Part shown: in pieces, positions 1 to 64,000 of the stretch
Numbering within the stretch: the first letter of the stretch is position 1
How the letters are laid out: each line of letters begins with the position of its first letter
Assembly (NCBI GenBank): GCA_017512725.1
Contig: JAFWEW010000002.1
Span: forward strand, 1-64,000
Direction of reading: 5' to 3'
From: Solobacterium sp.
Lineage (GTDB): Bacteria; Bacillota_I; Bacilli_A; Erysipelotrichales; Erysipelotrichaceae
Length of the DNA stretch: 64,000 nt
Program-made: the position numbers and the translations under genes
The notes under the pieces: model-generated
Databases searched by the model: none
What the model was told of the DNA's origin: nothing
What the model saw: the letters and a program-made list of their open reading frames with translations, nothing else

Positions 1-140
1 ATATAGCTAAAGCCTACGAGACCAGACATTCCAAACCTGTCCAGTTGAAGTTTGCGTTTTAAGTTTCGGAAGCGCCGGATACGGGTCCGTAAGTCCGGTG
101 CTGTGAGAGGACGGGAGCTAATCACTCCCTCCTACTCGAT
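1..140 (+). mobile_element. 3' end of a group II intron (domains V and VI)
   Basis: Positions 71-102 fold as a group II intron domain V. The catalytic AGC (71-73) pairs with GCT (100-102), the lower stem is GCCGGA/TCCGGT, and the inner stem TACG/CGTA closes a four-base loop. Positions 104-140 form a domain VI-like hairpin (GGGAG/CTCCC) and end in CTACTCGAT, a typical 3' end for bacterial introns encoding a maturase. The maturase reading frame ends at 62. The rest of the intron lies outside the window. The 3' splice site is inferred at about 140, only 9 bases before the -35 box of the next operon. Confidence 0.75.
3..62 (+). CDS. Group II intron reverse transcriptase/maturase, C-terminal end (partial)
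   Basis: The open frame entering from the left ends with residues YETRHSKPVQLKFAF followed by TAA at 60-62. It lies immediately 5' of an intron domain V, where the intron-encoded protein (LtrA-type) normally ends. The family reverse-transcribes the intron RNA and promotes its splicing. Only 19 residues are visible, so completeness and activity cannot be judged. The call rests on position relative to domain V and on the look of the C-terminus. Confidence 0.6.
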   Translation: MAKAYETRHSKPVQLKFAF

Positions 141-148
141 TATATCAA

Positions 149-177
149 TTGATTCGGGAATGGCACAGTGCTAAAAT
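149..177 (+). promoter_or_regulatory. Sigma-A promoter of the zinc uptake operon
   Basis: TTGATT (149-154), a 17-base spacer, then TAAAAT (172-177). A Fur-type inverted repeat begins at the last base of the -10 box, so bound repressor would block initiation. The promoter lies just downstream of the intron end. Confidence 0.6.
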
Positions 178-193
178 TGAGAACGATTCTCAA
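177..193 (+). promoter_or_regulatory. Fur/Zur-type operator
   Basis: TTGAGAA-CGA-TTCTCAA is a perfect inverted repeat with 7-base arms and matches the Fur-family 7-1-7 pattern (TGAGAAC-G-ATTCTCA) with one mismatch. It covers the transcription start region, 9 bases before the regulator's ATG, and implies autoregulation by the metal-dependent repressor encoded next. Confidence 0.7.
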
Positions 194-201
194 ATTAAGC
201 T

Positions 202-624
202 ATGAAAACGACGTATAAAACCAGGCAGCGGGAAGAGCTGCTGGAATATCTGAAAAATCTGCGCGGAGAACATATGACCGCGGCGATGGTGTGGGAACAT
301 TTCCGCAGCAGCGGGTCATCGATCGGGAAAGCGACGGTCTACCGCAGGCTGGAGCAGCTTGTGGAAGAAGGGCTTGTTTACAAATATGTGATCGATACCA
401 ACAGCCCGGCCTGTTTTGAGTATGTGCCGACGGAATCCCATGAGAAACATGAGGTCTGCTTTCACTGCAAATGTGAAAAGTGCGGGAAGCTGTTCCACAT
501 GCACAGTGAAGAACTTGAGGAACTTCAGGAAGAACTGAAGGCCAATCACCGGTTCTCCATGGATCCAAGAAGGACGGTATTCTACGGGGTGTGTGACGCG
601 TGTGACAGGAGGGAAGAGAAATGA
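202..624 (+). CDS. zur: Fur-family metal-dependent repressor (Zur-like)
   Basis: This 140-residue protein has the usual Fur-family size and layout: an N-terminal winged helix (TVYRRLEQL recognition helix near residues 48-56) and a C-terminal dimerisation domain with two CxxC structural zinc pairs (CEKC near 92-95, CDAC near 131-134) plus a His-rich segment HEKHEVCFHC. It is the first gene of an operon with a complete zinc-type ABC transporter, and its stop overlaps the next start (ATGATG at 621). That context favours Zur over Fur or PerR. An operator sits in its own promoter, so it probably represses the operon when zinc is plentiful. The metal specificity is inferred from context. Confidence 0.8.
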   Translation: MKTTYKTRQREELLEYLKNLRGEHMTAAMVWEHFRSSGSSIGKATVYRRLEQLVEEGLVYKYVIDTNSPACFEYVPTESHEKHEVCFHCKCEKCGKLFHMHSEELEELQEELKANHRFSMDPRRTVFYGVCDACDRREEK

Positions 625-1586
625 TGAAACGATGGATAAGTATGATACTGGCATGTCTGCTGGCACTGAGCGGATGCGGAACCAATGTGAAACATTCCGG
701 ATCCGGAAAAAAGATCGCAGTTACGATCTTTCCGGAATATGACTGGATCATGAATATTCTTGGGGATAACCCGGCCGATATGGATGTGACGCTGCTTCTG
801 GCCAGCGGTGCAGATCTGCACAGCTATCAGCCGTCTGCACAGGACATTATGAAGATCGCCAACTGTGATCTGTTTGTCTGCGTCGGCGGAGAGTCAGATG
901 CCTGGGTCGATGACGCCCTGAAGGAATCCGTTAATCCGGATCTTCGTGTAGTAAAGCTGCTTGATGTACTGGGAGAGCAGGCAAAACAGGAAGAAACGGT
1001 AGAAGGAATGGAAGCGGAAGAAGAAGGCGAAGAAGAGGAAGAAGAGATTGAATATGATGAACATGTCTGGCTTTCTCCCCGGACTTCCATCACGCTCGTC
1101 CGTACGCTGGCCGATGCGGTGAAGGAACTGGATCCGGCCAATGCGGAGACGTATGAAGCCAATGCGCAGGCATATCTGGTGGAGCTCAATACACTGGATC
1201 AGGAATACCGGGAAGCCGTACAGACTGCCAAATATGACACGCTGGTCTTTGGAGACCGGTTCCCGTTCCGTTATCTGACCTCAGATTACGGTCTGAACTA
1301 TTACGCCGCATTTCTGGGCTGTTCGGCAGAAACCGAAGCCAGCTTTGAGACGATCCTGTTTCTTGCAGGAAAACTGGATGAGCTGAAGCTTCCGCATATT
1401 CTGAAGATCGAAGGCAGCGACGGAAAGATTGCCAGAACGATCGTTGAAAATACAGCGGCAAAGGATCAGGACATCCTGACGATGAATTCCATGCAGGGGA
1501 CCACCAGTTCCGATATCGAAAACGGAGCGAGCTACCTGCAGATCATGAAGGAAAACCTGGAAGTACTGAAAGAGGCACTGAACTGA
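621..1586 (+). CDS. znuA: Zinc ABC transporter, substrate-binding lipoprotein
   Basis: 321 residues with a lipoprotein signal (LALSGC, Cys19), so the mature protein is membrane-anchored outside the cell. It matches the ZnuA/TroA cluster A-I binding proteins. Likely metal ligands are His67 in DLHSYQ and His148 in DEHVW; a third family site reads FGDRFPF, with Asp at the position often held by His. The flexible loop before His148 (about residues 127-147) is almost all Glu/Asp with no His, unlike the His-rich loop of classical ZnuA. The start may be 621 or the adjacent ATG at 624. It delivers metal to the ATPase/permease pair encoded next. Zinc rather than manganese is inferred. Confidence 0.85.
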   Translation: MMKRWISMILACLLALSGCGTNVKHSGSGKKIAVTIFPEYDWIMNILGDNPADMDVTLLLASGADLHSYQPSAQDIMKIANCDLFVCVGGESDAWVDDALKESVNPDLRVVKLLDVLGEQAKQEETVEGMEAEEEGEEEEEEIEYDEHVWLSPRTSITLVRTLADAVKELDPANAETYEANAQAYLVELNTLDQEYREAVQTAKYDTLVFGDRFPFRYLTSDYGLNYYAAFLGCSAETEASFETILFLAGKLDELKLPHILKIEGSDGKIARTIVENTAAKDQDILTMNSMQGTTSSDIENGASYLQIMKENLEVLKEALN

Positions 1587-2315
1587 ATGAGTAAAGCAGA
1601 TGACAAACAGACATTGCTGGAGGTGAAAGACCTTTCCGTCGGATATGAGGGACATCCCATTGCGGAACATCTGAACTTCACCGTGAAAGAAGGAGACTAT
1701 CTCTGTATCGTCGGAGAAAACGGATCCGGCAAGACGACCCTGATGAAGACGCTTTTGAATCTGACGAAGCCGGTCAGCGGCACGATCAACAAGTCGGAAG
1801 CGCTTGGGATCGGCGGGATCGGCTATCTTCCGCAGCAGACGGAAGTACAGCGCGACTTTCCCTGTACGGTGAAGGAAGTGGTGCTTTCCGGCTGTATCAT
1901 GCGTGCAGGCAGGCGCCCGTTTTTCAGCAGAGAAGAAAAACAGCTGGCAGAAACGAATATGGAACGTATGGATATCCTGCCGCTTGCGGATCGCTGTTAC
2001 CGGGAGCTCTCCGGCGGTCAGCAGCAGCGGGTACTGCTGGCAAGAGCGCTCTGTGCGACCCGGAAGCTGTTACTGCTGGATGAACCGGTTGCCGGTCTGG
2101 ACCCGAAAGTCACGGCCGAACTGTACCGCATGATCGACAGTCTCCATAAGGACGGCATTACGATCATCATGGTTTCCCACGATATCGCAGCCGCACTTCA
2201 GTATGCGACGCATATTCTTCATGTCGGGAACCGGATGTTTTTCGGGACCCGCGGGGAATACCGTTCCAGCAAGATTGGACAGCTGTTTCTGGCACAGGAA
2301 GGAAGGGAAGGATGA
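1587..2315 (+). CDS. znuC: Zinc ABC transporter, ATP-binding protein
   Basis: 242-residue ABC ATPase with Walker A GENGSGKTT, the signature LSGGQQQR, Walker B LLLLDEP and the switch His in MVSHD. The ATG follows the previous stop without a gap, and its own stop overlaps the permease start (ATGATGG at 2312). It hydrolyses ATP on the inner membrane face to drive metal import through the permease. The ZnuC/MntB-type family has this size and order. No irregularities seen. Confidence 0.9.
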   Translation: MSKADDKQTLLEVKDLSVGYEGHPIAEHLNFTVKEGDYLCIVGENGSGKTTLMKTLLNLTKPVSGTINKSEALGIGGIGYLPQQTEVQRDFPCTVKEVVLSGCIMRAGRRPFFSREEKQLAETNMERMDILPLADRCYRELSGGQQQRVLLARALCATRKLLLLDEPVAGLDPKVTAELYRMIDSLHKDGITIIMVSHDIAAALQYATHILHVGNRMFFGTRGEYRSSKIGQLFLAQEGREG

Positions 2316-3148
2316 TGGATAAACTTGCGGAGTATCTTCAGTATCCGTTTGTCCGGTATGCGCTGATCGTCGGCGTGCTGATCGCCCTGTGTTCTTCCAT
2401 GCTGGGTGTGCCGCTGGTGCTCAAGCGTTTCTCATTTATCGGGGACGGGCTGTCGCATGTGGCATTTGGCGCAATGTGCATCGCGACGGTACTGAAGATG
2501 AGCAATGATATGTTGCTGATTATGCCGGTAACGATCATCAGTGCGGTGCTGATCCTGCGTACCGGCACCAATACAAAGATCAAGGGAGATGCGGTCATTG
2601 CCATGATCTCGGTAGCGGCACTGGCGTTCGGATATCTGATCATGAATTTTTCAAACACCACAAATCTTGCCGGAGATGTATGTACGACGCTGTTCGGATC
2701 GACTTCCATTCTCACTCTGAATAAAGCCGAGGTCTGGATGTGCATTATAATGTCTATTGCAGTCCTGACGGTATTTGTATTGCTGTATCACCGGATCTTT
2801 GCGGTGACGTTTGACGAAAACTTCTCAAGGGCGATCGGTCTTGATACGGAGAAGTACAATCTTCTGATTGCAGTGATCACTGCGGTGATCATTGTACTGG
2901 CGATGAATCTTGTCGGATCCCTGCTGATCTCGGCACTGATCATCTTTCCGGCAGTTTCTGCGATGCGTCTGTTCCACAGCTATGCCCGCGTGACGATTTT
3001 TGCGGCTGTACTTTCCGTTGTCTGTGCGTTCAGCGGCATCATTCTATCGATCCTTGCCGGTACTCCGGTAGGTTCGACCATTGTGGGCGTCAACGTTCTT
3101 GCGTTTGCGGTCTGCTGGCTGATCAGCCGTCTTGGAGGAAGAAAATGA
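2312..3148 (+). CDS. znuB: Zinc ABC transporter, permease
   Basis: 278-residue very hydrophobic protein with about eight membrane segments, typical of the ABC-3 (ZnuB/MntC) permease family. The family-type segment GDGLSHVAFGA occurs near residue 45. It overlaps the ATPase gene by 4 bases and the following lipoprotein gene by 4 bases, so the operon is translationally coupled. It forms the metal channel fed by the binding lipoprotein. Confidence 0.9.
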   Translation: MMDKLAEYLQYPFVRYALIVGVLIALCSSMLGVPLVLKRFSFIGDGLSHVAFGAMCIATVLKMSNDMLLIMPVTIISAVLILRTGTNTKIKGDAVIAMISVAALAFGYLIMNFSNTTNLAGDVCTTLFGSTSILTLNKAEVWMCIIMSIAVLTVFVLLYHRIFAVTFDENFSRAIGLDTEKYNLLIAVITAVIIVLAMNLVGSLLISALIIFPAVSAMRLFHSYARVTIFAAVLSVVCAFSGIILSILAGTPVGSTIVGVNVLAFAVCWLISRLGGRK

Positions 3149-3678
3149 AGAAACAGAAAAAATGGCTTATTTCCATTGCGGTGTGCTTTCTGATGTGCGG
3201 GTGCCGGGATAGGTCCATGCCGAATAACCGGGTCATCCGTCAGTCAAAGACTGTTGAAGATGTGATTCAGGAACAGACGGCCGAACAGACGCCGGAAACG
3301 GTAATCGAAACGGCGGTGCCGGAGGAAACGGAACCGGAGAATACCTATGCGTCGGTGGATCTGGATCTCACAAAGAGTTCGGAGACCATGCTGTATTCGG
3401 AAGTGATTGATATCGGTACGAATCCGGACAGCTATGCAGGAAAGGTCATCCGGGTCGAAGGCCAGTACATGAATTATCATGATGATATGAGTGCGAATAC
3501 CTATCCGGTCGTGATCGTACTGGATGCGACAAAGTGCTGTGCGACCGGCCTGGTATTTGAACTGAAGGAAGGAAACTATCCGAAGGATGAAGAGGAATTC
3601 ACCGTAACCGGCATTCTGGATTATGCCTATTCGGATGACTGTCCGTTCCCGGTGCTGAAGGAAGCGGAAATCTCATAA
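3145..3678 (+). CDS. Lipoprotein with OB-like C-terminal domain and Cys-Cys motif
   Basis: 177 residues: a short signal ending in CGC (Cys20, probable lipid attachment), an acidic Thr/Glu-rich linker (about 33-68), and a C-terminal domain of about 100 residues. The latter (SYAGKVIRVEGQY ... KCCATG, Cys131-Cys132) resembles the OB-fold domain of YcgQ/TIGR03943-type proteins, which carry a similar Cys-Cys pair. It is the last gene of the zinc operon and overlaps the permease by 4 bases, so it is probably produced under zinc limitation. A role in metal capture or transfer at the cell surface is inferred; no function is established from sequence. Confidence 0.6.
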   Translation: MKKQKKWLISIAVCFLMCGCRDRSMPNNRVIRQSKTVEDVIQEQTAEQTPETVIETAVPEETEPENTYASVDLDLTKSSETMLYSEVIDIGTNPDSYAGKVIRVEGQYMNYHDDMSANTYPVVIVLDATKCCATGLVFELKEGNYPKDEEEFTVTGILDYAYSDDCPFPVLKEAEIS

Positions 3679-3693
3679 TTGTCCAATGCATCA

Positions 3694-3720
3694 TGATATA
3701 GTTTGGTTAATAAGAGAGGA
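3694..3720 (+). promoter_or_regulatory. Extended -10 promoter and ribosome binding site of the GH5 gene
   Basis: TGATATAGT (3694-3702) fits an extended -10 box. AGAGAGGA (3713-3720) lies 7 bases before the ATG at 3728, which decides the start codon over the in-frame ATG at 3686 located inside the promoter. Confidence 0.5.
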
Positions 3721-3727
3721 ACCAGAT

Positions 3728-4765
3728 ATGAGAGTATTTGAAGGGTTTCAGAGAGGCGTCAATCTCGGCGGCTGGCTTTCCCAGGCGGATGAGACGACAA
3801 AAGAACATTACGATACATTCATTACTGAATCCGATATTAAAGAGATCGCGGCCTTAGGCCTGGATCATGTACGTCTGCCGGTGGATTACACCATGATCGA
3901 AAGTGAATCCGGCGCGGCGCTGGAAGAGGGCTATGCCTATATCGACAAAGCCGTTGAATGGACCAGAAAAGAAGGACTGAATCTTCTGATCGACATGCAT
4001 AATACGTATGGCTATACGTTTGACCCGCTGGAGAAGGAAGCGAGCAAGGAGAAATTCTTCTTTGACAAGTCCCTGCAGGAACGCTTCTATACGATGTGGG
4101 ACCGTATTTCCAGAGCGTATGGGATGTACAGCGATACCGTCGCCTTTGAACTGCTCAATGAAGTGGTATCTCCAAAGGTAATCAATGAATGGAATGCGAT
4201 TGCGGACCATGCGGTGGATGTTATTCGTGCCAATGCCCCGAAGGCATACATCGTGATCGGAGGCGTGCGCTACAACAATGTTACAAGCGTACCGCATCTC
4301 AATCCGCCGAAAGACGATCATATCGTCTACAACTTCCACTGTTATGAACCGCTGATCTTCACGCACCAGCAGGCTTACTGGGTGGATGATATGCCGGACG
4401 ACATTGTTGTGCATTATCCGGAGACTGTCGCGGAATACCAGAAGCTTTCCGGCATCCTGCAGGAAGAACTGGCGGATGCGATTACGCGTGTCGAAGGAAG
4501 TGTCAGCGGTCCGGAACTGTTTGAAACGCTGTTTGAACCTGCACTGAAGGCGGCAGAAACAAACAATGCCCCGCTGTACTGCGGCGAATACGGTGTGATC
4601 GACAAAGCACCTGCAGAAGATGCACTGCGCTGGCTAAAGGATATTCATGCGGTATTTGAAAAGCATCACATCGGAAGGGCACTCTGGAACTACAAAGAAA
4701 AAGACTTCGGGTTTACCGATCCGCGTCTGGATCCGGTACGTGAAGAGCTTGCCCGAAATCTGTAA
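3728..4765 (+). CDS. Glycoside hydrolase family 5 (cellulase-like, cytoplasmic)
   Basis: 345 residues from the ATG with a good ribosome binding site. The N-terminus GVNLGGWLS and the TIM-barrel spacing fit GH5 enzymes of the exo-beta-glucanase type. The acid/base Glu145 is in FELLNEV and the nucleophile Glu287 in YCGEYGV; HVRLPVD and NFHCYEP are also family-like. No signal peptide is visible, so it probably acts in the cytoplasm on imported beta-linked oligosaccharides or glycosides. The precise substrate is unknown. The gene ends at a strong terminator, and a decayed copy of its last ~70 bases plus that terminator recurs at 8195-8281. Confidence 0.8.
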   Translation: MRVFEGFQRGVNLGGWLSQADETTKEHYDTFITESDIKEIAALGLDHVRLPVDYTMIESESGAALEEGYAYIDKAVEWTRKEGLNLLIDMHNTYGYTFDPLEKEASKEKFFFDKSLQERFYTMWDRISRAYGMYSDTVAFELLNEVVSPKVINEWNAIADHAVDVIRANAPKAYIVIGGVRYNNVTSVPHLNPPKDDHIVYNFHCYEPLIFTHQQAYWVDDMPDDIVVHYPETVAEYQKLSGILQEELADAITRVEGSVSGPELFETLFEPALKAAETNNAPLYCGEYGVIDKAPAEDALRWLKDIHAVFEKHHIGRALWNYKEKDFGFTDPRLDPVREELARNL

Positions 4766-4775
4766 TTCAACCATT

Positions 4776-4797
4776 GCCGGGGAAACCCGGTTTTTTC
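4776..4797 (+). terminator. Rho-independent terminator after the GH5 gene
   Basis: CCGGG-GAAA-CCCGG followed by six T residues. The same hairpin recurs at 8266-8281. Confidence 0.85.
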
Positions 4798-4961
4798 GTT
4801 TCTGGCCATAAATGACAATGAGGCACACAATGCCACAGCTTACGATAAAATAGAACTAACAGCAGTAAGAATGCATAACCGTTCAGGGATCCCGTACAGG
4901 ATTCCGGAATATCCGAAACAATTGTTGCCAATACGAATCGGGATACCGATCGGACAAACAA

Positions 4962-7900
4962 ATGGAGCGTAAATCATTCTCTGAATGGTTTATGAAGATG
5001 ACTATGGAAAATGTATGCAGTAAATGCGGAAAACCTCTGATTCCCGGCGCCAGATTCTGTACCGGCTGCGGATCACCTGTGACCGTTCAGGAACCAAAGT
5101 CTGCCGTGCAGCCGCCTTCTTCCGGAAAGGGGAAAACCGCTGCCGGGGCACCCGCTTCTCCAAAAAAGAAGTCGTTTGTTGATACTGCCCTGACGATTAC
5201 CCTGGTAATACAGCTGATTATTGCGGGATTCTGGTATCCCGGTTTTCTCCGCGATAAGAAAAAACCGGGTTATGAAGGAATCACAGTGCTTCCGACGGCT
5301 TCTCCCGGCGGGCATAACGGCAATGGAAACGGAAACCAGGACCGGCCGGATGTGCTGCTGCTTGGAAATGATCCCGATGCGTTTGTAATGGATGTGACTG
5401 AGGAAAACTCCCCGGGCAATCCGTTTCTGATCGAAGTGGATATCACCCAGAAGGAACTGGATGAAACACCGGTGCTGGTAAGTGCAGCCGTTTCACCGGA
5501 GAACCATGAAGTGACTGCCGGTTCCTTCAAGGCAGATTTCAAAGACTGGAACCTGGAGAAGGAAGAAGATACCTGGAATGTTAAGGCACTGAGTCCAAAA
5601 GAGGATAAGGTCACCGGATACACTCTGCTGACCTATGACTTCTCACTTGCCTCCGGCCAGCATGAATTCCCGACCTGTGTTGAAATCCACATGCCAAGAA
5701 CTGCCGGCGACTATGAAGGCAGCGTGGTCTGGTACAACATGGAAGCGGGCTGCTGGGAACCGGTTGCCTATTCTGTTTCTGAGGATGGCTCGGAATATAT
5801 CATCCGCACGGATCATTTTTCGCCATTCAGTGAACTGGTGAACTGGTTCAAAAAATATACCAGGAACAGCTATGAGATGGCTGGTACGATTTTCGATACG
5901 GTTGATACTGATCCAAACGGCAATCCCTACCCGCAGCTGCAGAAGCCGGTCCGCATGGTGGACGAACGCGTCCATGAGCTTCTGGCCTGGCCGCAGGAAA
6001 GCAAGGCGGTTCTGAATGCAATCAAAAAAGGTACGATTCCCGATGACATGGCAGTGACGAACTTCATGAACATGTTCAATCGCTTCGGCCTTGGCTATGG
6101 CAATACCGTGATGACGCCGATTACCTCATGGGACCAGAAACTGATCGACGGTCTGACAAAGATGAAACTGACAAACAGACTGGTTGGCGGAGCGAACGTC
6201 AAAATGATGAAATATACCGGCGTGACAGCGATTCAGGGCGGGATGATCATCGTTGGAATCATTCTGACCGGGACGCGGATTATTTATCAGGTAGCCAACG
6301 GCGGTGAACTTATGGATGTGCTGAAGGCCAATGCCGGTGATCTTGCGGGTCTTACCATCGGAACGGCAGGTTATATCGTAGGAGGCACTACCGGGGCAAC
6401 CCTGGGATGGATCGGACTGGCGGTGTTCCTGGGCTTTGAGGCTTACGCCCAGGCAGAGCCGCTTCTGAACGCAAGACCGATGGATAATACCGAGCGGATC
6501 TATCGGCATTACATCATCAAGAAAGGACATGCGCTGACAAACCCGGTGGAGGGTGATACGAGATCACCGGATCTATCCTATGGCGTAGAACGTTTCCGAT
6601 GGGCAAAAGCGCTCCGTACGATTTTTGAGCGGAATAAAAATGACATGGCCAGAATTCCGGATGAAGTCAACGAACTGTATGACAGCTACGTCAATTCGTT
6701 CTGGAACCTGACCGAACAGGAACGGCGTGCATACACGGAAACTATCGACAAGTCTTACCGGACACTGGTCTATGATGAAAAAACAAAGCAGAAGGTCTGG
6801 GCGGAGTGGAAAGATCCGGAAGATCCGGAAGTATACAAAAAACATACCAAAGAGTCGATCATCAGCGGAACGCAGGATATCCTGCTGAGTCTCATCGAAA
6901 CCTATCAGGCACAGGCAGAATGTGAAATCAAATCAACGATTCAGAATGAAGTACTGCCCCGGCTGAATACGGATATGGTATTCCTGGTCCGCGACACCGG
7001 TCTGCTGAACAGCGATGAACACTTTGACAAATCACCGCTGGTTACCTATGCGAAAACCGATCCATGGCTCATGCAGGAACAGAACCACGTCGACACGGAA
7101 GGCCTGCTGGAAAAGAAGTATCCATACAGTTATACGCCGGAACGCTATGATCTCTATGAACCGGCTGAGCGGTTCCTGTACTTTACGGATCAGGCACAGT
7201 CTCTCTTTGAACCCGGCAACGAAAAAGACAAGAATGTTTATATACCGCCGGCATTCTATCCTCATATCAACGAAGACAGCAACGAAGTCTTTGCCTGCAA
7301 GTATTACTACTACATGATGATGGGAAACCCGGAGATGCTGTTTATTAATTCCGACATGGAAGGCAACCGGGACATCTCTCCGGCATCGTATTCCATTGAT
7401 GTGCCGGCAAAGCCGGATGTCGGCGGGACAATCAACGCAATGGTGGTCATTGACCGGAATGTCAAAGGCCAGTTTGAACCGCAGAATATCAAATTCACAT
7501 CCAATGATTTCCGTCCGGATGGCAAGCCGGTGGAAATGACCTTTTCGCTGCGTTCCGACGGCAGCTTTGAACTTACGATGCCGGAGGTGGTCGTCAATCG
7601 GGAACGTACGGAAAAAGACATGGGAGATGAGATCGCATACCAGAAGCAGTTCTACAAGGACTTTAAATGCCGGGAGTATTCTCAGACCTGGAGCGAAGCC
7701 TATACGCTGAAAGGAAAACTCAAAAAAGAGGATCTGTATGATGACCGGACGGGCTGGACCTGTTACGGCATTGACAACAGCACGCCGCTGAAATCCATGG
7801 ACTCTTCCGGTTACCGGGAGTCTTATGTGAGCAATGTATATGATCTTGAAAATGACCGGGCTTACACAGTAGATGTATTCCGGCGGGAAGAAAAAACAGA

Positions 7901-8189
7901 GGAATACACGATAAAACTGAGCATTGATGACCATCCTTCCGAAGACAGTCTCGGGTATTATTTCTCGACCTATCTTTCCATAAGTGTCGTGGAAGAAAAC
8001 GGTACGAAGAAGCTGAAACTGACGGCAAAGCTGAAGGGTCTGGGAAGCGGCGTAACAACCACCATACGGGAAAGCAATACGGAAGCGATGACCACGGACA
8101 AAACGACCAGAGATGATGTGACCTATGATCAGTCGTTTACTGCAGAAGCGAAGGTTCCTTCCAAAAACTTCTACTGGTACAACGAGTAG
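4962..8189 (+). CDS. Large zinc-ribbon membrane protein of unknown function
   Basis: 1075 residues. An N-terminal zinc ribbon (Cys19-x2-Cys22 ... Cys33-x2-Cys36) is followed by a Pro/Ser/Lys linker, one membrane helix (about 74-95), and a long region probably outside the cell. A glycine-rich hydrophobic stretch near residues 420-490 (GLTIGTAGYIVGGTTGATLG) resembles the membrane-active segments of glycine-zipper proteins. The remainder is charged and has no fold I recognise. The start is uncertain: ATGs at 4962, 4992 and 5004 are in frame and none has a clear ribosome binding site. It stands alone between the GH5 gene and a convergent TIR gene. A zinc ribbon plus one TM helix is common in uncharacterised Bacillota proteins. 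Confidence 0.7.
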   Translation: MERKSFSEWFMKMTMENVCSKCGKPLIPGARFCTGCGSPVTVQEPKSAVQPPSSGKGKTAAGAPASPKKKSFVDTALTITLVIQLIIAGFWYPGFLRDKKKPGYEGITVLPTASPGGHNGNGNGNQDRPDVLLLGNDPDAFVMDVTEENSPGNPFLIEVDITQKELDETPVLVSAAVSPENHEVTAGSFKADFKDWNLEKEEDTWNVKALSPKEDKVTGYTLLTYDFSLASGQHEFPTCVEIHMPRTAGDYEGSVVWYNMEAGCWEPVAYSVSEDGSEYIIRTDHFSPFSELVNWFKKYTRNSYEMAGTIFDTVDTDPNGNPYPQLQKPVRMVDERVHELLAWPQESKAVLNAIKKGTIPDDMAVTNFMNMFNRFGLGYGNTVMTPITSWDQKLIDGLTKMKLTNRLVGGANVKMMKYTGVTAIQGGMIIVGIILTGTRIIYQVANGGELMDVLKANAGDLAGLTIGTAGYIVGGTTGATLGWIGLAVFLGFEAYAQAEPLLNARPMDNTERIYRHYIIKKGHALTNPVEGDTRSPDLSYGVERFRWAKALRTIFERNKNDMARIPDEVNELYDSYVNSFWNLTEQERRAYTETIDKSYRTLVYDEKTKQKVWAEWKDPEDPEVYKKHTKESIISGTQDILLSLIETYQAQAECEIKSTIQNEVLPRLNTDMVFLVRDTGLLNSDEHFDKSPLVTYAKTDPWLMQEQNHVDTEGLLEKKYPYSYTPERYDLYEPAERFLYFTDQAQSLFEPGNEKDKNVYIPPAFYPHINEDSNEVFACKYYYYMMMGNPEMLFINSDMEGNRDISPASYSIDVPAKPDVGGTINAMVVIDRNVKGQFEPQNIKFTSNDFRPDGKPVEMTFSLRSDGSFELTMPEVVVNRERTEKDMGDEIAYQKQFYKDFKCREYSQTWSEAYTLKGKLKKEDLYDDRTGWTCYGIDNSTPLKSMDSSGYRESYVSNVYDLENDRAYTVDVFRREEKTEEYTIKLSIDDHPSEDSLGYYFSTYLSISVVEENGTKKLKLTAKLKGLGSGVTTTIRESNTEAMTTDKTTRDDVTYDQSFTAEAKVPSKNFYWYNE

Positions 8190-8194
8190 ACAAC

Positions 8195-8281
8195 AGAAAA
8201 AGACTTCGGGTTTCCCGATCCGGATCCGGTGTCCGAAGTCTGTACAATTCCATGATTCATTCACTGCCGGGGAAACCCGGC
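8195..8281 (+). pseudogene. Decayed duplicate of the GH5 gene tail and its terminator
   Basis: A 19-base segment ending CTTCGGGTTT is identical at 4696-4714 (inside the GH5 gene) and 8195-8213. It is followed in both places by CCGATCCG, GATCCGGT, CTGTA, AATTC and then the same GCCGGGGAAACCCGG hairpin. There are internal deletions and no open frame in the second copy. The large zinc-ribbon gene is thus bracketed by the true GH5 tail and this relic. Confidence 0.65.
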
Positions 8282-8286
8282 TTTGT
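8266..8286 (+). terminator. Terminator after the zinc-ribbon gene
   Basis: GCCGGG-GAAA-CCCGGC followed by TTTGTTATT. It separates two convergent genes; the minus-strand gene stops at 8286-8288. Confidence 0.65.
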
Positions 8287-11200
8287 TATTTGTTCAGTTC
8301 GCTGACACCTTTTTCAATCAGCTCTTCTGTCGTGTAGTGATGGAAGGTACCGGGATAGAAGAGGGTATCCTCTGCTTTTCCGTCATACGAATAAACGATG
8401 ATCTCATCGGTCTCCGGATCATAGCCGAGCACCTGGGCATCTGCAGATGCACTCGAGCGGGTCGGCATTTCATCAATATCTACAAAATCGATACGGTCCT
8501 GAAGGAAGACGATCAGCTGTCCGTTTCCTTCTGTGACCCTTGCGGTTTTTTCGGCATCCGTATTGGAAGCGGAAAGCATCGTGTTGCCAAGCAGGTTCCC
8601 GTTCCGGTCATACTGGTACAGCGTATCATCGTCATAGACTGCGATCAGACGGTCCTTATGAAAGTACAGAGCGATACAGGTGGCACCCGGATAGGGGATC
8701 TCCGCCGTCACTTCATTTTTGGAATTCAGAAGCGAGATACCGGCAGCGGAACTGACTGCTTTCAGGGAACCGTCCGCTGTTTCCGCAAACAGGATGTTCA
8801 GAAGATTGATTTCCTTTGCGTACCGGACTGCGCCGGTCTTCGGATCAAAGAAGGCAGGGAAAACCGATTCTCCCTCCTGCACCGCCAGGATGCCGGTATT
8901 GCCGTCCTCGGAAAGCGCAAAGACAAGCCCATCCGGATCATTCGGGTCGGTATATGCCTGAAGCCCGGGCTCCAGCGAAAGGGGGACGGTTTTTTCTGTT
9001 CCTTCCTGCAGATCAACGACATGGAAGATCAGATCATCCGAGTCTTCAAAATAGCAGAGCCGGTTGTCCTGTACGGCCATTACCGGTGTTTCCTTATAAT
9101 ATGTCGTCAGGATCATATTCTTGAGACTGTACTGACGCTCCTGGAAATAGCTGTCGATTGCCTTGTATTTTCCGGCCCTGGCAAGATAATCCGTCCGCTT
9201 CAGGGGGATGGAACCCGCCAGGGAAAGATCTTCGAAGCGGTGCCGGTCAACCTTCATCGAACCGGTAGTGATGTCGATATGCAGGATCGGCAGAATCTCA
9301 GAAGAAAGCGGAACCGGAAGGATATACAGCAGTTCCTGTTCTCCACAGGTGATGCGTTTGAGTTCCTGCATGGATGATCGGTCATAGAGGATCACTTCAT
9401 TCTGGCATTTGACAGCCAGGTATTCACGATTGAAGGATGCACCGTCGGCGACGGTACCAAAGCCGTTCCCCTGAAACAGAGAGAGATCCGGATCAAATGC
9501 AGGTTCGTACCAGGAAACATTTCCTTTGCTTAAGATGGCATAACTCGAATCCAGCATGTTCTTTCCTTCAAACATAGCTGCCTGGGCAATGCTTTCCGGA
9601 AACAGACGCGTCATGGAAGCACTGTCTTCTCCCGCCCATACGGTCGCCTGGTAGCCGTCTGCGGTGATAAACCCATAGCTGTTCCCGCGACCGTAATACA
9701 TGGTCAGAATCGGGGAACCAAGTGTCTGTGAAGAAAGGATCTCACCGGTATTCTGATCCAGCACGGAGAAGGTATCGGCAGCACTGACCGTCATGATCGG
9801 CGTCTCGCCAGCCAGATTGAAATGGACTTCGGTCCGTACGCTTTCCATACTGAAGGGAACGGTGGTCTGCCATAACAGACCATCCGGGGTGAAACAATAG
9901 ACGCTCAGGGGATTGTTTTGAATATAACGGGACGTTTCTGTGGAAAAGGTTCTGTTATCCCTCGGACATTCCAGAACTGCCAGCCGGTCAATATTGATAA
10001 ACTGAAAGGCTTCCGGCTTCCGATATTCCCCGGGGAGAGCATAATACGTACCGTCTTCTGTCCGAAACATGCCAAGACCATAGGAGGAATCCTTGGCATC
10101 CCGAAGCAGTACGGCGATATAGGTATCATCCGGTGACCATACCAGATCATAGATATACCGGGATTCGGACTGCGGCAGGCGAAGCGATGCGACGGGCTGG
10201 CCATCCGAAGTACGCATGATTTCAACCGCATCCAGATCTGCGGCAGCGGCCAGCTCTTCATCGGAGGAGACGGCGATTGCCCCGGGAATCTGATAATTCA
10301 GCGTCTGTGTCCAGAGGCGTTCCCCCTGCGGGCTCCAGGCCTCTGCACCATGTCTTGTCAGTACCAGAAGGTTTCCATGCGCCAGCTCCGGTTCCCAGTT
10401 TTCCCTGGTTTCGGATACGGCAAAGGAAGATATGCGTTCAAACGGATCCACTGCCATTACCGTTACAAGATTATTCTGATCGATCAGGAACAGCCTTCCG
10501 TTTTCCGGATCCGGTGCCATGATCCGGATATCGCTGTAGAGATCAGTCTTATGCGTTTCGAGTACCTGATAGGGCAGCTGATAGGCAAGGGACGCTTTTG
10601 CCAGGGCATATTCTGCTTCTGCGGTCACCGGCCGGTCATTGTCAGATGGAAGTGCGGAAAGTGCAAGGGAGATCGCATCCAGCCGCTGTCCTTCCCGGAG
10701 CGCATCCAGCGAAGCGGAAGCGATCGTCCGGGATTCATTGATCTGTGACTGCCGGTAATTCTGCGAGATCTGATGGTTGCTGATGAGGAGCCAGGTAATC
10801 GCAGCGATGCCGATGATGCCGGCAACCGAAAACCCGGCGATCATCCGGTTCCTGCGGTACGTTTCATTGCGCATGACCAGATCGTCATACTCACAACCCA
10901 GCATTCCGGACACAAGACGCGGCAGTTCAATGCGGCTGGCTTTTTTCAAATCCATCCGGTAGTCGCATGCCAGGGGTTCGATGTCTGTCACAACGGTCAC
11001 GGGGTTTCCTGCTTCATCGGTTCTGGTTTCTGTTTTGTGAAGCAGCTGGTCGGGGAAAATACCCGGCGGTTCGCCTTCAGACAATACTGCCATGATATGG
11101 TCATGGTCATGCGTCTTAAGGAACTGGTCGATCTCATGAAGGCACCATTTGGATTCGTTATATGCATTGGAAAGAACAACGATGAGAAAATCCGAGTTTT

Positions 11201-11411
11201 CCAGTGCATCGTCGATATCTTTTCCAAGGTCGCTGGTCAGTTCCAGTTCATTCTGGTCCCGGAAGATCCGATTGATTTTTTTGACACCGGTCTTTTCCTG
11301 AATTGCCTTTGGAATATGAAAGCGCTCCAGCTGAGTCTGAAGCGCAGAAGCCACAAGCGTATCCCGCTCGTTATGGCGATAGGAGATAAATGCGTTATAG
11401 TGTGTTGTCAT
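8286..11411 (-). CDS. Membrane TIR-domain protein with C-terminal beta-propeller-like region
   Basis: 1041 residues from the ATG at 11411 (MTTHYNAFISYR), chosen because the longer frame runs deep into the upstream gene. Residues 1-125 form a TIR domain: AFISYRHN at the start, a RDQNEL segment, FLIVVLSNAY, and the SKWCLHEI motif with Glu93 at the site of the catalytic Glu of NAD-cleaving TIR enzymes. A membrane helix follows (about 190-211). Residues ~230-1041 are a long beta-rich series of blades resembling WD40/quinoprotein propellers. It overlaps the RyR-domain gene by 17 bases, so the two are co-translated. I infer a membrane sensor-effector that may consume NAD+ or make a nucleotide signal. 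The domain order TIR-TM-propeller is unusual. Confidence 0.8.
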   Translation of the reverse strand: MTTHYNAFISYRHNERDTLVASALQTQLERFHIPKAIQEKTGVKKINRIFRDQNELELTSDLGKDIDDALENSDFLIVVLSNAYNESKWCLHEIDQFLKTHDHDHIMAVLSEGEPPGIFPDQLLHKTETRTDEAGNPVTVVTDIEPLACDYRMDLKKASRIELPRLVSGMLGCEYDDLVMRNETYRRNRMIAGFSVAGIIGIAAITWLLISNHQISQNYRQSQINESRTIASASLDALREGQRLDAISLALSALPSDNDRPVTAEAEYALAKASLAYQLPYQVLETHKTDLYSDIRIMAPDPENGRLFLIDQNNLVTVMAVDPFERISSFAVSETRENWEPELAHGNLLVLTRHGAEAWSPQGERLWTQTLNYQIPGAIAVSSDEELAAAADLDAVEIMRTSDGQPVASLRLPQSESRYIYDLVWSPDDTYIAVLLRDAKDSSYGLGMFRTEDGTYYALPGEYRKPEAFQFINIDRLAVLECPRDNRTFSTETSRYIQNNPLSVYCFTPDGLLWQTTVPFSMESVRTEVHFNLAGETPIMTVSAADTFSVLDQNTGEILSSQTLGSPILTMYYGRGNSYGFITADGYQATVWAGEDSASMTRLFPESIAQAAMFEGKNMLDSSYAILSKGNVSWYEPAFDPDLSLFQGNGFGTVADGASFNREYLAVKCQNEVILYDRSSMQELKRITCGEQELLYILPVPLSSEILPILHIDITTGSMKVDRHRFEDLSLAGSIPLKRTDYLARAGKYKAIDSYFQERQYSLKNMILTTYYKETPVMAVQDNRLCYFEDSDDLIFHVVDLQEGTEKTVPLSLEPGLQAYTDPNDPDGLVFALSEDGNTGILAVQEGESVFPAFFDPKTGAVRYAKEINLLNILFAETADGSLKAVSSAAGISLLNSKNEVTAEIPYPGATCIALYFHKDRLIAVYDDDTLYQYDRNGNLLGNTMLSASNTDAEKTARVTEGNGQLIVFLQDRIDFVDIDEMPTRSSASADAQVLGYDPETDEIIVYSYDGKAEDTLFYPGTFHHYTTEELIEKGVSELNK

Positions 11412-13296
11412 AAACAGACTCCGACTGCAGAATCTTTGGCAGACAGCGGATGATGACCCGATCGGAATTGATATAGTCGACGGAAGAAGCTTCAGGATTG
11501 TATTTCCTGCGGATCCTGTCGACTTCACGTTCCACTTCTTCCAGTTGAGAATACGTAACGATCGCAGGATGAAGCAGCAGCACATCATCTTTGACTTTCC
11601 TGCCGCCCGTACGTTTTGCGATCACATCAACCTGGGCGAGGGTTGCCTTGCGCCAGCCGTTGATCCGCTGATAGGCGTTCCACCGGTTATGTTCAGCCGT
11701 TCCGAGAACTGCGAGCTTCTCCGGGTCATTGATCACCGAATCGATCCATTCCCGGTTCGGAACACCCTCTGGCTTGGAGAAAAGGATATACCTGCATCTG
11801 GCCATCATGGCCAGTGCCTGTGCGAAGGAGCTGTCATTGTTGACATAACGGTAGAAGGTTTCTTCCAGCTCAGGGGTCCACTGATCTTCCCGGCAATATG
11901 CCATGTGAACCTGCTTTGCGGCTTCTTCCAGCTGCGGGTGGACCAGCGAGTCATAACTGTAATGCTTTTCCATACTGCCGAAGAACCAGAGCTTGGAATC
12001 TTTTTCCAATAGATCAAGCGAGCGGCTGTTCCGAATCCTTGCGGCAATCAGCGGCGAATCCAGCTGATCGGATTCCGATGACAGGATCCGTAAGATTTGT
12101 TTGGCAATGCGGTGATTTTCAAGGTCATCACTGATGGATACGACCGTAAGATCCGGCCGTCCGATTTTCTGCAGCAGTTCTCCGAGTTCAGAACTTTGCG
12201 CATCCAGATTATGGAAGGTAATATCGTAGTTCTTGCCGGTCGGATCATCCGAGAAGTAGGCATCGAGATCCGCATTCAGAAATTCCGGAGCTTCGGATTT
12301 AAAGCGGGCGGCAATCTGACGCGCGTTCCGGTCAACGACATGGAATTTTGTGCGGCTTTCCGGCAGGATCAGAAGACTTGCGGCGGTTCGGAGAATACTG
12401 CCGCCGGTCTCACCGCAGCCGATCAGTAAGAACTGATAATGATAGTCGGGAATGCCGATCGGCAGGGACTGAATCATATGATGGAACAGTTCGGTTGCCT
12501 CGGCACCGTTTTCATCGATATAGCGGATCTGCAGAGCGGTGTTGTCGGAACCGAACTGTGTATCGAATTCCCGTACCAGCTCCAGATGACTGTGATTGAT
12601 GAAGACACGGACAACGGCATGGTCTGAATTCTGATCTCTCAGGTGCCTTGCCAGTTCGGCAGTCTTCGGCAGGGTTTTGTCCGGATCATCATAGATCTCA
12701 TAGAACTCATACGTCCGGTTCTTCCGGATCTTCATGGAAGCCTCATCAAACTGGACCAGGAAGGAGTGGTTTTTGTTTGCCCGGGCTTTCAGCGCATCCG
12801 ATGCATTCCTGGAGGTGCAGAAAACACGCAGTTCTTTTGGATTCCGCTTATAAAGAGATTCGGCAATCATGGCGCTTCGTTCATTGAGTTCGGAAAAGAC
12901 ATGTACATGCCGGTATTTTCCGAATCGGAGAAACTCCACGAGCGAACGGGAAAAGCCGATGATGAACATGGAGGCAAATACCGGTCCGGCGATATACAGC
13001 AGGGACAGCAGAAAGTTGTAGGCATGGAAGATCGGACCCGACAGGTTCAGGGAATAGAGAATATCTTCGTTGACGGACATGCCGATCGCAGACGTTCCGT
13101 ATTTCAGTGCGGCAAGCAGCGCATAAAGCAGATGCGAATTCTTGTTCATGAAATAGGGAAGCGCAAGTGCGGAGATCGCAAAGGAAATCGAAATGGTCAT
13201 GGACAGTGACATCTTCTGAAGATCGTTGCGGTTTCTCCATGCGATCGAGACGCCGATGGACAGTATGAACAATGCGACAGCTAAAAAAATAATCAT
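11395..13296 (-). CDS. Membrane protein with TrkA-N/RCK-like Rossmann domains and C-terminal RyR domain
   Basis: 633 residues. Several membrane segments occupy residues 1-120. Two Rossmann-like regions follow: YRHVHVFSELNERS (about 128-141), and a clear nucleotide-binding motif LIGCGETGGS (291-300) with an acidic VVDRN at the end of the next strand, as in TrkA-N/RCK domains that bind NAD(H) or other nucleotides. Residues ~455-600 match a bacterial RyR domain, with the hallmark EHNRWNAYQRINGW at 535-548. A ribosome binding site (AGGA) precedes the ATG. It is the first gene of a two-gene operon with the TIR protein. A ligand- or NAD-sensing membrane partner of the TIR protein is inferred. Confidence 0.8.
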   Translation of the reverse strand: MIIFLAVALFILSIGVSIAWRNRNDLQKMSLSMTISISFAISALALPYFMNKNSHLLYALLAALKYGTSAIGMSVNEDILYSLNLSGPIFHAYNFLLSLLYIAGPVFASMFIIGFSRSLVEFLRFGKYRHVHVFSELNERSAMIAESLYKRNPKELRVFCTSRNASDALKARANKNHSFLVQFDEASMKIRKNRTYEFYEIYDDPDKTLPKTAELARHLRDQNSDHAVVRVFINHSHLELVREFDTQFGSDNTALQIRYIDENGAEATELFHHMIQSLPIGIPDYHYQFLLIGCGETGGSILRTAASLLILPESRTKFHVVDRNARQIAARFKSEAPEFLNADLDAYFSDDPTGKNYDITFHNLDAQSSELGELLQKIGRPDLTVVSISDDLENHRIAKQILRILSSESDQLDSPLIAARIRNSRSLDLLEKDSKLWFFGSMEKHYSYDSLVHPQLEEAAKQVHMAYCREDQWTPELEETFYRYVNNDSSFAQALAMMARCRYILFSKPEGVPNREWIDSVINDPEKLAVLGTAEHNRWNAYQRINGWRKATLAQVDVIAKRTGGRKVKDDVLLLHPAIVTYSQLEEVEREVDRIRRKYNPEASSVDYINSDRVIIRCLPKILQSESVYDNTL

Positions 13297-13323
13297 AATC
13301 AGTTCCTGTTTTTCTTATTAATT

Positions 13324-13329
13324 ATTATA
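13324..13329 (-). promoter_or_regulatory. -10 box of the RyR/TIR operon
   Basis: TATAAT on the minus strand, 27 bases before the ATG at 13296, which has a ribosome binding site (AGGAACTGATT) between. No convincing -35 box was found. Confidence 0.45.
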
Positions 13330-13373
13330 AGGGATTGCGGATGGAAACATCGGTCTTCTGCGGAAATACGCGT

Positions 13374-13398
13374 AAAAAACTTCCGCAGTCAGCGGAAG
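13374..13398 (-). terminator. Terminator of the 13405-14004 gene
   Basis: On the minus strand CTTCCGC-TGACT-GCGGAAG followed by six T residues. It isolates the upstream single gene from the RyR/TIR operon. Confidence 0.85.
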
Positions 13399-13404
13399 GC
13401 ATTC

Positions 13405-14004
13405 TCAGCGGGGCGTGCGGAAGGCGGATTCGAGCATTTCTTCGCCATCCGGCACCAGCGCTATAAACTGTTCGTTCAGTATGTTCCGAAACGGAACCAT
13501 TTCCGCTTCAAATCCTGCGCGCTGCGGGACGGTCTTTGTCACGGTCACGATTTCCGCGGCAAACCGCCGGGCAGTGGTCTCCTGGGACCAGCTGCCGATT
13601 CCGAAGAACATGGACCGGTAGGAGGGAGAATCAAGATACGTCCGGATCAGGGTATCCGAGAACTGTTTCCACTCGGCTTTCAGAATGTCATCCAGTGTTT
13701 CATCCAGAATGCAGAGCCGTTTCAGTTCCGTCTCTACTTCATGGCGGAAGCGGGGTTTATTTCCTGCGGAAGCTCCCTCGGAATCCGCTACCTTCAGCAT
13801 CATCCATCCCAGCATGAACCCGTCATCAAAGGTTTTTCCGTACCGTTTCAGAAACAGTTCCTTCCGCCGCAGATCATCCGCAGAATCGGGATATTGTTTC
13901 AGCTGTTCCTCAAGTGCACGAAAGCGGTCCTTTGCAGGAAGGGCATAATAGGATTCCGGCCATTCGGAAGGGAATGCCGGGCTGTTGTAGCGGAAAGGCT
14001 TCAT
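13405..14004 (-). CDS. Conserved hypothetical cytoplasmic protein (possibly DUF6553-like)
   Basis: 199 residues, no signal peptide or membrane helix. It is helical and charged, with a distinctive N-terminus (MKPFRYNSPAFPSEWPESYY) and a conserved-looking GKTFDDGFMLGWMMLKVAD segment near residues 55-73. I recall similar ~190-residue proteins in Clostridia labelled DUF6553, but cannot confirm this. No function is evident. The gene is monocistronic, with its own promoter and terminator. The ATG lies 8 bases after a perfect extended -10 box and has no ribosome binding site, so the transcript is probably leaderless. It neighbours the RyR/TIR operon on the same strand but is separated from it by a terminator. 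Confidence 0.7.
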   Translation of the reverse strand: MKPFRYNSPAFPSEWPESYYALPAKDRFRALEEQLKQYPDSADDLRRKELFLKRYGKTFDDGFMLGWMMLKVADSEGASAGNKPRFRHEVETELKRLCILDETLDDILKAEWKQFSDTLIRTYLDSPSYRSMFFGIGSWSQETTARRFAAEIVTVTKTVPQRAGFEAEMVPFRNILNEQFIALVPDGEEMLESAFRTPR

Positions 14005-14012
14005 CGCAGACG

Positions 14013-14021
14013 ATTATAGCA
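14013..14021 (-). promoter_or_regulatory. Extended -10 promoter with leaderless start
   Basis: TGCTATAAT on the minus strand (TATAAT at 14018-14013). Transcription should begin at or within a base or two of the ATG at 14004. No Shine-Dalgarno sequence is present. Confidence 0.6.
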
Positions 14022-14073
14022 TTGCCCCTGACCGAAAAGCACCTCTGAACGAAGGATCCCAAAGGTTTCACGC

Positions 14074-14104
14074 AAAAAAAGATACCTCCGTTTCCGAAGA
14101 TATC
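14074..14104 (-). terminator. Terminator of the proB-proA-nanE operon
   Basis: On the minus strand GATATCTTCG-GAAA-CGGAGGTATC (10-bp stem with two G-T pairs, GAAA loop) followed by seven T residues, 18 bases after the nanE stop. Confidence 0.85.
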
Positions 14105-14121
14105 CTTTTGTTGAAAGGGAT

Positions 14122-14820
14122 TCAGTCTTCCAGCGCTGCCATGAACTTCTTGGTGATCTCGAGCGGCCGGGTGATTGCCGAACCGACAACGACTGCCCAG
14201 GATCCCATATCCATCGCATGCCGCAGCATTTCCGGCGTGGAGATGTTTCCCTCTGCGATGACCGGTTTGCCGGAATGATGGATCAGATGCTTGATCATGG
14301 AATACGGCGGAACTTTGACGCCCTTGGTGTATTCGGTATAGCCGGCAAGGGTGGTGCCGATAAAATCAAATCCCATCTCTGCTGCGGCCATGCCGTCTTC
14401 AATGCTGGCGCAGTCTGCCATGAACAGCTGATCGGGATACTTGGCACGGACTTCTTTGAAGAAGTCCTTCAGTTCAATTCCGCCCGGCCGTGTACGGCAG
14501 GTCGCATCCATTGCGATGATCTCGCATCCGCATTCCGCCAGTGCGTCGACTTCTGCCATCGTCGGTGTGATATAGACATGCGGCGCATCCTCATAGACCT
14601 TCTTGATGATGCCGATGATCGGCAGGTCTACATTCTTGCGGATCTCGGTAATATCCTCGACGGTGTTGGCCCGGATGCCGCCGGCTCCGGCAAGCGATGC
14701 CGCATAGGCCATGCGGCCCATGATGAAGCTGCTGTGCAGCGGTTCTTCCGGCAGTGCCTGGCAGGAAACGATCAGTTTCCCTTCAATCTGCTTCATGATT
14801 TCTTCATTGCGTGCGTTCAT
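14122..14820 (-). CDS. nanE: N-acylmannosamine-6-phosphate 2-epimerase
   Basis: 232 residues from the ATG at 14820, preceded by AGGAGAAAACT, which fixes the start although the frame stays open upstream inside proA. It is a TIM-barrel Nan[19 protein letters not shown] (probable active-site Lys), [21 protein letters not shown], and the phosphate-binding [11 protein letters not shown] and [10 protein letters not shown]. It converts ManNAc-6-phosphate to GlcNAc-6-phosphate in sialic acid or amino sugar catabolism, in the cytoplasm. Unusually it is the last gene of a proline operon, with no other sialic acid genes nearby. Confidence 0.9.
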
Positions 14821-14833
14821 AGTTTTCTCCTTT

Positions 14834-16072
14834 TCATCGGATCTGTCCGGTTCCGTGAATAACATATTTGGAAGTGCATAATTCTTCAAGCCCCATTGGA
14901 CCGCGGGCGTGAAGTTTCTGTGTGGAAATGCCCATCTCGCATCCAAGACCGAATTCACCGCCGTCGGTGAAGCGGGTGCTGGCGTTGACATAGACACAGG
15001 CACTGTCGATCCTTGCCGCAAACTGTTCTGCGTGATCACCCGATGCGGTGACGATCGCATCGCTGTGATGGGTGCCGTGGTTGTTGATATGCCGGATCGC
15101 TTCCTCCAGAGAGCCGACTGCCTTGACGGCCAGAATGTAATCCAGGAATTCGGTGTCGAAATCCGTTTCCGAGGCAGGCGTTCCTTCGATGACCTGCGCG
15201 CAGGCTTCATCGAGTCTCAGCTCGACCGGCTGGCTCCGTTCGGTCAGCCGCGTTTTCAGCTTCGGAAGGAACGAAGCGAGCTTTGAGCGGTGCACGAGCA
15301 GCACTTCCTCCGCATTGCATACGGAAGGGCGGCTGGTCTTGGCGTTTTCAATGATGTTGAGTGCCATTTCTTCATCGGCATCTTCATCCACATATACATG
15401 GCAGATCCCGGTACCGGTTTCGATACAGGGGACCGTGGCTTCTTCAACGGTTGCTTTGATCAGCCCGGCTCCGCCTCTTGGAATCAGCAGATCAATATAT
15501 CCGTTCCCATGCATCAGTTCTTTGGCGCTTTCCCGGCTCCGGTCTTCGACCAGCTGGATGCGGTCCTTGGAAAGGCCTGCTTTGACAAGACCTTCCTGCA
15601 TGGCTGTTACGATTGCGTTTGCACTTTCCCAGGCATTCCTGCCGCTGCGCAGGATCACGGCACTGCCGGCTTTGAGTGCCAGTGCAGCCGCATCGCTTGT
15701 GACATTCGGACGGCTTTCATAAATGATTGCAATTACGCCCATCGGTACGCTGATGCGCTGAACTTCGAGACCGTTGGGCAGGGTCCTTTGATGGAGCACC
15801 CGGCCAAGCGGATCCGGCAGCTTTGCGACATCCTGAACGCCTTTGGCCATAGCCGCAATGCGTTCTTTGCTTAAGAGCAGCCGGTCCATCATGACGGGAC
15901 TCAGGCTGTCCCTGGACGCTTCACAGTCTTTCTGGTTGGCCTGAAGGATCTCGTCCGTATGAGCGATGAGTGCATTCGCCATCTGTTCAAGTGCATCGTT
16001 GCGCTGCTGTTCATCCGGGACAGAAGAATGTGCTTCTGCCTTCGCGCGTTCCATGATTTCCAGTGTGGTCAT
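14834..16072 (-). CDS. proA: Glutamate-5-semialdehyde dehydrogenase (gamma-glutamyl phosphate reductase)
   Basis: 412 residues, the normal length of the family. It reduces gamma-glutamyl phosphate with NADPH in the second step of proline synthesis. Recognisable segments are [39 protein letters not shown], the active-site Cys in [13 protein letters not shown], and the C-terminal [20 protein letters not shown]. Its start overlaps the proB stop by 4 bases, so the two are translationally coupled. nanE follows 13 bases downstream. Confidence 0.95.
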
Positions 16073-16842
16073 ACGTTCCTCCCGACAAACCGGGTTCCGA
16101 CCGGTTTGCCTTCCGCGATATCGTAAAGCAGTTCGGGTTTGGCACCGTTGGATATGATCATGTCGATGCCATGGCTGACTGCGATCTCGGCTGCGTTGAT
16201 CTTTGTGATCATCCCGCCGGTGCCCTGTCTGCCGTAGGATTCGCCGGCAAGACTGCGGATTGAATCATCAATCGTTTCGACCAGCGGGATAATGCGGGCA
16301 TCCGGGTTGTTGTGGGGATCGTCGGTCAGAAGCCCGTCGATATCACTCAGCAGGATCAGAAGATCCGCTTCCGCATAAACTGCGACAAGTGCACCGAGCG
16401 TATCGTTGTCTCCGACAGAGATCTCTGCGGTAGCCATCGTATCATTTTCGTTCAGGATCGGAAGTGCGCCGTAATCCAGCAGACGGAACAGCGTGTTTTC
16501 AAAGTTTTGGCGCCGGTCCAGACGTTCCAGATCGTCTCCGGTCAGCAGGATCTGGGCAACCGTATGGTTGTATTCACTGAACAGCCGGTCATAGGTATAC
16601 ATCAGTTCGCACTGTCCGACTGCAGCCGCGGCCTGTTTGCCGGGCATGTCCTCCGGACGCTCCTTCAGCCCCAGTTTCCCGACGCCCATACCAATGGCGC
16701 CGGAAGAGACCAGGATGATCTCATGACCTGCATTTTTCAGATCACTCAGTACCTTGACCAGATTTTCCACATGGCGGATGTTCATTCGTCCGCCTTTGTG
16801 AGAGAGTGTGCTGGTTCCTACTTTTACAACAATACGAGACAT
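16069..16842 (-). CDS. proB: Glutamate 5-kinase, short form without PUA domain
   Basis: 257 residues from the ATG at 16842 ([13 protein letters not shown]), which has AAGGGG a short distance upstream. Amino acid kinase fold: [39 protein letters not shown]-like [17 protein letters not shown], and [13 protein letters not shown]. It phosphorylates glutamate at the start of proline synthesis. It lacks the C-terminal PUA domain of the 367-residue E. coli enzyme; short forms are common in Bacillota. The longer open frame beyond 16842 has no support and runs into the divergent transporter promoter. Confidence 0.93.
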
Positions 16843-16913
16843 GGCAGTTGACCCCTTTTCCAAAACCTTATCACAACAACTGCCCAAGAGCATCCTTTTC
16901 AGCTTGTTCCGTG

Positions 16914-16922
16914 TGGTACAAT
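16914..16922 (+). promoter_or_regulatory. Extended -10 promoter with leaderless start
   Basis: TGGTACAAT, with TACAAT at 16917-16922, ends 7 bases before the ATG at 16930. The alternative ATG at 16921 lies inside the -10 box, so 16930 is the likely start and the mRNA is probably leaderless. Confidence 0.55.
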
Positions 16923-16929
16923 GGCAGAC

Positions 16930-17475
16930 ATGGAAAATGAAAACAGAGTGTGGAAGCTGTTTGTGACATTCTTCAAAATCGGTGCATTTACCTTCGGAGG
17001 GGGATATGCGATGATTCCTCTCATTAAAGAAGAAGTGGTTACTAGACAGCACTGGCTGGAAGACCAGGATATTCTTGACATCATCGCGATCGCGGAAAGC
17101 ACGCCGGGTCCGATCGCAGTCAATACGGCAACTTTTGTCGGCAAGAAGACTGCCGGGATGGCCGGGGCAGCTGCCGCTACCGGCGGTGTGATCCTGCCGG
17201 CATTCATTATTATTTACTGCCTGTCCTTTGTGCTGCGGCAGTTTGAAGAACTGGCGGTCGTGAAGTATGCCTTCGTCGGCATCCGGGCAGCCGTGCTTGT
17301 GCTGATCTTCCAGGGACTTTTATCCATGTATAAAACATGCCCGAAGGGGAAGATGGAATATCTTCTGATGGCGTTTGCGTTTGTGGTCACGGCATTCTTT
17401 GATCTCAATATCCTGGCGGTTATTCTCGTCTGTGCCCTGACCGGCCTTCTTGTCAACGGGAGGAAACAATCATGA
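16930..17475 (+). CDS. CHR-family transporter subunit (chromate transporter-like), first half
   Basis: 181 residues from the ATG at 16930. It has about five membrane helices and matches one half of the CHR (ChrA) family: FKIGAFTFGGGYAMIPLI, a conserved GGGY and an ESTPGPIAVNTATFVG motif. Two half-size proteins encoded side by side form the short-chain CHR type. Its stop overlaps the start of the second half (ATGA). Chromate export is the named family function, but the physiological anion in anaerobes is unknown. It is divergent from proB. Confidence 0.85.
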   Translation: MENENRVWKLFVTFFKIGAFTFGGGYAMIPLIKEEVVTRQHWLEDQDILDIIAIAESTPGPIAVNTATFVGKKTAGMAGAAAATGGVILPAFIIIYCLSFVLRQFEELAVVKYAFVGIRAAVLVLIFQGLLSMYKTCPKGKMEYLLMAFAFVVTAFFDLNILAVILVCALTGLLVNGRKQS

Positions 17476-18038
17476 GTATTTTACTGGATCTGTTTCTCAC
17501 GTTCTTCAAGATCGGCCTGTTTACGATCGGCGGCGGCTATGCGATGCTGCCGATGATCCGGCAGGAAGTCCTGGCCCATGGCTGGATGAGCCTCGAAGAG
17601 ATCGTAAACTTCATTGCGGTCAGCGAAAGCACGCCGGGCGTATTTGCGGTCAATATCAGCACCTATGTCGGTGCTGAAACGGCCGGCCTGCCAGGCGCAA
17701 TCTGCTGCACGCTTGGTGTAACACTGCCGTCCTTTATCATCATCTCGATCCTTGCCGGAGGATATGAAGCCTTTCAGGAAAGCACGATCGTCAAAGGAAT
17801 CATGTCCGGTCTCAGACCGGCGGTTGTCGGTCTGATCGGAGCGGCACTGTTCTCGGTCGTCAAGACGGTATTTCTGCCAAACGGGCTGGAAATCAATCCG
17901 GGGCAGTTCGGCGTCTCGCTTCTGGTCGCGGTACTGGCACTGCTGATCCGGTTCAGGAAAAAAGTCCATCCGATCGTTGTGATCCTGATGGCGGCAGCCA
18001 TCGGCATTACGGCCGGATATCTCGGTCTTTTGGGGTAA
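17472..18038 (+). CDS. CHR-family transporter subunit, second half
   Basis: 188 residues, a paralogue of the preceding protein: FKIGLFTIGGGYAMLPMI and ESTPGVFAVNISTYVG. It has about five membrane helices. It starts at the ATGA overlap, so the subunits are co-translated and presumably form a heterodimer. The substrate is not determined by sequence. Confidence 0.85.
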   Translation: MSILLDLFLTFFKIGLFTIGGGYAMLPMIRQEVLAHGWMSLEEIVNFIAVSESTPGVFAVNISTYVGAETAGLPGAICCTLGVTLPSFIIISILAGGYEAFQESTIVKGIMSGLRPAVVGLIGAALFSVVKTVFLPNGLEINPGQFGVSLLVAVLALLIRFRKKVHPIVVILMAAAIGITAGYLGLLG

Positions 18039-18099
18039 ACTGCTAACGTTTCTTGAAAATGTATCCGGCGGTTATGAACCACATGAAATTCTGCGGTTT

Positions 18100-18285
18100 A
18101 TGAGTCCGGAAATGGAAGCCCGCATTGAGGAATTTGTCGCTAATTATAAGAAAAAATACCGTGGCTACAAAGCCAGAAGAATTGCCGAATATCACAAACT
18201 GCTTCGTCCCAAAGAAGGATGGGAAATATACGGTGATGACATGTATGGCGTCATTCAGGTTATTTACGACAGAATTAAAATTTAA
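18100..18285 (+). pseudogene. Short ORF, possibly the 3' remnant of a gene
   Basis: 61 residues from an ATG with no ribosome binding site (MSPEMEARIEEFVANYKKKY...). The same frame is open further upstream to within the CHR gene and encodes a continuous-looking sequence (LENVSGGYEPHEILRF) but has no start codon there. This suggests either the tail of a gene that lost its 5' end or a spurious frame. No family recognised. Confidence 0.25.
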
Positions 18286-18307
18286 CAATTGAAAAAAGAA
18301 ACGGAAT

Positions 18308-18366
18308 AAAAAGAAAATGAGGAGCACTTCGATGACGGATCATCATCGGAACTCCCCATCTTTTTA
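18308..18366. terminator. Bidirectional hairpin terminator
   Basis: An imperfect stem (GAGGAG...TTCGATGA paired with TCATCGGAA...CTCCCC) is flanked by an A-rich stretch on the left and CTTTTTAATTTT on the right. It can terminate in both directions. Confidence 0.6.
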
Positions 18367-18374
18367 ATTTTAAT

Positions 18375-18560
18375 AATTACCCCGACTCCACCCTCAGCTG
18401 ACGGTCGGTGCTGCGGTATTAACAATGCACCATGAAGAATGCGTTCGTGCGCTGTCTGAGCAATACATTAACGGTTTGTGCCTGCTCAGAGCACCCGAGC
18501 GCCCCGTAATGCCTCACGGGGCCAGAGGTTAGCACCCGCCCCGGCAGCTTACCATCTGAA
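18375..18560. ncRNA. Candidate structured noncoding RNA
   Basis: This gene-free stretch has clear nested inverted repeats. AGCTG (18396-18400) and CAGCT (18545-18549) could close a multibranch structure. TCTGAGCA (18455-18462) pairs with TGCTCAGA (18483-18490), flanked by GTGC/GCAC. GCCCCGT (18501-18507) pairs with ACGGGGC (18516-18522). GGTGC and GCACC form another hairpin near 18407-18432. It is also richer in G+C than the surrounding noncoding DNA. It could be the 3' untranslated part of the minus-strand DIP1984 gene or an independent RNA on either strand. I could not match it to a known RNA family. Confidence 0.3.
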
Positions 18561-18564
18561 TGTT

Positions 18565-19017
18565 TTATTTCAGTTCGGTTTTCCAGTTGGTTTCCTGGAT
18601 GCGGTTATCGACCAGACGAAGTTCTTTCGACATGGCATCGACTTCTTTCTGGAGCTTTGTGACGTTAACGGTGGATTTGATCTTGATCTCCGTTCCGCGT
18701 GCACGGTAGGTGAGGGCACTTGCCTCATTGACCAGGTCACGGTAGATGCTGAGACGGATCTTGAGCGTATCCCTCACTGCGATCCATTCCGTCAGGGTCT
18801 TCCCATCGGATTTGACCGTGCTGTTGGTCAGATTGATCCTTGTCATCAGTTCCTGCAGCTGTGCGATGCATTCATTGAGCTGCTTGATCAGCGCTTCCGG
18901 ATTCTCGGCGGTTTTTTCACCTTCCTGAACCAGCGTATTATTCAGTATGCGTGTCTTCAGCTGGGCAATGCGGGTATTCAGGTCTGCGCGGGCCTGAAGT
19001 GCTTCTGCTAATTTCAT
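18565..19017 (-). CDS. DIP1984 family protein
   Basis: 150 residues from the ATG at 19017 (MKLAEALQARADLNTRI), preceded by AGGAG; an upstream in-frame TTG at 19026 is less likely. Almost entirely helical and charged, it matches the DIP1984 (septicolysin-like) family, which has this characteristic N-terminus and a C-terminal segment ending RLVDNRIQETNW. The function is unknown in the family despite the septicolysin name. A TACAAT -10 box lies at 19050-19045 on the minus strand. Upstream is a strong promoter, a palindrome and a structured leader ending in a terminator (19050-19252), so expression may also be controlled by read-through. Confidence 0.75.
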   Translation of the reverse strand: MKLAEALQARADLNTRIAQLKTRILNNTLVQEGEKTAENPEALIKQLNECIAQLQELMTRINLTNSTVKSDGKTLTEWIAVRDTLKIRLSIYRDLVNEASALTYRARGTEIKIKSTVNVTKLQKEVDAMSKELRLVDNRIQETNWKTELK

Positions 19018-19049
19018 ATCGTTCAATCTCCTGTCTACAGTTCCATTGT

Positions 19050-19217
19050 AAAAGAAAAAAACCGTTTCGCACGGTTCTTTTCGGAAATCTTTTCTGCACA
19101 GTATGCCCGCTGCGCAGAACCAGCAGATGCTGTTTCAAAGAACAAAATGCGGATCAGAGCAGGAGAACAGAATCAATGAAGGAGAACTCTGATCTCATTG
19201 GTTAGTTTTAACTAACT
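19050..19217 (-). ncRNA. Candidate small RNA or attenuator leader upstream of the DIP1984 gene
   Basis: A strong minus-strand promoter (19252-19224) should start transcription near 19217. The transcript contains no convincing gene but three stems: GATCAGAG/CTCTGATC (19194-19187 with 19159-19152), TTCTGCGCA/TGTGCAGAA (19119-19111 with 19100-19092), and a final ACCGT-GCGAA-ACGGT hairpin (19075-19061) followed by seven T residues. That makes a self-contained unit of about 165 nt, either a small RNA or a conditional terminator for the next gene. Confidence 0.4.
19201..19216 (-). promoter_or_regulatory. Palindromic operator-like site
   Basis: GTTAGTT-TT-AACTAAC, 7-base perfect arms, placed at about +1 to +16 of the minus-strand promoter. 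This is a typical position for a dimeric repressor. The cognate regulator is unknown. Confidence 0.45.
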
Positions 19218-19223
19218 AAATAC

Positions 19224-19252
19224 AGTTTACGAGAATGCGTATATTCTGTCAA
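19224..19252 (-). promoter_or_regulatory. Strong sigma-A promoter, minus strand
   Basis: TTGACA (19252-19247), a 17-base spacer that itself contains an imperfect palindrome, and TAAACT (19229-19224). It reads toward the structured leader and the DIP1984 gene. Confidence 0.6.
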
Positions 19253-19369
19253 TAAAAACCTCCGCACGTTTTCCGCATCACAGAATCGGATCACCGAGGC
19301 CTGATTTCGTATTGCGTTACTTGTCAGAGGAAATATTGTTCCATGAAGAGGAAAGAAACAACGATTGAT

Positions 19370-20002
19370 TTAATCCGTTCCGTTGAGGAAGGCATCGGCT
19401 TCTTCGGGACTGAAGACATAGGTGCCGTTGCTCAGCATCGCTCCGAATTTTCCGGTAATCGTAAAATTCACAGGTGTTCCGTCGGAATAATCCAAATCGA
19501 GTGTATATTTCGCCTCTTTTGCGAACGATCCGGTAATGTGATAAATGTGCTCCACATCGTTTTCAAAATAGTCCTGGAGACCGGGGTTTGAAGAATACAT
19601 ATATATGAGAATCCCTTCATTTCCAGTCGGGTTGCCGTCCGTATCCATTACCTCACCAGCTTTATAACAGTAACCATGAACAGCGACATCCGATCCGTAA
19701 AACTGTCGGTGATCACGTTCTGGCATGAAAATCGTAGTGACATGGTATTTCTTCGGTATATGTTCATACGGTGGCGTTTCTCCGCGCAAGGTCCGAAATA
19801 CCTCGAGTACTTCTTCGTTTTTCATAAAGACTGCTTCATAAACCACATAACGCTGTTCTTCTGTTTCCGCAGAAGCTGCCGATTCATCCGCTTTTTTCTC
19901 ATATGGAAAAATCGCTTCATATCCCTTCAGAAAAAGAAAGAACGTAAGAACCGCAATGAGGATTGAAAGAATAATTGTTACAGTCGAATTTTCTTTTTTC
20001 AT
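19370..20002 (-). CDS. Membrane-anchored extracytoplasmic protein of unknown function
   Basis: 210 residues. One N-terminal membrane helix (about 8-30, VTIILSILIAVLTFFLF) is followed by an acidic Ala/Glu linker and a soluble domain of about 160 residues, probably outside the cell. No family recognised. It has no obvious ribosome binding site; a TGTAAAAT -10-like box ends 14 bases before the ATG, so the leader would be very short. It is flanked by noncoding DNA on both sides and has no operon partners. Confidence 0.65.
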   Translation of the reverse strand: MKKENSTVTIILSILIAVLTFFLFLKGYEAIFPYEKKADESAASAETEEQRYVVYEAVFMKNEEVLEVFRTLRGETPPYEHIPKKYHVTTIFMPERDHRQFYGSDVAVHGYCYKAGEVMDTDGNPTGNEGILIYMYSSNPGLQDYFENDVEHIYHITGSFAKEAKYTLDLDYSDGTPVNFTITGKFGAMLSNGTYVFSPEEADAFLNGTD

Positions 20003-20035
20003 AACAATCTATTCTTATTTTACAGCATAAGAAAA

Positions 20036-20060
20036 CGCAGTGGGTGACTGGTCCACTGCG
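20036..20060 (-). terminator. Hairpin terminator-like element, minus strand
   Basis: CGCAGTGG paired with CCACTGCG and followed on the minus strand by TTTTCTTAT, just upstream of the 19370-20002 gene. It would protect that gene from upstream transcription. Between it and the csoR promoter (about 20061-20268) I see no gene, only noncoding sequence. Confidence 0.5.
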
Positions 20061-20268
20061 GTTGAGACATTACTGCAGCAGGGCTGTGTTCTGCAGCTGG
20101 GAAGTACAATAAACGCACCAGAGACACAAAAAGGTACATTGTTCTGCACCGGATCGCGGCAGGGAAAGCCGGGCTGAAGTACATACCGTTCTTCCCGTTT
20201 TCACATTCGCTGGTAATGCATGTGCAGTGATGTTGTATTCGTAAAAAGAAATGACAGGGGCAATGCAT

Positions 20269-20297
20269 TTGACATATACCCCCTAGGGGTATATCTT
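20269..20297 (+). promoter_or_regulatory. csoR-copA promoter with CsoR operator in the spacer
   Basis: TTGACA (20269-20274), a 17-base spacer, and TATCTT (20292-20297). The spacer is filled by the near-palindrome TATACCCCC-TAGGGGTATA (20275-20293), a classic CsoR/RcnR-type G-tract operator. Apo-CsoR bound here would block RNA polymerase; Cu(I) would release it. Confidence 0.8.
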
Positions 20298-20313
20298 GTT
20301 TTCGGAGAACAAT

Positions 20314-20610
20314 ATGAAAACATGTGAATGTGTACGTCATAAAAAACGTACGGAAGCAGAAAAGAAAGATCTTCTGGTACGGCTGAAAAAAGCGGAAGGG
20401 CAGATCCGGGGAATTGAAAAGATGATCGAAGACGACCTCTACTGTCCCGATATCCTGATTCAGGTATCTGCGGTTACGAGTGCGCTCAACAGTTTCAACA
20501 AACAGCTGCTGGCAGCGCATATCAAGGGCTGTGTGGCGGAAGACATCAAAGCAGGCAAAGAGGAATCGGTGGATGAACTGGTTCATGTTCTGCAGAAACT
20601 GATGAGGTAA
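20314..20610 (+). CDS. csoR: Copper-sensing transcriptional repressor
   Basis: 98 residues from the ATG at 20314, with GGAG 8 bases upstream. All-helical CsoR/RcnR family: LLVRLKKAEGQIRGIEKMIE, then the Cu(I) ligand set Cys in DDLYCPDIL and His/Cys in AAHIKGCV (Cys-His-Cys pattern). An extra N-terminal CxC (KTCEC) is present. It represses the csoR-copA operon through the operator inside its own promoter. copA starts 6 bases after its stop. Confidence 0.9.
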   Translation: MKTCECVRHKKRTEAEKKDLLVRLKKAEGQIRGIEKMIEDDLYCPDILIQVSAVTSALNSFNKQLLAAHIKGCVAEDIKAGKEESVDELVHVLQKLMR

Positions 20611-20616
20611 AAAAGT

Positions 20617-23373
20617 ATGGAACAGTATGTTATTACAGGCATGAGCTGCGCGGCGTGTCAGGCCCGGGTGGAAAAGGCAGTATCCCAGGTCGAAGGCGTT
20701 ACTTCATGCTCGGTTTCACTGCTGACCAACTCCATGGGGGTTGAGGGCAGTGCATCGAGCAAAGAAGTAATCCAGGCAGTCGAACAGGCAGGCTATGGTG
20801 CCTCTTTGAAAAACGGTAAAGCGGAAACTTCCGGCAGTTTTGCGGCTGAGGAAGAAGCACTGAAAGATCATGAAACACCAAAGCTGAAGAAGCGGCTGAT
20901 CGCTTCTGTCGGGTTCCTTATCGTGCTGATGTATCTCTCCATGGGACATAACATGTGGGGCTTCCCGCTGCCGTCCTTTCTGAACCATAACCATCTGGCC
21001 CTGACACTGACGCAGATGATTCTGGCTCTGATCGTCATGATCATAAACAAACAGTTCTTTACCAGCGGGTTCCGTTCTCTGATCCACGGAAGCCCGAACA
21101 TGGATACGCTGGTTGCACTTGGCTCAGCGGTATCATTTGGCTGGAGCCTTGCGGTGTTCTACCGCATGTGCGGCATGATCACAGACGGTGCAGTAAATGC
21201 GGATCTGATGGAGCTCTATCATAACGAACTGTACTTTGAGAGTGCGGCAATGATTCCGGCTCTGATCACCGTTGGAAAGATGCTTGAGGCAATGTCCAAA
21301 GGCAGAACGACCGATGCCCTGAAGGGACTGATGAAGCTCGCTCCAAAGACTGCGGTATTATACCGGGACGGAGAAGAAATTGAAGTTGGTATCGAAGAGA
21401 TTTCAAAGGGTGATCTCTTTGTGGTCCGTCCTGGGGAACGTATTCCGGTGGACGGCGTGATCGTTGAGGGAAGTGCTTCTGTCAATGAGTCGGCTTTGAC
21501 CGGGGAAAGCATTCCGGTTGATAAAACCATCGGAGACAGGGTCAGTGCGGCAACAATTAACGAAAGCGGATATATCCGCTGTGAGGCAACCCGGGTCGGA
21601 GAAGATACGACTTTATCCCAGATCATCAAAATGGTCAGTGATGCGGCGGCAACCAAAGCCCCGATCGCAAGGATCGCAGACAAAGTATCCGGAGTCTTTG
21701 TGCCGGCAGTCATTGCGATCGCTGTGATTACGGTGATCGGCTGGCTGATCGCCGGTGAAAGCTTCTCCTTTGCCCTGGCAAGAGGAATCTCCGTACTTGT
21801 AATCTCCTGTCCATGTGCACTTGGACTTGCGACACCGGTTGCGATCATGGTCGGCAACGGCATGGGCGCAAAACACGGTATTCTCTTCAAGACCAGTGAG
21901 TCGCTTGAAACTGCCGGAAAGGTTCAGATCGTTGCCCTCGACAAGACCGGTACGATCACGGAAGGAACCCCAAAAGTCACCGATGTGGTTCCGGTTAATC
22001 TCAGCGAAGAAGCACTGCTGAAAAAAGCCGGTGCCCTGGAAGCACGCAGTGAACATCCGCTGGCAAAAGCAGTCGATGCCCTGACAAAGGAAAAGGGAAT
22101 CGCTCTGGAAGAAGTAACACAGTTTCAGGCACTGCCCGGAAATGGTCTGTCTGCCGTATTGAACGGAAAGATACTTCATGGCGGAAAGGAAGACTATATC
22201 GCTTCTCTGTGTGAGATCCCGGAATCGGTTAAAGAAGCCTGCCGGACGTTCTCGGAACAGGGAAAGACACCGCTGCTGTTTGAGGAAGACGGAGTGCTTC
22301 TTGGTCTGATCGCCGTTGCGGATGTGATCCGTTCCGACAGCCCGGAAGCGATCAGAGAACTGCAGAACATGGGCATTGAAGTGGTTATGTTAACAGGAGA
22401 CAACCAGCGGACCGCCAAAGCGATCGGCAAGGCGGCCGGTGTGGACCGGGTGATTGCAGGCGTATTGCCGGATGGCAAGGAAGAAGTGATCCGTAAGCTG
22501 AAAGAACGCGGCATTACGGCAATGACCGGAGACGGCATCAACGATGCTCCGGCACTTACAAGAGCGGATATCGGCATCGCGATCGGTGCCGGTACGGATG
22601 TGGCAATCGACAGTGCGGATATCGTGCTGATGAACAGCAGCCTGAAAGATGTTGCCAGCGCGATCCGGCTGAGCCGGGCAACGCTGCGCAACATTCATGA
22701 AAATCTCTTCTGGGCATTCTTCTACAATGTGATCTGCATCCCGCTTGCGGCAGGATTGTATGCATGGAAGATGAATCCGATGGTCGGAGCTGCGGCGATG
22801 AGCCTGTCCAGCTTTACCGTCTGTATGAATGCGCTGCGGCTGAATCTCTTTGATCTCCATGACGCATCCAAAGACCGGCCGCTGAAGAAAAAGGCACTGC
22901 CGGAGAAGGAAGAACCGCAAAGCGTTCCGGAAGAGAAGATCCTTCCGGTAAAGGGCATGATGTGCGGGCACTGCGAAGCGACGGTGGAAAAAGCATTGAA
23001 GAACCTGGATAGTGTAACTGAAGCGAAGGCGGACCATACGAAAAAAGAAGTAAAGATCATTCTCTCGCATCCGCTGGAAGAAGCGGTGCTGATAAAAGCA
23101 ATTGAAGATGCGGGGTATGAAGTGGCAATACAGCAGGAAACGAAGGAGGAAAAAACCAAAATGGAAAAGATTCTGCATGTGGAAGGAATGATGTGCGAAC
23201 ACTGCGAGGCAAATGTGAAGAAGGCACTGGAGGCGATTGACGGTGTAGAATCCGCGGTTGCGGATCATAACGCCAATACTGCCAAAGTAACTCTGTCGAA
23301 GGATGTTGCGGATGATGTGCTGAAACAGGCGGTGGAAGCGAAGGATTATAAAGTGACCGGTATTGAGGGGTAA
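20617..23373 (+). CDS. copA: Copper-exporting P1B-type ATPase with three metal-binding domains
   Basis: 918 residues. An N-terminal HMA domain carries GMSCAAC (Cys11, Cys14). The ATPase core has the membrane CPC motif (VISCPCALG), the phosphorylation site DKTGT, TGDN and [10 protein letters not shown]. Two more HMA domains are fused at the C-terminus: [15 protein letters not shown] (near residue 780) and [15 protein letters not shown] (near 857). It pumps Cu(I) out of the cytoplasm. C-terminal HMA domains are unusual, and the last 70 residues look like a complete CopZ chaperone with its own Met849 and an upstream AAGGAGGA, so a free chaperone may be made from the same mRNA. Confidence 0.92.
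23161..23373 (+). CDS. copZ: Possible internally initiated CopZ-like copper chaperone
   Basis: In frame within copA. ATG at 23161 ([19 protein letters not shown]), 70 residues, exactly CopZ length, preceded by AAGGAGGA (23143-23150) with about 10-12 bases of spacing. The codons before it (KEEKTKM) look like a linker, so the region may descend from a fused copZ gene that kept its start signals. Independent translation is an inference. E. coli copA also yields a CopZ-like product, though by frameshifting and from the N-terminus. Confidence 0.4.
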
Positions 23374-23390
23374 CACCAAACCGGCAGTGA

Positions 23391-23417
23391 CGGGGGCAGC
23401 GGAAGCTGTCCCTTTTT
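23391..23417 (+). terminator. Terminator of csoR-copA
   Basis: GGGGGCAGC-GGAA-GCTGTCCC followed by TTTTT, 18 bases after the copA stop. Confidence 0.85.
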
Positions 23418-23557
23418 AATTGCTCATTTTCTTCCTGCATGGACAGAAAAAGCGCAGAAAACAAGCAAAAACGCGGAAACTGGTAAAATTTATGCAGTTT
23501 CCAAACCGCATGAACAGAAGGGTTGCAGGAAACCCGTCCAGAGAACTTTGAAACCCC

Positions 23558-23586
23558 TTTCAAAAGCCTGTTTTTTCAGTTAAACT
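23558..23586 (+). promoter_or_regulatory. Putative promoter of the hypB-hypA operon
   Basis: TTTCAA (23558-23563), a 17-base spacer, TAAACT (23581-23586). GAGG (23595-23598) precedes the ATG at 23605. The boxes are moderate matches. Confidence 0.35.
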
Positions 23587-23604
23587 GATTCTGCTGAGGT
23601 ATTA

Positions 23605-24276
23605 ATGAATAAAGATTTTAAAGTAAAAGAAACCAAGGTACGGGTAACGGCAGACAACGACGCTGCTGCCCGTGAAGTGAAAGAGATGATTCATGATCAT
23701 CATGCGGTGCTGATCAACCTGATGGGTTCGCCCGGCGCAGGAAAAACCTCGACGCTGGTGCGTACGATTGAAGCTCTGAAGGATGAATTCCGCATCGGTG
23801 TCATGGAGGCGGATGTCGACAGTGATGTTGATGCCTGTACGATCCGGGAAACCGGCGCAAAGGTCATCCAGCTCCATACCGGCGGCAGCTGTCACATGGA
23901 CGCGGATATGACAAAGCGCGGACTGGATGAAATGGGCGTGGATGATCTGGATGTGATCTTTCTTGAGAATGTCGGAAATCTGGTATGCCCGGCGGAGTTT
24001 GATGTCGGGGCGGATCTGAAAGTCATGATCCTGTCGGTACCGGAAGGAGACGACAAGCCGCTGAAGTATCCGCTGATGTTTACGGTCAGCGATGTGATGC
24101 TGGTAAACAAGGTCGATACGGCACCGATCTTTGACTTCGATCTTCAGGCCGCAAAGGAGCGGGCGCAGGCACTGAATCCGAATATTCAGGTATTTGCACT
24201 TTCCGCAAAAACCGGAGAGGGATATGACGCCTGGACCGCATGGCTGAAAGAGAAGATCCGGGAGGTACGGGCATGA
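23605..24276 (+). CDS. hypB: HypB-type nickel metallochaperone GTPase, first copy
   Basis: 223 residues. G-domain with Walker A GSPGAGKTS, the switch segment EADVDSDVDA, the G-domain metal site Cys-His in GGSCHMDADM, FLENVGNLVCPAEFD, and the guanine-specificity NKVD. It lacks the N-terminal CxxCGC and His-rich metal-storage segments of some HypB proteins. HypB delivers nickel for [NiFe]-hydrogenase or other nickel enzymes together with HypA. The gene overlaps a second hypB (ATGA), and the two proteins share the same motifs but are clearly diverged. Confidence 0.88.
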   Translation: MNKDFKVKETKVRVTADNDAAAREVKEMIHDHHAVLINLMGSPGAGKTSTLVRTIEALKDEFRIGVMEADVDSDVDACTIRETGAKVIQLHTGGSCHMDADMTKRGLDEMGVDDLDVIFLENVGNLVCPAEFDVGADLKVMILSVPEGDDKPLKYPLMFTVSDVMLVNKVDTAPIFDFDLQAAKERAQALNPNIQVFALSAKTGEGYDAWTAWLKEKIREVRA

Positions 24277-24932
24277 AGGTCATTGAACTGCACCGTTCTG
24301 TGACCGCATCCAATGATGCGGATGCAGAAGCACTTCGTGCAGAACTGAAGAAAAAAGGCACTCTGCTGATCAACCTGATGTCTTCACCGGGATCCGGCAA
24401 GACGACCCTGCTTTCCAGAACGATCCAGGATCTGAAAGCAGAACTGAAGATTGCAGTACTTGAGGCAGATATCGAAAGTGCAGTGGATGCGGAACGCATC
24501 GAAGCCCTTGGGGCAAGGGCGATACAGGTTCATACCGACGGCATGTGCCACATGGATGCAGGCATGACCCGGGAAGGTCTTGAGGCAATGGGGCTTGAAG
24601 AGATCGACCTGGCATTTCTGGAGAATGTCGGCAATCTGATCTGCCCGGCAGAATACGATACCGGTGCAGGAAGGAATGTCATGATCCTGTCGGTACCGGA
24701 GGGAGACGACAAGCCGCTGAAATATCCGCTGATGTTTCAGAAGAGCGATGCGCTGGTAATCACCAAGATGGATGCGCTGGACTACTTCGGGTTTGATCTG
24801 GAACAATGCCGGAAACGGGCAAAACACCTGAATCCGGATATTGAAATATTCCCCGTGAGCGCAAAAAGCGGTCAGGGCATGAACGAATGGGAAGAATGGC
24901 TGAAGAAGGAGACAGCGGCCTGGAAAGAATAA
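24273..24932 (+). CDS. hypB: HypB-type nickel metallochaperone GTPase, second copy
   Basis: 219 residues from the ATG at 24273, which has GGGAGG upstream and overlaps the preceding stop. Motifs parallel the first copy: SSPGSGKTT, EADIESAVDA, DGMCHMDAGM, FLENVGNLICPAEYD, and TKMD in place of NKVD at the G4 site. Two tandem HypB paralogues are unusual; HypB normally works as a homodimer, so a heterodimer is possible. The operon continues with a large FAD oxidoreductase and HypA. Confidence 0.88.
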   Translation: MKVIELHRSVTASNDADAEALRAELKKKGTLLINLMSSPGSGKTTLLSRTIQDLKAELKIAVLEADIESAVDAERIEALGARAIQVHTDGMCHMDAGMTREGLEAMGLEEIDLAFLENVGNLICPAEYDTGAGRNVMILSVPEGDDKPLKYPLMFQKSDALVITKMDALDYFGFDLEQCRKRAKHLNPDIEIFPVSAKSGQGMNEWEEWLKKETAAWKE

Positions 24933-24944
24933 AGAGGAGAACAA

Positions 24945-27737
24945 ATGACAGCAACCAAAGAAGAAATGCGGATGACAAATGAACGGGACTACAAACAGGA
25001 CCCGAATTATGTCGCTCCGGACAAGGAGAAGGAAAAGCTTATCCTGAAACTCGGTACCATGATCACCGACCGGTATCTGAAGAAGTATACCGGAACACTG
25101 GGTGTAAATGATCCGGAATACTGGGCACTCGATGAAGTGCTGACCAAAGAAGAAGCGAAATTCATGTTGTCATTCAAGAAGACAAGAGTTCCTTACTTCC
25201 CGGAACAGCTTGCCGAAATGAACGACATGACTGTGGAAGAAACACAGAAAATGCTTGACCATCTGAACTGGGTCGGTGTTATCGAATCCAACCGTGAAAA
25301 TCCGGAAAAGCGTCTGCAGTATAATGTGCCGATCTTCGTACCGGGATCTGCGGAATTCATGATGATGAATGATGAACTGACCGCACAGCACCCGAACCTT
25401 GCGACGTTCTTCAACCTGATGACACAGATGCCGCTGGAAGGCGTTACCCCGATGGTTCCTCTGGGAGGTGCCGGCGTCGGCATGCATGTCATTCCGGTTG
25501 AAAAAGCGATCGAAACAGAGAACCAGTCGGTATCAGTGGAGCATATCAGTCACTGGCTCAGCAAGTATGACAAGTACAGCGTCGGTCAGTGCACCTGCCG
25601 TAAACAGCAGACGATGCGCGGCGAAGGATCCGGTGAAATCAACGGTGAATTCTGCATGGGTATGGGCGATATGGCAGAATACTGCGTCAACCGCGGTATG
25701 GGACGCTATATCAGCTATGAAGAAGCGCTTGAGATTCTCGAACGTGCAGAGCGTCATGGTTTTGTACACCAGATTACCAATATCGACGGTGAAGATAAGA
25801 TCGTTGCCATCTGCAACTGCGCACCTGGTGTCTGTAACGCGCTCCGTACTTCCCAGCTTTACAACACACCGAATATGAGCCGCAGTGCTTACCGTGCACA
25901 TGTTGAAAAGTCAAAGTGCGTTGCCTGCGGTAAGTGCGTAGAGGTCTGCCCGGTCGGCGCTGCCAAGCTCGGTCAGAAACTCTGCACAAGACATGGCGAG
26001 ATCAAGTATCCGACAAGTCTTTTGCCGGATGAGACCAAGTGGACTCCGGATAACTGGAATAAGAACTACCGCAATGATGCGAAGATCAACTGCTACGATA
26101 CCGGTACGGCTCCGTGTAAGACAGCCTGCCCGGCCCACCTGGCAGTACAGGGTTATGTCAAGATGGCGGCAGAAGGCCGTTACCTCGATGCCCTGAAGCT
26201 CATCAAGCAGGACAACCCGTTCCCGGCAGTCTGCGGTGCGATCTGCAACCGCCGCTGTGAAGACGCCTGCACAAGAGGTACCATCGACCAGCCGATCGCA
26301 ATCGATGAAATCAAGAAGTTCATCGCCGCGCAGGAACTGAAAGCGGAAAACCGTTATGTCCCGATCTGTGAGAAGGATGACGGCGGCATGTGGGGTCCGA
26401 AGTACAAGATGGCAGTCATCGGTGCCGGCCCTGCCGGTATGAGCTGCGCATACTATCTGCGTACCCGCGGCTACGATGTAACCGTATTTGAAAAAGAATC
26501 CAGACCGGGTGGCATGCTGCTGAACGGTATCCCGAACTTCCGTCTTGAAAAAGAAGTCATCGATGCTGAAATCGATGTTCTGCGCCAGATGGGCGTTGAA
26601 TTCAAGTGCGGCGTCAATGTCGGCAGTGATGTTACGATCCCGCAGCTGCGTTCCGAAGGATATAAGGCATTCTACATTGCCATCGGTATGCAGGGCGGCC
26701 GTATGACCGGTGTTCCGGGTGAAGATTCCAAGGGCGTTGAGACCGGCGTTGAATTCCTGAGAAGAGTGAACCTCGACAACTCCATCCGCCTGCAGGGTGA
26801 TGTCGTTGTTATCGGCGGCGGCAATGTCGCAGTTGACGTTGCCCGTTCCGCAAAGCGTATTACGGACGGCAAGGTTACCATGCTGTGCCTGGAAGGCCCG
26901 AATGAAATGCCGGCAGCGGATGACGAAGTTGCAGAGGCTAAGGAAGAGGGCATCGAAGTCATGAACGGCTGGGGCCCGAAGGAAATCATTGCAAAAGACG
27001 GCAAAGTTTCTGCCATCGTCTTCAAAAAGTGCACCAGCGTTAAGGATGCGGATGGCCGCTTCAACCCGCAGTATGACGAGAATGAGACCATTGAAATCAG
27101 CTGTGAGAACATTCTGCTCTCCATCGGTCAGTCCGTTATCATGGGTGATCTTCTCAAGGGAACTGCTGTTGAAATCAACCGCAACGGTACGATCAAGGCC
27201 GATCCGGTTACCTTCCAGACAGCGGAAAAAGATATCTTCGCCGGTGGTGATGTATTCCACGGCGCGCGGTTTGCGATCGATGCGATTGCCGGTGGTAAGC
27301 TGGCAAGCGAATCCATGCACAGAGTCGTACATCCGGGTCAGGATATGATGATTGCACGTGATGTTCGTGAATTCATCGAACTGAACAAGGACGATATTGT
27401 TGTTGAGGAATATGACAATGCGAAGCGTCAGGTTCCGGGCAAGCGGAAAGAAGCTGCCATGACCTTCATGGATGAGCGTCTGCCGTTTACCGAGGAGCAG
27501 GTCAAGACGGAAGCGAGCCGCTGCCTGTCCTGCGGTGCAACTGTAGTTGACCTCAACCGCTGCATCGGCTGCGGTCTCTGTACGACACGCTGTCAGTTTG
27601 ATGCGATCCATCTCTCCAGAGATCTGCCAGATGCCTCCAACATGGTACGCTGCGAAGACAAGATCCTTCCGGTTGCTAAGTATGCGGCACAGCGTGAGCT
27701 GAAGATTCTCTTCAAGAAAAAGAAAGCCGATGCCTGA
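24945..27737 (+). CDS. Multidomain FAD/Fe-S NAD(P)H oxidoreductase (GltD-like core)
   Basis: 930 residues. The N-terminal ~330 residues are of a type I do not recognise fully and carry Cys motifs (CTCRKQQ, CNCAPGVCN). A [4Fe-4S] ferredoxin motif follows (CVACGKCVEVCPVGAA), then a GltD-type core: an Fe-S region CKTACPAHL ... CNRRCEDACTRG, an FAD site VIGAGPAGMSCAYYL and an NAD(P) site VIGGGNVAVDVARS. A C-terminal ferredoxin motif CIGCGLCTTRCQFDAI ends the protein. It resembles glutamate synthase small subunit/NfnB-type electron-transfer flavoproteins. It sits between hypB and hypA with an AGGAG ribosome binding site and an overlapping downstream start, so it probably works with a nickel enzyme encoded elsewhere or in its maturation. 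The electron partners are unknown. Confidence 0.82.
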   Translation: MTATKEEMRMTNERDYKQDPNYVAPDKEKEKLILKLGTMITDRYLKKYTGTLGVNDPEYWALDEVLTKEEAKFMLSFKKTRVPYFPEQLAEMNDMTVEETQKMLDHLNWVGVIESNRENPEKRLQYNVPIFVPGSAEFMMMNDELTAQHPNLATFFNLMTQMPLEGVTPMVPLGGAGVGMHVIPVEKAIETENQSVSVEHISHWLSKYDKYSVGQCTCRKQQTMRGEGSGEINGEFCMGMGDMAEYCVNRGMGRYISYEEALEILERAERHGFVHQITNIDGEDKIVAICNCAPGVCNALRTSQLYNTPNMSRSAYRAHVEKSKCVACGKCVEVCPVGAAKLGQKLCTRHGEIKYPTSLLPDETKWTPDNWNKNYRNDAKINCYDTGTAPCKTACPAHLAVQGYVKMAAEGRYLDALKLIKQDNPFPAVCGAICNRRCEDACTRGTIDQPIAIDEIKKFIAAQELKAENRYVPICEKDDGGMWGPKYKMAVIGAGPAGMSCAYYLRTRGYDVTVFEKESRPGGMLLNGIPNFRLEKEVIDAEIDVLRQMGVEFKCGVNVGSDVTIPQLRSEGYKAFYIAIGMQGGRMTGVPGEDSKGVETGVEFLRRVNLDNSIRLQGDVVVIGGGNVAVDVARSAKRITDGKVTMLCLEGPNEMPAADDEVAEAKEEGIEVMNGWGPKEIIAKDGKVSAIVFKKCTSVKDADGRFNPQYDENETIEISCENILLSIGQSVIMGDLLKGTAVEINRNGTIKADPVTFQTAEKDIFAGGDVFHGARFAIDAIAGGKLASESMHRVVHPGQDMMIARDVREFIELNKDDIVVEEYDNAKRQVPGKRKEAAMTFMDERLPFTEEQVKTEASRCLSCGATVVDLNRCIGCGLCTTRCQFDAIHLSRDLPDASNMVRCEDKILPVAKYAAQRELKILFKKKKADA

Positions 27738-28099
27738 TGCATGAAATGGGCATTGTGATGCATCTGGCAAAAACGCTGGATGAGCTTGCGGAAGAACAGA
27801 ATATTGCAAAGATCGGTTCTGTAACGCTGCAGGTAGGAGAAGTTTCCGGTATCATGACGGATCTGTTCACGGATGCCTGGGACTACTTCAAGGTACGTCA
27901 TCCGGTACTCAGTGAGAGTCAGCTGAAGCTGGAAACCATCAAGGCCTATACGTTCTGCGAAAACTGCGGCAAAACGTATGAGACTGTACGGTTCGGCAAG
28001 ACATGCCCATACTGCGAAAGCGGGGAGACGTATCTTGTCACCGGTAACCAATGCATCATCAAGGAAATTGAAGCAGAAGAGAATGAGGAAGGGCAGTAA
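27737..28099 (+). CDS. hypA: HypA nickel metallochaperone
   Basis: 120 residues. The start is fixed by the invariant N-terminal nickel site Met-His-Glu (MHEMGIV), overlapping the previous stop as TGATG. Zinc-binding CxxC pairs are at FCENCGK and TCPYCES. HypA passes nickel to the hydrogenase large subunit with HypB. No hydrogenase or hypCDEF genes are in the window. The stop codon lies inside the terminator stem. Confidence 0.9.
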   Translation: MHEMGIVMHLAKTLDELAEEQNIAKIGSVTLQVGEVSGIMTDLFTDAWDYFKVRHPVLSESQLKLETIKAYTFCENCGKTYETVRFGKTCPYCESGETYLVTGNQCIIKEIEAEENEEGQ

Positions 28100-28114
28100 T
28101 GCTCTTCCTTTTTT
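28087..28114 (+). terminator. Terminator of the hypB-hypA operon
   Basis: GGAAGGGCA-GTAA-TGCTCTTCC followed by six T residues; the loop contains the hypA stop codon. Confidence 0.85.
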
Positions 28115-28115
28115 C

Positions 28116-28249
28116 GATGAACTGCCTGCATGCAATACCGAAAAATACCCCTGCAGAAGGCAGAAGACATTCTTGGTTTGGATCCCAGAAGTTCCATCTG
28201 TGTTCATGATCTGATCAAAGCCTTAGCAATGTCTGAATTTATGGGATAA
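28116..28249 (+). pseudogene. Remnant of the 3' end of a PucR/CdaR-type regulator gene
   Basis: Reading from about 28142 to the TAA at 28247-28249 gives LQKAEDILGLDPRSSICV...LIKALAMSEFMG. This parallels the C-terminus of the intact regulator ending at 40945 (LQKAEDILGMNLSCAIGI...LVTALGIDRLMG). At DNA level CTGCAGAAGGCAGAAGA is identical in both. Further upstream GATGAACTG-CCTGCA aligns with GATAAGCTGTTCCTGCA with a 2-base deletion, so the frame is broken. Everything 5' of this is gone. It marks an ancestral second copy of the regulator upstream of the first adhesin. Confidence 0.75.
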
Positions 28250-28280
28250 AAATGCAAGGAATCATAATTTAATTAATTTA

Positions 28281-28335
28281 ATGAAAGAATCGGTAACGTT
28301 TACACGCATTTTGATAGGATAAATTTTGAAAAAAC
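28281..28335 (+). promoter_or_regulatory. Conserved upstream element, copy 1 (cre-like core)
   Basis: About 55 bases closely match 40967-41022, upstream of the second adhesin operon: ATGAAA-AATCGG-AACGTT-ACACGCATTTT-G-GGAT-AAT-TTGAAAAAA. The core, read on the minus strand, is TGTAAACGTTACCG, 13 of 14 matches to the CcpA cre consensus. It may bind CcpA or the PucR/CdaR-type regulator encoded at 39569. The -10 region is probably TAATAT at 28373-28378. Confidence 0.6.
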
Positions 28336-28409
28336 AATCATTTTAGTAAAACTGACCATCCGTTTTGCCGCATAATATAAGCGGGTACATTTTTTTAGAG
28401 GGTGTTTTT

Positions 28410-28463
28410 ATGCGTCTGCATAGATACCTGTCAGTCCGTTCCGGTAGGGGGAGCCTGGTATGA
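28410..28463 (+). CDS. Possible 17-residue leader peptide of the giant adhesin
   Basis: ATG at 28410 with AGAGGGTG upstream encodes MRLHRYLSVRSGRGSLV. Its stop TGA (28461-28463) overlaps the adhesin ATG at 28460 as ATGA, so it could couple translation to the adhesin. Part of it (RLHRYLS) vaguely resembles the N-terminus of the protein at 41131 (RLYCMSE), so it may be a relic of that gene from the duplicated locus. Confidence 0.3.
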   Translation: MRLHRYLSVRSGRGSLV

Positions 28464-31400
28464 AACAATCAACAAAGAAGTTTTTTGCGGCTTTATTGTC
28501 CGTCAGCATGATGTTCAATTCGAACATGACAATCTTTGCCAATACAGATGAAGAAGAGCCTGCGGAAACGGAACAGCCAGAAACAATTTTAAATGATGAA
28601 GGCACACCAGTAGAGATTACACAGGAACCGACTGAAGAAACACCTGCAGCGGACCCCAGTTCGGAACCGACTGAAACTGTAGATACAAAAGAACCTGCGG
28701 AAACAGAACAGCCGGCAGAATCTGAAGAACCTGAAAAGGAACAGCCTACAGACTCTGAAGAGACTACAACGGAAGAGTCTACAGATCCTGAAGAGACTAC
28801 AGAGGAAGAAAACAAAGATGAAACAAGTTACACCATCAAGGCGTATTGTTTTGATGGTGTTAATGATATTCAGAACTATGAGAATATTGATATCACGGAA
28901 AAAGTAGCTTTTTTTGGTGAAGATGGGGCAGAACCTGCACAGGTAGCACCAGAAATTGAAGGCTATTCTTTTGACGTTGCAATGATTAATGATACCTATG
29001 CAGAAGGTCTTCGCTTTGATGCGTATACAGTCTCTAATGAATGGGTATCTTTTGTTGATATCGCAGATGAGAATCATACTGTGACAATCCGTTTTATCTA
29101 CCATAAAGAAGAAACAGATCCAGTATATATAACTCATTTTGAATGCCGTGGAAATGGGGTGACTGTTACTGCGGATACCAATGAAAACGCCGGTTTAACA
29201 GAAGGCACTACTCTCCATGCGGACTATATGGATCCTTCCAGTGATGCATATAAAACGGCGGTTGAGGCATTAGAGACAAATCTATGGAAACCTGATGGGC
29301 AGGTGGCAGAATACGTTCTTTATGACGTTTATTTCTTGACGGCAGACAACGAACGTGTAGAGCCGGATGCCAACGTTACGGTCAACATGTATTTTGATGA
29401 AAATATCTCCATGAGTGACAATGTCGATCTTCAGCATGCAGATGTTGTTCATGTAACTGAATATGGCGGAGCGGAAATAGTAGGAGATGTAACACTGGAT
29501 GACCTGGAAGTTGAGTCAGCCTGGTTTGTCAGTGATTCTTTTTCACCGTTTGGACCAAGACTGCTGGGGACAGCCAACAACGCTACAAGTAGTAACCTTC
29601 GGGACTTTTTGACTTCCGCAAAAATACTCGATGCTTCTGGGTCTGAGGTTACTACAGTTAAAGAGGGAGCCCCAATAACAATCGTTGTTTCTTTTGGAGA
29701 AAATCCAGATGGTATACAGTTCATTAATACCGGGGATGATATGGTCTGGAGTCCACTTCCAGAAAACTTCACACCTTCCAACGACAGCGGGACAATTGAG
29801 ATTCATGGTGAGGACAGTGACGGTAAGTTCGATGTATCAGGTAATACTTATACGTTCGACAGCAATGGTACTGTAAAATTCAATTGGAATACCAGCGATC
29901 CTAATTTTTCGAGACTTGCAGCTGGATTAAACGCAAAGTTTACGCTGAACGTTACCGGTTCTTTTAGCGGTAATTCAACAATCACTGATAAGAATGGCGA
30001 AAATTTGGTGAATGTTACGGTCGATACCACAAAGAAAGCAACAGCATACAAAGATGGAGCTTATTGGGGATCAGACAATAAGATTCACTATACCGTTACA
30101 GTAACTTCCGAAGGGATGACAAATAATATATCGGTGAAAGATATTATTTCCGGTACTGCGTTAACTTTTGATGAAGGAAGTGTTACTGCAACCTCTTCAA
30201 CCGGAAATCCAGTAACTCTGAATCCAGCAGGCGAGACAGTGACAAACGGTTTTTCCTATGTGATTCCATCGATGACAGATAAAGAAAAAATCACACTCAC
30301 CTATACAGCTTCTGTTGATACAGCAAAGCTTACAGGTAGGGGTACCGCAGAACAAACGGGAAACAGTATCACCGTAAAACCGGAGAATGGTGAGGGTGAT
30401 ACGAGTACAAAAGATTTCAATAATAATATTGGATGGACCAGCGTTGATAAAAGTGCAGGTGCGGTTAGTGATGATACAACAGCCACCAAGATAATTCCCT
30501 ATACAATTGTGGTAAATAAAGAAATGGCGGCATCAGTTGCTGGATCAACGATTACAGACTCTATTACTGCAGATTCTCAAAGTATTTTGAGTTATTCCGG
30601 AACCGGAATTACGATCGTTGTAAAAGACAAGGACGAAAACACCATACGAACGGATAGCATTCCCTGGAATTCTATTCAGAATCAAGGTGAAAAGAGCTGG
30701 TCCTATACGATTCCAAGCGATGATAAAGAAAAAATCTATCGGTATGAGATTTCTTATACCGCGTCAGCTGATACAAGCGGGCTGTCTACGAAAACAAAGC
30801 TGGAAAATACTGTTACAGATAGCAATGGGAACAGTGGTAAAGCATCGGTAGAAGTAGGGCCAACAAGTGAGAATGAGATGCAGATCGCCAAGACTTCAAC
30901 AGAAGTAACCTGGGAGAAAACTGCCTGGAAAGTCACGGTGACTGTACCAAAGAATGGCCTTAGCAAAGCTGTTGTTACAGATACACTCCCGGTACAGACA
31001 TATAATAACGAACCAATGGTTGATCTGCTTGATGCAAGCACCGAAATCAAAGTAACCGGTCTTTTAGACGGAGAACGTTATGAGGTCGACAAATCGGATA
31101 CTTCTAAATTGACCGTAAAATTCTATAAAACCGTTGGCGAAACAGAGACAGAGGGTTTAATTGGCGGCACTGCCAAACGCGATATTTATATCGAATTCAC
31201 AACGATCAACAATGAGAAATGGCTGGAATACGCTCAAAACGTCAGCTGGCTTAAAGAACATAAGAATACTGCTGTTTTGTCAAATGGTTCTCAGGAAGTA
31301 AAGGCAGAAGCAGAAGTAACACCAATCAAATCATCATTCAACAAGGAATTTGATGGTTTTTCAACTACACAGCTAAGTGATGGTACAACAGTGCCAATGC

Positions 31401-34400
31401 TGAAATATGAAATTGTATTCACAGGGTTAAGCCAAAATGACGTAACTATTACGGATACATTTGACAGCACATATTTTGAATATTATTTACCAAAAGATAC
31501 AGAATCCTGGGAAGCTGATTATTTGCGAGGTGGCAATCAGTATAGTCAGGATCATAAGGGCAGTTCCAGAGTAAATGTTTCTGCTTCAGCAGGTTCGATT
31601 GTTTTCACATTGACAAAAGCATCGATTCCAATGAACGGCGAGTCCTATTTCAGTCACTACAAGCTTGTTTATTATCTACGTGTAAAATCGGCGGAAGCAC
31701 TTCGACAATTGAATAATCTTGCGTATCAATCGGATGGCGGAACTGTTCCTGTTACAAATACCGCAACGTCCATTCTTGGAAATGATTCTGTTACCAGTAA
31801 CTATATCGTTGATACAGTAACAAAAGAAATTCTGAATAATAATGATTTAAATGCGCAGGGAATTGATCCCTCAACTGTTAAACCTCATTTTCAAATAGTT
31901 GCAAATCCGTCGGCACAGGATCTTGATCCAGACAGCAATACAATAAAACTTACGGATAGTTACAGCGGGCTCAGTGTTGAATATGACACGATTACTGCAA
32001 ATCCATCAGAAGGCGTAACCTGGAATGCATCAGGAAATACGATTACTTTTACTATTCCAGACAGTACGAGAGTAGAAATCTCGTACTATGCCAGAATTGT
32101 TGGTAATGGGAACACAGAAATCAAAAACAAAGTCAGCCTAAACGGACAGGAAAAAGATTCTAATCGTACAGTTAATGTGCGTTCCTCCGGTGCAGGAACC
32201 GTCAGCATCCCTTCTATAAAAATTCTGAAACATAAATACGGTGATATGACAACCGTACTTCAAGGCGCAAAGTTTGAGTTATATAAAGATACAGGTTCAG
32301 GAAAGTTTGAGGATGCAGTCCAGGTAAAAACAAGGCAGACTGATACTCCGGTGTTATTTATTACCGACGACAAGGGAAAATGTACAATAACAGAACAAAC
32401 TGGAGAAGATGGGTGGGATCTGTTGTGGAATAAAAAATACTTCCTCAAAGAGGTTGAAGCGCCCAGCGGATATCTGTTAATCGATTACAATCCCGAATTT
32501 ACGATTACGGACGGTGATGTTGCGGATTACAAAAAATATATATTCCTTGATAAAGATATTATTCGTATTGCAGACAAAAAAATTGAAGTCAAAAAATCGC
32601 TTGAAGTAAATAAAGCGATTATTGGATCTGCACCAGAGGAAAATTATACGTTCACAATGACACCGGTTTCTGCAAAGACACCGGCTTCGGAAGGGGTTGA
32701 GAGCGTTGATATTTCTCCGATTCCGGTTCCGAAATCATTAAACGCATCTGTAACAGGTGCAGGAAAAGCAGTCTTTGATGAAATCGAATTTACTCAGCTT
32801 GGGACTTATGTTTACGAAATAGCTGAAGTTATTCCGGAAGATAAAACAGAGAGTCTTTCATACTCCACAGATAAGATTATCGCGACCGTTGTTGTTTCCA
32901 TGGACAGCGAGGATAATGTCACCGCGGAAGTAAGCTATAAACGTATATCCGGTGAAATAGAAACGGCGAATGATAATACAATTACAAATACATATCTTGG
33001 AAGTCTGCGAATTCAAAAATCTGTCACGGTAAACGGAGAAATTACATCCAGCACCCTTGCAGATGGAGATTATGTTTTCAACGTACTTGATGAGAAGAAT
33101 GCAGTAGTTGCGGCAGAAACCATAACAATCACAAATGGTGTCAGTAATACGATAGAAGTGAAAAACTTGGCAGAAGGAACCTATAAAGTTCATGAAGCAA
33201 CCGATGCACTGAAGCAAGGCATGTCGCTCACAGGGAATAATGATATTCAGATTGAAGTCAAAGGCGGAGTAAAAGGCGAAGCTGCGCAGTTAGCATCCTT
33301 TACAAATAATTTGACGACTGGCGGATTGAAAATCACAAAGAATGTAAGAATAAACAATGAAACAACTTCCACAACATATGCGGATGGTATCTATACGTTT
33401 GATGTAGCAGATGCCTCTGGCAGTATTGTTGCCACAACTACAATTGAAATTAAAAACGGAATAGCCAACACAGCGATTGTTAACGGTCTTCAGGCTGGTA
33501 ATTACACAGTAACTGAGCGTGTCAACAGTAATCCAAGCAGTATGTCACTGATTGGGCAAAATGGACTTACTGCAATTGTAAAAGCGGGTGTTAATGGGGA
33601 AGATGCATCAGCACCTATTGTTAACTTCACAAACAACAAGGTCGCAACTGGATCGTTACAAATTACGAAAAATGTAACACAGAACGGAAATGCGATCAGC
33701 GGGAGTGACGTTGCAGACGGAACGTACCGGTTTATCATCAAAGACTGGCGGGGTGAGGTTGTTGAAAGTAATGCGGCGATTACAATAACAAATGGCGTTT
33801 CAAATACTTATACCAGAGAAAATCTTCCGGTAGGAAATTATACCGTGACAGAAGTTACAAATGATCTCAAACTAGGTATGAATGTGAGCGTAGGGGCAGA
33901 AGGTCTTTCAGCGACAGTTGCGGAGAATGCTACATCCTCAGTTGCATTTACCAACAATATCAATACCGGTTCTTTGAAGGTTCAAAAAACTGTTACGGGT
34001 AATGCCGGCGACAAAACAGCAGACTTTGAATTTGTGATACATCTTGAATATAACGGTGTTCCATTAAGCGGAACCTATCCGACCATACACGGAACGTCAT
34101 CTGGGACGCTGACGTTTGGTGACGATGGAAATTCTGCATCATTCAAACTGAAAGATAATGAAACATTGGAAGTGCTGAATCTTCCGGAAGGTGTCAGGTG
34201 GTTTGTTACGGAAACTACAGTGGCAGATTACGATACAGAGTATTCTCCGCAATCCGGTACAATCACAAAAAACACAGTTTCGACTTCAACAGTTACCAAT
34301 AACCGTGAATCAGAAGGAACGCTGATTATTCAGAAAAAGCTGAGTGGAAATGCGGCGCTTTCAACCGATTCCTTTACAGTTACCGTCGTATTTTCCGGAG

Positions 34401-37400
34401 ATGATCTGAATACCATTATCAAAACACTCTCAGGGACATCTACTGACACAACAAATACTGAAAACAAAACCAGGACGATTGAATTTACCATAAAAGGAAA
34501 TGAAACCGCTACATTTGAGTATATTCCAAATGGAACGGTTTATACCGTGAGTGAAGGAAGTGCGGAAGGATATGAACCATCCTATAAGATTGTTTATCTC
34601 GATCCTGTAAACGGTGATGAAATTGCTGTTGATAATCGAACGGATGGTGCTGGAAGCACATTTAATGTCAATTCTTCTGATGTAAGGGAACAAAGCACCC
34701 TGCATAATGTGGAAATCACAAATACAAAGAATACGTATGGGGATTTGAAACTGACAAAGACTCTGACAGGAAATGATATTGATCAAAATCAGATATTCCA
34801 TTTCAACATTTCCCTGACCGGGCAAAACGTGGAGTCATCCTATACAGCAGTTAAGACTTCCGGCAGCGGAACTTCTACTACTACGATTACCGGTACAAAC
34901 GGACAGTTCAGCGTATCCTTTAAAGCTGGCGAAGAAGTGGTGGTAAAAAATATAGCCAACGGAACGCATTATGTAGTGACGGAAGTGGAAGCAAATACGG
35001 ATGGTTTTATTACTACAGCTACTGGAGAAAGCGGTGATATCAATGGAGGAACGACAGCACCAGTACAGACAGCAGCGTTTACAAATACCAGAAATTCTGA
35101 GGGGGCCCTTATTATCTCAAAACAGCTGCGTGGTAATACGATAGAAGGCAATCAGTCATTTAGTTTTGAGGTAACGCTAACCGATTCCAATGGCACTGCT
35201 GTAAGTGGTACATTCAGTGAATATGTGTTTGATGCAAATGGAAAACACACCTTTACGATAAAAGGCGGGGAAACTATCCGAATTAATGGTATTCCAAATA
35301 ATACGAATTATTCTGTTACTGAAGCTTCTATAAGCAGTTATGAGAATCCAAAATATGTTGTCAATGGTAGAGAAGAAACTGATACAGCTTCAGGAACGAT
35401 TAAAGGGTCAGGCGAACAGAAGGTACAGACCGTCAAGATTATTAATGAAAAAAACACAACAGGAAGTCTCTCTATCGAAAAAACTGTACGCGGAAATACG
35501 ACGAGTACGGATAGTTTCGTATTTACAATAACTGTCGAAGGTGCGGGAACCAAAGAATATGGACTTTCTGGACTGTCTTCCCTGACTAATATTTCATTTG
35601 TGGATAATGTTGCGACATTAACTTTGACGGGTGGAGAAAAGGCAATAATCAGTGGTCTGCCCAACGGTGCGGCATATACCGTGTCGGAAGCATCTTATAC
35701 TTCTTCGGGATATACAACTGTATCAGAAGGTGAGAGCGGCAACATCGATCACACAGTTATAAAGACAGCTAAGTTTTATAATACAAAGAATGAATTTGGC
35801 GATCTTGTTATTCAGAAGTCGATTGAAGGGAATACACCAGCTGATTCTGGCGACGCCTTTAAGTTTGTGGTTGTTTTGACCAAACCAGATGGCTATGCGC
35901 CTTCAACTACAGAAAAATACACTGTCTTTAAGAATGGTTTACAGGATGGCGGTGAACACGACATTACTTTTTCCACTGACAATAAACTTACAATCGAAAT
36001 AACTGGAGTTGCAGCTACAGATAGTGTTACGATTCGGCATCTTCCTGCAGGTGCTGAATATACTCTGACAGAAGAACTGAAAGATGAGCAGCGCAATAAA
36101 GGATACGAAAATCCGTTATTTTCAGAAAATGGAGGTGCCAGAAGTAATACCTGCACCGGAACGATTAAACCTCATACAGAAGCAGAAACCGGAGTGGTTG
36201 AACATGTAGATGTTATCAATACACGCAATACATTCGGTAATCTGAAGATTCAGAAGACAGTCAGTGGAAACTCAGGGGATACAACAAAAAACTTTGAATT
36301 TACCGTTAAGGTCGTTGGCGCGGGCACCAAGGAATATGACTTTAAAAAAACAACCGCAGGGATGACCGATTCTACAACAGGAAAAGTTCAGTTCTCGGAT
36401 GATATAGCTACCATCAACCTGAAACACAATGAAGTTATAACCATTAAGGATCTTCCAAATAATGCTGAATACATAGTGACGGAAGCGAATTATCAAGAAG
36501 ATGGGTACGAAACAACCTTTACAGGGAATACCGGAACTATTTCTTCGTCGGCTTCAACAGCTTCTTTTAACAACAAGCGGGATACCGTTGGAAAACTGCT
36601 GATCACAAAGAAAGTTACTGGAAATGCAAGTACTACTTCGGATACTTATACATTTAATGTGGAACTGAAAAAACCGGATGGAACTTCGCTGACAGGAACC
36701 TATAATTCAAAAATATATAAAGGGAGTACTGCACCGGCTTCAGGAACCGTTGCACTAGACGATGCTGGCAAAACTTCAGTAACGTTAAATGCGGATGAAA
36801 CAATCACGATTGAAGGTCTTCCTACCGGTTCTACCTATACTGTATCTGAGTCGACAACAGGATTAACCGGGTATGAATCCCCAAAATATAACGGTGTTGT
36901 TAAAGAGAACGAAACAGGTACAATCTCTGATTCGGCAGATGCTGTTGTGGAAGTTACCAATACAAAGAATCTATATGGTGGCTTCCAGCTTTCAAAAGCG
37001 ACTGGCGGAAATGATGGAGATAAGAAAAAATGGTTTGCATTCCGCATTAAGCTGACAGGAAGCGATGGGAATCCGGTGCCGGATGGGAAATATGGAGATC
37101 TCTGGTTTAAGGATGGTCTTGTGGATACTTCAAAAGACAACATGCATCCATACAAAGGGGACGGAGTAACCACATTTGAAGACAAAGACTACAATGCATC
37201 CTATCCGATTATTATTTCGAAGACTGATACCGTGAAAATCTATGGTCTTCCAAATGGTACGAGTTATGAAATTACGGAGGAACCAACTTCCTTAACGAAA
37301 AATTCATATATCTCAACCGTAACAGCTGGTTCGTCCAGCGGAGAAATTGCTGGTACAGTCACAAAAGACAAAATTAATGATGAGTCGAGTTATAATCTTT

Positions 37401-39199
37401 CGGATCATCAGATCACCTTCACAAATATCAGAAATTTCTATGGGAAACTGCAGGTGGCAAAAAAACTGGAAGGAAATGCGACTGATCCAAGCAAACTCTT
37501 TAATATTAAAATCACACTAACGGATGCTGATAATAAAGCACTTTCTGGTAATCAGACCTATCATCTGAGTAAAATTGATGGACCTGAAATTACGTTTACT
37601 GCGGGTGTTGCGACACTGGAAATTAAAGGCGGAAGCAGTAAAACAATCTATGGAATTCCAAAGGGTTATCACTTTACGGTAGAAGAAGTGAAAGATGATG
37701 CGGAATCACAAAAGTATCAGACAACCTATCTGGTAGAAGCTGCTGATATTACAGATGCAACTCCTACAGATTCCTCTGCGACAGGAACCATAGAGGAAAA
37801 GATGCGTAAGGTTACAGTTACCAATCGAAGGGATACCGGAGCATTGAAGATTACCAAAGCGGTTACGATCAACAGTGAGGCTGTAACGGCATCCAACCAG
37901 ACAAGAGCAGACGGAACCTATAAATTTAATATTAAAAAGAAAGATGCGACGGATGTACTGGCGACAAAAACAATATCGATTGTTAATGGTGTTGCACAAT
38001 CTGTGACAATGGGTGATCTCGAACCTGGCACATATGTAATCAGTGAGGTTGTCGAGACTGATTCACTTATGACGCTTGTTGGGGCAAATGACCAAGAAGT
38101 TGTGGTTACAGCAGGAAAAGATGCGACTGTGCCTGAGATAACATTTACGAACAACCGGGATCTTGGCAGTCTGAAAATTAAGAAAAATGTTACAGTAAAT
38201 GGTGGTACCGGAACAGAGGCAGATGGAACATATATGTTCAAAGTGGAGGGAACTGGATTTGAACAGACGGTTTCTCTGACCATCAACAATGGCCGGAGCA
38301 ATACAGTAAATGTAGATAATCTTGCGGCAGGAAACTATACGGTTTCTGAACTGGAAAGTGGTTCTCCAAATGCTGTAAAACTGATCTCTCAAAACAATAT
38401 ATCTGTTACAGTGGCGGTTGGCAAAGATGCAGCAGTTCCTACTGCTGAGTTCACCAATAATGCGGTTTCTATCAAGTTCAATAAGTATAATTCTGAAGGA
38501 AACGTTACCTTGTCTGGTGCGACGTTTGAACTGAAGGATAAGAACGGAACAATACTAGATACATGGAAAACAGACGGCAGTGTTCATGATATCAGTGAGA
38601 AGGTTGTAAGAGGAGAAAAATATACCCTGACTGAGACAAAAGCTCCAGAGGGATTCGTGAAACTTACAAATCCGATTACGATTGAGATTGATGAAAAAGG
38701 AACGGTAAAGATTGACGGGAAAGCAATGGCGTCTTCCGATGTTGTTAAACTGCTTAATACCAAGCTTGAAGACAAGACAACACCATCTTCTTATACTTCG
38801 GTTGATATTAAAGTTAAAAAAGTATGGGTAGATGGAGACAACGCTAACGGCAAGCGTCCTTCCAAAGTAAGAGTGCACTTGCTGGCGAATGGAGTAGACA
38901 CTGGCGAAATAGCAGAACTCAGTGCCGCAAATAACTGGCTGTTTACCTGGTATGCACTGCCTGTGAACAATGCCGAAGGGAACCTTATTAAATACGAAGT
39001 AGTAGAAGAAGGTGTAGACGGCTATACCAGTTCTGTAAGCGGTAATATGTACAACGGATATATCATTACCAATACAAATAAGAAGAAGTCACCGAAGACG
39101 GATGATGCTCTCCATGTATTTGGCTGGACCGTTACATTACTTGCGTCAATGATTGTGAGTCTTATTGCCGCACTGCTTCTCAGAAGGAAGGAGAAGTAA
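28460..39199 (+). CDS. Giant repetitive cell-wall adhesin (Cna_B/DUF5979-like repeats)
   Basis: 3579 residues. A signal peptide (about 1-28) is followed by a Glu/Pro/Thr-rich low-complexity stretch (about 30-115) and N-terminal adhesin domains with internal isopeptide-type repeats (about 120-1240) homologous to the 1916-residue protein at 42137. A Cna_B domain (near 1255-1375, ending KEVEAPSGYLL) precedes about 15 tandem DUF5979/Cna_B-type modules, then two more Cna_B domains (TETKAPEGFV; VKKVWVDGDNANGKRPSKV). The C-terminus has a sorting-like signal SPKTDD, a hydrophobic segment and RRKEK. It is probably attached to the wall, extending a long stalk. SPKTD differs from the LPxTG of the downstream proteins. 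The gene is visibly more A+T-rich than the housekeeping genes. Confidence 0.88.
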   Translation: MKQSTKKFFAALLSVSMMFNSNMTIFANTDEEEPAETEQPETILNDEGTPVEITQEPTEETPAADPSSEPTETVDTKEPAETEQPAESEEPEKEQPTDSEETTTEESTDPEETTEEENKDETSYTIKAYCFDGVNDIQNYENIDITEKVAFFGEDGAEPAQVAPEIEGYSFDVAMINDTYAEGLRFDAYTVSNEWVSFVDIADENHTVTIRFIYHKEETDPVYITHFECRGNGVTVTADTNENAGLTEGTTLHADYMDPSSDAYKTAVEALETNLWKPDGQVAEYVLYDVYFLTADNERVEPDANVTVNMYFDENISMSDNVDLQHADVVHVTEYGGAEIVGDVTLDDLEVESAWFVSDSFSPFGPRLLGTANNATSSNLRDFLTSAKILDASGSEVTTVKEGAPITIVVSFGENPDGIQFINTGDDMVWSPLPENFTPSNDSGTIEIHGEDSDGKFDVSGNTYTFDSNGTVKFNWNTSDPNFSRLAAGLNAKFTLNVTGSFSGNSTITDKNGENLVNVTVDTTKKATAYKDGAYWGSDNKIHYTVTVTSEGMTNNISVKDIISGTALTFDEGSVTATSSTGNPVTLNPAGETVTNGFSYVIPSMTDKEKITLTYTASVDTAKLTGRGTAEQTGNSITVKPENGEGDTSTKDFNNNIGWTSVDKSAGAVSDDTTATKIIPYTIVVNKEMAASVAGSTITDSITADSQSILSYSGTGITIVVKDKDENTIRTDSIPWNSIQNQGEKSWSYTIPSDDKEKIYRYEISYTASADTSGLSTKTKLENTVTDSNGNSGKASVEVGPTSENEMQIAKTSTEVTWEKTAWKVTVTVPKNGLSKAVVTDTLPVQTYNNEPMVDLLDASTEIKVTGLLDGERYEVDKSDTSKLTVKFYKTVGETETEGLIGGTAKRDIYIEFTTINNEKWLEYAQNVSWLKEHKNTAVLSNGSQEVKAEAEVTPIKSSFNKEFDGFSTTQLSDGTTVPMLKYEIVFTGLSQNDVTITDTFDSTYFEYYLPKDTESWEADYLRGGNQYSQDHKGSSRVNVSASAGSIVFTLTKASIPMNGESYFSHYKLVYYLRVKSAEALRQLNNLAYQSDGGTVPVTNTATSILGNDSVTSNYIVDTVTKEILNNNDLNAQGIDPSTVKPHFQIVANPSAQDLDPDSNTIKLTDSYSGLSVEYDTITANPSEGVTWNASGNTITFTIPDSTRVEISYYARIVGNGNTEIKNKVSLNGQEKDSNRTVNVRSSGAGTVSIPSIKILKHKYGDMTTVLQGAKFELYKDTGSGKFEDAVQVKTRQTDTPVLFITDDKGKCTITEQTGEDGWDLLWNKKYFLKEVEAPSGYLLIDYNPEFTITDGDVADYKKYIFLDKDIIRIADKKIEVKKSLEVNKAIIGSAPEENYTFTMTPVSAKTPASEGVESVDISPIPVPKSLNASVTGAGKAVFDEIEFTQLGTYVYEIAEVIPEDKTESLSYSTDKIIATVVVSMDSEDNVTAEVSYKRISGEIETANDNTITNTYLGSLRIQKSVTVNGEITSSTLADGDYVFNVLDEKNAVVAAETITITNGVSNTIEVKNLAEGTYKVHEATDALKQGMSLTGNNDIQIEVKGGVKGEAAQLASFTNNLTTGGLKITKNVRINNETTSTTYADGIYTFDVADASGSIVATTTIEIKNGIANTAIVNGLQAGNYTVTERVNSNPSSMSLIGQNGLTAIVKAGVNGEDASAPIVNFTNNKVATGSLQITKNVTQNGNAISGSDVADGTYRFIIKDWRGEVVESNAAITITNGVSNTYTRENLPVGNYTVTEVTNDLKLGMNVSVGAEGLSATVAENATSSVAFTNNINTGSLKVQKTVTGNAGDKTADFEFVIHLEYNGVPLSGTYPTIHGTSSGTLTFGDDGNSASFKLKDNETLEVLNLPEGVRWFVTETTVADYDTEYSPQSGTITKNTVSTSTVTNNRESEGTLIIQKKLSGNAALSTDSFTVTVVFSGDDLNTIIKTLSGTSTDTTNTENKTRTIEFTIKGNETATFEYIPNGTVYTVSEGSAEGYEPSYKIVYLDPVNGDEIAVDNRTDGAGSTFNVNSSDVREQSTLHNVEITNTKNTYGDLKLTKTLTGNDIDQNQIFHFNISLTGQNVESSYTAVKTSGSGTSTTTITGTNGQFSVSFKAGEEVVVKNIANGTHYVVTEVEANTDGFITTATGESGDINGGTTAPVQTAAFTNTRNSEGALIISKQLRGNTIEGNQSFSFEVTLTDSNGTAVSGTFSEYVFDANGKHTFTIKGGETIRINGIPNNTNYSVTEASISSYENPKYVVNGREETDTASGTIKGSGEQKVQTVKIINEKNTTGSLSIEKTVRGNTTSTDSFVFTITVEGAGTKEYGLSGLSSLTNISFVDNVATLTLTGGEKAIISGLPNGAAYTVSEASYTSSGYTTVSEGESGNIDHTVIKTAKFYNTKNEFGDLVIQKSIEGNTPADSGDAFKFVVVLTKPDGYAPSTTEKYTVFKNGLQDGGEHDITFSTDNKLTIEITGVAATDSVTIRHLPAGAEYTLTEELKDEQRNKGYENPLFSENGGARSNTCTGTIKPHTEAETGVVEHVDVINTRNTFGNLKIQKTVSGNSGDTTKNFEFTVKVVGAGTKEYDFKKTTAGMTDSTTGKVQFSDDIATINLKHNEVITIKDLPNNAEYIVTEANYQEDGYETTFTGNTGTISSSASTASFNNKRDTVGKLLITKKVTGNASTTSDTYTFNVELKKPDGTSLTGTYNSKIYKGSTAPASGTVALDDAGKTSVTLNADETITIEGLPTGSTYTVSESTTGLTGYESPKYNGVVKENETGTISDSADAVVEVTNTKNLYGGFQLSKATGGNDGDKKKWFAFRIKLTGSDGNPVPDGKYGDLWFKDGLVDTSKDNMHPYKGDGVTTFEDKDYNASYPIIISKTDTVKIYGLPNGTSYEITEEPTSLTKNSYISTVTAGSSSGEIAGTVTKDKINDESSYNLSDHQITFTNIRNFYGKLQVAKKLEGNATDPSKLFNIKITLTDADNKALSGNQTYHLSKIDGPEITFTAGVATLEIKGGSSKTIYGIPKGYHFTVEEVKDDAESQKYQTTYLVEAADITDATPTDSSATGTIEEKMRKVTVTNRRDTGALKITKAVTINSEAVTASNQTRADGTYKFNIKKKDATDVLATKTISIVNGVAQSVTMGDLEPGTYVISEVVETDSLMTLVGANDQEVVVTAGKDATVPEITFTNNRDLGSLKIKKNVTVNGGTGTEADGTYMFKVEGTGFEQTVSLTINNGRSNTVNVDNLAAGNYTVSELESGSPNAVKLISQNNISVTVAVGKDAAVPTAEFTNNAVSIKFNKYNSEGNVTLSGATFELKDKNGTILDTWKTDGSVHDISEKVVRGEKYTLTETKAPEGFVKLTNPITIEIDEKGTVKIDGKAMASSDVVKLLNTKLEDKTTPSSYTSVDIKVKKVWVDGDNANGKRPSKVRVHLLANGVDTGEIAELSAANNWLFTWYALPVNNAEGNLIKYEVVEEGVDGYTSSVSGNMYNGYIITNTNKKKSPKTDDALHVFGWTVTLLASMIVSLIAALLLRRKEK
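32998..38463 (+). repeat. Array of about 15 tandem repeat modules in the adhesin
   Basis: Modules begin near 32998, 33320, 33651, 33966, 34315, 34737, 35098, 35461, 35797, 36234, 36588, 36976, 37439, 37836 and 38162. Each opens with a strand such as SLKIQKTVSGN and ends with TVTE...ATFTNN. Two kinds alternate by block: a short type with ITNGVSNT and LAEGTYKV (modules 1-3 and 14-15) and a longer type with KGGET-I-GLPNG--YTVTE (modules 4-13). DNA identity between modules is modest, so the array is old rather than freshly amplified. Confidence 0.8.
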
Positions 39200-39203
39200 T
39201 CGC

Positions 39204-39234
39204 TGCCCATTCTGCTCAATTCGAAAGAATGGGC
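39204..39234 (+). terminator. Weak hairpin after the giant adhesin gene
   Basis: GCCCATTC pairs with GAATGGGC across an 11-13 base loop, 6 bases after the stop; only a weak T tract follows. A stronger terminator lies at 39391. Confidence 0.35.
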
Positions 39235-39390
39235 GGGATGTTTGGCTCTGAGTTTCTGTGATGACTTGGGCTTATAGGATGCAAGCAATGGGAAAAGATA
39301 CCGGCAAGGTATGTGGCAAAACCAAATAACGGGAAAAGATCCTTGCGGTATGTAAGGTAAAGGAAAACGTCACAGATCGATTATCAGAAG

Positions 39391-39420
39391 AGTGGAATGG
39401 CTAAAACCATCCACTTTTTT
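39391..39420 (+). terminator. Terminator between the adhesin and the regulator gene
   Basis: AGTGG-A-ATGG, loop CTAAAA, CCATCCACT, then six T residues. The rest of the 39200-39568 gap holds no gene that I can support. Confidence 0.75.
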
Positions 39421-39568
39421 ATATGAGTGTTAAATACGCGACCAGTTAATAATACATATGTTCCAATTTGTCACATCTGTGTTTCCGATTTTGGCATCAC
39501 GGATTACAATGGTAACCAACCGAAAACGTGATCTGAACCGCAGTAATTCGGGAATACGGGTTTTTATT

Positions 39569-40945
39569 ATGAGCTTGAGAGTTGCAGATCTATTGAAATT
39601 ACCATCATTCAGCAAAGCTGCGATCCTGAAAGGCACAAAGCAGACAGGGCGTTTTGTTCGTACGGTTTCTACCGATTATGGCATTCTGGATGCCGGAGTT
39701 GTTTATGCGGTCGAACAGAACTGCATCGATCTCGATGTCTTTATCAAGAACCATCCGGGTGCTGCGGGGTTTCTGGTTCCTTCCTCCTGCACGTACTGCG
39801 GAAAAAGCAGCCTGCCGGTGATTGCAGTACCGGATATCGCACGCTGTATTTCAGAATATCAGAACTGTGAAAAAGGGATATCACCTGCGGCAGAGCTATA
39901 TAGTGAACTGGAAAAAACAGTGACAGATCTCTCGGGAGCCATGAAGGTGATTTCCAGTCGCATCGGCAGTGAAGTCTATCTTTTAAATGAGAAGAAGGTT
40001 CTGATTGCCGGCAGCCGAAAGATTACAAAGAAAGCATTAACGGAACTGCTGAAAGATCCATCAGTCCTATGTCTGAAGGTATGGGCGGAAAATGAATGGA
40101 GCACCCTGATCTGTGAGGGACAGGCAAATACAGATACTTATCTGCTGAGCTGTGCGGCCCAGGCACTGACCGGCTGGTTCGCACGGAACAGCCGGGTGAG
40201 CACCGCCGCAAAAACCGGAATCGGGCATCTTATTTATAATGGTGAAATGGAACTGGCTCTTCTTGTGGCGGACCAGTGCCGGCTTGATATACCGAAGACA
40301 GCCAATGTATGGCTGCTTTATGGAGATGAAGGTACGGATGCCAAGCCCTGGAGGGCTTCCATCCGGGAATTTTGCCGTTCGTTTGGAACGGTGTTTCTGC
40401 TGGCTGCGATCGGAAGTGATCTGTTACTGGTAATGGAGAAAAACACCAGGTACCATGCGGAACTGCAGCATATGGAATCTCTTTCGGAGTATTGCCAAAA
40501 GAGCAGTATTCCTTTAACACTGATTTCCGGGCTGACGCTTTCCGGCAGGGGTGCCAGCATCCATCAGCTGCGGCAGAGTTTTTCCAGAAACGATGATCTG
40601 GAACAGCTGTTCCCAGAAAAAGGGTTCTATACCGTAACGGATATCTGCTTTGCCAAAGACTGCAGAAGGATCATCCTGCAGGGGTCCGATGAACTGTACC
40701 GTTATCGCAGCATCATCCAGACCCTGAAGGAAGCGACGGATGCGGAAATGGTAAAGACGCTGGCAGTCTATTATATTGATGAAGCGATGTCGGTCACGGA
40801 GACAGCGGATAAGCTGTTCCTGCACCGCAATACGGTAAAATACCGCCTGCAGAAGGCAGAAGATATCCTGGGGATGAACCTTTCCTGTGCGATCGGGATC
40901 CGGGAACTCGTTACGGCACTTGGAATTGACCGATTAATGGGATGA
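39569..40945 (+). CDS. PucR/CdaR-type transcriptional regulator
   Basis: 458 residues from the ATG at 39569 (MSLRVADLLKLPSF), chosen because this matches the start of the PucR N-terminal domain; the open frame extends upstream to 39458 without support. The N-terminal PucR-like ligand domain is followed by a central region and a C-terminal HTH_30 helix-turn-helix (YIDEAMSVTETADKLFLHRNTVKYRLQKAE cannot be shown whole; key part LFLHRNTVKYRLQKAE). No ribosome binding site is obvious. It lies between two adhesin units, each preceded by the same upstream element, and a remnant of a second copy sits at 28116. It likely controls the adhesin operons. Confidence 0.8.
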   Translation: MSLRVADLLKLPSFSKAAILKGTKQTGRFVRTVSTDYGILDAGVVYAVEQNCIDLDVFIKNHPGAAGFLVPSSCTYCGKSSLPVIAVPDIARCISEYQNCEKGISPAAELYSELEKTVTDLSGAMKVISSRIGSEVYLLNEKKVLIAGSRKITKKALTELLKDPSVLCLKVWAENEWSTLICEGQANTDTYLLSCAAQALTGWFARNSRVSTAAKTGIGHLIYNGEMELALLVADQCRLDIPKTANVWLLYGDEGTDAKPWRASIREFCRSFGTVFLLAAIGSDLLLVMEKNTRYHAELQHMESLSEYCQKSSIPLTLISGLTLSGRGASIHQLRQSFSRNDDLEQLFPEKGFYTVTDICFAKDCRRIILQGSDELYRYRSIIQTLKEATDAEMVKTLAVYYIDEAMSVTETADKLFLHRNTVKYRLQKAEDILGMNLSCAIGIRELVTALGIDRLMG

Positions 40946-40966
40946 TTTATTGTGATTTCCGATAAA

Positions 40967-41022
40967 ATGAAAAAATCGGAAACGTTAACACGCATTTTTG
41001 TGGGATGAATGTTGAAAAAAAC
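40967..41022 (+). promoter_or_regulatory. Conserved upstream element, copy 2
   Basis: Near-identical to 28281-28335 and in the same position relative to the -10 region of the adhesin operon. The core read on the minus strand is TGTTAACGTTTCCG, a weaker cre match (12 of 14). It immediately follows the regulator gene. Confidence 0.6.
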
Positions 41023-41056
41023 GGCAATTTCATCCTTTTTTTATTTTTTAAATCGA

Positions 41057-41075
41057 TATAATGTAAGCGTTAACA
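41057..41075 (+). promoter_or_regulatory. -10 box with overlapping perfect cre site
   Basis: TATAAT (41057-41062) overlaps TGTAAGCGTTAACA (41062-41075), a 14 of 14 match to the CcpA cre consensus TGWAARCGYTWNCW. The site covers the transcription start, the classical position for CcpA repression of the pilus operon when preferred sugars are available. Confidence 0.65.
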
Positions 41076-41130
41076 ATTTCACAAAGTACTTTTTAGGACT
41101 GATTCGTATATAAAACAGGAAGAGTACGGT

Positions 41131-41466
41131 GTGACTCAGATTGGACTTACCGTACGTCTGTACTGCATGTCTGAACAGGGATGGATCATGGATGCAAATA
41201 AATTAAAAAAACTGAACCGAACCGAATTGCTGGAACTTCTGCTGGAAGTAACAAAAGAAAATGAACGGCTGAAAAAACGGATCAAAGTCTACGAAGAAGT
41301 CGTTCAGGACAAAGAGATTGCTATTAAAGAAAGCGGAAGTCTGGCAGAAGCGGCGGTAAAGATCAGCGGCGTGCTGGAGGCGGCACAGGAAGCCGCAGAT
41401 CTGTATCTGGAGAATATCAGGCGGATGGAACGGGAACTAGCGGAGCTGCAGAATGACGAAATGTAA
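41131..41466 (+). CDS. Small coiled-coil protein of the adhesin operon
   Basis: 111 residues from the GTG at 41131, which has AGGAAGAG 6 bases upstream. The likely conserved part begins at MDANKLKKLNRTELLELL (ATG 41188), so a 92-residue product is an alternative. It is entirely helical: a short N-terminal helix, a coiled coil (KENERLKKRIKVYEEVVQ), and an Ala-rich amphipathic segment ending in LYLENIRRMERELAEL. Similar small proteins occur beside signal peptidase genes in Clostridia. It overlaps the next gene by 14 bases. Function unknown; a cytoplasmic helper of secretion or pilus assembly is a guess. Confidence 0.65.
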   Translation: MTQIGLTVRLYCMSEQGWIMDANKLKKLNRTELLELLLEVTKENERLKKRIKVYEEVVQDKEIAIKESGSLAEAAVKISGVLEAAQEAADLYLENIRRMERELAELQNDEM

Positions 41467-42046
41467 GTTTACACCCGAGAACTTCCCGGATACCGCTGCG
41501 GTACGACAGGAACTGAAGAGAGTACGTAACCAGAAACGATTCGGTCACTTCATCCTCTCTGCAGTCCGCAGTCTGATCGTCGGAGCAGCCGCTGCTGTTC
41601 TGATCGCAACGCTTCTGATACCTGTATTCCGGATCTACGGTACCAGCATGAGCCCCACATTAAATGAAGGGGAAATTGTAGCGGCGGTTAAGACCAGCCA
41701 TTATAAGCATGGTGATCTGATTGCCTTTTACTACAACAACAAACTTCTGGTGAAGCGTGTAATCGCTTCAAGCGGAGAATGGGTAAACATCGATGAAGAA
41801 GGAACTGTCTACGTCAATGATGTCCGGCTGGAGGAACCTTATTTATTAGATAAAAGCCTGGAAAGCTGTGACATTGAACTCCCTTATCAGGTGCCGGAAG
41901 GAAGAGTGTTTGTGATGGGGGATCACAGAAGTGTGAGCCTCGACAGCCGTATGGAAGAGATCGGCTGTATCGCCAATGACCGGGTGGCAGGAAAACTGAA
42001 ATATGTGATCTGGCCCCTGAACCGGCTAGGAAGCATTTCTCACTAA
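41453..42046 (+). CDS. lepB: Type I signal peptidase
   Basis: 197 residues. One membrane helix (about 37-58) is followed by the catalytic Ser65 in YGTSMSPTL and Lys101 in LLVKRVIA, with the later family boxes GRVFVMGDHRSVSLDSR. Both catalytic residues are present, unlike the inactive SipA-type proteins of some streptococcal pilus loci. Encoded within the adhesin/pilus operon, it is probably dedicated to cleaving the long adhesin and pilin precursors. The N-terminal ~30 residues are cytoplasmic and charged. Confidence 0.88.
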   Translation: MTKCKFTPENFPDTAAVRQELKRVRNQKRFGHFILSAVRSLIVGAAAAVLIATLLIPVFRIYGTSMSPTLNEGEIVAAVKTSHYKHGDLIAFYYNNKLLVKRVIASSGEWVNIDEEGTVYVNDVRLEEPYLLDKSLESCDIELPYQVPEGRVFVMGDHRSVSLDSRMEEIGCIANDRVAGKLKYVIWPLNRLGSISH

Positions 42047-42136
42047 AACGATTCGAAAAGAAAACAACTGTTATACACAGAACCAAAAGCAGTATTAACG
42101 ATATAAGTTTCAAAACAACAGAAACAGAACAGCAAA

Positions 42137-45100
42137 ATGAACTGGAATTCGATCTTCCACAAGAGTCTGCGCAGACATGAGCGCAGACAACTCATAACGC
42201 TGATGTCTGCAGTGATTGCCATTGCAGCTTTTTTTGCGGTTCAGGCGTCACTGTCCAGATACAGTGAAGCACTGTCTTCCGAACCGCGGTGCGGAATGGA
42301 AGAACATGTCCATACAGATGACTGCTATGACGAAGAAGGGAATCTGATCTGCACACTGCCGGAACATGTTCATACGGAAGAATGCTATCAGGATGAGGTT
42401 CAGATTGAAGAACCGGCATTAATGGAAGAAGCGAATAATCCAGAGAAGGATTCCGATGAACCAAAGCAGGGCATCATTGAAACAATAAAAGATGCTCTGG
42501 TTCATCGACTCGAAGAAAACTATGATAATACGACGGAAGATACCGATGATGATGTAACTGTTACTGCGGAATTTAATGATGGCGTCTTACCTGAAGATGT
42601 CGTAATGAAAGTCACTGCTGTTGATGCGTCACAGTATGAATGGCTTGCCAGTCAGGTAACGGATACAGCAAACAGAGAACTGCTTACGTATGATATTTCC
42701 TTCTATAAAGGCGATGAACTGGTAGAACCGGATGGGGATGTAAAGATTACCTTCAAAGCCGGATTTATCCAGGAGAAAACAGATCCGCAGATCGTTCACT
42801 TTGAAGAGAATGAGTGGAATACAGTCGAAAAGACAGAAGTAATTGAAGAAACAGAAGTGAAAGACGGAGAGATTTCAGTCATCACGGACAGTTTCTCTGT
42901 TTACGGAATCATCTACACGGTTGATTTTACCTATGAAGTAGATGGAAACACTTACTATTACAGCATTGAAGGGAATTCCAGTATTTCGCTAAAAGAACTG
43001 CTGCGTCGTCTCAACGTTGTTGATGAAGAAGAAATTGATGACTTTGCAAGCAAGATCAATAATGTATGGTTCTCTGATGAAAGTCTGGTTCAGATAAGCA
43101 GACAGGATAACGGAGACTGGATGCTGGAAAGCCTGGCACCGTTCACCAGTAAAGAACAGCTTGTTATTTCCATGAATGACGGACAGAGCTTTTTGGTTAA
43201 AGTGACAGACGAACAATTGACAGATATAACCTCAATGGTCAGCGGGGTCACGATTGAAGGGGCCACATTAAACAGTGAAGGACAATATGTTGTAAAACCG
43301 GGAAAAGACTACATAGTTAAACTGATTTTTGCGGAAAGTCCTGAAAAACAATTTAATGATGAAATACTGACATACAAACTTCCGATTGGAGTTTTGATTG
43401 ATGAAATTCAGAATTATACGTTCAATACCACCGTCACAAAAGATGGAGTTGACTATGTTATTTCTGGAAACACCTATTCTGTCGCCAGTGATGGGACACT
43501 GACAATCAACTGGAATAAGCAGGATCCAAACTATGGGAAACTGCTGGATTCCAACAATATGCAGATAACGGTATTAGTTAGATCGCAGTTTGACAGCAGC
43601 GTAACGAGTCTGAATTTTGGCAATAATACAACGGTGGATTTTTCAGTAGACACAACTGCAAATGTGACTGTAAACAAGACCGGAAACTATGATCCGTATA
43701 CAAAGAAGGTTTACTACACACTTGAGATAACTTCGACAGGAGTGAATAACAATGTTTCAGTTGAAGATGTATTAAGCGGTACTGCACTTAATCTTGATCA
43801 GGATTCAATTTCAGTAACTTTACAGAACGGACAGCCAAGAACATATACAGAAATAAGCAAGAATCAGAATGGTTTTAAGCTAGATCTTGGAACTATGTCT
43901 GATGGAGAAAAAGTGAGGGTAAACTATTCCGCTTCTGTGGACTTTGATGTTCTTTCGTCCGGTGATGGTGAGGTTACATTTGATAAAACGAATAATACGG
44001 TAAAAACGTACAAAGATAATACAGAAACAGATTCCTCTTCAAAAGATTTTACGAACAGTATTGATTATTCTCCGGTAACGAAAGCCGCTGCAATTCCATC
44101 CATTGATATTACAGAGGGTGACAAGACCTATCGTGAAATCGAATGGACTATTCATGTGAATGATCCAAGAAATGTTTCGCTGGCAGGTAAAACAATAAAA
44201 GACAACAATCTTTCTCCAGATGTAATGAAATACGCAGGAGAAGGGATTCAGATTTTAGTCACAAAAGAAGATGGTACGACGGAAAACAGAACAGTCAGTT
44301 GGAATGATTTGAATAAAAGTGATAATGGTTGGACTTATAGCGTTCCGGACACTGACGGGAAAGCAAGCTATCTGATTACCTATAAGACCAGAGTAGAAAC
44401 TACAGATATGCTGCTGGATACAAAGATTACCAATAAAGTTGAAACCCCTTATGATGAGGAGACAGTTACCAATACCGTTAAACCACTTCCGGAAAACAAA
44501 CTGACGATCAATAAAAGTGGAAAAGTAATAGAAAATAACCAGTCTGAATGGAAAATTGAAGTGAATGTTCCGGCAAAGGGATATACATCCCTTGAAGTAA
44601 CAGATCTTTTCCCGCTTGGCCTGCAGGATGTAACCAATGGTTATTATTTCCTGGATACCTACGTTACTGGTTCGCTTACGGTTACGGGCCTTGAAAGTGA
44701 CGAGGGCTATACGATTGAATCGATAACCCGTGATATCAATACTCGGCACGATGACAATACGGTTTCTTCCGAAAACAAAGAAATCGGCAAAAAGCTGGTT
44801 TTCCACTATCAAAAGGATGGAAATCAGCAGAATGGATTAAAAGCAACTGAAAATGCCAGAACGATAACAATCAAATTAAAAACGGATCATTCCGCATGGA
44901 AAGACGGAACACTTCCGGAGTGGCTTTATCAGAACTATATCAATACTGCAGAGGCAGCAGTAGGAGAAATAAAAGCAGAAGATTTTGAACATCTAAATCT
45001 GAAAGACAGAGTGTTTACAAAGACATTAAGTCCATATGTTGAAACTTATACTGATGAGCAGGGGAATAATCTTCCTGTCTATCATTTTCAGATTGTACTC

Positions 45101-47887
45101 AGCGGATTGAGCGGAGATACATTAGTGCTTGAAGACAAATTTAATACAAGTGTCTGGGAATACTATAAGAAGCCACTGGATTGGGATGACCATAACAGCT
45201 TTATTCATGGGGCTGATGATAATAACAACACATGGGAACGAGAAACTGCAATTGAAGTTACTCCTCAGCCAATTGATGGAGGAATCTTATTTAATACTCC
45301 TTTGCCAAAGAATGGAAACGGTAATAATTATGCATATTATGCGATTGATTACTATGTTCGTGTAAAAAGCCAAGATGCATTAAATGATCTGTATGATCTT
45401 GCGGCGCAGGAAGGCGGCGAACATATTGAAACAAACACTGCAAAATATGACAATGCTACGGCAACTGCAGATGTCACATATGAATATGATCGTGTTGATA
45501 AAGAGATAATCAAAGAAGCAGTTGCAAAAAACGGGGATGTTCCGGCAGATTTAGTTGCTACTTATCGGATTGTAGTAAATGAGAAAAAAGCGCGTTTGAA
45601 TGGTGGACAAATAATCAAACTGACGGATACTCTGACAAATCTGTCAATGGATTATTCAAGTATCCATTTCGAGACGGATCCTGAGATCTGGGCAAGTCAG
45701 ATGATCTATGACATGTCTGGACAGACACTGACGGTGGATATTCCGGATGAGACTAAAGTCATTATTACGTATTCCGCAAAAGTAGTGCCGGATGGAACAA
45801 GTACCACTTATAAAAACAAAGTCACGTTTGATTCAATGTCGGAGGAGAGAGTCAATACGGTTGATATAAGTGCAGAAGCAGAAGCGCATGGTGATGAAAA
45901 ATCATTGAGGCTGTTTAAATACGAAAGCGGAAATATGGGGCATGGCCTAGGCGGAGCAGTATTTAAACTTTATGAAGCAAAAGTTGAAAACAAAGGAACA
46001 GATTATATTCCAGACCTAAATGAGTTTCAACCAGTGAAGAATAGCAGTGAACAAGACGTCACATTCACAACCGGATCTGATGGTTATGTGACAATTGAAG
46101 GAAGTCAATCGAATGATGGATGGTCTATCTGGACGAATGCTTACAGACGATATTACCTTGAGGAAGTTACACCTCCTATGGGATATCAATTGGATACCAC
46201 AAAATACTTCTTTGAGATTTCTCCAACCAATACTTCCAGCTTTACCAATGGAAGATACATTTATGTAGATGGAGATACGCTGAAAGTCCGGAACTATCCT
46301 TCAGACAGCAAACTGGTAATTCGGAAAGTTCTTGGCGGCGATGCATCATTCCTCACGGAAGCAGATCTGGCCTTTTTGAAAGAAAACCTGAAATTCGTTG
46401 TTTCCGGTAAGTTCCTGAATGTAGCTACAAATGAGCAGAAAACCAAGGAGATAACAATACCTTATAGGGATTTCACAGACAACGTATTTGAGATTTCTTC
46501 TATTACCGATAAAGGAACCAATTACAACGTTATCGCCGGAGAAACCTATATTGTCACAGAAACAATTACAGAAGAACTCCCGGGTTTTTCCAGAACAACA
46601 ACATGGCTGGTAAATAGTACAGAAAATGGATATGGAACGACTGCATCGGTTCCGGTAAAAACGGAAGAAGGAAAAACAACTGGAACGGGAAGTGTTTCGT
46701 TTGAAAACCATTATGATGAGACAGTAGTTGATTTGGAAGTTGAAAAGGTCTGGTCAGGAGATGAATCGGACACTTCCAAACGTAAACCTGTAACAGTTCA
46801 TCTGATGAAAGATGGAAACGTTATGGATTCTTCCTATGATCGAATTCTTACAGAAGATGGAAATTGGAAAGGCTCATGGGAAAACCTTGATGCAGGCCAT
46901 GAATACAGTGTTTCAGAAAATACGGTTGCAGGTTATTCCGGGACAGTATCTGTAGATAAAACTGTTCGTCCAATCAAAATAACTGTAACGAATACCCCTA
47001 TAACAGTTGATGATGAAAAAATAAACATCTTTGTAGAGAAAAAATGGTTTGAAAACGATGTAGATAAAACAACGGATGCGTCATATAAAGATATGACTGC
47101 AACAGTAAGTCTGTACAGGAATAAGAGAATTAAGAATTGGGTTACTCTTCATATTTTCAAGTTCTATAACGACACTGTTACTAGTATTGGAGAGGTTAAA
47201 GTAAGAGCAAATTCTTTAGATGATGTTTCGATTGATTGGGCGGGATGCGGAATTCAGTCAAAAGGAAATTCAGTGAAATATTCTTCTACCTTGTATGAAC
47301 ACACATATGACATTTATGACTATCAAAATGCGGAGAATGTGGTACTGAATTCTATCAATGAGACAGAAGGAACAGAAACCATAACTATTAATGCTGGTGA
47401 CGAAGATTTATATCTATACATCTTAGATAATAATAATTATTTATCTTATTCAAATCTGATTGTTTCGGAGGGTTCGATTCCAGAAAACACATCATTTGTA
47501 TATGATGAAACTTTTGAACCTTTGCAGAAAATACTTGCCTATCCGTCATTCTCGGATCAATTCTTGAATCTTGAAAAAGAAGGGTCGGATGTAATTAACA
47601 AATATGAATACTCGTATTCCATCTCAGAGGATCCAATATCCGGGTTTACTACTGAATACAAAGTGGATAATGGTAAATTCAAAGATTCAGAGTTCTCAGA
47701 TCAGATGGAAAGTATCGGAACACACAATGCTGTAGTGAAGAATAACCGGATTGAAATTCCTTCCTATGAATTGCCTGAAACCGGTGGAATAGGAATTAGG
47801 TGGATCAGAGCGATAGGTATTCTTCTGTTGATGACCGGAGGATGTTTGCTGATAAAGAAGATAAGAAGTGAGGTGATGAAACAATGA
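42137..47887 (+). CDS. Large LPxTG surface adhesin (pilus tip-like)
   Basis: 1916 residues. An N-terminal membrane/signal segment (about 18-38) is followed by a Cys/His motif pair HVHTDDCYD and HVHTEECYQ (about 57-84), then domains homologous to the N-terminal part of the giant adhesin (isopeptide-type domains, about 150-1250). A Cna_B domain ends EEVTPPMGYQL, a second one begins VEKVWSGDESDTSKRKPV, and an unusual non-repetitive segment (about 1630-1870) precedes the sorting signal LPETGG at 1879, a membrane segment and a basic tail. It is likely the tip adhesin of a sortase-built pilus with the pilins and sortase encoded next. Confidence 0.88.
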   Translation: MNWNSIFHKSLRRHERRQLITLMSAVIAIAAFFAVQASLSRYSEALSSEPRCGMEEHVHTDDCYDEEGNLICTLPEHVHTEECYQDEVQIEEPALMEEANNPEKDSDEPKQGIIETIKDALVHRLEENYDNTTEDTDDDVTVTAEFNDGVLPEDVVMKVTAVDASQYEWLASQVTDTANRELLTYDISFYKGDELVEPDGDVKITFKAGFIQEKTDPQIVHFEENEWNTVEKTEVIEETEVKDGEISVITDSFSVYGIIYTVDFTYEVDGNTYYYSIEGNSSISLKELLRRLNVVDEEEIDDFASKINNVWFSDESLVQISRQDNGDWMLESLAPFTSKEQLVISMNDGQSFLVKVTDEQLTDITSMVSGVTIEGATLNSEGQYVVKPGKDYIVKLIFAESPEKQFNDEILTYKLPIGVLIDEIQNYTFNTTVTKDGVDYVISGNTYSVASDGTLTINWNKQDPNYGKLLDSNNMQITVLVRSQFDSSVTSLNFGNNTTVDFSVDTTANVTVNKTGNYDPYTKKVYYTLEITSTGVNNNVSVEDVLSGTALNLDQDSISVTLQNGQPRTYTEISKNQNGFKLDLGTMSDGEKVRVNYSASVDFDVLSSGDGEVTFDKTNNTVKTYKDNTETDSSSKDFTNSIDYSPVTKAAAIPSIDITEGDKTYREIEWTIHVNDPRNVSLAGKTIKDNNLSPDVMKYAGEGIQILVTKEDGTTENRTVSWNDLNKSDNGWTYSVPDTDGKASYLITYKTRVETTDMLLDTKITNKVETPYDEETVTNTVKPLPENKLTINKSGKVIENNQSEWKIEVNVPAKGYTSLEVTDLFPLGLQDVTNGYYFLDTYVTGSLTVTGLESDEGYTIESITRDINTRHDDNTVSSENKEIGKKLVFHYQKDGNQQNGLKATENARTITIKLKTDHSAWKDGTLPEWLYQNYINTAEAAVGEIKAEDFEHLNLKDRVFTKTLSPYVETYTDEQGNNLPVYHFQIVLSGLSGDTLVLEDKFNTSVWEYYKKPLDWDDHNSFIHGADDNNNTWERETAIEVTPQPIDGGILFNTPLPKNGNGNNYAYYAIDYYVRVKSQDALNDLYDLAAQEGGEHIETNTAKYDNATATADVTYEYDRVDKEIIKEAVAKNGDVPADLVATYRIVVNEKKARLNGGQIIKLTDTLTNLSMDYSSIHFETDPEIWASQMIYDMSGQTLTVDIPDETKVIITYSAKVVPDGTSTTYKNKVTFDSMSEERVNTVDISAEAEAHGDEKSLRLFKYESGNMGHGLGGAVFKLYEAKVENKGTDYIPDLNEFQPVKNSSEQDVTFTTGSDGYVTIEGSQSNDGWSIWTNAYRRYYLEEVTPPMGYQLDTTKYFFEISPTNTSSFTNGRYIYVDGDTLKVRNYPSDSKLVIRKVLGGDASFLTEADLAFLKENLKFVVSGKFLNVATNEQKTKEITIPYRDFTDNVFEISSITDKGTNYNVIAGETYIVTETITEELPGFSRTTTWLVNSTENGYGTTASVPVKTEEGKTTGTGSVSFENHYDETVVDLEVEKVWSGDESDTSKRKPVTVHLMKDGNVMDSSYDRILTEDGNWKGSWENLDAGHEYSVSENTVAGYSGTVSVDKTVRPIKITVTNTPITVDDEKINIFVEKKWFENDVDKTTDASYKDMTATVSLYRNKRIKNWVTLHIFKFYNDTVTSIGEVKVRANSLDDVSIDWAGCGIQSKGNSVKYSSTLYEHTYDIYDYQNAENVVLNSINETEGTETITINAGDEDLYLYILDNNNYLSYSNLIVSEGSIPENTSFVYDETFEPLQKILAYPSFSDQFLNLEKEGSDVINKYEYSYSISEDPISGFTTEYKVDNGKFKDSEFSDQMESIGTHNAVVKNNRIEIPSYELPETGGIGIRWIRAIGILLLMTGGCLLIKKIRSEVMKQ

Positions 47888-48034
47888 GACCTCATATTCC
47901 AATCAATAATCGGGGGAAACCTAATCAAGGGGAAATACTCGGTTACGGAAGTGTTTCACCTGGGAATGGACCATAACCATTCAGGAAAAATCAAAACAAT
48001 AATTATTGAAACAAAAAGAAAGGATAAAGGGATT

Positions 48035-49744
48035 ATGAAACAGTTAAAAAAATTATTGTCAGTATTATTTGCGTTCACAATATTGATGGGTATGAGTGTC
48101 AGTGTAAAAGCTGAAGATACATACACGATTACAATCACAAAAGACGGGACAGATAAAGCGGCACATACTTATGGTGCTTATCAGTTATTTAAAGGTGATT
48201 ATGCAGAGGAGAATGGTGAAAAAACACTGTCAAATATTACATGGGGTGATAACATTAATTCTTCTGCTGCGATTACAGAATTAAAAAAGATTTCAAATTT
48301 TAGCACTCTATCTGATGCTGCGAGTGCATCAGATGTTGCTAAAGCACTAAGTGACGCGAAATTTATAACAGATTCAACTGAAGCACAGGCTGTTGCGAAT
48401 GCATTTAATACTGCACTTAATTCAGCTGCCCCAAAGGAGACTGGAATAATTGCCGCTAATGCTAATACTGGAACCATAACGATAAAAGAGGCAGGCTATT
48501 ACTTAATCAAAGATACCGAAGATGTATCAGGAGAAGGTGCAAAGACAAGGTATATTCTTTGCATTGTCAGTGATGTCAGCGTTACAGAAAAAGCAAGTGT
48601 TCCATCAGTAATCAAGAAAGTTGATGACATTATTGATTCAAATACAACTGAGGATACAGTAGAATGGCAGGATTCCGCAGATTACGATATTGGCGATGCA
48701 GTACCTTTCAAGTTAACAGCTACTACTGCAAGTACAGTCAGCAACTATGCCAAGTATCATCTGACATTTCAGGATAAACAGTCTGCCGGATTAACTGCAC
48801 CGACAAGTTATACGATTACTGTTCTTGAAAAAACCTTCACATTGTCGGCTAATGCAACTACTGCAGAAACTCAAACTACAACTAATGGCACAAAGATCAC
48901 AGTTGAAAATGCAACACCGGACACTGAACAGACGTTTGCTATCAAAGTGACATTTGAGAATTCTACATCTGGAAACAAGATACCTGATGAAGCAAATTCA
49001 AAACCTGTCGAAGTAACTTATACTTCGGTATTAAATGAAAATGCGGTATTTGGAAGTACAGGAAATCCTAATGAAGTATATTTGAAATTCAGCAATAACC
49101 CTTATAGTACGAATGATTCGGAAGAAGGAACTTCGCCAACAGATAAAGTTATTGTATTTACATATAAACCAGTCATAACAAAAACGGATAATTCAGGTAA
49201 TGCATTAGCTGGAGCGGGTTTTACGCTTTATAAGAAAGTAGTTGGAACAACCGTTAATTCAACAACTACTTATCCTGATGGAGCTCAAACTGGGTCTGCA
49301 ATAAAGACAGCATTACATAATACAAACACTTCAATTCACGCATCGGCATTGAACGATAATGACTACTATGTTGCAAAACAAATGACGCTTGTATCAGGTT
49401 CGACAAATCAGTTTGAATTTAAGGGGATTGATGATGGAGATTATGTCTTGGTCGAAACGACGATTCCTGCGGGATATAATGCCTTTGAATCAAAAGCATT
49501 CACAGTCTCTGCAACACATGATACAAATGCAGATAATCCAACATTAACACAATTAACAGGAGAAAATTTACTTACAGGAACAGTGGATACTGGCATTTTA
49601 TCAGCGGATATTGTTAACCAAAAAGGAAATACCCTTCCTTCTACCGGTGGTATTGGTACAACCGTATTCTATGTGATTGGCGGTGTACTGGTAGCGGGTG
49701 CTGCAGTCGTATTGATTGCGAAGAATAAGATGTCTAAAAACTAA
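48035..49744 (+). CDS. Major (backbone) pilin, SpaA family, LPxTG
   Basis: 569 residues from the ATG at 48035 with AAAGGATAAAGGGATT upstream; the frame is open upstream without support. Signal peptide (about 1-26, ending VKAED). It has the two-part architecture of fimbrial isopeptide-forming backbone pilins: an N-terminal domain, a possible pilin-type linking Lys in VIKKVDD (near residue 195), a middle isopeptide domain, and a Cna_B-like domain with the Glu motif LVETTIPAGYNAF. The sorting signal is LPSTGG at 534. Very A+T-rich with Thr/Ala/Asn-rich composition. A sortase polymerises it into the shaft. Between 47888 and 48034 I see no gene. Confidence 0.85.
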   Translation: MKQLKKLLSVLFAFTILMGMSVSVKAEDTYTITITKDGTDKAAHTYGAYQLFKGDYAEENGEKTLSNITWGDNINSSAAITELKKISNFSTLSDAASASDVAKALSDAKFITDSTEAQAVANAFNTALNSAAPKETGIIAANANTGTITIKEAGYYLIKDTEDVSGEGAKTRYILCIVSDVSVTEKASVPSVIKKVDDIIDSNTTEDTVEWQDSADYDIGDAVPFKLTATTASTVSNYAKYHLTFQDKQSAGLTAPTSYTITVLEKTFTLSANATTAETQTTTNGTKITVENATPDTEQTFAIKVTFENSTSGNKIPDEANSKPVEVTYTSVLNENAVFGSTGNPNEVYLKFSNNPYSTNDSEEGTSPTDKVIVFTYKPVITKTDNSGNALAGAGFTLYKKVVGTTVNSTTTYPDGAQTGSAIKTALHNTNTSIHASALNDNDYYVAKQMTLVSGSTNQFEFKGIDDGDYVLVETTIPAGYNAFESKAFTVSATHDTNADNPTLTQLTGENLLTGTVDTGILSADIVNQKGNTLPSTGGIGTTVFYVIGGVLVAGAAVVLIAKNKMSKN

Positions 49745-49754
49745 TTAAATACAG

Positions 49755-49813
49755 CTGATGATACGGGAAACCGTACATCAGTATCAGAGATTGAGCATGC
49801 TCGATCTTTGATA
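49755..49813 (+). promoter_or_regulatory. Two adjacent hairpins between the pilin genes
   Basis: CTGATG-at-ACGG-GAAA-CCGT-ac-ATCAG (49755-49781) is followed at once by a 32-base inverted repeat, arms TATCAGAGATTGAGCA and TGCTCGATCTTTGATA (49782-49813). There is no T tract, so these look like mRNA stabilisers or processing sites that would set a high ratio of major pilin to downstream products. Confidence 0.5.
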
Positions 49814-49833
49814 CGGATGAAAGGAAAGCGGAG

Positions 49834-50772
49834 ATGAAGAAAAACAGAACTGTACTTTTGAATATCTTCATGGTCATTGCTGCCGCAATGATGGTTTTCC
49901 TGCCGCTTTCTGTACAGGCTCAGGAAATTGATACAGCGAAAAAAGGAGACATTACGCTGAAGTATGATCCGGATCAGAGCGGAAGTGCGGATGGTACGGT
50001 ATTCCGGATCTATAAGGTCGCAGATGTTGGTACGGACGGAAAAATCAGTTCTGCAGGAACCGGTTTTACAGTCAATTCCCAAAAGATGGATTCGGGTGAG
50101 GCAAAACGGCTGGCAGAACTGCTGAAAAACGAGACGCCTGCCTATACTGCAACGATCCGTAACGGTACCGCACTTGTTGAGAATGTACCGGTTGGTATCT
50201 ACCTTCTGGTCGGAGAAGAAAAACAAGTCGGAAACAAAACCTTCACTCCGATTCCTTCCTTCTTCTCAATCCCTCAGGAAACTGCAGGTACCTTCACTTT
50301 TGGACCACTGAATATCGAGGTGAAGTTCCGGTCAACATCCTTACCGGATTCGAAAGGGACGGTGAAGTATAAGGTAACCAAGAAGTGGGCCGGGGATAAT
50401 GAGAGTATCCGGCCGACAGAGATTACCGTAGCAATTATTGAAGGAACGACACAGAAAGAAACGGTTGTACTGAATAAGGCGAATAACTGGACCTATGAGT
50501 GGAATGGAACCAAAGGGGTTTCCTACAAGGTGATCGAAAAGAATATTCCTGCCGGTTATTCGGTGACCCAGACCGGCAATGAGACTTCCTTTATTCTGAC
50601 GAATACGTATACGGAAAGCACACCAACGCCCACTCCGGCTTCTTCGACGCCACCGGGCACAAATCCTGCTCCGAATACGGGGGACCGGTTCAATCAGAAT
50701 AAACTGCTTGTCATACTGGGGATCAGTCTCTGCATTGCAGGAGTTGTGGGAGTTCTGTTACATCGAAACTGA
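49834..50772 (+). CDS. Minor pilin / basal surface protein with Cna_B domain
   Basis: 312 residues with a signal peptide (about 1-31, ending VQAQE) and an N-terminal pilin-like domain with ITLKYDPDQSGSADGTVFRIYKV. A Cna_B-type domain follows (TKKWAGDNESIRPTEITV ... VIEKNIPAGYSV), then a Pro/Thr linker and a C-terminal sorting signal of variant form PNTGD before a hydrophobic segment and a short tail. The LPxTG Leu is replaced (NPAPNTGD). It is likely the base or anchor subunit of the pilus. It is separated from the major pilin by two hairpins, and a terminator follows its stop. Confidence 0.8.
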   Translation: MKKNRTVLLNIFMVIAAAMMVFLPLSVQAQEIDTAKKGDITLKYDPDQSGSADGTVFRIYKVADVGTDGKISSAGTGFTVNSQKMDSGEAKRLAELLKNETPAYTATIRNGTALVENVPVGIYLLVGEEKQVGNKTFTPIPSFFSIPQETAGTFTFGPLNIEVKFRSTSLPDSKGTVKYKVTKKWAGDNESIRPTEITVAIIEGTTQKETVVLNKANNWTYEWNGTKGVSYKVIEKNIPAGYSVTQTGNETSFILTNTYTESTPTPTPASSTPPGTNPAPNTGDRFNQNKLLVILGISLCIAGVVGVLLHRN

Positions 50773-50798
50773 ACTGGGCATAGAAATGCTCAGTTTTT
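50773..50798 (+). terminator. Terminator between minor pilin and sortase genes
   Basis: ACTGGGCAT-AGAA-ATGCTCAGT followed by TTTTT. It lies only 12 bases before the sortase TTG start and should reduce sortase expression relative to the pilins. Confidence 0.7.
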
Positions 50799-50810
50799 GA
50801 AGGAGAGCAC

Positions 50811-51698
50811 TTGAAACGGTTTGATCAATGGGTGACACAACGGATCGATTCCATAAAGGAACCGGAAGTATCGGAAAAGCCCAGACAAAAAAAGAAGATC
50901 AGCAGTACCTGGATCCTGATCGGCGTCATGCTGGTGGGGATCGGTTTTCTGCTGTATCCGACCATATCAGATTACTGGAACAGCTTCCATCAGAGCCGTG
51001 CGATCGCCGGCTATGTTGAAACGGTCTCGAAGATCGATACCAGTGAATTTGAAACGATGTGGCAGGCAGCGGATACCTATAACAGAACACTGCCGGAAAA
51101 GACAAACCGTTATGTGTTGAGCGAGGATGAGACAGACGAATACAATAGTCTGCTTGATATCACCGGTACAGGGATCATGGCATATGTGGAGATTCCGAAA
51201 ATCAAAGTATCCCTGCCGATCTATCACGGCACGGATGAAGCAGTACTGCAGGTAGCGATTGGTCATATTCCGGGAAGTTCTCTTCCGGTAGGGGGAGACA
51301 CGACACACTGTGTGATCAGCGGACACCGGGGACTGCCCAGTGCAAGACTGTTTACCGATATTGATCAGCTGGAAAAAGGGGATACGTTTCTGATCCAGAC
51401 CCTGGGAGAAACATTGACTTATGAAGTAGATCAGATCCGTACCGTTCTTCCGGATGAACTGGATGAGATTGAGATCGAAGCGGGGAAAGACTATGTAACT
51501 TTGGTTACCTGCACTCCCTATGGGGTAAACAGTCACCGGCTCCTTGTAAGAGGGCACCGGACAGCCAATGCCGCAGCCCATCTCCATGTCACCCCGGATG
51601 CAGTACAGATCAGTGAGGGTGTTACGACGTTTGTATTGATGATGATATTTATTGTGATTCTGGTTATTGTTTCTGCGATACTGCCGAAAGGCTTATGA
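50811..51698 (+). CDS. Class C (pilus) sortase
   Basis: 295 residues. The start is a TTG, supported by AGGAG 5 bases upstream. N-terminal membrane helix (about 31-50), C-terminal membrane helix (about 272-292), and the catalytic triad His172 in ISGHRG, Cys234 in TLVTCTPYG and Arg243 in SHRLLVRG. The arrangement is that of pilus-polymerising class C sortases, though I see no clear lid motif (DPF/DPW). It joins the LPxTG pilins encoded upstream. The gene end overlaps the convergent transporter gene by 6 bases. Confidence 0.9.
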   Translation: MKRFDQWVTQRIDSIKEPEVSEKPRQKKKISSTWILIGVMLVGIGFLLYPTISDYWNSFHQSRAIAGYVETVSKIDTSEFETMWQAADTYNRTLPEKTNRYVLSEDETDEYNSLLDITGTGIMAYVEIPKIKVSLPIYHGTDEAVLQVAIGHIPGSSLPVGGDTTHCVISGHRGLPSARLFTDIDQLEKGDTFLIQTLGETLTYEVDQIRTVLPDELDEIEIEAGKDYVTLVTCTPYGVNSHRLLVRGHRTANAAAHLHVTPDAVQISEGVTTFVLMMIFIVILVIVSAILPKGL

Positions 51699-52550
51699 GG
51701 GATCGGACAGTACCAGCAGGATGGAAACCAGCAGGATCACGATTCCGATGCTTTTGGATACGGTCAGTGTTTCATTCAGGAAGAGAATACCGAAGAAGAT
51801 GGAACTGACTGGTTCCAATAGTGACAGCAGTCCGGCCGGCTGGGAACCAATGATGGCAATGCCTTTCTTCAGAATCGCATGCCCTGCATAGGCACACAGC
51901 CCGTAACCGATCATGAAGAGATATGCAGGCAGCGGAAGATTCAGGTTAAGGGTATCTGGGAACAGAAACGAACCGGCAAACAGAGAAACGCTTATGACGA
52001 TACCCGTATACAGTAGTACGGTCTCTGCCGGAAGTTCTTTCAAGACGGTACGGTCCAAAAGAATCATGTATATGGCATGCGTCAGACCGGAACCTAATGC
52101 CAGCAGGATACCGGCAAGCGAGCCGGTTCCGCCCGTACCGGCAAGAAATGCCATTCCGATCACCGACAGAACAAGGGCAATGATCTGCTGAAGCGACATC
52201 CGGTTCTTCCAGAATATAGCCAGCAGGATCGAAATGAATACCGGATACAGAAAATGGAGCGAGGTTGCCATGCCGACGCCGATATGGGAATAGCTGGATC
52301 CCAGCAGCAGGATTGTAAACAGACAGCAGAAGCCGGACAGAAAGAGAAGGGAAAGATCAGAACCCTTGAATTGGACCGTTGTTTTGCGGAAGCGGGAAAG
52401 GATCAGGGAAACGGTTAAGACGATTATGCCCCGGAACCAGGTATTGGTATAGGTATTTGTGCCAAAGCGGATCGCAAACGAAAACAGGATCGGTGTAAAA
52501 CCGAACAGAATACCGGACAGTGCAGTGAGAAAATACCCTTTGTTTTTCAT
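51693..52550 (-). CDS. EamA/DMT-family transporter
   Basis: 285 residues from the ATG at 52550. Ten membrane helices in two EamA repeats (SGILFGFTPILFSFAIRF at the start; SGLTHAIYMILLDRTVLKEL in the second half). The family exports or exchanges metabolites such as amino acids or nucleosides; the substrate is unknown. There is no ribosome binding site, and TATACT ends 6 bases before the ATG, so a leaderless transcript is likely. Divergent from the 52682 gene. Confidence 0.8.
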   Translation of the reverse strand: MKNKGYFLTALSGILFGFTPILFSFAIRFGTNTYTNTWFRGIIVLTVSLILSRFRKTTVQFKGSDLSLLFLSGFCCLFTILLLGSSYSHIGVGMATSLHFLYPVFISILLAIFWKNRMSLQQIIALVLSVIGMAFLAGTGGTGSLAGILLALGSGLTHAIYMILLDRTVLKELPAETVLLYTGIVISVSLFAGSFLFPDTLNLNLPLPAYLFMIGYGLCAYAGHAILKKGIAIIGSQPAGLLSLLEPVSSIFFGILFLNETLTVSKSIGIVILLVSILLVLSDPS

Positions 52551-52681
52551 GAAAAAAGTATATATCGGAATACAGAAAGAAGCGGAAGATACGTCGGATT
52601 CTCTGTGAAACAGACGCATTACATTTGAAACGAAGCGTGTTTATACATACAATATTGGTATTTAGGAGAAAAAGCAGAAGT

Positions 52682-53350
52682 ATGAGCGATGATCACGAAC
52701 GAAGTATCGGCGAAAAACAGATTCTCATAAGCGGAAAGATCAAACAGGTCTATGAGCTGATGGGAGATGACAAAGAAGAGGAAGCGGCAGATCTCTGGGT
52801 AGAAATCGCAGAAGAAATCTGGCCGGTAATCGACGGTGTCATTGCCGAACTGAAGATGGATAAAAAACCCACCGAAGACAAGGTAGACCGCAGCTACGAT
52901 AAAGAATATGATCTCAACAGCGTACTCGCCGATGCGGATGTGGCACTGGCATATTCGAATCGGAATGAAGAGCGTCTGCGTTTTAATCGCCGTCTGCTCG
53001 CGACCTTCGATACCTCAAAGGAAGACTATCAGTACAGTTCCGCCAAGCAGGCCATTGCGGAAAGTCTGAACGGACTAGGCCGCTATGAGGAATGCGATGC
53101 GTTCTTAAAAGAGTGGAAAGAAGAAGATCCGGATGAGGTCTATTCCGATTTTGTCGGTCTGAGATGTCTGTATGAAAGAAAACAGGATCCGGAACAGCTG
53201 AAAAAACTCTGTGACTTTTATATGGAGAGGAAAGAGTTCAATGCCCCGAGTGAAGATGTGCGCAGTCTGTATGAAATGATTGCGATCATCTATGGTGAAC
53301 TTGGCGAAGAAGAACTTCAGAAAAAGGCAGAAGAACGGATGAATGGATAA
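52682..53350 (+). CDS. Helical-repeat (TPR-like) cytoplasmic protein
   Basis: 222 residues from the ATG at 52682 (MSDDHERSIGEK), with AGGAG 13 bases upstream; an earlier in-frame start at 52625 lies in the promoter region. Strongly acidic and helical, with TPR/SEL1-like repeats of about 35 residues (e.g. LADADVALAYSNRNEERLRF, IAESLNGLGRYEECDAFL). No signal peptide. Function unknown; probably a protein-protein scaffold. It is followed by its own terminator. Confidence 0.65.
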   Translation: MSDDHERSIGEKQILISGKIKQVYELMGDDKEEEAADLWVEIAEEIWPVIDGVIAELKMDKKPTEDKVDRSYDKEYDLNSVLADADVALAYSNRNEERLRFNRRLLATFDTSKEDYQYSSAKQAIAESLNGLGRYEECDAFLKEWKEEDPDEVYSDFVGLRCLYERKQDPEQLKKLCDFYMERKEFNAPSEDVRSLYEMIAIIYGELGEEELQKKAEERMNG

Positions 53351-53377
53351 CAGGTAGACAAAACCTGTTATTTTTTT
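53349..53377 (+). terminator. Terminator after the 52682-53350 gene
   Basis: AACAGGT paired with ACCTGTT followed by A and seven T residues; it overlaps the stop codon. Confidence 0.8.
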
Positions 53378-53525
53378 GCACAGATGGGAACTCCTGGAAT
53401 TGAGAGATAGGCCCTTTTCATGGCATTTTTCAGAAAAAGTGCATAAATACAGTAAAAAAGCCGTTAAATCATCCCACAACTCGATTATTTCCTGTAAAAT
53501 AAAAGTTGGAAATATGGGTTGAATT

Positions 53526-54215
53526 ATGGCACATCGAAGAACACTGGCTGAGTCAACAGCAGAAGAAATCAAATCAATGATTCAAAGAAACGGCTATGAG
53601 CCGGGGCAGAAACTGCCGACTGAGAAAGAGATGACAGACAGTCTCGGGGTCGGAAGGAATACGCTGCGCGAAGCACTGCGTATTCTGCAGTCACACAACA
53701 TCGTGACGATCCGTCAGGGAAGCGGTACGTATATCTCGGAAAAGTACGGTGTACCCGACGATCCGTTTGGTTTTGAACTGTTTCCGGATCATGACAAATT
53801 AAATAAAGATATTCTGGAAATCCTGGTCATGATGGAACCGGAAGTAACGGCCATGGCGGCAGAACACCGTACCGATAAAGATCTCAACCGGCTGGAATCT
53901 GTACTGCGCATCATGTCCCAGAAAGTGGATCAGAATGTCGAATGTCTGGAAGAAGAGTGCATGTTTTTTGAGGCAATCGCCCAGGCTTCTCATAACATCG
54001 TTATGGAACGCATGACGCCGCTTATGACAAGGGGCATCCGGTATTTCGCATCAACCCTTTCTCCGAAGGACTTCCTGTACGGTGTCCGAAACTATTACAA
54101 CGTACTGGATGGCATCCGGCACAAGAAGGCATCCGAAGCAAAGACCGCAATGTCTTATCATCTTCTGTTCCTTGATAATCAGTACAAGCTTCTCTTAAAG
54201 AAGCAGGGGATGTAA
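53526..54215 (+). CDS. GntR-family (FadR-type) transcriptional regulator
   Basis: 229 residues. The N-terminal winged helix is of the GntR type (SMIQRNGYEPGQKLPTEKEM, VGRNTLREALRILQ, and the wing IRQGSGTYIS). A C-terminal helical FCD-like ligand domain (about 90-229) begins EILVMMEPEVTAMAAEH. A TGTAAAAT -10-like box (53493-53500) lies 25 bases before the ATG. A nitroreductase gene starts 3 bases after its stop, so it may regulate that gene in response to a small acid. Effector unknown. Confidence 0.85.
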   Translation: MAHRRTLAESTAEEIKSMIQRNGYEPGQKLPTEKEMTDSLGVGRNTLREALRILQSHNIVTIRQGSGTYISEKYGVPDDPFGFELFPDHDKLNKDILEILVMMEPEVTAMAAEHRTDKDLNRLESVLRIMSQKVDQNVECLEEECMFFEAIAQASHNIVMERMTPLMTRGIRYFASTLSPKDFLYGVRNYYNVLDGIRHKKASEAKTAMSYHLLFLDNQYKLLLKKQGM

Positions 54216-54218
54216 GCA

Positions 54219-54713
54219 ATGCAGAGTATTTTTCACAGGGTCAGTGTCCGGGAATTTACAGATGACCCGGTCAAGAGTGTAGATGTGGAATGGCTCTTAA
54301 GGGCGGCCATGGCGGCACCGTCGGCATGTAACCAACAGCCGTGGGAGTTCTATGTTGTTCGTGATCAAGAAATGATTCAGGCACTGAGCAAGTGCTCACC
54401 CTACAGCAGTCCTGCAGCAGGTGCACCGCTTGTGATTGTTCCCTGCTATCGTACGGAAGGTCTGGAAGCCCCGGATTATCCATTGATTGATCTATCTGCC
54501 TCGGTGGAAAACATTCTTCTCCAGGCAGACAGCCTTGGCTATGGTGCAGTATGGATCGGCATAGCTCCGAATGAAACACGAATGACAAATGTATCGGAAG
54601 TCCTCAAGCTTCCGGAAACACTGAAGCCGTTTTGCCTTATCCCGGTAGGAGTACCGGCAAAAACACATGAACAGATCAATCGGTTCGACCGTTCCCGTAT
54701 ACACGAGATCTGA
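54219..54713 (+). CDS. Nitroreductase-family flavoprotein
   Basis: 164 residues, a short single-domain member. The FMN-binding N-terminus is RVSVREFTDDPV, followed by AAMAAPSACNQQPWEF, the middle SASVENILLQADSLGYGAVWIG and the C-terminal LIPVGVPA. Uses NAD(P)H to reduce nitro compounds, quinones or other acceptors in the cytoplasm. In operon with the GntR regulator (3-base gap; AGGGG upstream). Confidence 0.85.
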   Translation: MQSIFHRVSVREFTDDPVKSVDVEWLLRAAMAAPSACNQQPWEFYVVRDQEMIQALSKCSPYSSPAAGAPLVIVPCYRTEGLEAPDYPLIDLSASVENILLQADSLGYGAVWIGIAPNETRMTNVSEVLKLPETLKPFCLIPVGVPAKTHEQINRFDRSRIHEI

Positions 54714-54730
54714 TTGGTAAGGAAAACATA

Positions 54731-54789
54731 AAGGCTGTTTTCCAATCATCTGATTCAAGAAGAATTCAGATGTTGGCAGACAGCCTTTT
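54731..54789 (+). terminator. Long hairpin terminator after the nitroreductase gene
   Basis: GGCTGT...CCAA.CATCTGA pairs with TCAGATG.TTGG...ACAGCC and is followed by TTTTC. A short A tract on the left means it may act in both directions, serving the convergent Rpn-locus genes too. Confidence 0.75.
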
Positions 54790-54845
54790 CATTTGATTCA
54801 CAAGAACGAGAGATCAATTTCTGGATATGCAGAATTTTCCGGATT

Positions 54846-55010
54846 CTATTCGATCGCTTCGAGTTCTTCTTCTGGTACTCCCAGTTTACGAAGATAAGCT
54901 TTATAAGCATCCGCTTTGCGGTTGGCATATGCAGTTTCGCGCATAGCATCTTCGGCTTTGCGGTTTGCCTCAATGATTTGGTTTCTCATCTGATCGATTG
55001 CTTCACACAT
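54846..55010 (-). CDS. Small Rpn C-terminal-like protein, free duplicate (RpnS-like)
   Basis: 54 residues from the ATG at 55010, with AGAGGTG 6 bases upstream: MCEAIDQMRNQIIEANRKAE... ending GVPEEELEAIE. It is a close paralogue of the intragenic small protein at 55054-55284, lacking one 14-residue repeat unit. It is highly helical and charged, built of ANRKAExAMRETAY-type heptad/11-residue repeats. By analogy with the E. coli Rpn systems, in which a C-terminal internal product inhibits the full-length nuclease, it could be an antitoxin-like protein. That role is inferred. Confidence 0.55.
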   Translation of the reverse strand: MCEAIDQMRNQIIEANRKAEDAMRETAYANRKADAYKAYLRKLGVPEEELEAIE

Positions 55011-55053
55011 AAATTCACCTCTTGACCGCTGTGGTTTGAGCGGGTAAAGATAC

Positions 55054-55284
55054 TCAGCTGACGAATTCTTTCCTGTCAGGTGTAGCTGCTTCGATTTCTT
55101 CTTCTGAAATACCCGCTTTACGAAGAAGTGCTTCATAAGCATCCGCTTTACGGTTGGCATATGCAGTTTCGCGCACAGCATTCTCCGCTCTTTGTTGGAC
55201 ATATGCAATTTCGCGCATGGCATTTTCGGCTTTGCGGTTGGCTTCAACAATCTGGTTTCTCATCTGATCAATTGCTTTACACAT
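55054..55284 (-). CDS. Intragenic Rpn C-terminal small protein (RpnS-like)
   Basis: 76 residues from the ATG at 55284 (MCKAIDQMRNQIVEANRKAE...), within and in frame with the rpn pseudogene. The codons for Gly-Gly-Val-Asn just before it form GGAGGCGTAAAT, a strong ribosome binding site with 7-base spacing. This frame is intact while the full-length gene is broken upstream, so the small protein can still be made. It contains two near-repeats of ANRKAENAMRE-type sequence. The gene-within-gene arrangement matches that reported for E. coli rpn genes, where the product blocks the nuclease. Confidence 0.55.
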   Translation of the reverse strand: MCKAIDQMRNQIVEANRKAENAMREIAYVQQRAENAVRETAYANRKADAYEALLRKAGISEEEIEAATPDRKEFVS

Positions 55285-56037
55285 ATTTACGCCTCCATCG
55301 TTATTTAAGAACTCCTTCAGCGGCAAACGGGAATGAGTAGCTTCATTCAGAAGTTCTGCCGTACTGTAAGTTAAGTTGCGAAAATGAAACTGATCGGAAT
55401 GCATCATACCGGTCAGACGATCAGAATCATTACACGTATTAATATACCCCATAATTTCCCGCAATTGTGTTTCTAAAGATGATATTTTTCTGAGACTTAA
55501 TTCTGATGGAATTTAACAATGTGAAGATGATAATTATCCAGGATATTTCTGTGCTTTCTGACATACAGTGGATCCAGCATGTCGAACAGGCATCTGGGAC
55601 CGTTCCAGGGTTTGGTTCCCCAGTAGAAAAACAGTGTATGTACTGGCTTTAAGGTTCCGTTGAATGGAAATCCGGAAAGGTATTCATCTCCGGTGAGTTT
55701 GTCTTTTTCTTCATAAGTTCTGATCTGGGAATTGTACGCAAGTCCATCATAAACAATTCCGCGTACAACCGCTGTTGTATCTACATAAGAAGAATCTTCG
55801 ATTCCGCATAATACCAGATATTCTTTTTCGCTCTTCCGTATCTCCGCAAAATTGAAATTGTCGCGTACCCGCTTGAGCGTTTTTCCCCGGTCAAACAAAA
55901 TATTGGTGAGATTTGCGGGTTTTAAGGGAGTTGCTGCGGATAACCTCTTCTCCATACAGAAACTGATTAAACAGTTCCGCGTAACAGTCCGGGTTTTCTT
56001 TCCAGAACAGATGTGTAAGATTATCCAGTTTGCCCAT
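55054..56037 (-). pseudogene. rpn: Rpn-family PD-(D/E)XK nuclease/transposase gene with two compensating frameshifts
   Basis: An ATG at 56037 with GGGAG upstream opens MGKLDNLTHLFWKENPDCYAEL...; the frame breaks at an AAAA run (55920-55923). The middle part continues in another frame (55955-55497: YLVLCGIEDSS, VVRGIVYDGLAY, FYWGTKPWNGPRCLFDMLDP), and the original frame returns after an AAA run (55512-55514), giving LSLRKISSLETQLREIMGYI to the stop at 55054. One extra A and one missing A restore a 328-codon gene. The middle segment matches Rpn/PDDEXK_2 proteins, but the usual ENQ near the active site reads EDS. It may be a decaying gene or one switched by slippage in A runs. Confidence 0.75.
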
Positions 56038-56114
56038 GTGATTTTTCTCCCTCTGATATTCTTATTGGAGAGAAATGTGAAAAATCCTCAAAAAAAAGTG
56101 CCGGAGCACATTTG

Positions 56115-56909
56115 TTAAACCGTATAGTCTTTCATGACGTCGAGATAATTCATCTCATCTTCATCAAGGAGTAATTGAAGATCCGGGATGATTGTTTTTC
56201 TTACTGCGATCGCACAGGATTTCTGCTTCAGATACTGCAGGATGATTTCTTCTGCCGTGCAGTGATGTTTTTCGGCCAGAATGGACAGTTCCCTGGAATC
56301 AATGACATTGCGGATATTCTCCGGCAGATAAGCCATGGTCTGAATGTTATGTTCGGCATTGGTGATCAGCCGGTCGATATCCGGATGCCCGGGAAATAAA
56401 CCGACATACGATACCATCGGGGCAATCTCAACTTTCTGAAGCAGATATTCGATCTGCCAGGGGTAAAAGTCGACAATACCGATCGCATGCGCATTGCCGC
56501 ATTTATACAACTGTTCCAGGCCTTTCCATGCCTTATATACATTTTCGTTTGCCGGATCCTTTTCGGATTCTCCGCCGTTCCATGCCATTAAGAGAAGATC
56601 AATATAATCAAGATCCAGCCTTCGGATGGCGGCTTCGGCAGAACGGACCATGGCTTCCGTGTTGTTGATGCCGTGGATCTCATCTGTGACAAACAGGGAA
56701 GAACGCGGAACCAGGCTGTCATGAATAGCCTTTCCGATGATCTTTTCGGTACCGTATTCAGATGAGGTTTCGATATGACGGATGCCGTTTTCCAGGGCAC
56801 TCGTTACAGCTGCGTACGCTTCGGCTTCGTTATAGCTTATGGTGTCCAGCCCAAAGAGGGGAATCGAAATTCCGTTGTGCAGGCTGATGGTCAATTCTGT
56901 CTGAGACAT
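56115..56909 (-). CDS. Aldo/keto reductase-like protein with degenerate catalytic tetrad
   Basis: 264 residues. A TIM-barrel of the AKR family: GIRHIETSSEYGTEKIIGKAI, RRLDLDYIDLLL and AHAIGIVDFYPWQIEYLL. The Asp of the catalytic tetrad is Glu47 (HIET for HIDT) and Tyr52 is kept. The Lys is Glu77 (FVTDE for FVTTK) and the His is Ala109 (LLLMAW for LYLIHW). The usual SNF motif reads VDF. It therefore probably lacks normal reductase activity and may bind a ligand or nucleotide. AAAGGAAG precedes the ATG, and a TATAAT box lies ~30 bases upstream. Confidence 0.8.
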   Translation of the reverse strand: MSQTELTISLHNGISIPLFGLDTISYNEAEAYAAVTSALENGIRHIETSSEYGTEKIIGKAIHDSLVPRSSLFVTDEIHGINNTEAMVRSAEAAIRRLDLDYIDLLLMAWNGGESEKDPANENVYKAWKGLEQLYKCGNAHAIGIVDFYPWQIEYLLQKVEIAPMVSYVGLFPGHPDIDRLITNAEHNIQTMAYLPENIRNVIDSRELSILAEKHHCTAEEIILQYLKQKSCAIAVRKTIIPDLQLLLDEDEMNYLDVMKDYTV

Positions 56910-56963
56910 TTCAGTTACTTCCTTTACGAGTTATTATAGCGCAACACGGACGGGAAAGCGTTC

Positions 56964-57791
56964 TTGAGGTATGATTATACAGTGGGAAAACGACGCGGAA
57001 GTGCGACCGGAAATACGCTGATCACCATTACCAGGATGCGTACGGCATATCTTGTTTTTTCGGTTTTCATGATGGTACTGTTCGGACTTGGCATCCGCAG
57101 TTTTTTTGTGGTTCCGCCGCAGGCAAAAAAGGAAGCCGCGGAGATTGAGGAAATGCTGCGGAAACAGCAGGAAGAGGAAGAAGAACGCAAGCGCCAGCTT
57201 CAGGAAGAGCTTGCCCGCAAGGCCGCAGAAGAAGAGGCAAGGCGCAAAGAGGAAGAAGAACTCGCAAAGAATCCGCTGCGGGGCATGTATAACGACGCTT
57301 CAGAAATGGTTGTGGTAGGAATCGGTGATTCGGTCATGCTGGGGGCACTTGATGCGCTGTATGCAGAATTTCCGAACGGCTATTTTGATGCGGTATTTGG
57401 CAGAACGATCTATGACGGCAAACGGGTCTGTGCTTCCATGAGTGAAAATAATACGCTTGGCGATGTCGTTGTCTTTTCCCTTGGAGCCAACTCCTACATC
57501 GAAGAGGAAGATGTGGAGGAACTGATCGGCTACTGCGGTGACCGGCCGACGTTCTGGCTGACAACGGTCGGCGTGACCAATGACTCCAATGAAAAGACCC
57601 GCAATGTAGTAGCACGCCACGAGAAGGCCTATATGGTTGACTGGGAGACCGTGGCCAAGGAACACTACCGGTCTTATATTCTTGCCGACGGGCTTCACCC
57701 GACGGCGGAAGGAGCGGCTGCCTATGCACAGCTGATCCATGATGAGATCAATGCGGATGTACTGGCGAAGCCAAAGGAAACGGAAGAGTGA
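56964..57791 (+). CDS. Membrane-anchored SGNH-domain protein (OatA-like C-terminal half)
   Basis: About 270 residues. The start is uncertain: TTG 56964 or GTG 56982 (a TATGAT box at 56970-56975 lies 6 bases before the GTG). A membrane helix (about 25-50) is followed by a charged Glu/Lys/Arg coiled coil (about 55-105) and an SGNH hydrolase domain with GIGDSVMLG (block I), SLGANS (block III-like) and DGLHPTAEG (block V Asp/His). The next gene encodes the acyltransferase membrane domain that is fused to such a domain in OatA-type enzymes, so the pair probably O-acylates peptidoglycan or another wall polymer. Confidence 0.8.
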   Translation: MRYDYTVGKRRGSATGNTLITITRMRTAYLVFSVFMMVLFGLGIRSFFVVPPQAKKEAAEIEEMLRKQQEEEEERKRQLQEELARKAAEEEARRKEEEELAKNPLRGMYNDASEMVVVGIGDSVMLGALDALYAEFPNGYFDAVFGRTIYDGKRVCASMSENNTLGDVVVFSLGANSYIEEEDVEELIGYCGDRPTFWLTTVGVTNDSNEKTRNVVARHEKAYMVDWETVAKEHYRSYILADGLHPTAEGAAAYAQLIHDEINADVLAKPKETEE

Positions 57792-57792
57792 C

Positions 57793-58851
57793 ATGAAGAG
57801 ACGTCCGGTACGCAAAACAGAACGGATCCGCGGTCTTGACGGACTGCGTACGCTGGCACTCTTCGGGGTGCTCCTGTTCCATATGTTTCCGCGGACGTTT
57901 GCCGGCGGGTATTTCGGCGTGATCATCTTTTTTGTGGTCAGCGGTTTTTTGACAACCTATTCGACCGTAAGAAAAGGACAGGTGCCGGTTCTTTCCTACT
58001 ATGGAAGACGCCTGGAACGGATCTATCCGGCGCTGATTCTCATGTTGTTTATCAGTATTGAGGTCATCGCTCTGGTCGACAAATTCAAACTATTAAATGT
58101 ACAGGAAGAAGTCGCAAGTATTCTTCTTGGCTATAACAACTACTGGCAGATTTCCAAAAGTGCAGACTACTTTGCCAACCTGTCCAATAACTCTGCCTTC
58201 ACGCATCTCTGGTATATCTCGATCCTGATTCAGTTCGAACTGATCTGGCCCTGGCTGTACCGGATCCTTTCCCTGTTCCGCAAACCTCTGACTGCGTTTG
58301 GAATCATAGTGCTGCTGTTCCTGTTTGTCATGCCGATTGCCTCCATGGACAGCACCTTTACCCAGACCATGCTGTACTACGATACGCTCTGCCGTGTTCA
58401 TGCGCTTCTGATCGGGGCCTGGATCGGATGGCTGAAGGCAGGTCCGGAAGGAAAACGTTCGATCCGGGCATTTCTCGTTGTGCCGGCGGTTCTGGCATTC
58501 TTCCTCGGTTCCATTCCGGTGTTCCTTAAAGCCTCCGGCACCCTGCCGGGGGTCTATCACTACGGCATCGTGCTTTATGGTCTTTTCTGCGGCATCGTGG
58601 TACTGCTGATCAGCTGTTCGCGGGCCCGTTTCCTGCGGCTTCTGGATAATCCGGTGACTTCCTTTTTCAGCCGGTACAGCTATGAGATCTATCTGTGGCA
58701 GTATCCGGTCCTGTTTGTCTTTGGTCTGCTGAAGATGAATATGGCTTTCTGGCACTGCCTTTTACAGGCAGTGGTGCTGCTGGTTCTCAGCGTCTGGACG
58801 AACGGATTTGTCGCGCAGGCGGGGAAGTACATAAAGGCCCGCTTCAAATAG
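57793..58851 (+). CDS. Acyltransferase 3 family membrane protein
   Basis: 352 residues from the ATG at 57793, 1 base after the preceding stop region (GAGTGACATG). About ten membrane helices. The N-terminus RIRGLDGLRTLALFGVLLFHMFP and the conserved Arg/His residues fit OafA/OatA-type acyltransferase 3. The C-terminal SGNH domain usual in OatA is missing here and is supplied by the gene just upstream, so they form a split OatA-like system. It likely moves acyl groups across the membrane. Confidence 0.85.
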   Translation: MKRRPVRKTERIRGLDGLRTLALFGVLLFHMFPRTFAGGYFGVIIFFVVSGFLTTYSTVRKGQVPVLSYYGRRLERIYPALILMLFISIEVIALVDKFKLLNVQEEVASILLGYNNYWQISKSADYFANLSNNSAFTHLWYISILIQFELIWPWLYRILSLFRKPLTAFGIIVLLFLFVMPIASMDSTFTQTMLYYDTLCRVHALLIGAWIGWLKAGPEGKRSIRAFLVVPAVLAFFLGSIPVFLKASGTLPGVYHYGIVLYGLFCGIVVLLISCSRARFLRLLDNPVTSFFSRYSYEIYLWQYPVLFVFGLLKMNMAFWHCLLQAVVLLVLSVWTNGFVAQAGKYIKARFK

Positions 58852-58874
58852 TGACAGCCTTATAGGTGTGTTGC

Positions 58875-58903
58875 TTGCCTGAAGAAACGAACGTGCGTAT
58901 CAT
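58875..58903 (+). promoter_or_regulatory. Promoter of the MATE gene with leaderless start
   Basis: TTGCCT (58875-58880), a 17-base spacer, TATCAT (58898-58903), then 7 bases to the ATG at 58911. No ribosome binding site lies between. Confidence 0.55.
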
Positions 58904-58910
58904 ACCTGTT

Positions 58911-60299
58911 ATGAGACGCTTTTTTTCAGATCGGTTATTCTTCCGCACCGTGCTTTCGATTGCGGTGCCGATGATGCTGACACAGCTGATCACAAGTTCG
59001 GTCAACCTCGTAGACAACCTGATGGTAGGCATGCTCGGGGATGCGGCAATCGGATCGGTCGCAGCGGTGAACCGTTACTATATGATCGCCAATTTTGCGG
59101 CGATGGGCCTTGCCAATGCCGGCTCAGTATTTATCGCCCAGTACCTTGGAGCCCGGGAAGAAGACCACATGAAGCATTCGTTCCGTACGGTGCTGCTGTT
59201 TAATGCGCTCATTATGGGGCTGTTTACCATGGCCGGCCTCTTCGTTCCAAACCGGATCCTTTCATTCTTTACAAAGGATGCGGTGATCATCGCAGACGGT
59301 GTTGATTATCTGTCGATTGCGGCCTGGTCCTTTCTGCCCAGTGCGGTCATGGTTTCGGTCTACTCATCGATGCGTGCTGTCGGTGAGACGAGAGCCCCGC
59401 TCTACTGTTCCATCGTATCCATCTTTTCCAATGCCTTCCTGAATTACTGCTTTATTTTCGGTCACTTCGGGTTCCCGCGTCTCGAAGTACGGGGTGCAGC
59501 GCTTGGAACGCTTCTGGCAAGAATCATAGAACTTCTGATGTGCATGGTTCTTCTGAAAAAGGGAGGCTATGCGTTTGATACAAAACTTTCGGAGATTTTT
59601 GATATTCCAACGGATCTCCGGAACCGGGTGCTTTCCAAAGCAGCACCGTTAATGCTGAATGAGACACTCTGGTCCTTTGGCATGGCAACGCTGTTCAAGT
59701 TCTACAGTACCCGGGGTGCAGACGTGATGTCGGGCTATTCGATTGCCGGTACGATCGGAGATCTCTTCTTTACCCTGTTCGGCGGGATGGCTGCTGCGGC
59801 AACCGTCATGATCTCGACACCGCTGGGGGCAGGCCGAAAAGAGGAAGCGCGCAGGAATGCCTATCGGCTTCTGGCTTTTTCCGTAATGCTGGCGGTGCTG
59901 TTCGGGGTGCTGATCTATGGCTCCAGGGGACTGGTTCCGCTGCTGTACCGCAATGTGACATCCGGTGCGCAGAAAGTCGCAAGAGATGTGCTGGCCGTAC
60001 AGGCCTTCCTGTTCTGGATCTATATGAGTTCGGCCCAGTGCTACTTTACCCTGCGGGCCGGGGGCGACATGAAACATACGCTGATCATGGACAGCGGCTT
60101 CATGTGGCTTGTGAATATTCCGATCGTCGGGTTTGTAGCCTACAGCACAAATCTTCCGTATCTCTGGCCGTATCTGATCGGTCAGATCACCGATGTTGTG
60201 AAACTGCTTTTCTCGTTCTACCTGGTCCGCAAGGAACAGTGGCTGGTCAATCTGACGGAGGCCGGCGGTCTGAATGAAGCGGAACTGGAAAATCTGTAA
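58911..60299 (+). CDS. MATE-family efflux transporter
   Basis: 462 residues from the ATG at 58911, about twelve membrane helices in two halves. Family features are SIAVPMMLTQLITSSVNLVDNLMVG, GMGLANAGSV-like AAMGLANAGSVFIAQYLGA, and the equivalent GMAAAATVMISTPLGAG in the second half. It exports organic cations, drugs or metabolites using Na+ or H+. The longer frame upstream (from 58866) lies in the promoter. Confidence 0.88.
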   Translation: MRRFFSDRLFFRTVLSIAVPMMLTQLITSSVNLVDNLMVGMLGDAAIGSVAAVNRYYMIANFAAMGLANAGSVFIAQYLGAREEDHMKHSFRTVLLFNALIMGLFTMAGLFVPNRILSFFTKDAVIIADGVDYLSIAAWSFLPSAVMVSVYSSMRAVGETRAPLYCSIVSIFSNAFLNYCFIFGHFGFPRLEVRGAALGTLLARIIELLMCMVLLKKGGYAFDTKLSEIFDIPTDLRNRVLSKAAPLMLNETLWSFGMATLFKFYSTRGADVMSGYSIAGTIGDLFFTLFGGMAAAATVMISTPLGAGRKEEARRNAYRLLAFSVMLAVLFGVLIYGSRGLVPLLYRNVTSGAQKVARDVLAVQAFLFWIYMSSAQCYFTLRAGGDMKHTLIMDSGFMWLVNIPIVGFVAYSTNLPYLWPYLIGQITDVVKLLFSFYLVRKEQWLVNLTEAGGLNEAELENL

Positions 60300-60328
60300 A
60301 AGAGACCGGTCTTCTTTTGACGGGGGAG

Positions 60329-60337
60329 TGATATAAT
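60329..60337 (+). promoter_or_regulatory. Extended -10 promoter with near-leaderless start
   Basis: TGATATAAT, TATAAT at 60332-60337, ends 9 bases before the ATG at 60347. The nearest purine-rich run (GGGGGAG, 60322-60328) is too far upstream to serve as a ribosome binding site. Confidence 0.55.
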
Positions 60338-60346
60338 CTACTGGCT

Positions 60347-61216
60347 ATGGCTTTGAAAAAAACGACGGTTCTGAAAAAAGTGCGCAATATCCTGCTGATC
60401 ATTATCGGCACTTTTTTTCTGTGTGTTTCCGTTCAGATGTTCATCCTGCCGTTTAATATCCTTTCCGGCGGCGTGGCGGGTATTGCCGTCGCGCTGGAAC
60501 CGTTTCTGCATCTGGACAAGACGCTTGCGGCCAACGGACTGACCATCGGTCTGCTCATCATCGGATCGCTGTTTCTTGGAAAAGAGTTCTTTGTGACAAC
60601 GGTGTTTTCGTCGCTGTTATATCCCGTGTTCAACGAGATTCTTTCCCGGACCCTGATCATTCCGCAGATTGAACCGTTCCTGGCTTCCTTCTATGGAGGG
60701 CTCCTTGGCGGGATCGGCGTGGGACTGGTCATCCGGGCAGGTGCCAGCACCGGCGGGATGGATGTGCCGCCGCTGATCATTCACAAGCTCACCGGCATTA
60801 AGGTATCCATTCTGGTACTGATTACCGACGGACTCACGGTATTGCTGGGCTATTTCGGCTATGGGATCGAAGCGGTACTGATCGGCTTTATCTCCGTATT
60901 TGTGACATCCTATGCGATTAACCGGGTACTGTCGATCGGAGACGGCCAGGTGGCCAAGAGCGTACAGATCATTTCGGATAAGTGGGAAACGATCGCTGCC
61001 GACATTCAGAATGAAATCAGCCGCGGCGTGACCCTGATGGATGCCCAGGGCGGATATTCCGGGCAGCCCCGCAAAGTGATTCTGTGTGTGGTGGGTCATA
61101 AAGAGTACAGCTCGCTGATTGAAATCGTCGAAAATGACGATCCTTCCGCATTTGTGATTACCACGGATGCGACGGATATGCATGGAGAGGGATTTACCTA
61201 CGGATTCCGTATCTGA
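60347..61216 (+). CDS. YitT family membrane protein
   Basis: 289 residues. Five or six membrane helices (about 15-185) with the YitT motif FNILSGGVAGIAVAL and GGLLGGIGVGLVIRAGASTGGMD. A C-terminal cytoplasmic DUF2179-like domain follows (about 205-289: ISRGVTLMDAQGGYSGQPRKV ... VTDATDMHGEGF). The family is widespread in Bacillota, but its transport function is unknown. Monocistronic, ended by a terminator. Confidence 0.88.
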   Translation: MALKKTTVLKKVRNILLIIIGTFFLCVSVQMFILPFNILSGGVAGIAVALEPFLHLDKTLAANGLTIGLLIIGSLFLGKEFFVTTVFSSLLYPVFNEILSRTLIIPQIEPFLASFYGGLLGGIGVGLVIRAGASTGGMDVPPLIIHKLTGIKVSILVLITDGLTVLLGYFGYGIEAVLIGFISVFVTSYAINRVLSIGDGQVAKSVQIISDKWETIAADIQNEISRGVTLMDAQGGYSGQPRKVILCVVGHKEYSSLIEIVENDDPSAFVITTDATDMHGEGFTYGFRI

Positions 61217-61218
61217 TC

Positions 61219-61242
61219 ACTGCCTTTCGGGGCAGTTCTTTT
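61219..61242 (+). terminator. Terminator after the YitT-family gene
   Basis: ACTGCC paired with GGCAGT followed by TCTTTTG, 3 bases after the stop codon. Confidence 0.7.
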
Positions 61243-61269
61243 GTTGTAAAGAGACGGTCTTCGTATTCC

Positions 61270-61298
61270 TTGGAAATACAGGTGCTTTATTTTATAAT
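61270..61298 (+). promoter_or_regulatory. Promoter of the ftsE-ftsX operon
   Basis: TTGGAA (61270-61275), a 17-base spacer, TATAAT (61293-61298). GAGAGG precedes the ATG at 61326. Confidence 0.7.
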
Positions 61299-61325
61299 AG
61301 TTGGGATTTGACGAGAGGTTAGTGA

Positions 61326-62018
61326 ATGATTGAATGCAGCCATGTTTATAAAAAGTATAAGAACGGAGTAAACGCGCTCTATGACATCAATTTCAAGGTG
61401 GAACAGGGCGAGTTTGTATATATCATCGGACCGACCGGTTCCGGAAAATCCACACTGATCAAGCTGCTGGACGGTGAAGAGATCGCCACCAAGGGAAAGG
61501 TCAGCGTTGTCGGAATCGATGTCGGCAAACTGAGTCATTCCAAAGTCCCGGTATACCGCCGCAACATCGGCGTTGTGTTTCAGGACTTCAAGCTGCTGCC
61601 GTCCAAGACCGTATTTGAAAACATCGCCTATGCGCTGGAAGTCATCAATCTTCCGAAGTCTCTGATCCGCAGACGTGTGCGTGCGGTCATGAACCTTGTC
61701 GGTCTGGATGAAAAGGGCAACAGTTTTCCGCGGGAGCTTTCCGGCGGTCAGCAGCAGCGTGTCGCAGTCGCAAGAGCGATTGCCAACCGTCCGAAGGTGT
61801 TGATCGCGGACGAGCCGACCGGGAACCTTGACCCGTCCATGTCGGATGAAGTGATGAATTTACTGGATAAGATCAACCGGGAATACGGTACGACGATCCT
61901 CATGGTCACCCATGACCTGACGATCGTAAACAAGCACCGCAAGCGTACGGTTGTACTTGAACACGGCCATATCGTAGCCGACCTGAAGGAAGGAGGTTAT
62001 GTCCAGCATGATCAATAG
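61326..62018 (+). CDS. ftsE: Cell division ATP-binding protein FtsE
   Basis: 230 residues. ABC ATPase with Walker A GPTGSGKST, Q-loop VFQDFKLL, signature LSGGQQQR and Walker B VLIADEPTGNLDP; MIECSHVYKKYKNGVNAL is a typical FtsE start. With FtsX it forms a non-transporting ABC complex that activates cell wall hydrolases during growth or division. It overlaps ftsX by about 20 bases, and a PcsB-type hydrolase follows. Confidence 0.95.
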   Translation: MIECSHVYKKYKNGVNALYDINFKVEQGEFVYIIGPTGSGKSTLIKLLDGEEIATKGKVSVVGIDVGKLSHSKVPVYRRNIGVVFQDFKLLPSKTVFENIAYALEVINLPKSLIRRRVRAVMNLVGLDEKGNSFPRELSGGQQQRVAVARAIANRPKVLIADEPTGNLDPSMSDEVMNLLDKINREYGTTILMVTHDLTIVNKHRKRTVVLEHGHIVADLKEGGYVQHDQ

Positions 62019-62916
62019 AATCTGGAGGCCGATCAAAGAAGGTTTTCTCGGCGTATTCCGCCACGGGGCAATGTCTGTTTCCGCGGCAGTCGCAGTTACG
62101 CTGACACTGATCATCATCAGTCTGTTCATGATGTTTACCATGAACGTCAGCCAGTTTACCCAGGGAATTGAACAGAGTGTTCAGATCTCCGCCATTGTCG
62201 GATATGACCACGAGTCTGCCCAGGAGGAAGACCGCATTTCCCTTGCGATCCAGGGGATCGAAGGGGTCGATACCGTTACCTATTCCTCCAAGGCAGATGA
62301 GTTTCAGTATTATCTGAATTCCTTTTCCGATGAAAAGACGAGAGAGGCATTCAAGCCGTTTGAAGGGGACAACAACCCCATGCATGATGCCTTCTATGTC
62401 ACGGTAAAAGACGGCACCACACTGGAGAGTGTCGCCAATCAGATCTCTGCGATCGACGGCATTGATACGGTCAACTTCGGTGGCTCCTCTGCGATTACTC
62501 TGATTTCCATGTTACGGTCCATCCGCTACGGCGGCGGTGCACTGGCACTGGCGCTTTCCCTGCTGGCGATCTTCCTGATCCAGAACACGATCAAGCTGAC
62601 GATCATGGCCCGTGCCGATGAGATCGCGATCATGCGCAACGTCGGTGCCCGCAATGGCTTTATCCGTGCCCCGTTCCTGGTGGAAGGCATCATTATCGGA
62701 GCACTCGGCGCAGTCATTCCGATCATTCTGACCTGGTACGGCTACACCTCTGCCTATAACCTGACGGGAGGATATCTGGTATCGCAGATGTTCAAGCTGA
62801 TCCCGCCGGAACAGCTCGTGAAGAGCGCATGTCTGACGCTTCTTCTGATCGGCGTACTGGTCGGTCTTATCGGTTCGTTCCTTTCTGTTACGAAATACCT
62901 GAGGTGGAAGCGCTGA
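61999..62916 (+). CDS. ftsX: Cell division membrane protein FtsX
   Basis: About 305 residues: an N-terminal cytoplasmic segment, one helix, a large extracellular loop (about 50-165), then three helices, as in Gram-positive FtsX. The extracellular loop would contact the hydrolase encoded next. AAGGAGG (61991-61997) is only 2 bases from the first ATG (61999) and 11 from the second (62008, MINRIWRPIKEG), so the true start may be 62008. The stop overlaps the next start (TGATG at 62914). Confidence 0.93.
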   Translation: MSSMINRIWRPIKEGFLGVFRHGAMSVSAAVAVTLTLIIISLFMMFTMNVSQFTQGIEQSVQISAIVGYDHESAQEEDRISLAIQGIEGVDTVTYSSKADEFQYYLNSFSDEKTREAFKPFEGDNNPMHDAFYVTVKDGTTLESVANQISAIDGIDTVNFGGSSAITLISMLRSIRYGGGALALALSLLAIFLIQNTIKLTIMARADEIAIMRNVGARNGFIRAPFLVEGIIIGALGAVIPIILTWYGYTSAYNLTGGYLVSQMFKLIPPEQLVKSACLTLLLIGVLVGLIGSFLSVTKYLRWKR

Positions 62917-64000
62917 TGAAACAGCTGCTGAGAGTTCTTCTCAGCCTTTCTCTGATTCTGAGCGTGCCGTTCTCCGCAGTGCTTGCGGAGGAAGATGACG
63001 GAGGAACCGGTTCGGGCGACTCCTCATCACAGACGACCACCGGAACGAAAGAGGGAAACGGCGGAGAAGATTATTCCGACAATGAATACTGGACGAATCT
63101 CTGTACCGGGACAGAAGAACTTACCTCCCAGCAGAAATCCCAGTGCATGGCCTATATTCAGACCAAATCCAATGCGACTTCTGACCTGAACGCAAAGATT
63201 CAGGAAATTGAAAAGCAGCGGAAGGAGATTGCGGCCAATATCCTTTCCTATGCCAATCAGGCGGCTGCCTATCAGGCCCAGGCGGCTTCTCTGAATGGTG
63301 AGATCGCAGATCTCAACGGCGAGATCGCCGTCACAGAAAAGAAGATCGAAACGCTGGAGAAGAAGATCGAAGAGAACCAGAACGATATCGATGCGGCGGA
63401 AGAGAAGATCAAAGACCGCATGGTGATCTCCCAGCGGACGATGCGCCTGAACCAGTACCTGGATATTCTGATGGGCGCTTCGACCTTTGATGATTTTGTG
63501 CGGATCGCAAACGGACTGGCTGCGATCACCGATTACGACACGAAGATCATGGAAGATCTTGCGGTCAAGATCGAACAGCTCAACAAAGACAAGGAAGAAG
63601 TAGAAGAACATAAAACGGTTCTGCAGGAACAGAAGGAAGAGATCGTTGCCAAACAGAATGAATACCTGTCGCTGATGTATCAGGCACAGGTGTATGAAGA
63701 AGAACTGCAGCGGCAGAACGCCGAACTCGAAGCGCAGGGCAACCGTTATGCCTCTGAGATCGAAGAGATCCAGAAACTCATGAATGAAATCGCCAGCAAG
63801 CTCAATGAAGTCGTTGCGACCGCCGGCTGGACCTATCCGGTTCCGGGCATCCGCATCAATCCGTATGCCGGTACCTGGCATTATTCTACAGGCGGTGTCC
63901 ATCTTGGCGCAGACTTCTCCGGCAGCACCGGTTCCGCAGTTGTCGCAGTCGGCAACGGCGTTATTCTCCATTCGGCCGACGGCTGTGACTCCGGCGGTCT
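62916..64000 (+). CDS. PcsB/CwlO-like peptidoglycan hydrolase with M23 domain (partial)
   Basis: Runs off the right end of the window; 361 codons are visible. A signal peptide (about 1-27, FSAVLAEE) precedes a Gly/Ser/Thr linker and a long coiled coil (about 80-300) as in PcsB/CwlO/EnvC proteins held inactive until FtsEX acts. The start of an M23 (LytM) peptidase domain follows: WTYPVPGIRINPYAGTWH and the zinc ligands in HLGADF (HxxxD). It starts at the TGATG overlap with ftsX. An FtsEX-activated cell wall endopeptidase is the natural reading. Confidence 0.88.
   Translation, partial: MKQLLRVLLSLSLILSVPFSAVLAEEDDGGTGSGDSSSQTTTGTKEGNGGEDYSDNEYWTNLCTGTEELTSQQKSQCMAYIQTKSNATSDLNAKIQEIEKQRKEIAANILSYANQAAAYQAQAASLNGEIADLNGEIAVTEKKIETLEKKIEENQNDIDAAEEKIKDRMVISQRTMRLNQYLDILMGASTFDDFVRIANGLAAITDYDTKIMEDLAVKIEQLNKDKEEVEEHKTVLQEQKEEIVAKQNEYLSLMYQAQVYEEELQRQNAELEAQGNRYASEIEEIQKLMNEIASKLNEVVATAGWTYPVPGIRINPYAGTWHYSTGGVHLGADFSGSTGSAVVAVGNGVILHSADGCDSGG

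What the first reader, a model, noticed from the sequence alone, without database searches (positions are those of the whole stretch)
8286..13296. Two-gene membrane module: TrkA-N/RyR sensor plus TIR/beta-propeller protein
The two genes overlap by 17 bases and share one promoter. Gene 1 joins membrane helices, a nucleotide-binding Rossmann motif (GCGETGGS) and a bacterial RyR domain. Gene 2 joins a TIR domain with the catalytic Glu in place, a membrane helix and a propeller of about 800 residues. TIR domains in bacteria cleave NAD+ or make nucleotide signals in antiphage systems, and RCK/TrkA-N and RyR domains are ligand sensors. The pairing suggests a membrane-based detection and NAD-linked response system that I cannot match to a named defence type.
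Basis: partly seen in the sequence, partly recalled or inferred. Interest (0 to 1): 0.8.

Follow-up and report, generated by a model that had tools for sequence, protein, structure and literature searches.

The report
Bacterial TIR sensor with RyR channel
Two overlapping genes in a gut bacterium look like a signalling pair in which a surface receptor with a TIR enzyme domain makes a nucleotide signal and a partner built like an ion channel with a ryanodine-receptor domain receives it, which would be a bacterial parallel to cyclic-ADP-ribose control of animal calcium channels.

Summary
Gene 2 (8286-11411, -, 1041 aa) is a TIR domain with its catalytic Glu93, one membrane helix and two beta-propellers predicted outside the cell. 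Gene 1 (11395-13296, -, 633 aa) is more than "TrkA-N plus RyR": its model shows a channel-like membrane part, two RCK domains and a C-terminal RyR domain, closest in fold to CASTOR/DMI1 gating rings, TrkA and the GsuK channel. The link is conserved: at 27 of 36 distinct gene-1-family loci a TIR gene is the neighbour (25 immediately, 2 across a potassium-channel-RyR gene), with differing TIR architectures and orientations. A search by Pfam RyR alone found TIR as immediate neighbour at 5 of 10 loci. The residues by which phage RyR proteins hold cyclic-ADPR isomers (2026 preprint) are kept. Best reading: the TIR makes a cADPR-type signal that the RyR domain receives to gate the channel. Pairing and anatomy are shown; enzyme activity, ligand, ion flux and antiphage function are inferred. 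It works like Thoeris, and its TIR passes Pfam's ThsB model, but gene 1 matches none of the known Thoeris effectors. A 2025 preprint surveying TIR systems could not be read, so priority is not assured.

The parts
11395..13296 (-). Gene 1, 633 aa: channel-like membrane part, two RCK (Rossmann) domains, C-terminal RyR domain
   Evidence: family alignment A3
12913..13296 (-). Gene 1 residues 1-128: helices 2-21, 26-52, pore-type helix 56-71, inner helix 88-127; no canonical TVGYG filter
   Evidence: AlphaFold2 model; GsuK aligned from residue 26 (rmsd 9.3); filter region listed
12445..12912 (-). Gene 1 residues 129-284: first RCK-type domain
11977..12444 (-). Gene 1 residues 285-440: second RCK-type domain with GCGETGGS (GxGxxG kept in 9 of 27)
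11398..11976 (-). Gene 1 residues 441-633: C-terminal helical region with the RyR signature H536-x-x-W539, H576-P, D593
8286..11411 (-). Gene 2, 1041 aa: TIR, membrane helix, two beta-propellers
10896..11411 (-). Gene 2 residues 1-172: TIR domain, Glu93 at 11133-11135
   Evidence: Pfam TIR_2; conservation
10782..10850 (-). Gene 2 membrane helix, about residues 188-210, preceded by an Arg/Lys-rich cluster (TIR side cytosolic by inference)
   Evidence: sequences; model has low confidence here (block means 40-64)
9498..10571 (-). Gene 2 residues 281-638: first propeller
   Evidence: Z 26.1, 320 residues, rmsd 3.5
8340..9497 (-). Gene 2 residues 639-1024: second propeller (weaker evidence)
   Evidence: strands in model; tandem-propeller rows reaching 965-1027 at rmsd 18.7-24.5
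11395..11411 (-). 17-base overlap of the two genes
13303..13307 (-). AGGAA, likely ribosome-binding site of gene 1, 6 nt before its ATG
   Evidence: read from the sequence
13380..13398 (-). Terminator-like hairpin after the upstream DUF6553 gene; suggests that the pair is transcribed on its own
   Evidence: 10 terminator-like sites found, 6.1 in shuffles
8206..8218 (-). Terminator-like hairpin after gene 2

Best explanation
A two-gene membrane signalling system. Gene 2 is a receptor: its propellers lie outside the cell and sense something (phage, envelope or another surface cue), its TIR domain lies inside. On activation the TIR domain uses Glu93 to turn NAD+ into a cyclic-ADPR-type product. 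Gene 1 receives that product in its RyR domain, which is coupled through an RCK gating ring to a channel-like pore; the resulting ion flux stops growth, kills the infected cell or raises an alarm. Shown here by computation: both anatomies, the recurrent pairing, conservation of Glu93 and of the RyR ligand residues. Inferred: that the TIR is active, that its product is a cADPR isomer, that RyR binds it, that the pore conducts, and that the purpose is defence.
For: TIR neighbour at 27 of 36 distinct family loci; by genome 18 of 27 immediate plus 2 across one gene, against 101 TIR_2 matches in those 27 genomes, so about 1% or less by chance if a genome has some 2,000 genes (my estimate). Partners vary: TIR-membrane-propeller downstream, the same divergent, or a soluble TIR protein of about 675-709 aa divergent. 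Search by Pfam RyR in 392 phylum genomes: TIR immediate at 5 of 10 loci, with two genes between at a sixth. Channel: model mean pLDDT 89.7; MtDMI1 Z 17.7, LjCASTOR 17.1, TrkA 16.7, GsuK 16.2; in L065 and L066 the gene between TIR and the gene-1 relative is a K+ channel (Ion_trans_2 2.6e-13 and 6.9e-13, TVGYG) with RyR (27.1 and 28.3 bits, cut-off 27.4), and the L065 protein's cytosolic half aligns with gene 1 (prob 96.8, E 2.7e-10). Ligand: phage RyR proteins bind or cleave 2'/3'cADPR through H75, W78, H100, D117 (PMC13232231); the matching H536, W539, H576 are kept in 27 of 27, D593 is D in 14, N in 12, gap in 1. Topology: basic cluster before the helix. Propellers diverge fast (22-23% mean identity against 54% for TIR over 11 loci), as a sensor would.
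Against: Four loci have gene 1 and no TIR in view without a nearby contig end (L016, L045, L047, L053); at L047 the TIR gene of its syntenic relatives is absent. More distant relatives without TIR: L063, L064. The TIR-membrane-propeller protein has a gene-1 relative beside it at only 3 of 10 places of the family sample, though three of the other seven stop at a contig end. No canonical selectivity filter in gene 1, and the GsuK alignment that reaches the membrane part has rmsd 9.3. RyR is under Pfam's cut-off in the window. No defence island. RyR genes without TIR nearby at 4 of 10 loci.
Confidence: 0.5

Rival explanations
1. Gene 1 is a brake, not an effector. The TIR protein itself depletes NAD+; gene 1 senses NAD+ or ADPR through RCK and RyR and holds the TIR down or clears the signal, since the window's RyR keeps the Asp that is catalytic in the phage glycosidase.
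For: D593 is Asp in the window and in 13 other rows of 27; one phage RyR protein hydrolyses cADPR; L047 has gene 1 where its relatives also have the TIR gene.
Against: Asn replaces it in 12 of 27, among them L076, the nearest relative, and every member of the soluble-TIR clade examined (10 in A3 plus L055 in A1), which would bind but not cleave; a channel-type membrane part is not needed for a brake; in L065/L066 the RyR sits on a canonical K+ channel; of 8 phage homologs tested 6 bound and none cleaved.
Confidence: 0.2
2. A surface-sensing or ion-homeostasis system unrelated to phage defence: the TIR acts as an oligomerising scaffold or makes a house signal that tunes K+ or other ion flux.
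For: Closest folds are K+ gating rings and transport regulators; no defence genes among 12 other window genes tested; in one genus the pair sits at a fixed chromosomal site (L079, L084, L087, L092).
Against: Patchy presence (24 of 70 genus genomes by profile; 4 of 145 family genomes by single sequence); the nearest relative (54%) lies beside other genes; fast-diverging propellers.
Confidence: 0.2
3. The two genes are neighbours by accident and work apart.
For: Both kinds of protein also occur without the other in view.
Against: 27 of 36 loci, different orientations and partner types, records from several families including Oscillospiraceae and Christensenellaceae; correlated divergence of gene 1 and TIR over 11 pairs (Mantel Spearman 0.49, 1 of 5000 permutations as high; shared ancestry also contributes).
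Confidence: 0.03

Closest known systems
Thoeris (types I, II, IV in passages of PMC12847820; type VI in PMC13232231)
   Same: TIR enzyme gene beside a gene for a protein that receives a TIR-made ADPR signal; type II also has a membrane effector; the window TIR passes Pfam's ThsB_TIR model (27.2 bits, cut-off 21.2)
   Different: Receiver is channel-RCK-RCK-RyR instead of SIR2-SLOG, TM-macro or caspase-like; the TIR protein carries a membrane helix and propellers predicted outside; no PADLOC or NCBIfam model names gene 1, and gene 2 matches only TIR stretches of ThsB and other TIR models there
Phage RyDEP RyR-domain proteins (PMC13232231)
   Same: RyR domain with the His, Trp, His and Asp that hold cADPR isomers
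   Different: Phage decoys or glycosidases; here the domain is fused to a host membrane protein beside the TIR gene
RCK-gated channels: GsuK, plant CASTOR and DMI1, Slo1
   Same: Pore-type membrane topology followed by two RCK domains
   Different: RyR domain at the C terminus, no canonical K+ filter, TIR partner
Animal ryanodine receptors and Toll-like receptors
   Same: RyR repeat on a channel, linked with cADPR; outside sensor, one membrane helix, inside TIR (recalled; works-like only)
   Different: Homology of pore or sensor ectodomain was not tested; the TIR is N-terminal here

Membership tests
TIR domain | Pfam TIR above the curated cut-off | tested here: met
   TIR_2 45.5 bits against 28, TIR 36 against 21.3
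TIR domain | Catalytic Glu in the WCxxE stretch | tested here: met
   Glu93; E in 12 of the 13 rows of A4, the window among them, gap in 1
TIR domain | TIR fold by structure comparison | tested here: inconclusive
   model made but the lists were filled by propellers; by sequence PDB TIRs match from 7e-05
TIR domain | NAD+ cleavage or cyclisation | not testable with these tools
   needs an enzyme assay
RyR domain (PF02026) | Score over Pfam's cut-off | tested here: not met
   11.6 bits against 27.4 for the window; L066 and eight of nine genomes do reach it
RyR domain (PF02026) | Signature and ligand residues H-x-x-W, HP, D at +17 | tested here: met
   H536, W539, H576, D593; HMMER alignment to RyR1 without gaps from H576 to D593
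RyR domain (PF02026) | Binding of cADPR isomers or ADPR | not testable with these tools
   precedent in phage homologs only
RCK-gated channel | Tandem RCK gating-ring fold | tested here: met
   MtDMI1 Z 17.7 over 321 residues, rmsd 4.2; TrkA Z 16.7 over 256, rmsd 3.2
RCK-gated channel | Two membrane helices with a pore helix between | tested here: inconclusive
   helices 26-52, 56-71, 88-127 in the model; GsuK aligned from residue 26 but at rmsd 9.3
RCK-gated channel | Canonical K+ selectivity filter TVGYG | tested here: not met
   gene 1 has YGTSAIGMSV there; L065 and L066 channels have TVGYG
Thoeris | TIR gene adjacent to an effector gene | tested here: met
   17-base overlap; 27 of 36 loci
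Thoeris | TIR of the ThsB kind | tested here: met
   Pfam ThsB_TIR 27.2 bits against 21.2; PADLOC ThsB 6.8e-06, TIR stretch only; NCBIfam ThcB4 0.0079, far below its cut-off
Thoeris | Effector is SIR2-SLOG, TM-macro or caspase-like | tested here: not met
   gene 1 matches none of these in Pfam, PADLOC or NCBIfam
Thoeris | Antiphage activity through a TIR product | not testable with these tools
   needs phage challenge

The most novel reading that the evidence does not exclude
A bacterial cADPR-gated ion channel run by a Toll-like receptor in reverse order: outside propellers sense an attack, the inside TIR enzyme makes a cyclic ADPR, and the ryanodine-receptor domain of a tandem-RCK channel opens or closes a pore in response. 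RyR-domain proteins paired with TIR enzymes would then be a broad class of bacterial nucleotide signalling, of which phage RyR proteins are the counter-measure and animal cADPR-RyR signalling a parallel or descendant.
Probability: 0.35. Interest if true: 0.92.

Novelty: new variant of a known kind. Interest (0 to 1): 0.77.

Why it matters
It gives the RyR domain a host-side partner. A 2026 preprint found that phage RyR proteins bind or destroy TIR-made cADPR signals; here RyR domains sit on channel-like host proteins beside TIR enzymes in a range of Firmicutes. If the domain is the receptor, the old question whether cADPR acts directly on RyR repeats of animal channels gets a small, tractable bacterial system, and TIR signalling gains an ion-channel output and a surface-exposed sensor.

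Tried and rejected
Plasmid collection: no match to gene 1. Phage collection: one distant match in an unannotated, unverified 22-kb 'Bacteriophage sp.' record; its neighbours include a MutY-type repair gene and an acetyltransferase and none of four scanned is a TIR, so it is not used as evidence for a phage origin. Defence island: PADLOC on ten other window genes matched gene 1587-2315 to parts of ATPase models (best mad3, 2e-28), which Pfam shows to be an ABC transporter beside a zinc-uptake lipoprotein, and one desaturase-type stretch; two more neighbours matched nothing. Promoter: no claim. A search of 395 class genomes with the L065 K+ channel-RyR protein hit only channel pores, in 4 genomes. 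GxGxxG as a functional hallmark: rejected, 9 of 27. I first took the 678-aa neighbour of the other gene-1 branch for a housekeeping gene; Pfam showed a TIR protein.

Rows dropped from the 36: relatives with profile E-values above 1e-20 were left out, namely L063 and L064 (no TIR), L071 (TIR immediate) and L105 (a split copy with a TIR gene directly upstream); with them the count is 29 of 40. L077 and L100 come from one assembly and are both in the 36, one as a miss.

Literature: PMC4678834 and doi 10.64898/2025.12.03.692087 are not held. Term searches inside PMC7159879 and PMC8195603 found no RyR, TrkA or RCK, and ryanodine only in two reference titles of the latter; inside PMC9503650 no RyR, TrkA or channel (RCK not searched). 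Among the titles listed by my ten searches (several lists were capped) I saw no TIR-RyR-channel system; this does not exclude one in unlisted papers or in the unread preprint.
Full report
OBSERVATION. Two genes on the minus strand overlap by 17 bases: gene 1 at 11395-13296 (633 aa) and gene 2 at 8286-11411 (1041 aa; the mechanical ORF starts at 11588, but the conserved TIR start is the ATG at 11411). A terminator-like hairpin separates them from the upstream DUF6553 gene and another follows gene 2. One shared promoter is plausible but unproven. The nearest relative, in the window's own genus, is on a record labelled Solobacterium sp. (G208, the same 203571-base contig as L076), so the host is probably an Erysipelotrichaceae bacterium of that kind.

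ANATOMY OF GENE 2. Pfam TIR_2 matches residues 8-117 over its cut-off, and so does ThsB_TIR (27.2 bits against 21.2). Glu93 in SKWCLHE is kept in 12 of 13 aligned rows, the thirteenth having a gap there. The AlphaFold2 model (mean pLDDT 82.9, 13 sequences) gives a TIR-type alternation to about residue 172, helices through the membrane segment (low confidence), and strands from 282 to 1024. Residues 281-638 match WD40-type propellers (best Z 26.1, 320 residues, rmsd 3.5); a second propeller is likely from the strands and from tandem-propeller rows, but those superpose poorly (rmsd 18.7-24.5). The TIR fold itself was not reached by the structure lists; sequence search finds plant TIR structures from 7e-05. 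A basic cluster precedes the helix in the relatives, so by the positive-inside rule the TIR is cytosolic and the propellers outside; this is inference. Over 11 paired loci mean identity is 54% for TIR, 44% for the linker and 22-23% for the propellers.

ANATOMY OF GENE 1. Pfam calls nothing over cut-off. The model is good (mean pLDDT 89.7, pTM 0.79, 27 sequences): helices 2-21 and 26-52, a pore-type helix 56-71, a long inner helix 88-127, two Rossmann domains, then a helical C-terminal region. The best fold matches are the MtDMI1 and LjCASTOR gating rings (Z 17.7 and 17.1), TrkA (16.7) and the GsuK K+ channel (16.2, aligned from residue 26 but at rmsd 9.3); Foldseek puts TrkA and CASTOR among its first seven. 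This is the anatomy of an RCK-gated channel without the canonical TVGYG filter, so selectivity and even conduction are open. The C-terminal region carries the RyR signature; Pfam scores it low, with an insert between the two signature halves.

THE LINK IS REAL. Single-sequence search found gene 1 relatives in 4 of 145 family genomes and 27 of 294 order genomes, the window's own included; a pattern scan of named genomes gave 30 loci, many from ruminant guts by their titles, mostly Erysipelotrichaceae or Solobacterium, with Oscillospiraceae, Faecalibacterium, Christensenellaceae, Ruminococcus and others. Merging the loci, dropping duplicates and keeping profile E-values below 1e-20 left 36 distinct loci. 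A TIR gene is the neighbour at 27: immediate at 25 (counting L104, where the TIR frame looks interrupted and one short ORF intervenes) and across one gene at L065 and L066. The nine misses are L016, L043, L045, L047, L051, L053, L067, L077 and L086; five of them (L043, L051, L067, L077, L086) run off their contig within 500 bases of gene 1. For L043 another contig that carries the missing end of gene 1 also carries a TIR gene next to it. L077 has a broken TIR fragment upstream, not counted. Four weaker relatives were left out of the 36: L063 and L064 without TIR, L071 and L105 with one. By genome, 18 of 27 have an immediate TIR neighbour and 2 more across one gene. These 27 genomes hold 101 TIR_2 matches; at about 2,000 genes per genome (my estimate) chance adjacency would be about 1% or less.

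PARTNERS VARY, THE LINK STAYS. The TIR protein is a TIR-membrane-propeller protein directly downstream (window, L076, L079, L080, L081, L084, L085, L087, L092, L100, L104), the same type divergently transcribed (L082, L083), or a soluble TIR protein of 675-709 aa, one more being cut by a contig end, divergently transcribed (L089, L090, L094-L099, L101, L103, L055). Pfam was run on one of the soluble group; the rest rest on similarity to it, on my TIR profile and on TIR_2 matches in nine of those genomes. In a tree of 30 rows the soluble group is one clade (support 97/95); the five labels, which include 'none seen' and 'distant', need 8 changes. L042/L076 has a second TIR gene on its other side, and L062 has a TIR-TPR protein beside its gene-1 relative. 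Over 11 pairs the divergence of gene 1 and TIR correlates (Mantel Spearman 0.49, 1 of 5000 permutations as high), in part because of shared ancestry.

INDEPENDENT TEST WITH RyR ALONE. Searching 392 phylum genomes with Pfam RyR, not with gene 1, gave 10 loci in 9 genomes. TIR is the immediate neighbour at 5 (G376 twice, G585, G749, G508); two genes lie between at G360; at G496, G543, G573 and G502 it is not near. In G376 a channel-RCK protein related to gene 1 (prob 98.0, E 2.4e-13), a 99-aa RyR protein and a TIR protein stand in a row. In L065 and L066 the 513-aa protein between the TIR gene and the gene-1 relative is a K+ channel with TVGYG and RyR (the two are 490 of 513 identical, so they count as one event), and the L065 cytosolic half aligns with gene 1 (prob 96.8, E 2.7e-10). 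This supports reading gene 1 as a channel relative.

MECHANISM. A May 2026 preprint (PMC13232231; I read the abstract, the opening results, sections 4 and 5 and found passages) shows that phage RyR-domain proteins bind 2'cADPR and 3'cADPR (6 of 8 homologs tested, none of which cleaved) and that the founding one cleaves them, with H75 and D117 catalytic, W78 on the adenine and H100 on the phosphates. The spacings H-x-x-W and H+17=D recur in gene 1 as H536, W539, H576 and D593; the first three are kept in 27 of 27, the last is Asp in 14, Asn in 12 and a gap in 1. The mapping rests on the numbers given in the paper and on ungapped alignment to animal RyR, not on an alignment with the phage protein, which I did not fetch. 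So the TIR is the likely maker and RyR the likely receiver of a cyclic ADPR. Asn in nearly half of the family favours receiver over enzyme; Asp in the window leaves self-termination possible. Ion flux as output and defence as purpose are inferred.

AGAINST IT. Gene 1 lacks a canonical filter. At L047 the TIR gene of its syntenic relatives is absent, as is a hydrolase gene, and that genome has a TIR ORF of like size on another contig. TIR-membrane-propeller proteins have a gene-1 relative beside them at 3 of 10 places in the family sample (G000, G023 C24, G098); of the other seven, G004 C220, G004 C128 and G071 C180 stop at a contig end. No defence genes were found in 12 other window genes tested. 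Four of ten RyR loci in the phylum have no TIR nearby.

NOVELTY. Known Thoeris types in the passages I read use SIR2-SLOG, TM-macro or caspase-like effectors (PMC12847820; PMC11204291); NCBIfam of June 2026 and PADLOC 2023 have no model that names gene 1. The RyDEP preprint does not, in the parts read, describe a host RyR effector. [quoted passage not shown] I recall, without a call, that a 2015 survey of nucleotide-centred conflict systems discussed related domains; it is not held. Hence 'new variant of a known kind', with that caveat.

Noticed in passing
L127, L128, L131 (G585, G749, G508): 745-777 aa RyR proteins beside TIR genes; by eye an HD-like motif before and a SLOG-like stretch after the RyR domain in L127 and L131, though Pfam calls only RyR over its cut-off. 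Possibly a second class of RyR effector.
   Followed up: partly
L134 and L135: 812-850 aa membrane proteins with an EHNRW motif beside 96-97 aa stand-alone RyR proteins, no TIR nearby; L135 lies near a type IV secretion coupling protein.
   Followed up: partly
L047/L102 (G200): Same chromosomal site as L079/L084/L087/L092 by its flanks; gene 1 present, TIR-propeller and hydrolase genes absent; a TIR ORF of 1043 aa lies on another contig.
   Followed up: partly
L042:10729-12315 and L068:233-1753: A 506-528 aa TIR protein, with one membrane helix in L042, beside gene 1 in two relatives; the window genome has TIR proteins of similar size on contigs C3 and C11, away from gene 1.
   Followed up: partly
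window genome, contigs C3, C11, C13, C14, C21, C25, C28: Ten TIR_2 matches in one genome, at the top of the range of 1-10 in the 27 genomes.
   Followed up: no
L016:16368-18458: A distant gene-1 relative in a 22-kb record labelled Bacteriophage sp. from human faeces; neighbouring MutY-type and acetyltransferase genes suggest bacterial DNA.
   Followed up: partly
L105:5207-10756: In a Bacilli record two TIR ORFs are followed by a 3-helix membrane ORF and a separate RyR-type ORF: a possible split form of gene 1 beside TIR.
   Followed up: no
window 28460-39199 and 42137-47887: Very long ORFs of 3579 and 1916 aa on the plus strand, not examined.
   Followed up: no
window 4962-8189: 1075-aa protein with an N-terminal zinc ribbon, convergent with gene 2, otherwise unassigned.
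   Followed up: no

What the first reader, a model, noticed from the sequence alone, without database searches (positions are those of the whole stretch)
54846..56037. Rpn locus with an intact gene-within-gene product, a free duplicate of it, and a frameshifted full-length gene
The C-terminal 76 codons of the rpn gene have their own strong ribosome binding site (GGAGG, 7-base spacing) encoded by the Gly-Gly-Val-Asn codons. A second small gene with its own ribosome binding site repeats the same protein downstream. E. coli Rpn nucleases are inhibited by just such internal C-terminal products. Here the toxin-like full-length gene is broken while both small putative antitoxin copies stay open. An extra stand-alone copy would be a new arrangement.
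Basis: partly seen in the sequence, partly recalled or inferred. Interest (0 to 1): 0.75.

Follow-up and report, generated by a model that had tools for sequence, protein, structure and literature searches.

The report
Decayed Rpn nuclease with antitoxin copies
This is a broken copy of a known bacterial self-toxic nuclease (Rpn) that still carries its built-in antitoxin and a second free copy of that antitoxin just downstream, the same layout already described at rpnE-ypaA in E. coli, so it is a new example rather than a new arrangement.

Summary
On the minus strand a full-length Rpn (YhgA-like) gene starts at 56037 and is broken by two frameshifts. Its last 76 codons (55284-55054) form an open reading frame behind GGAGG with 7-base spacing. 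A separate 54-codon gene (55010-54846) repeats that product, with its own GAGG at 7 bases.

The small proteins are not identical: the free one lacks one 14-residue helix repeat and has a different tail. The internal start is a real family feature: in 15 related loci it carries a far stronger ribosome-binding site than other in-frame ATGs, and Met-Cys is invariant in the six aligned intact ones.

The claimed novelty fails. Zhong et al. 2023 describe free RpnS copies downstream of rpnE and rpnC. E. coli K-12 itself has an inactive rpnE followed by ypaA, with a duplicated ribosome-binding site and one repeat unit of difference. Three related loci found here also have downstream copies.

Selective retention of the antitoxins is not shown. 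Two lesions missing the small ORFs is about 0.4-0.6 likely by chance. A related genome keeps the 5' end nearly unchanged in protein, so the break looks recent. No other Rpn gene was found in this genome. Verdict: a new, decayed member of a known kind.

The parts
55891..56037 (-). 5' piece of the broken rpnL gene (first frame), ATG at 56037, ribosome-binding site GAGGGAG at 56053-56047
   Evidence: matches profile positions 1-47 of relatives, E 8.6e-5
55497..55955 (-). middle piece of rpnL (second frame): PD-(D/E)XK nuclease core; aspartate and glutamate positions kept, the E-N-Q motif reads E-D-S
   Evidence: profile 51-190, E 6.9e-26; alignment
55054..55464 (-). 3' piece of rpnL (third frame, open from about 55512): linker plus C-terminal domain
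   Evidence: profile 176-298, E 3.9e-8
55054..55284 (-). internal RpnS-like ORF, 76 codons, with two 14-residue helix units
55292..55296 (-). GGAGG ribosome-binding site of the internal start, 7-base spacing, inside Gly-Gly codons
   Evidence: duplex energy -9.3 kcal/mol
54846..55010 (-). free RpnS-like gene, 54 codons, one 14-residue unit
55016..55022 (-). AGAGGTG ribosome-binding site of the free copy (GAGG 7 bases from the ATG)
   Evidence: duplex energy -10.1 kcal/mol
55153..55236 (-). two consecutive 14-residue (42-nt) repeat units in the internal copy; the free copy has one
   Evidence: RKAENAMREIAYVQ / QRAENAVRETAYAN, 11 nt differences

Best explanation
A Rpn (YhgA-like, PF04754) toxin-antitoxin gene that has recently become a pseudogene in this strain. 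The full-length product RpnL would be a DNA endonuclease; the C-terminal helix domain RpnS, made from the internal ATG, would dimerise and bind the same domain in RpnL to block it. A local tandem duplication of the rpnS part, including its ribosome-binding site, gave a second free RpnS gene, which has since diverged by one 14-residue helix unit and a different tail. Two frameshifts now prevent a full-length nuclease, leaving two open antitoxin-like ORFs with no detected toxin partner in this genome. Shown here: homology, the three-frame break, the conserved internal start, the duplication, and absence of another detectable rpn in the assembly. Inferred from E. coli work: nuclease inhibition by RpnS. 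Not shown: expression of either small protein.
For: A profile of relatives matches the locus in three consecutive frames and nothing else in the genome. Relatives hit PF04754 Transposase_31, the E. coli Rpn family (Kingston 2017 PMC5350276). Internal Met-Cys is invariant among six aligned relatives; anti-SD energy at the internal ATG averages -10.4 versus -2.5 kcal/mol at 154 other in-frame ATGs in 15 loci, p 8e-10. The duplication includes the ribosome-binding site. Same layout at E. coli rpnE-ypaA and downstream free copies in L008, L028, L031. RpnS action: Zhong 2023. Recent decay: the orthologous 5' end in G202 is 26/27 identical in protein with 6 nt changes, P 0.009 against neutrality.
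Against: The window pieces themselves score below Pfam and NCBIfam cut-offs, so family assignment rests on relatives at about 33% identity. The predicted small protein is one long helix and its model did not find the solved RpnA_S structure. The frameshifts could in principle be assembly errors. No promoter-like site was found on the minus strand.
Confidence: 0.82

Rival explanations
1. The orphan RpnS copies are kept by selection after toxin loss, as an anti-toxin that protects the cell from incoming Rpn nucleases on plasmids or phages.
For: Both small ORFs are open with good ribosome-binding sites. The two copies differ mostly at silent sites: dN/dS 0.26, 11 residue changes versus 18.2 expected under neutrality, P 0.0005.
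Against: The same pattern is expected if the copies diverged while the toxin was still whole, or if about half of the changes were neutral and the rest silent. Two lesions missing the small ORFs has probability 0.43-0.59 by length. The linker upstream of the internal start is open too. RpnS specificity is narrow in E. coli (RpnA_S does not block RpnB).
Confidence: 0.08
2. The frameshifts are sequencing or assembly errors and the gene is a whole, working Rpn toxin-antitoxin locus with an extra RpnS copy, like L008.
For: Draft assembly of 45 contigs. Between this genome and G202 the first 27 codons are under purifying selection.
Against: Two separate frameshifts in one gene. Substitutions at conserved sites are independent of indels: E-N-Q reads E-D-S and the conserved M-P reads A-V. 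RpnA-Q84A was still toxic, so the Q change alone does not prove inactivity.
Confidence: 0.1
3. The small ORFs are not made; they are remnants of a decayed coding sequence and a partial duplication.
For: No promoter-like site on the minus strand; the full-length gene is a pseudogene.
Against: The internal ribosome-binding site is conserved family-wide, the free copy carries its own, and E. coli RpnS products are detected for all five rpn genes plus ypaA.
Confidence: 0.2

Closest known systems
E. coli K-12 rpnE-ypaA (RpnE with downstream free RpnE_S)
   Same: Full-length rpn inactive (annotated inactive; inactive in all assays) followed at once by a free copy of its C-terminal product, with the ribosome-binding site duplicated too and the free copy differing by one helix repeat.
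   Different: RpnE is a whole open frame; here the frame is broken twice. The repeat is 4 residues there, 14 here. The small proteins are not alike in sequence.
E. coli rpnC with downstream rpnC_S in some strains
   Same: Second RpnS gene downstream, of independent origin from its own rpn (Zhong 2023).
   Different: RpnC is an active nuclease.
RpnA (YhgA) RpnL/RpnS toxin-antitoxin system, PF04754
   Same: Nuclease core plus C-terminal domain with an internal translation start.
   Different: Here the nuclease cannot be made; the RpnS-like protein is predicted as one helix of about 54 residues plus short ones, where RpnA_S is a three-helix bundle.
L008 (same bacterial family, genome G136)
   Same: Free RpnS-like ORF starting about 20 nt after the end of rpnL.
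   Different: rpnL is intact there, and its free copy is longer in the helix than the internal one.

Membership tests
Rpn / YhgA-like nuclease (PF04754, COG5464) | Match to the family profile | tested here: inconclusive
   Window pieces give no match; collinear relatives match PF04754 above its cut-off and a profile of them matches the window
Rpn / YhgA-like nuclease (PF04754, COG5464) | PD-(D/E)XK core with D, E and Q active-site residues (RpnA D63, E82, Q84) | tested here: not met
   D and E positions kept, Q replaced by S, and the core lies in a frame cut off from the start codon; hence filed as a decayed relative, not a working member
RpnL/RpnS gene-within-gene toxin-antitoxin | Internal in-frame start with ribosome-binding site giving the C-terminal domain | tested here: met
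   (sequence level only)
RpnL/RpnS gene-within-gene toxin-antitoxin | Variable repeats in the first helix of RpnS | tested here: met
   Two versus one 14-residue unit in the two copies; a single long helix is predicted. The E. coli unit is 4 residues.
RpnL/RpnS gene-within-gene toxin-antitoxin | Full-length toxic nuclease made | tested here: not met
   Frame broken twice
RpnL/RpnS gene-within-gene toxin-antitoxin | RpnS binds and blocks RpnL | not testable with these tools
   Needs a bench assay
Stand-alone RpnS downstream of rpn (rpnE-ypaA type) | Separate ORF homologous to the adjacent rpn C-terminus, with its own ribosome-binding site | tested here: met
   precedent

The most novel reading that the evidence does not exclude
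The two orphan RpnS proteins, of different helix-repeat length, are kept after toxin loss as a small immunity set against incoming Rpn nucleases of different repeat type.
Probability: 0.06. Interest if true: 0.45.

Novelty: new member of a known kind. Interest (0 to 1): 0.15.

Why it matters
It extends the rpnE-ypaA type of arrangement to a distant bacterial group and shows that the internal ribosome-binding site of rpn genes is strongly conserved there. The toxin-lost state would let one ask whether orphan RpnS proteins persist, but this single genome does not answer it.

Tried and rejected
Direct Pfam and NCBIfam scans of the broken pieces gave nothing useful. PF12784 is not informative: the control genomes did not ring either. 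The plasmid DNA search, the scan of genome contigs and the scan of viral contigs found no close relative. Foldseek of the small-protein model gave no meaningful match, and the solved-structure sequence search with the relatives' profile gave none. A synonymous-recoding test of the ribosome-binding site in relatives was only weakly positive (combined p 0.04) and not significant for the window itself (0.61), because Glu and Gly codons readily make GGAGG; the comparison with other in-frame ATGs is the stronger evidence. One ortholog, in G202, ends at a contig edge inside rpn, so whether its gene is whole cannot be seen.

Full report
What is there. On the minus strand, a gene begins with ATG at 56037 behind GAGGGAG and runs to 55054, but not in one frame: open pieces are 56037-55891, 55955-55497 and 55464-55054, the last open from about 55512. 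A profile built from six relatives matches these pieces in order, positions 1-47, 51-190 and 176-298. So it is one gene cut by two frameshifts, one around 55.89-55.96 kb and one around 55.50-55.52 kb. A separate ORF, 55010-54846, of 54 codons, follows 43 bases after the stop. The two copies share DNA at 82-84% identity, including the stretch with the ribosome-binding site. They are not the same protein: 43 of 54 residues agree when one 14-residue unit is taken out of the internal copy, and the tails differ.

What family. The broken pieces do not reach any Pfam or NCBIfam model. Collinear relatives from the same bacterial family (about 33% identical) do reach PF04754, Transposase_31, YhgA-like, which is the family of E. 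coli RpnA to RpnE (Kingston 2017, PMC5350276). The aspartate and glutamate of the nuclease core are kept; the usual E-N-Q reads E-D-S. In RpnA the Q84A change was still toxic while Q84K was not, so this substitution alone does not settle activity; the frameshifts do. No other Rpn was found in the genome with the same profile; the PF04754 model itself finds nothing in it, not even this locus.

Is the internal start more than chance? Yes at family level. In 15 related loci, the anti-Shine-Dalgarno energy in front of the homologous internal ATG averages -10.4 kcal/mol against -2.5 for 154 other in-frame ATGs in the same genes (p 8e-10), while the encoded residues there vary. Met-Cys at that position is invariant in the six aligned relatives; a few others read Met-Leu. 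For the window alone the codon choice is not remarkable. In L036 a stop codon lies right in front of the ribosome-binding site, so rpnS is there a separate gene.

Is the free copy new? No. Zhong et al. 2023 (PMC10327210) showed that RpnS is made from an internal start and blocks RpnL, that a second RpnE_S is encoded by ypaA downstream of rpnE, that rpnC_S copies occur downstream of rpnC in some strains, and that a change of repeat number breaks the match between antitoxin and toxin. I read the E. coli K-12 DNA directly: rpnE, annotated as inactive, is followed 12 bases later by ypaA; both starts have AAAAGGAGAGATTA in front, and ypaA has one more helix repeat. That is the present arrangement except that RpnE is not frameshifted. 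Three of the related loci fetched here, L008, L028 and L031, also have free copies downstream.

Are the small copies kept while the toxin decays? The two copies differ mostly at silent sites (dN/dS 0.26; 11 residue changes against 18.2 expected, P 0.0005). This shows constraint at some time since the duplication, but it could all predate the break; a mix in which half the changes are neutral fits as well. With only two lesions, the chance that both miss the small ORFs is 0.43 to 0.59 by length. A related genome, G202, whose aldo/keto reductase neighbour is 93% identical, has the same gene start at a contig edge: 6 base changes in 27 codons, one residue change, P 0.009 under neutrality. The nuclease start was therefore under constraint for most of the time since the two species parted, so the break is probably young and has left little time for the small ORFs to decay.

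Mechanism. By analogy with E. coli, RpnS dimerises through its long first helix and binds RpnL through the same domain. The model of the 76-residue protein is one helix from residue 3 to 56 followed by short helices (mean pLDDT 88.6), in line with repeats that lengthen that helix. The internal and free copies differ by one unit, so by the RpnC result they may not be interchangeable. None of this was tested for these proteins. The neighbouring genes scanned (sortase, EamA transporter, GntR/FCD regulator, nitroreductase, aldo/keto reductase, acyltransferase, MATE transporter) do not look like a defence island.

Verdict. It is a decayed new member of a known kind.

Noticed in passing
L036:287-523 (G213, same genus): A TAA stop sits directly in front of the ribosome-binding site of the RpnS-like ORF, so rpnL ends and rpnS follows as a separate gene: a split form of the gene-within-gene.
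   Followed up: partly
L008:2077-2430 (G136): An intact rpn gene is followed after about 20 nt by a free RpnS-like ORF with a weaker ribosome-binding site; the two differ by an insert in the helix.
   Followed up: partly
G052 contig C1 (L010, L021, L025, L027, L028, L030-L034): At least 13 rpn copies in one 2.5 Mb genome, with C-terminal variants of two tail types and, in two loci, partial downstream copies of the other type.
   Followed up: no
L040:1639-1980: RpnS-like domain with several near-identical charged repeats (EAEKARNEAEIVQLKAEN), a good case for repeat-number variation.
   Followed up: no
G202:C16:1-158 (L066): The contig of a related genome ends inside the orthologous rpn gene.
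   Followed up: partly
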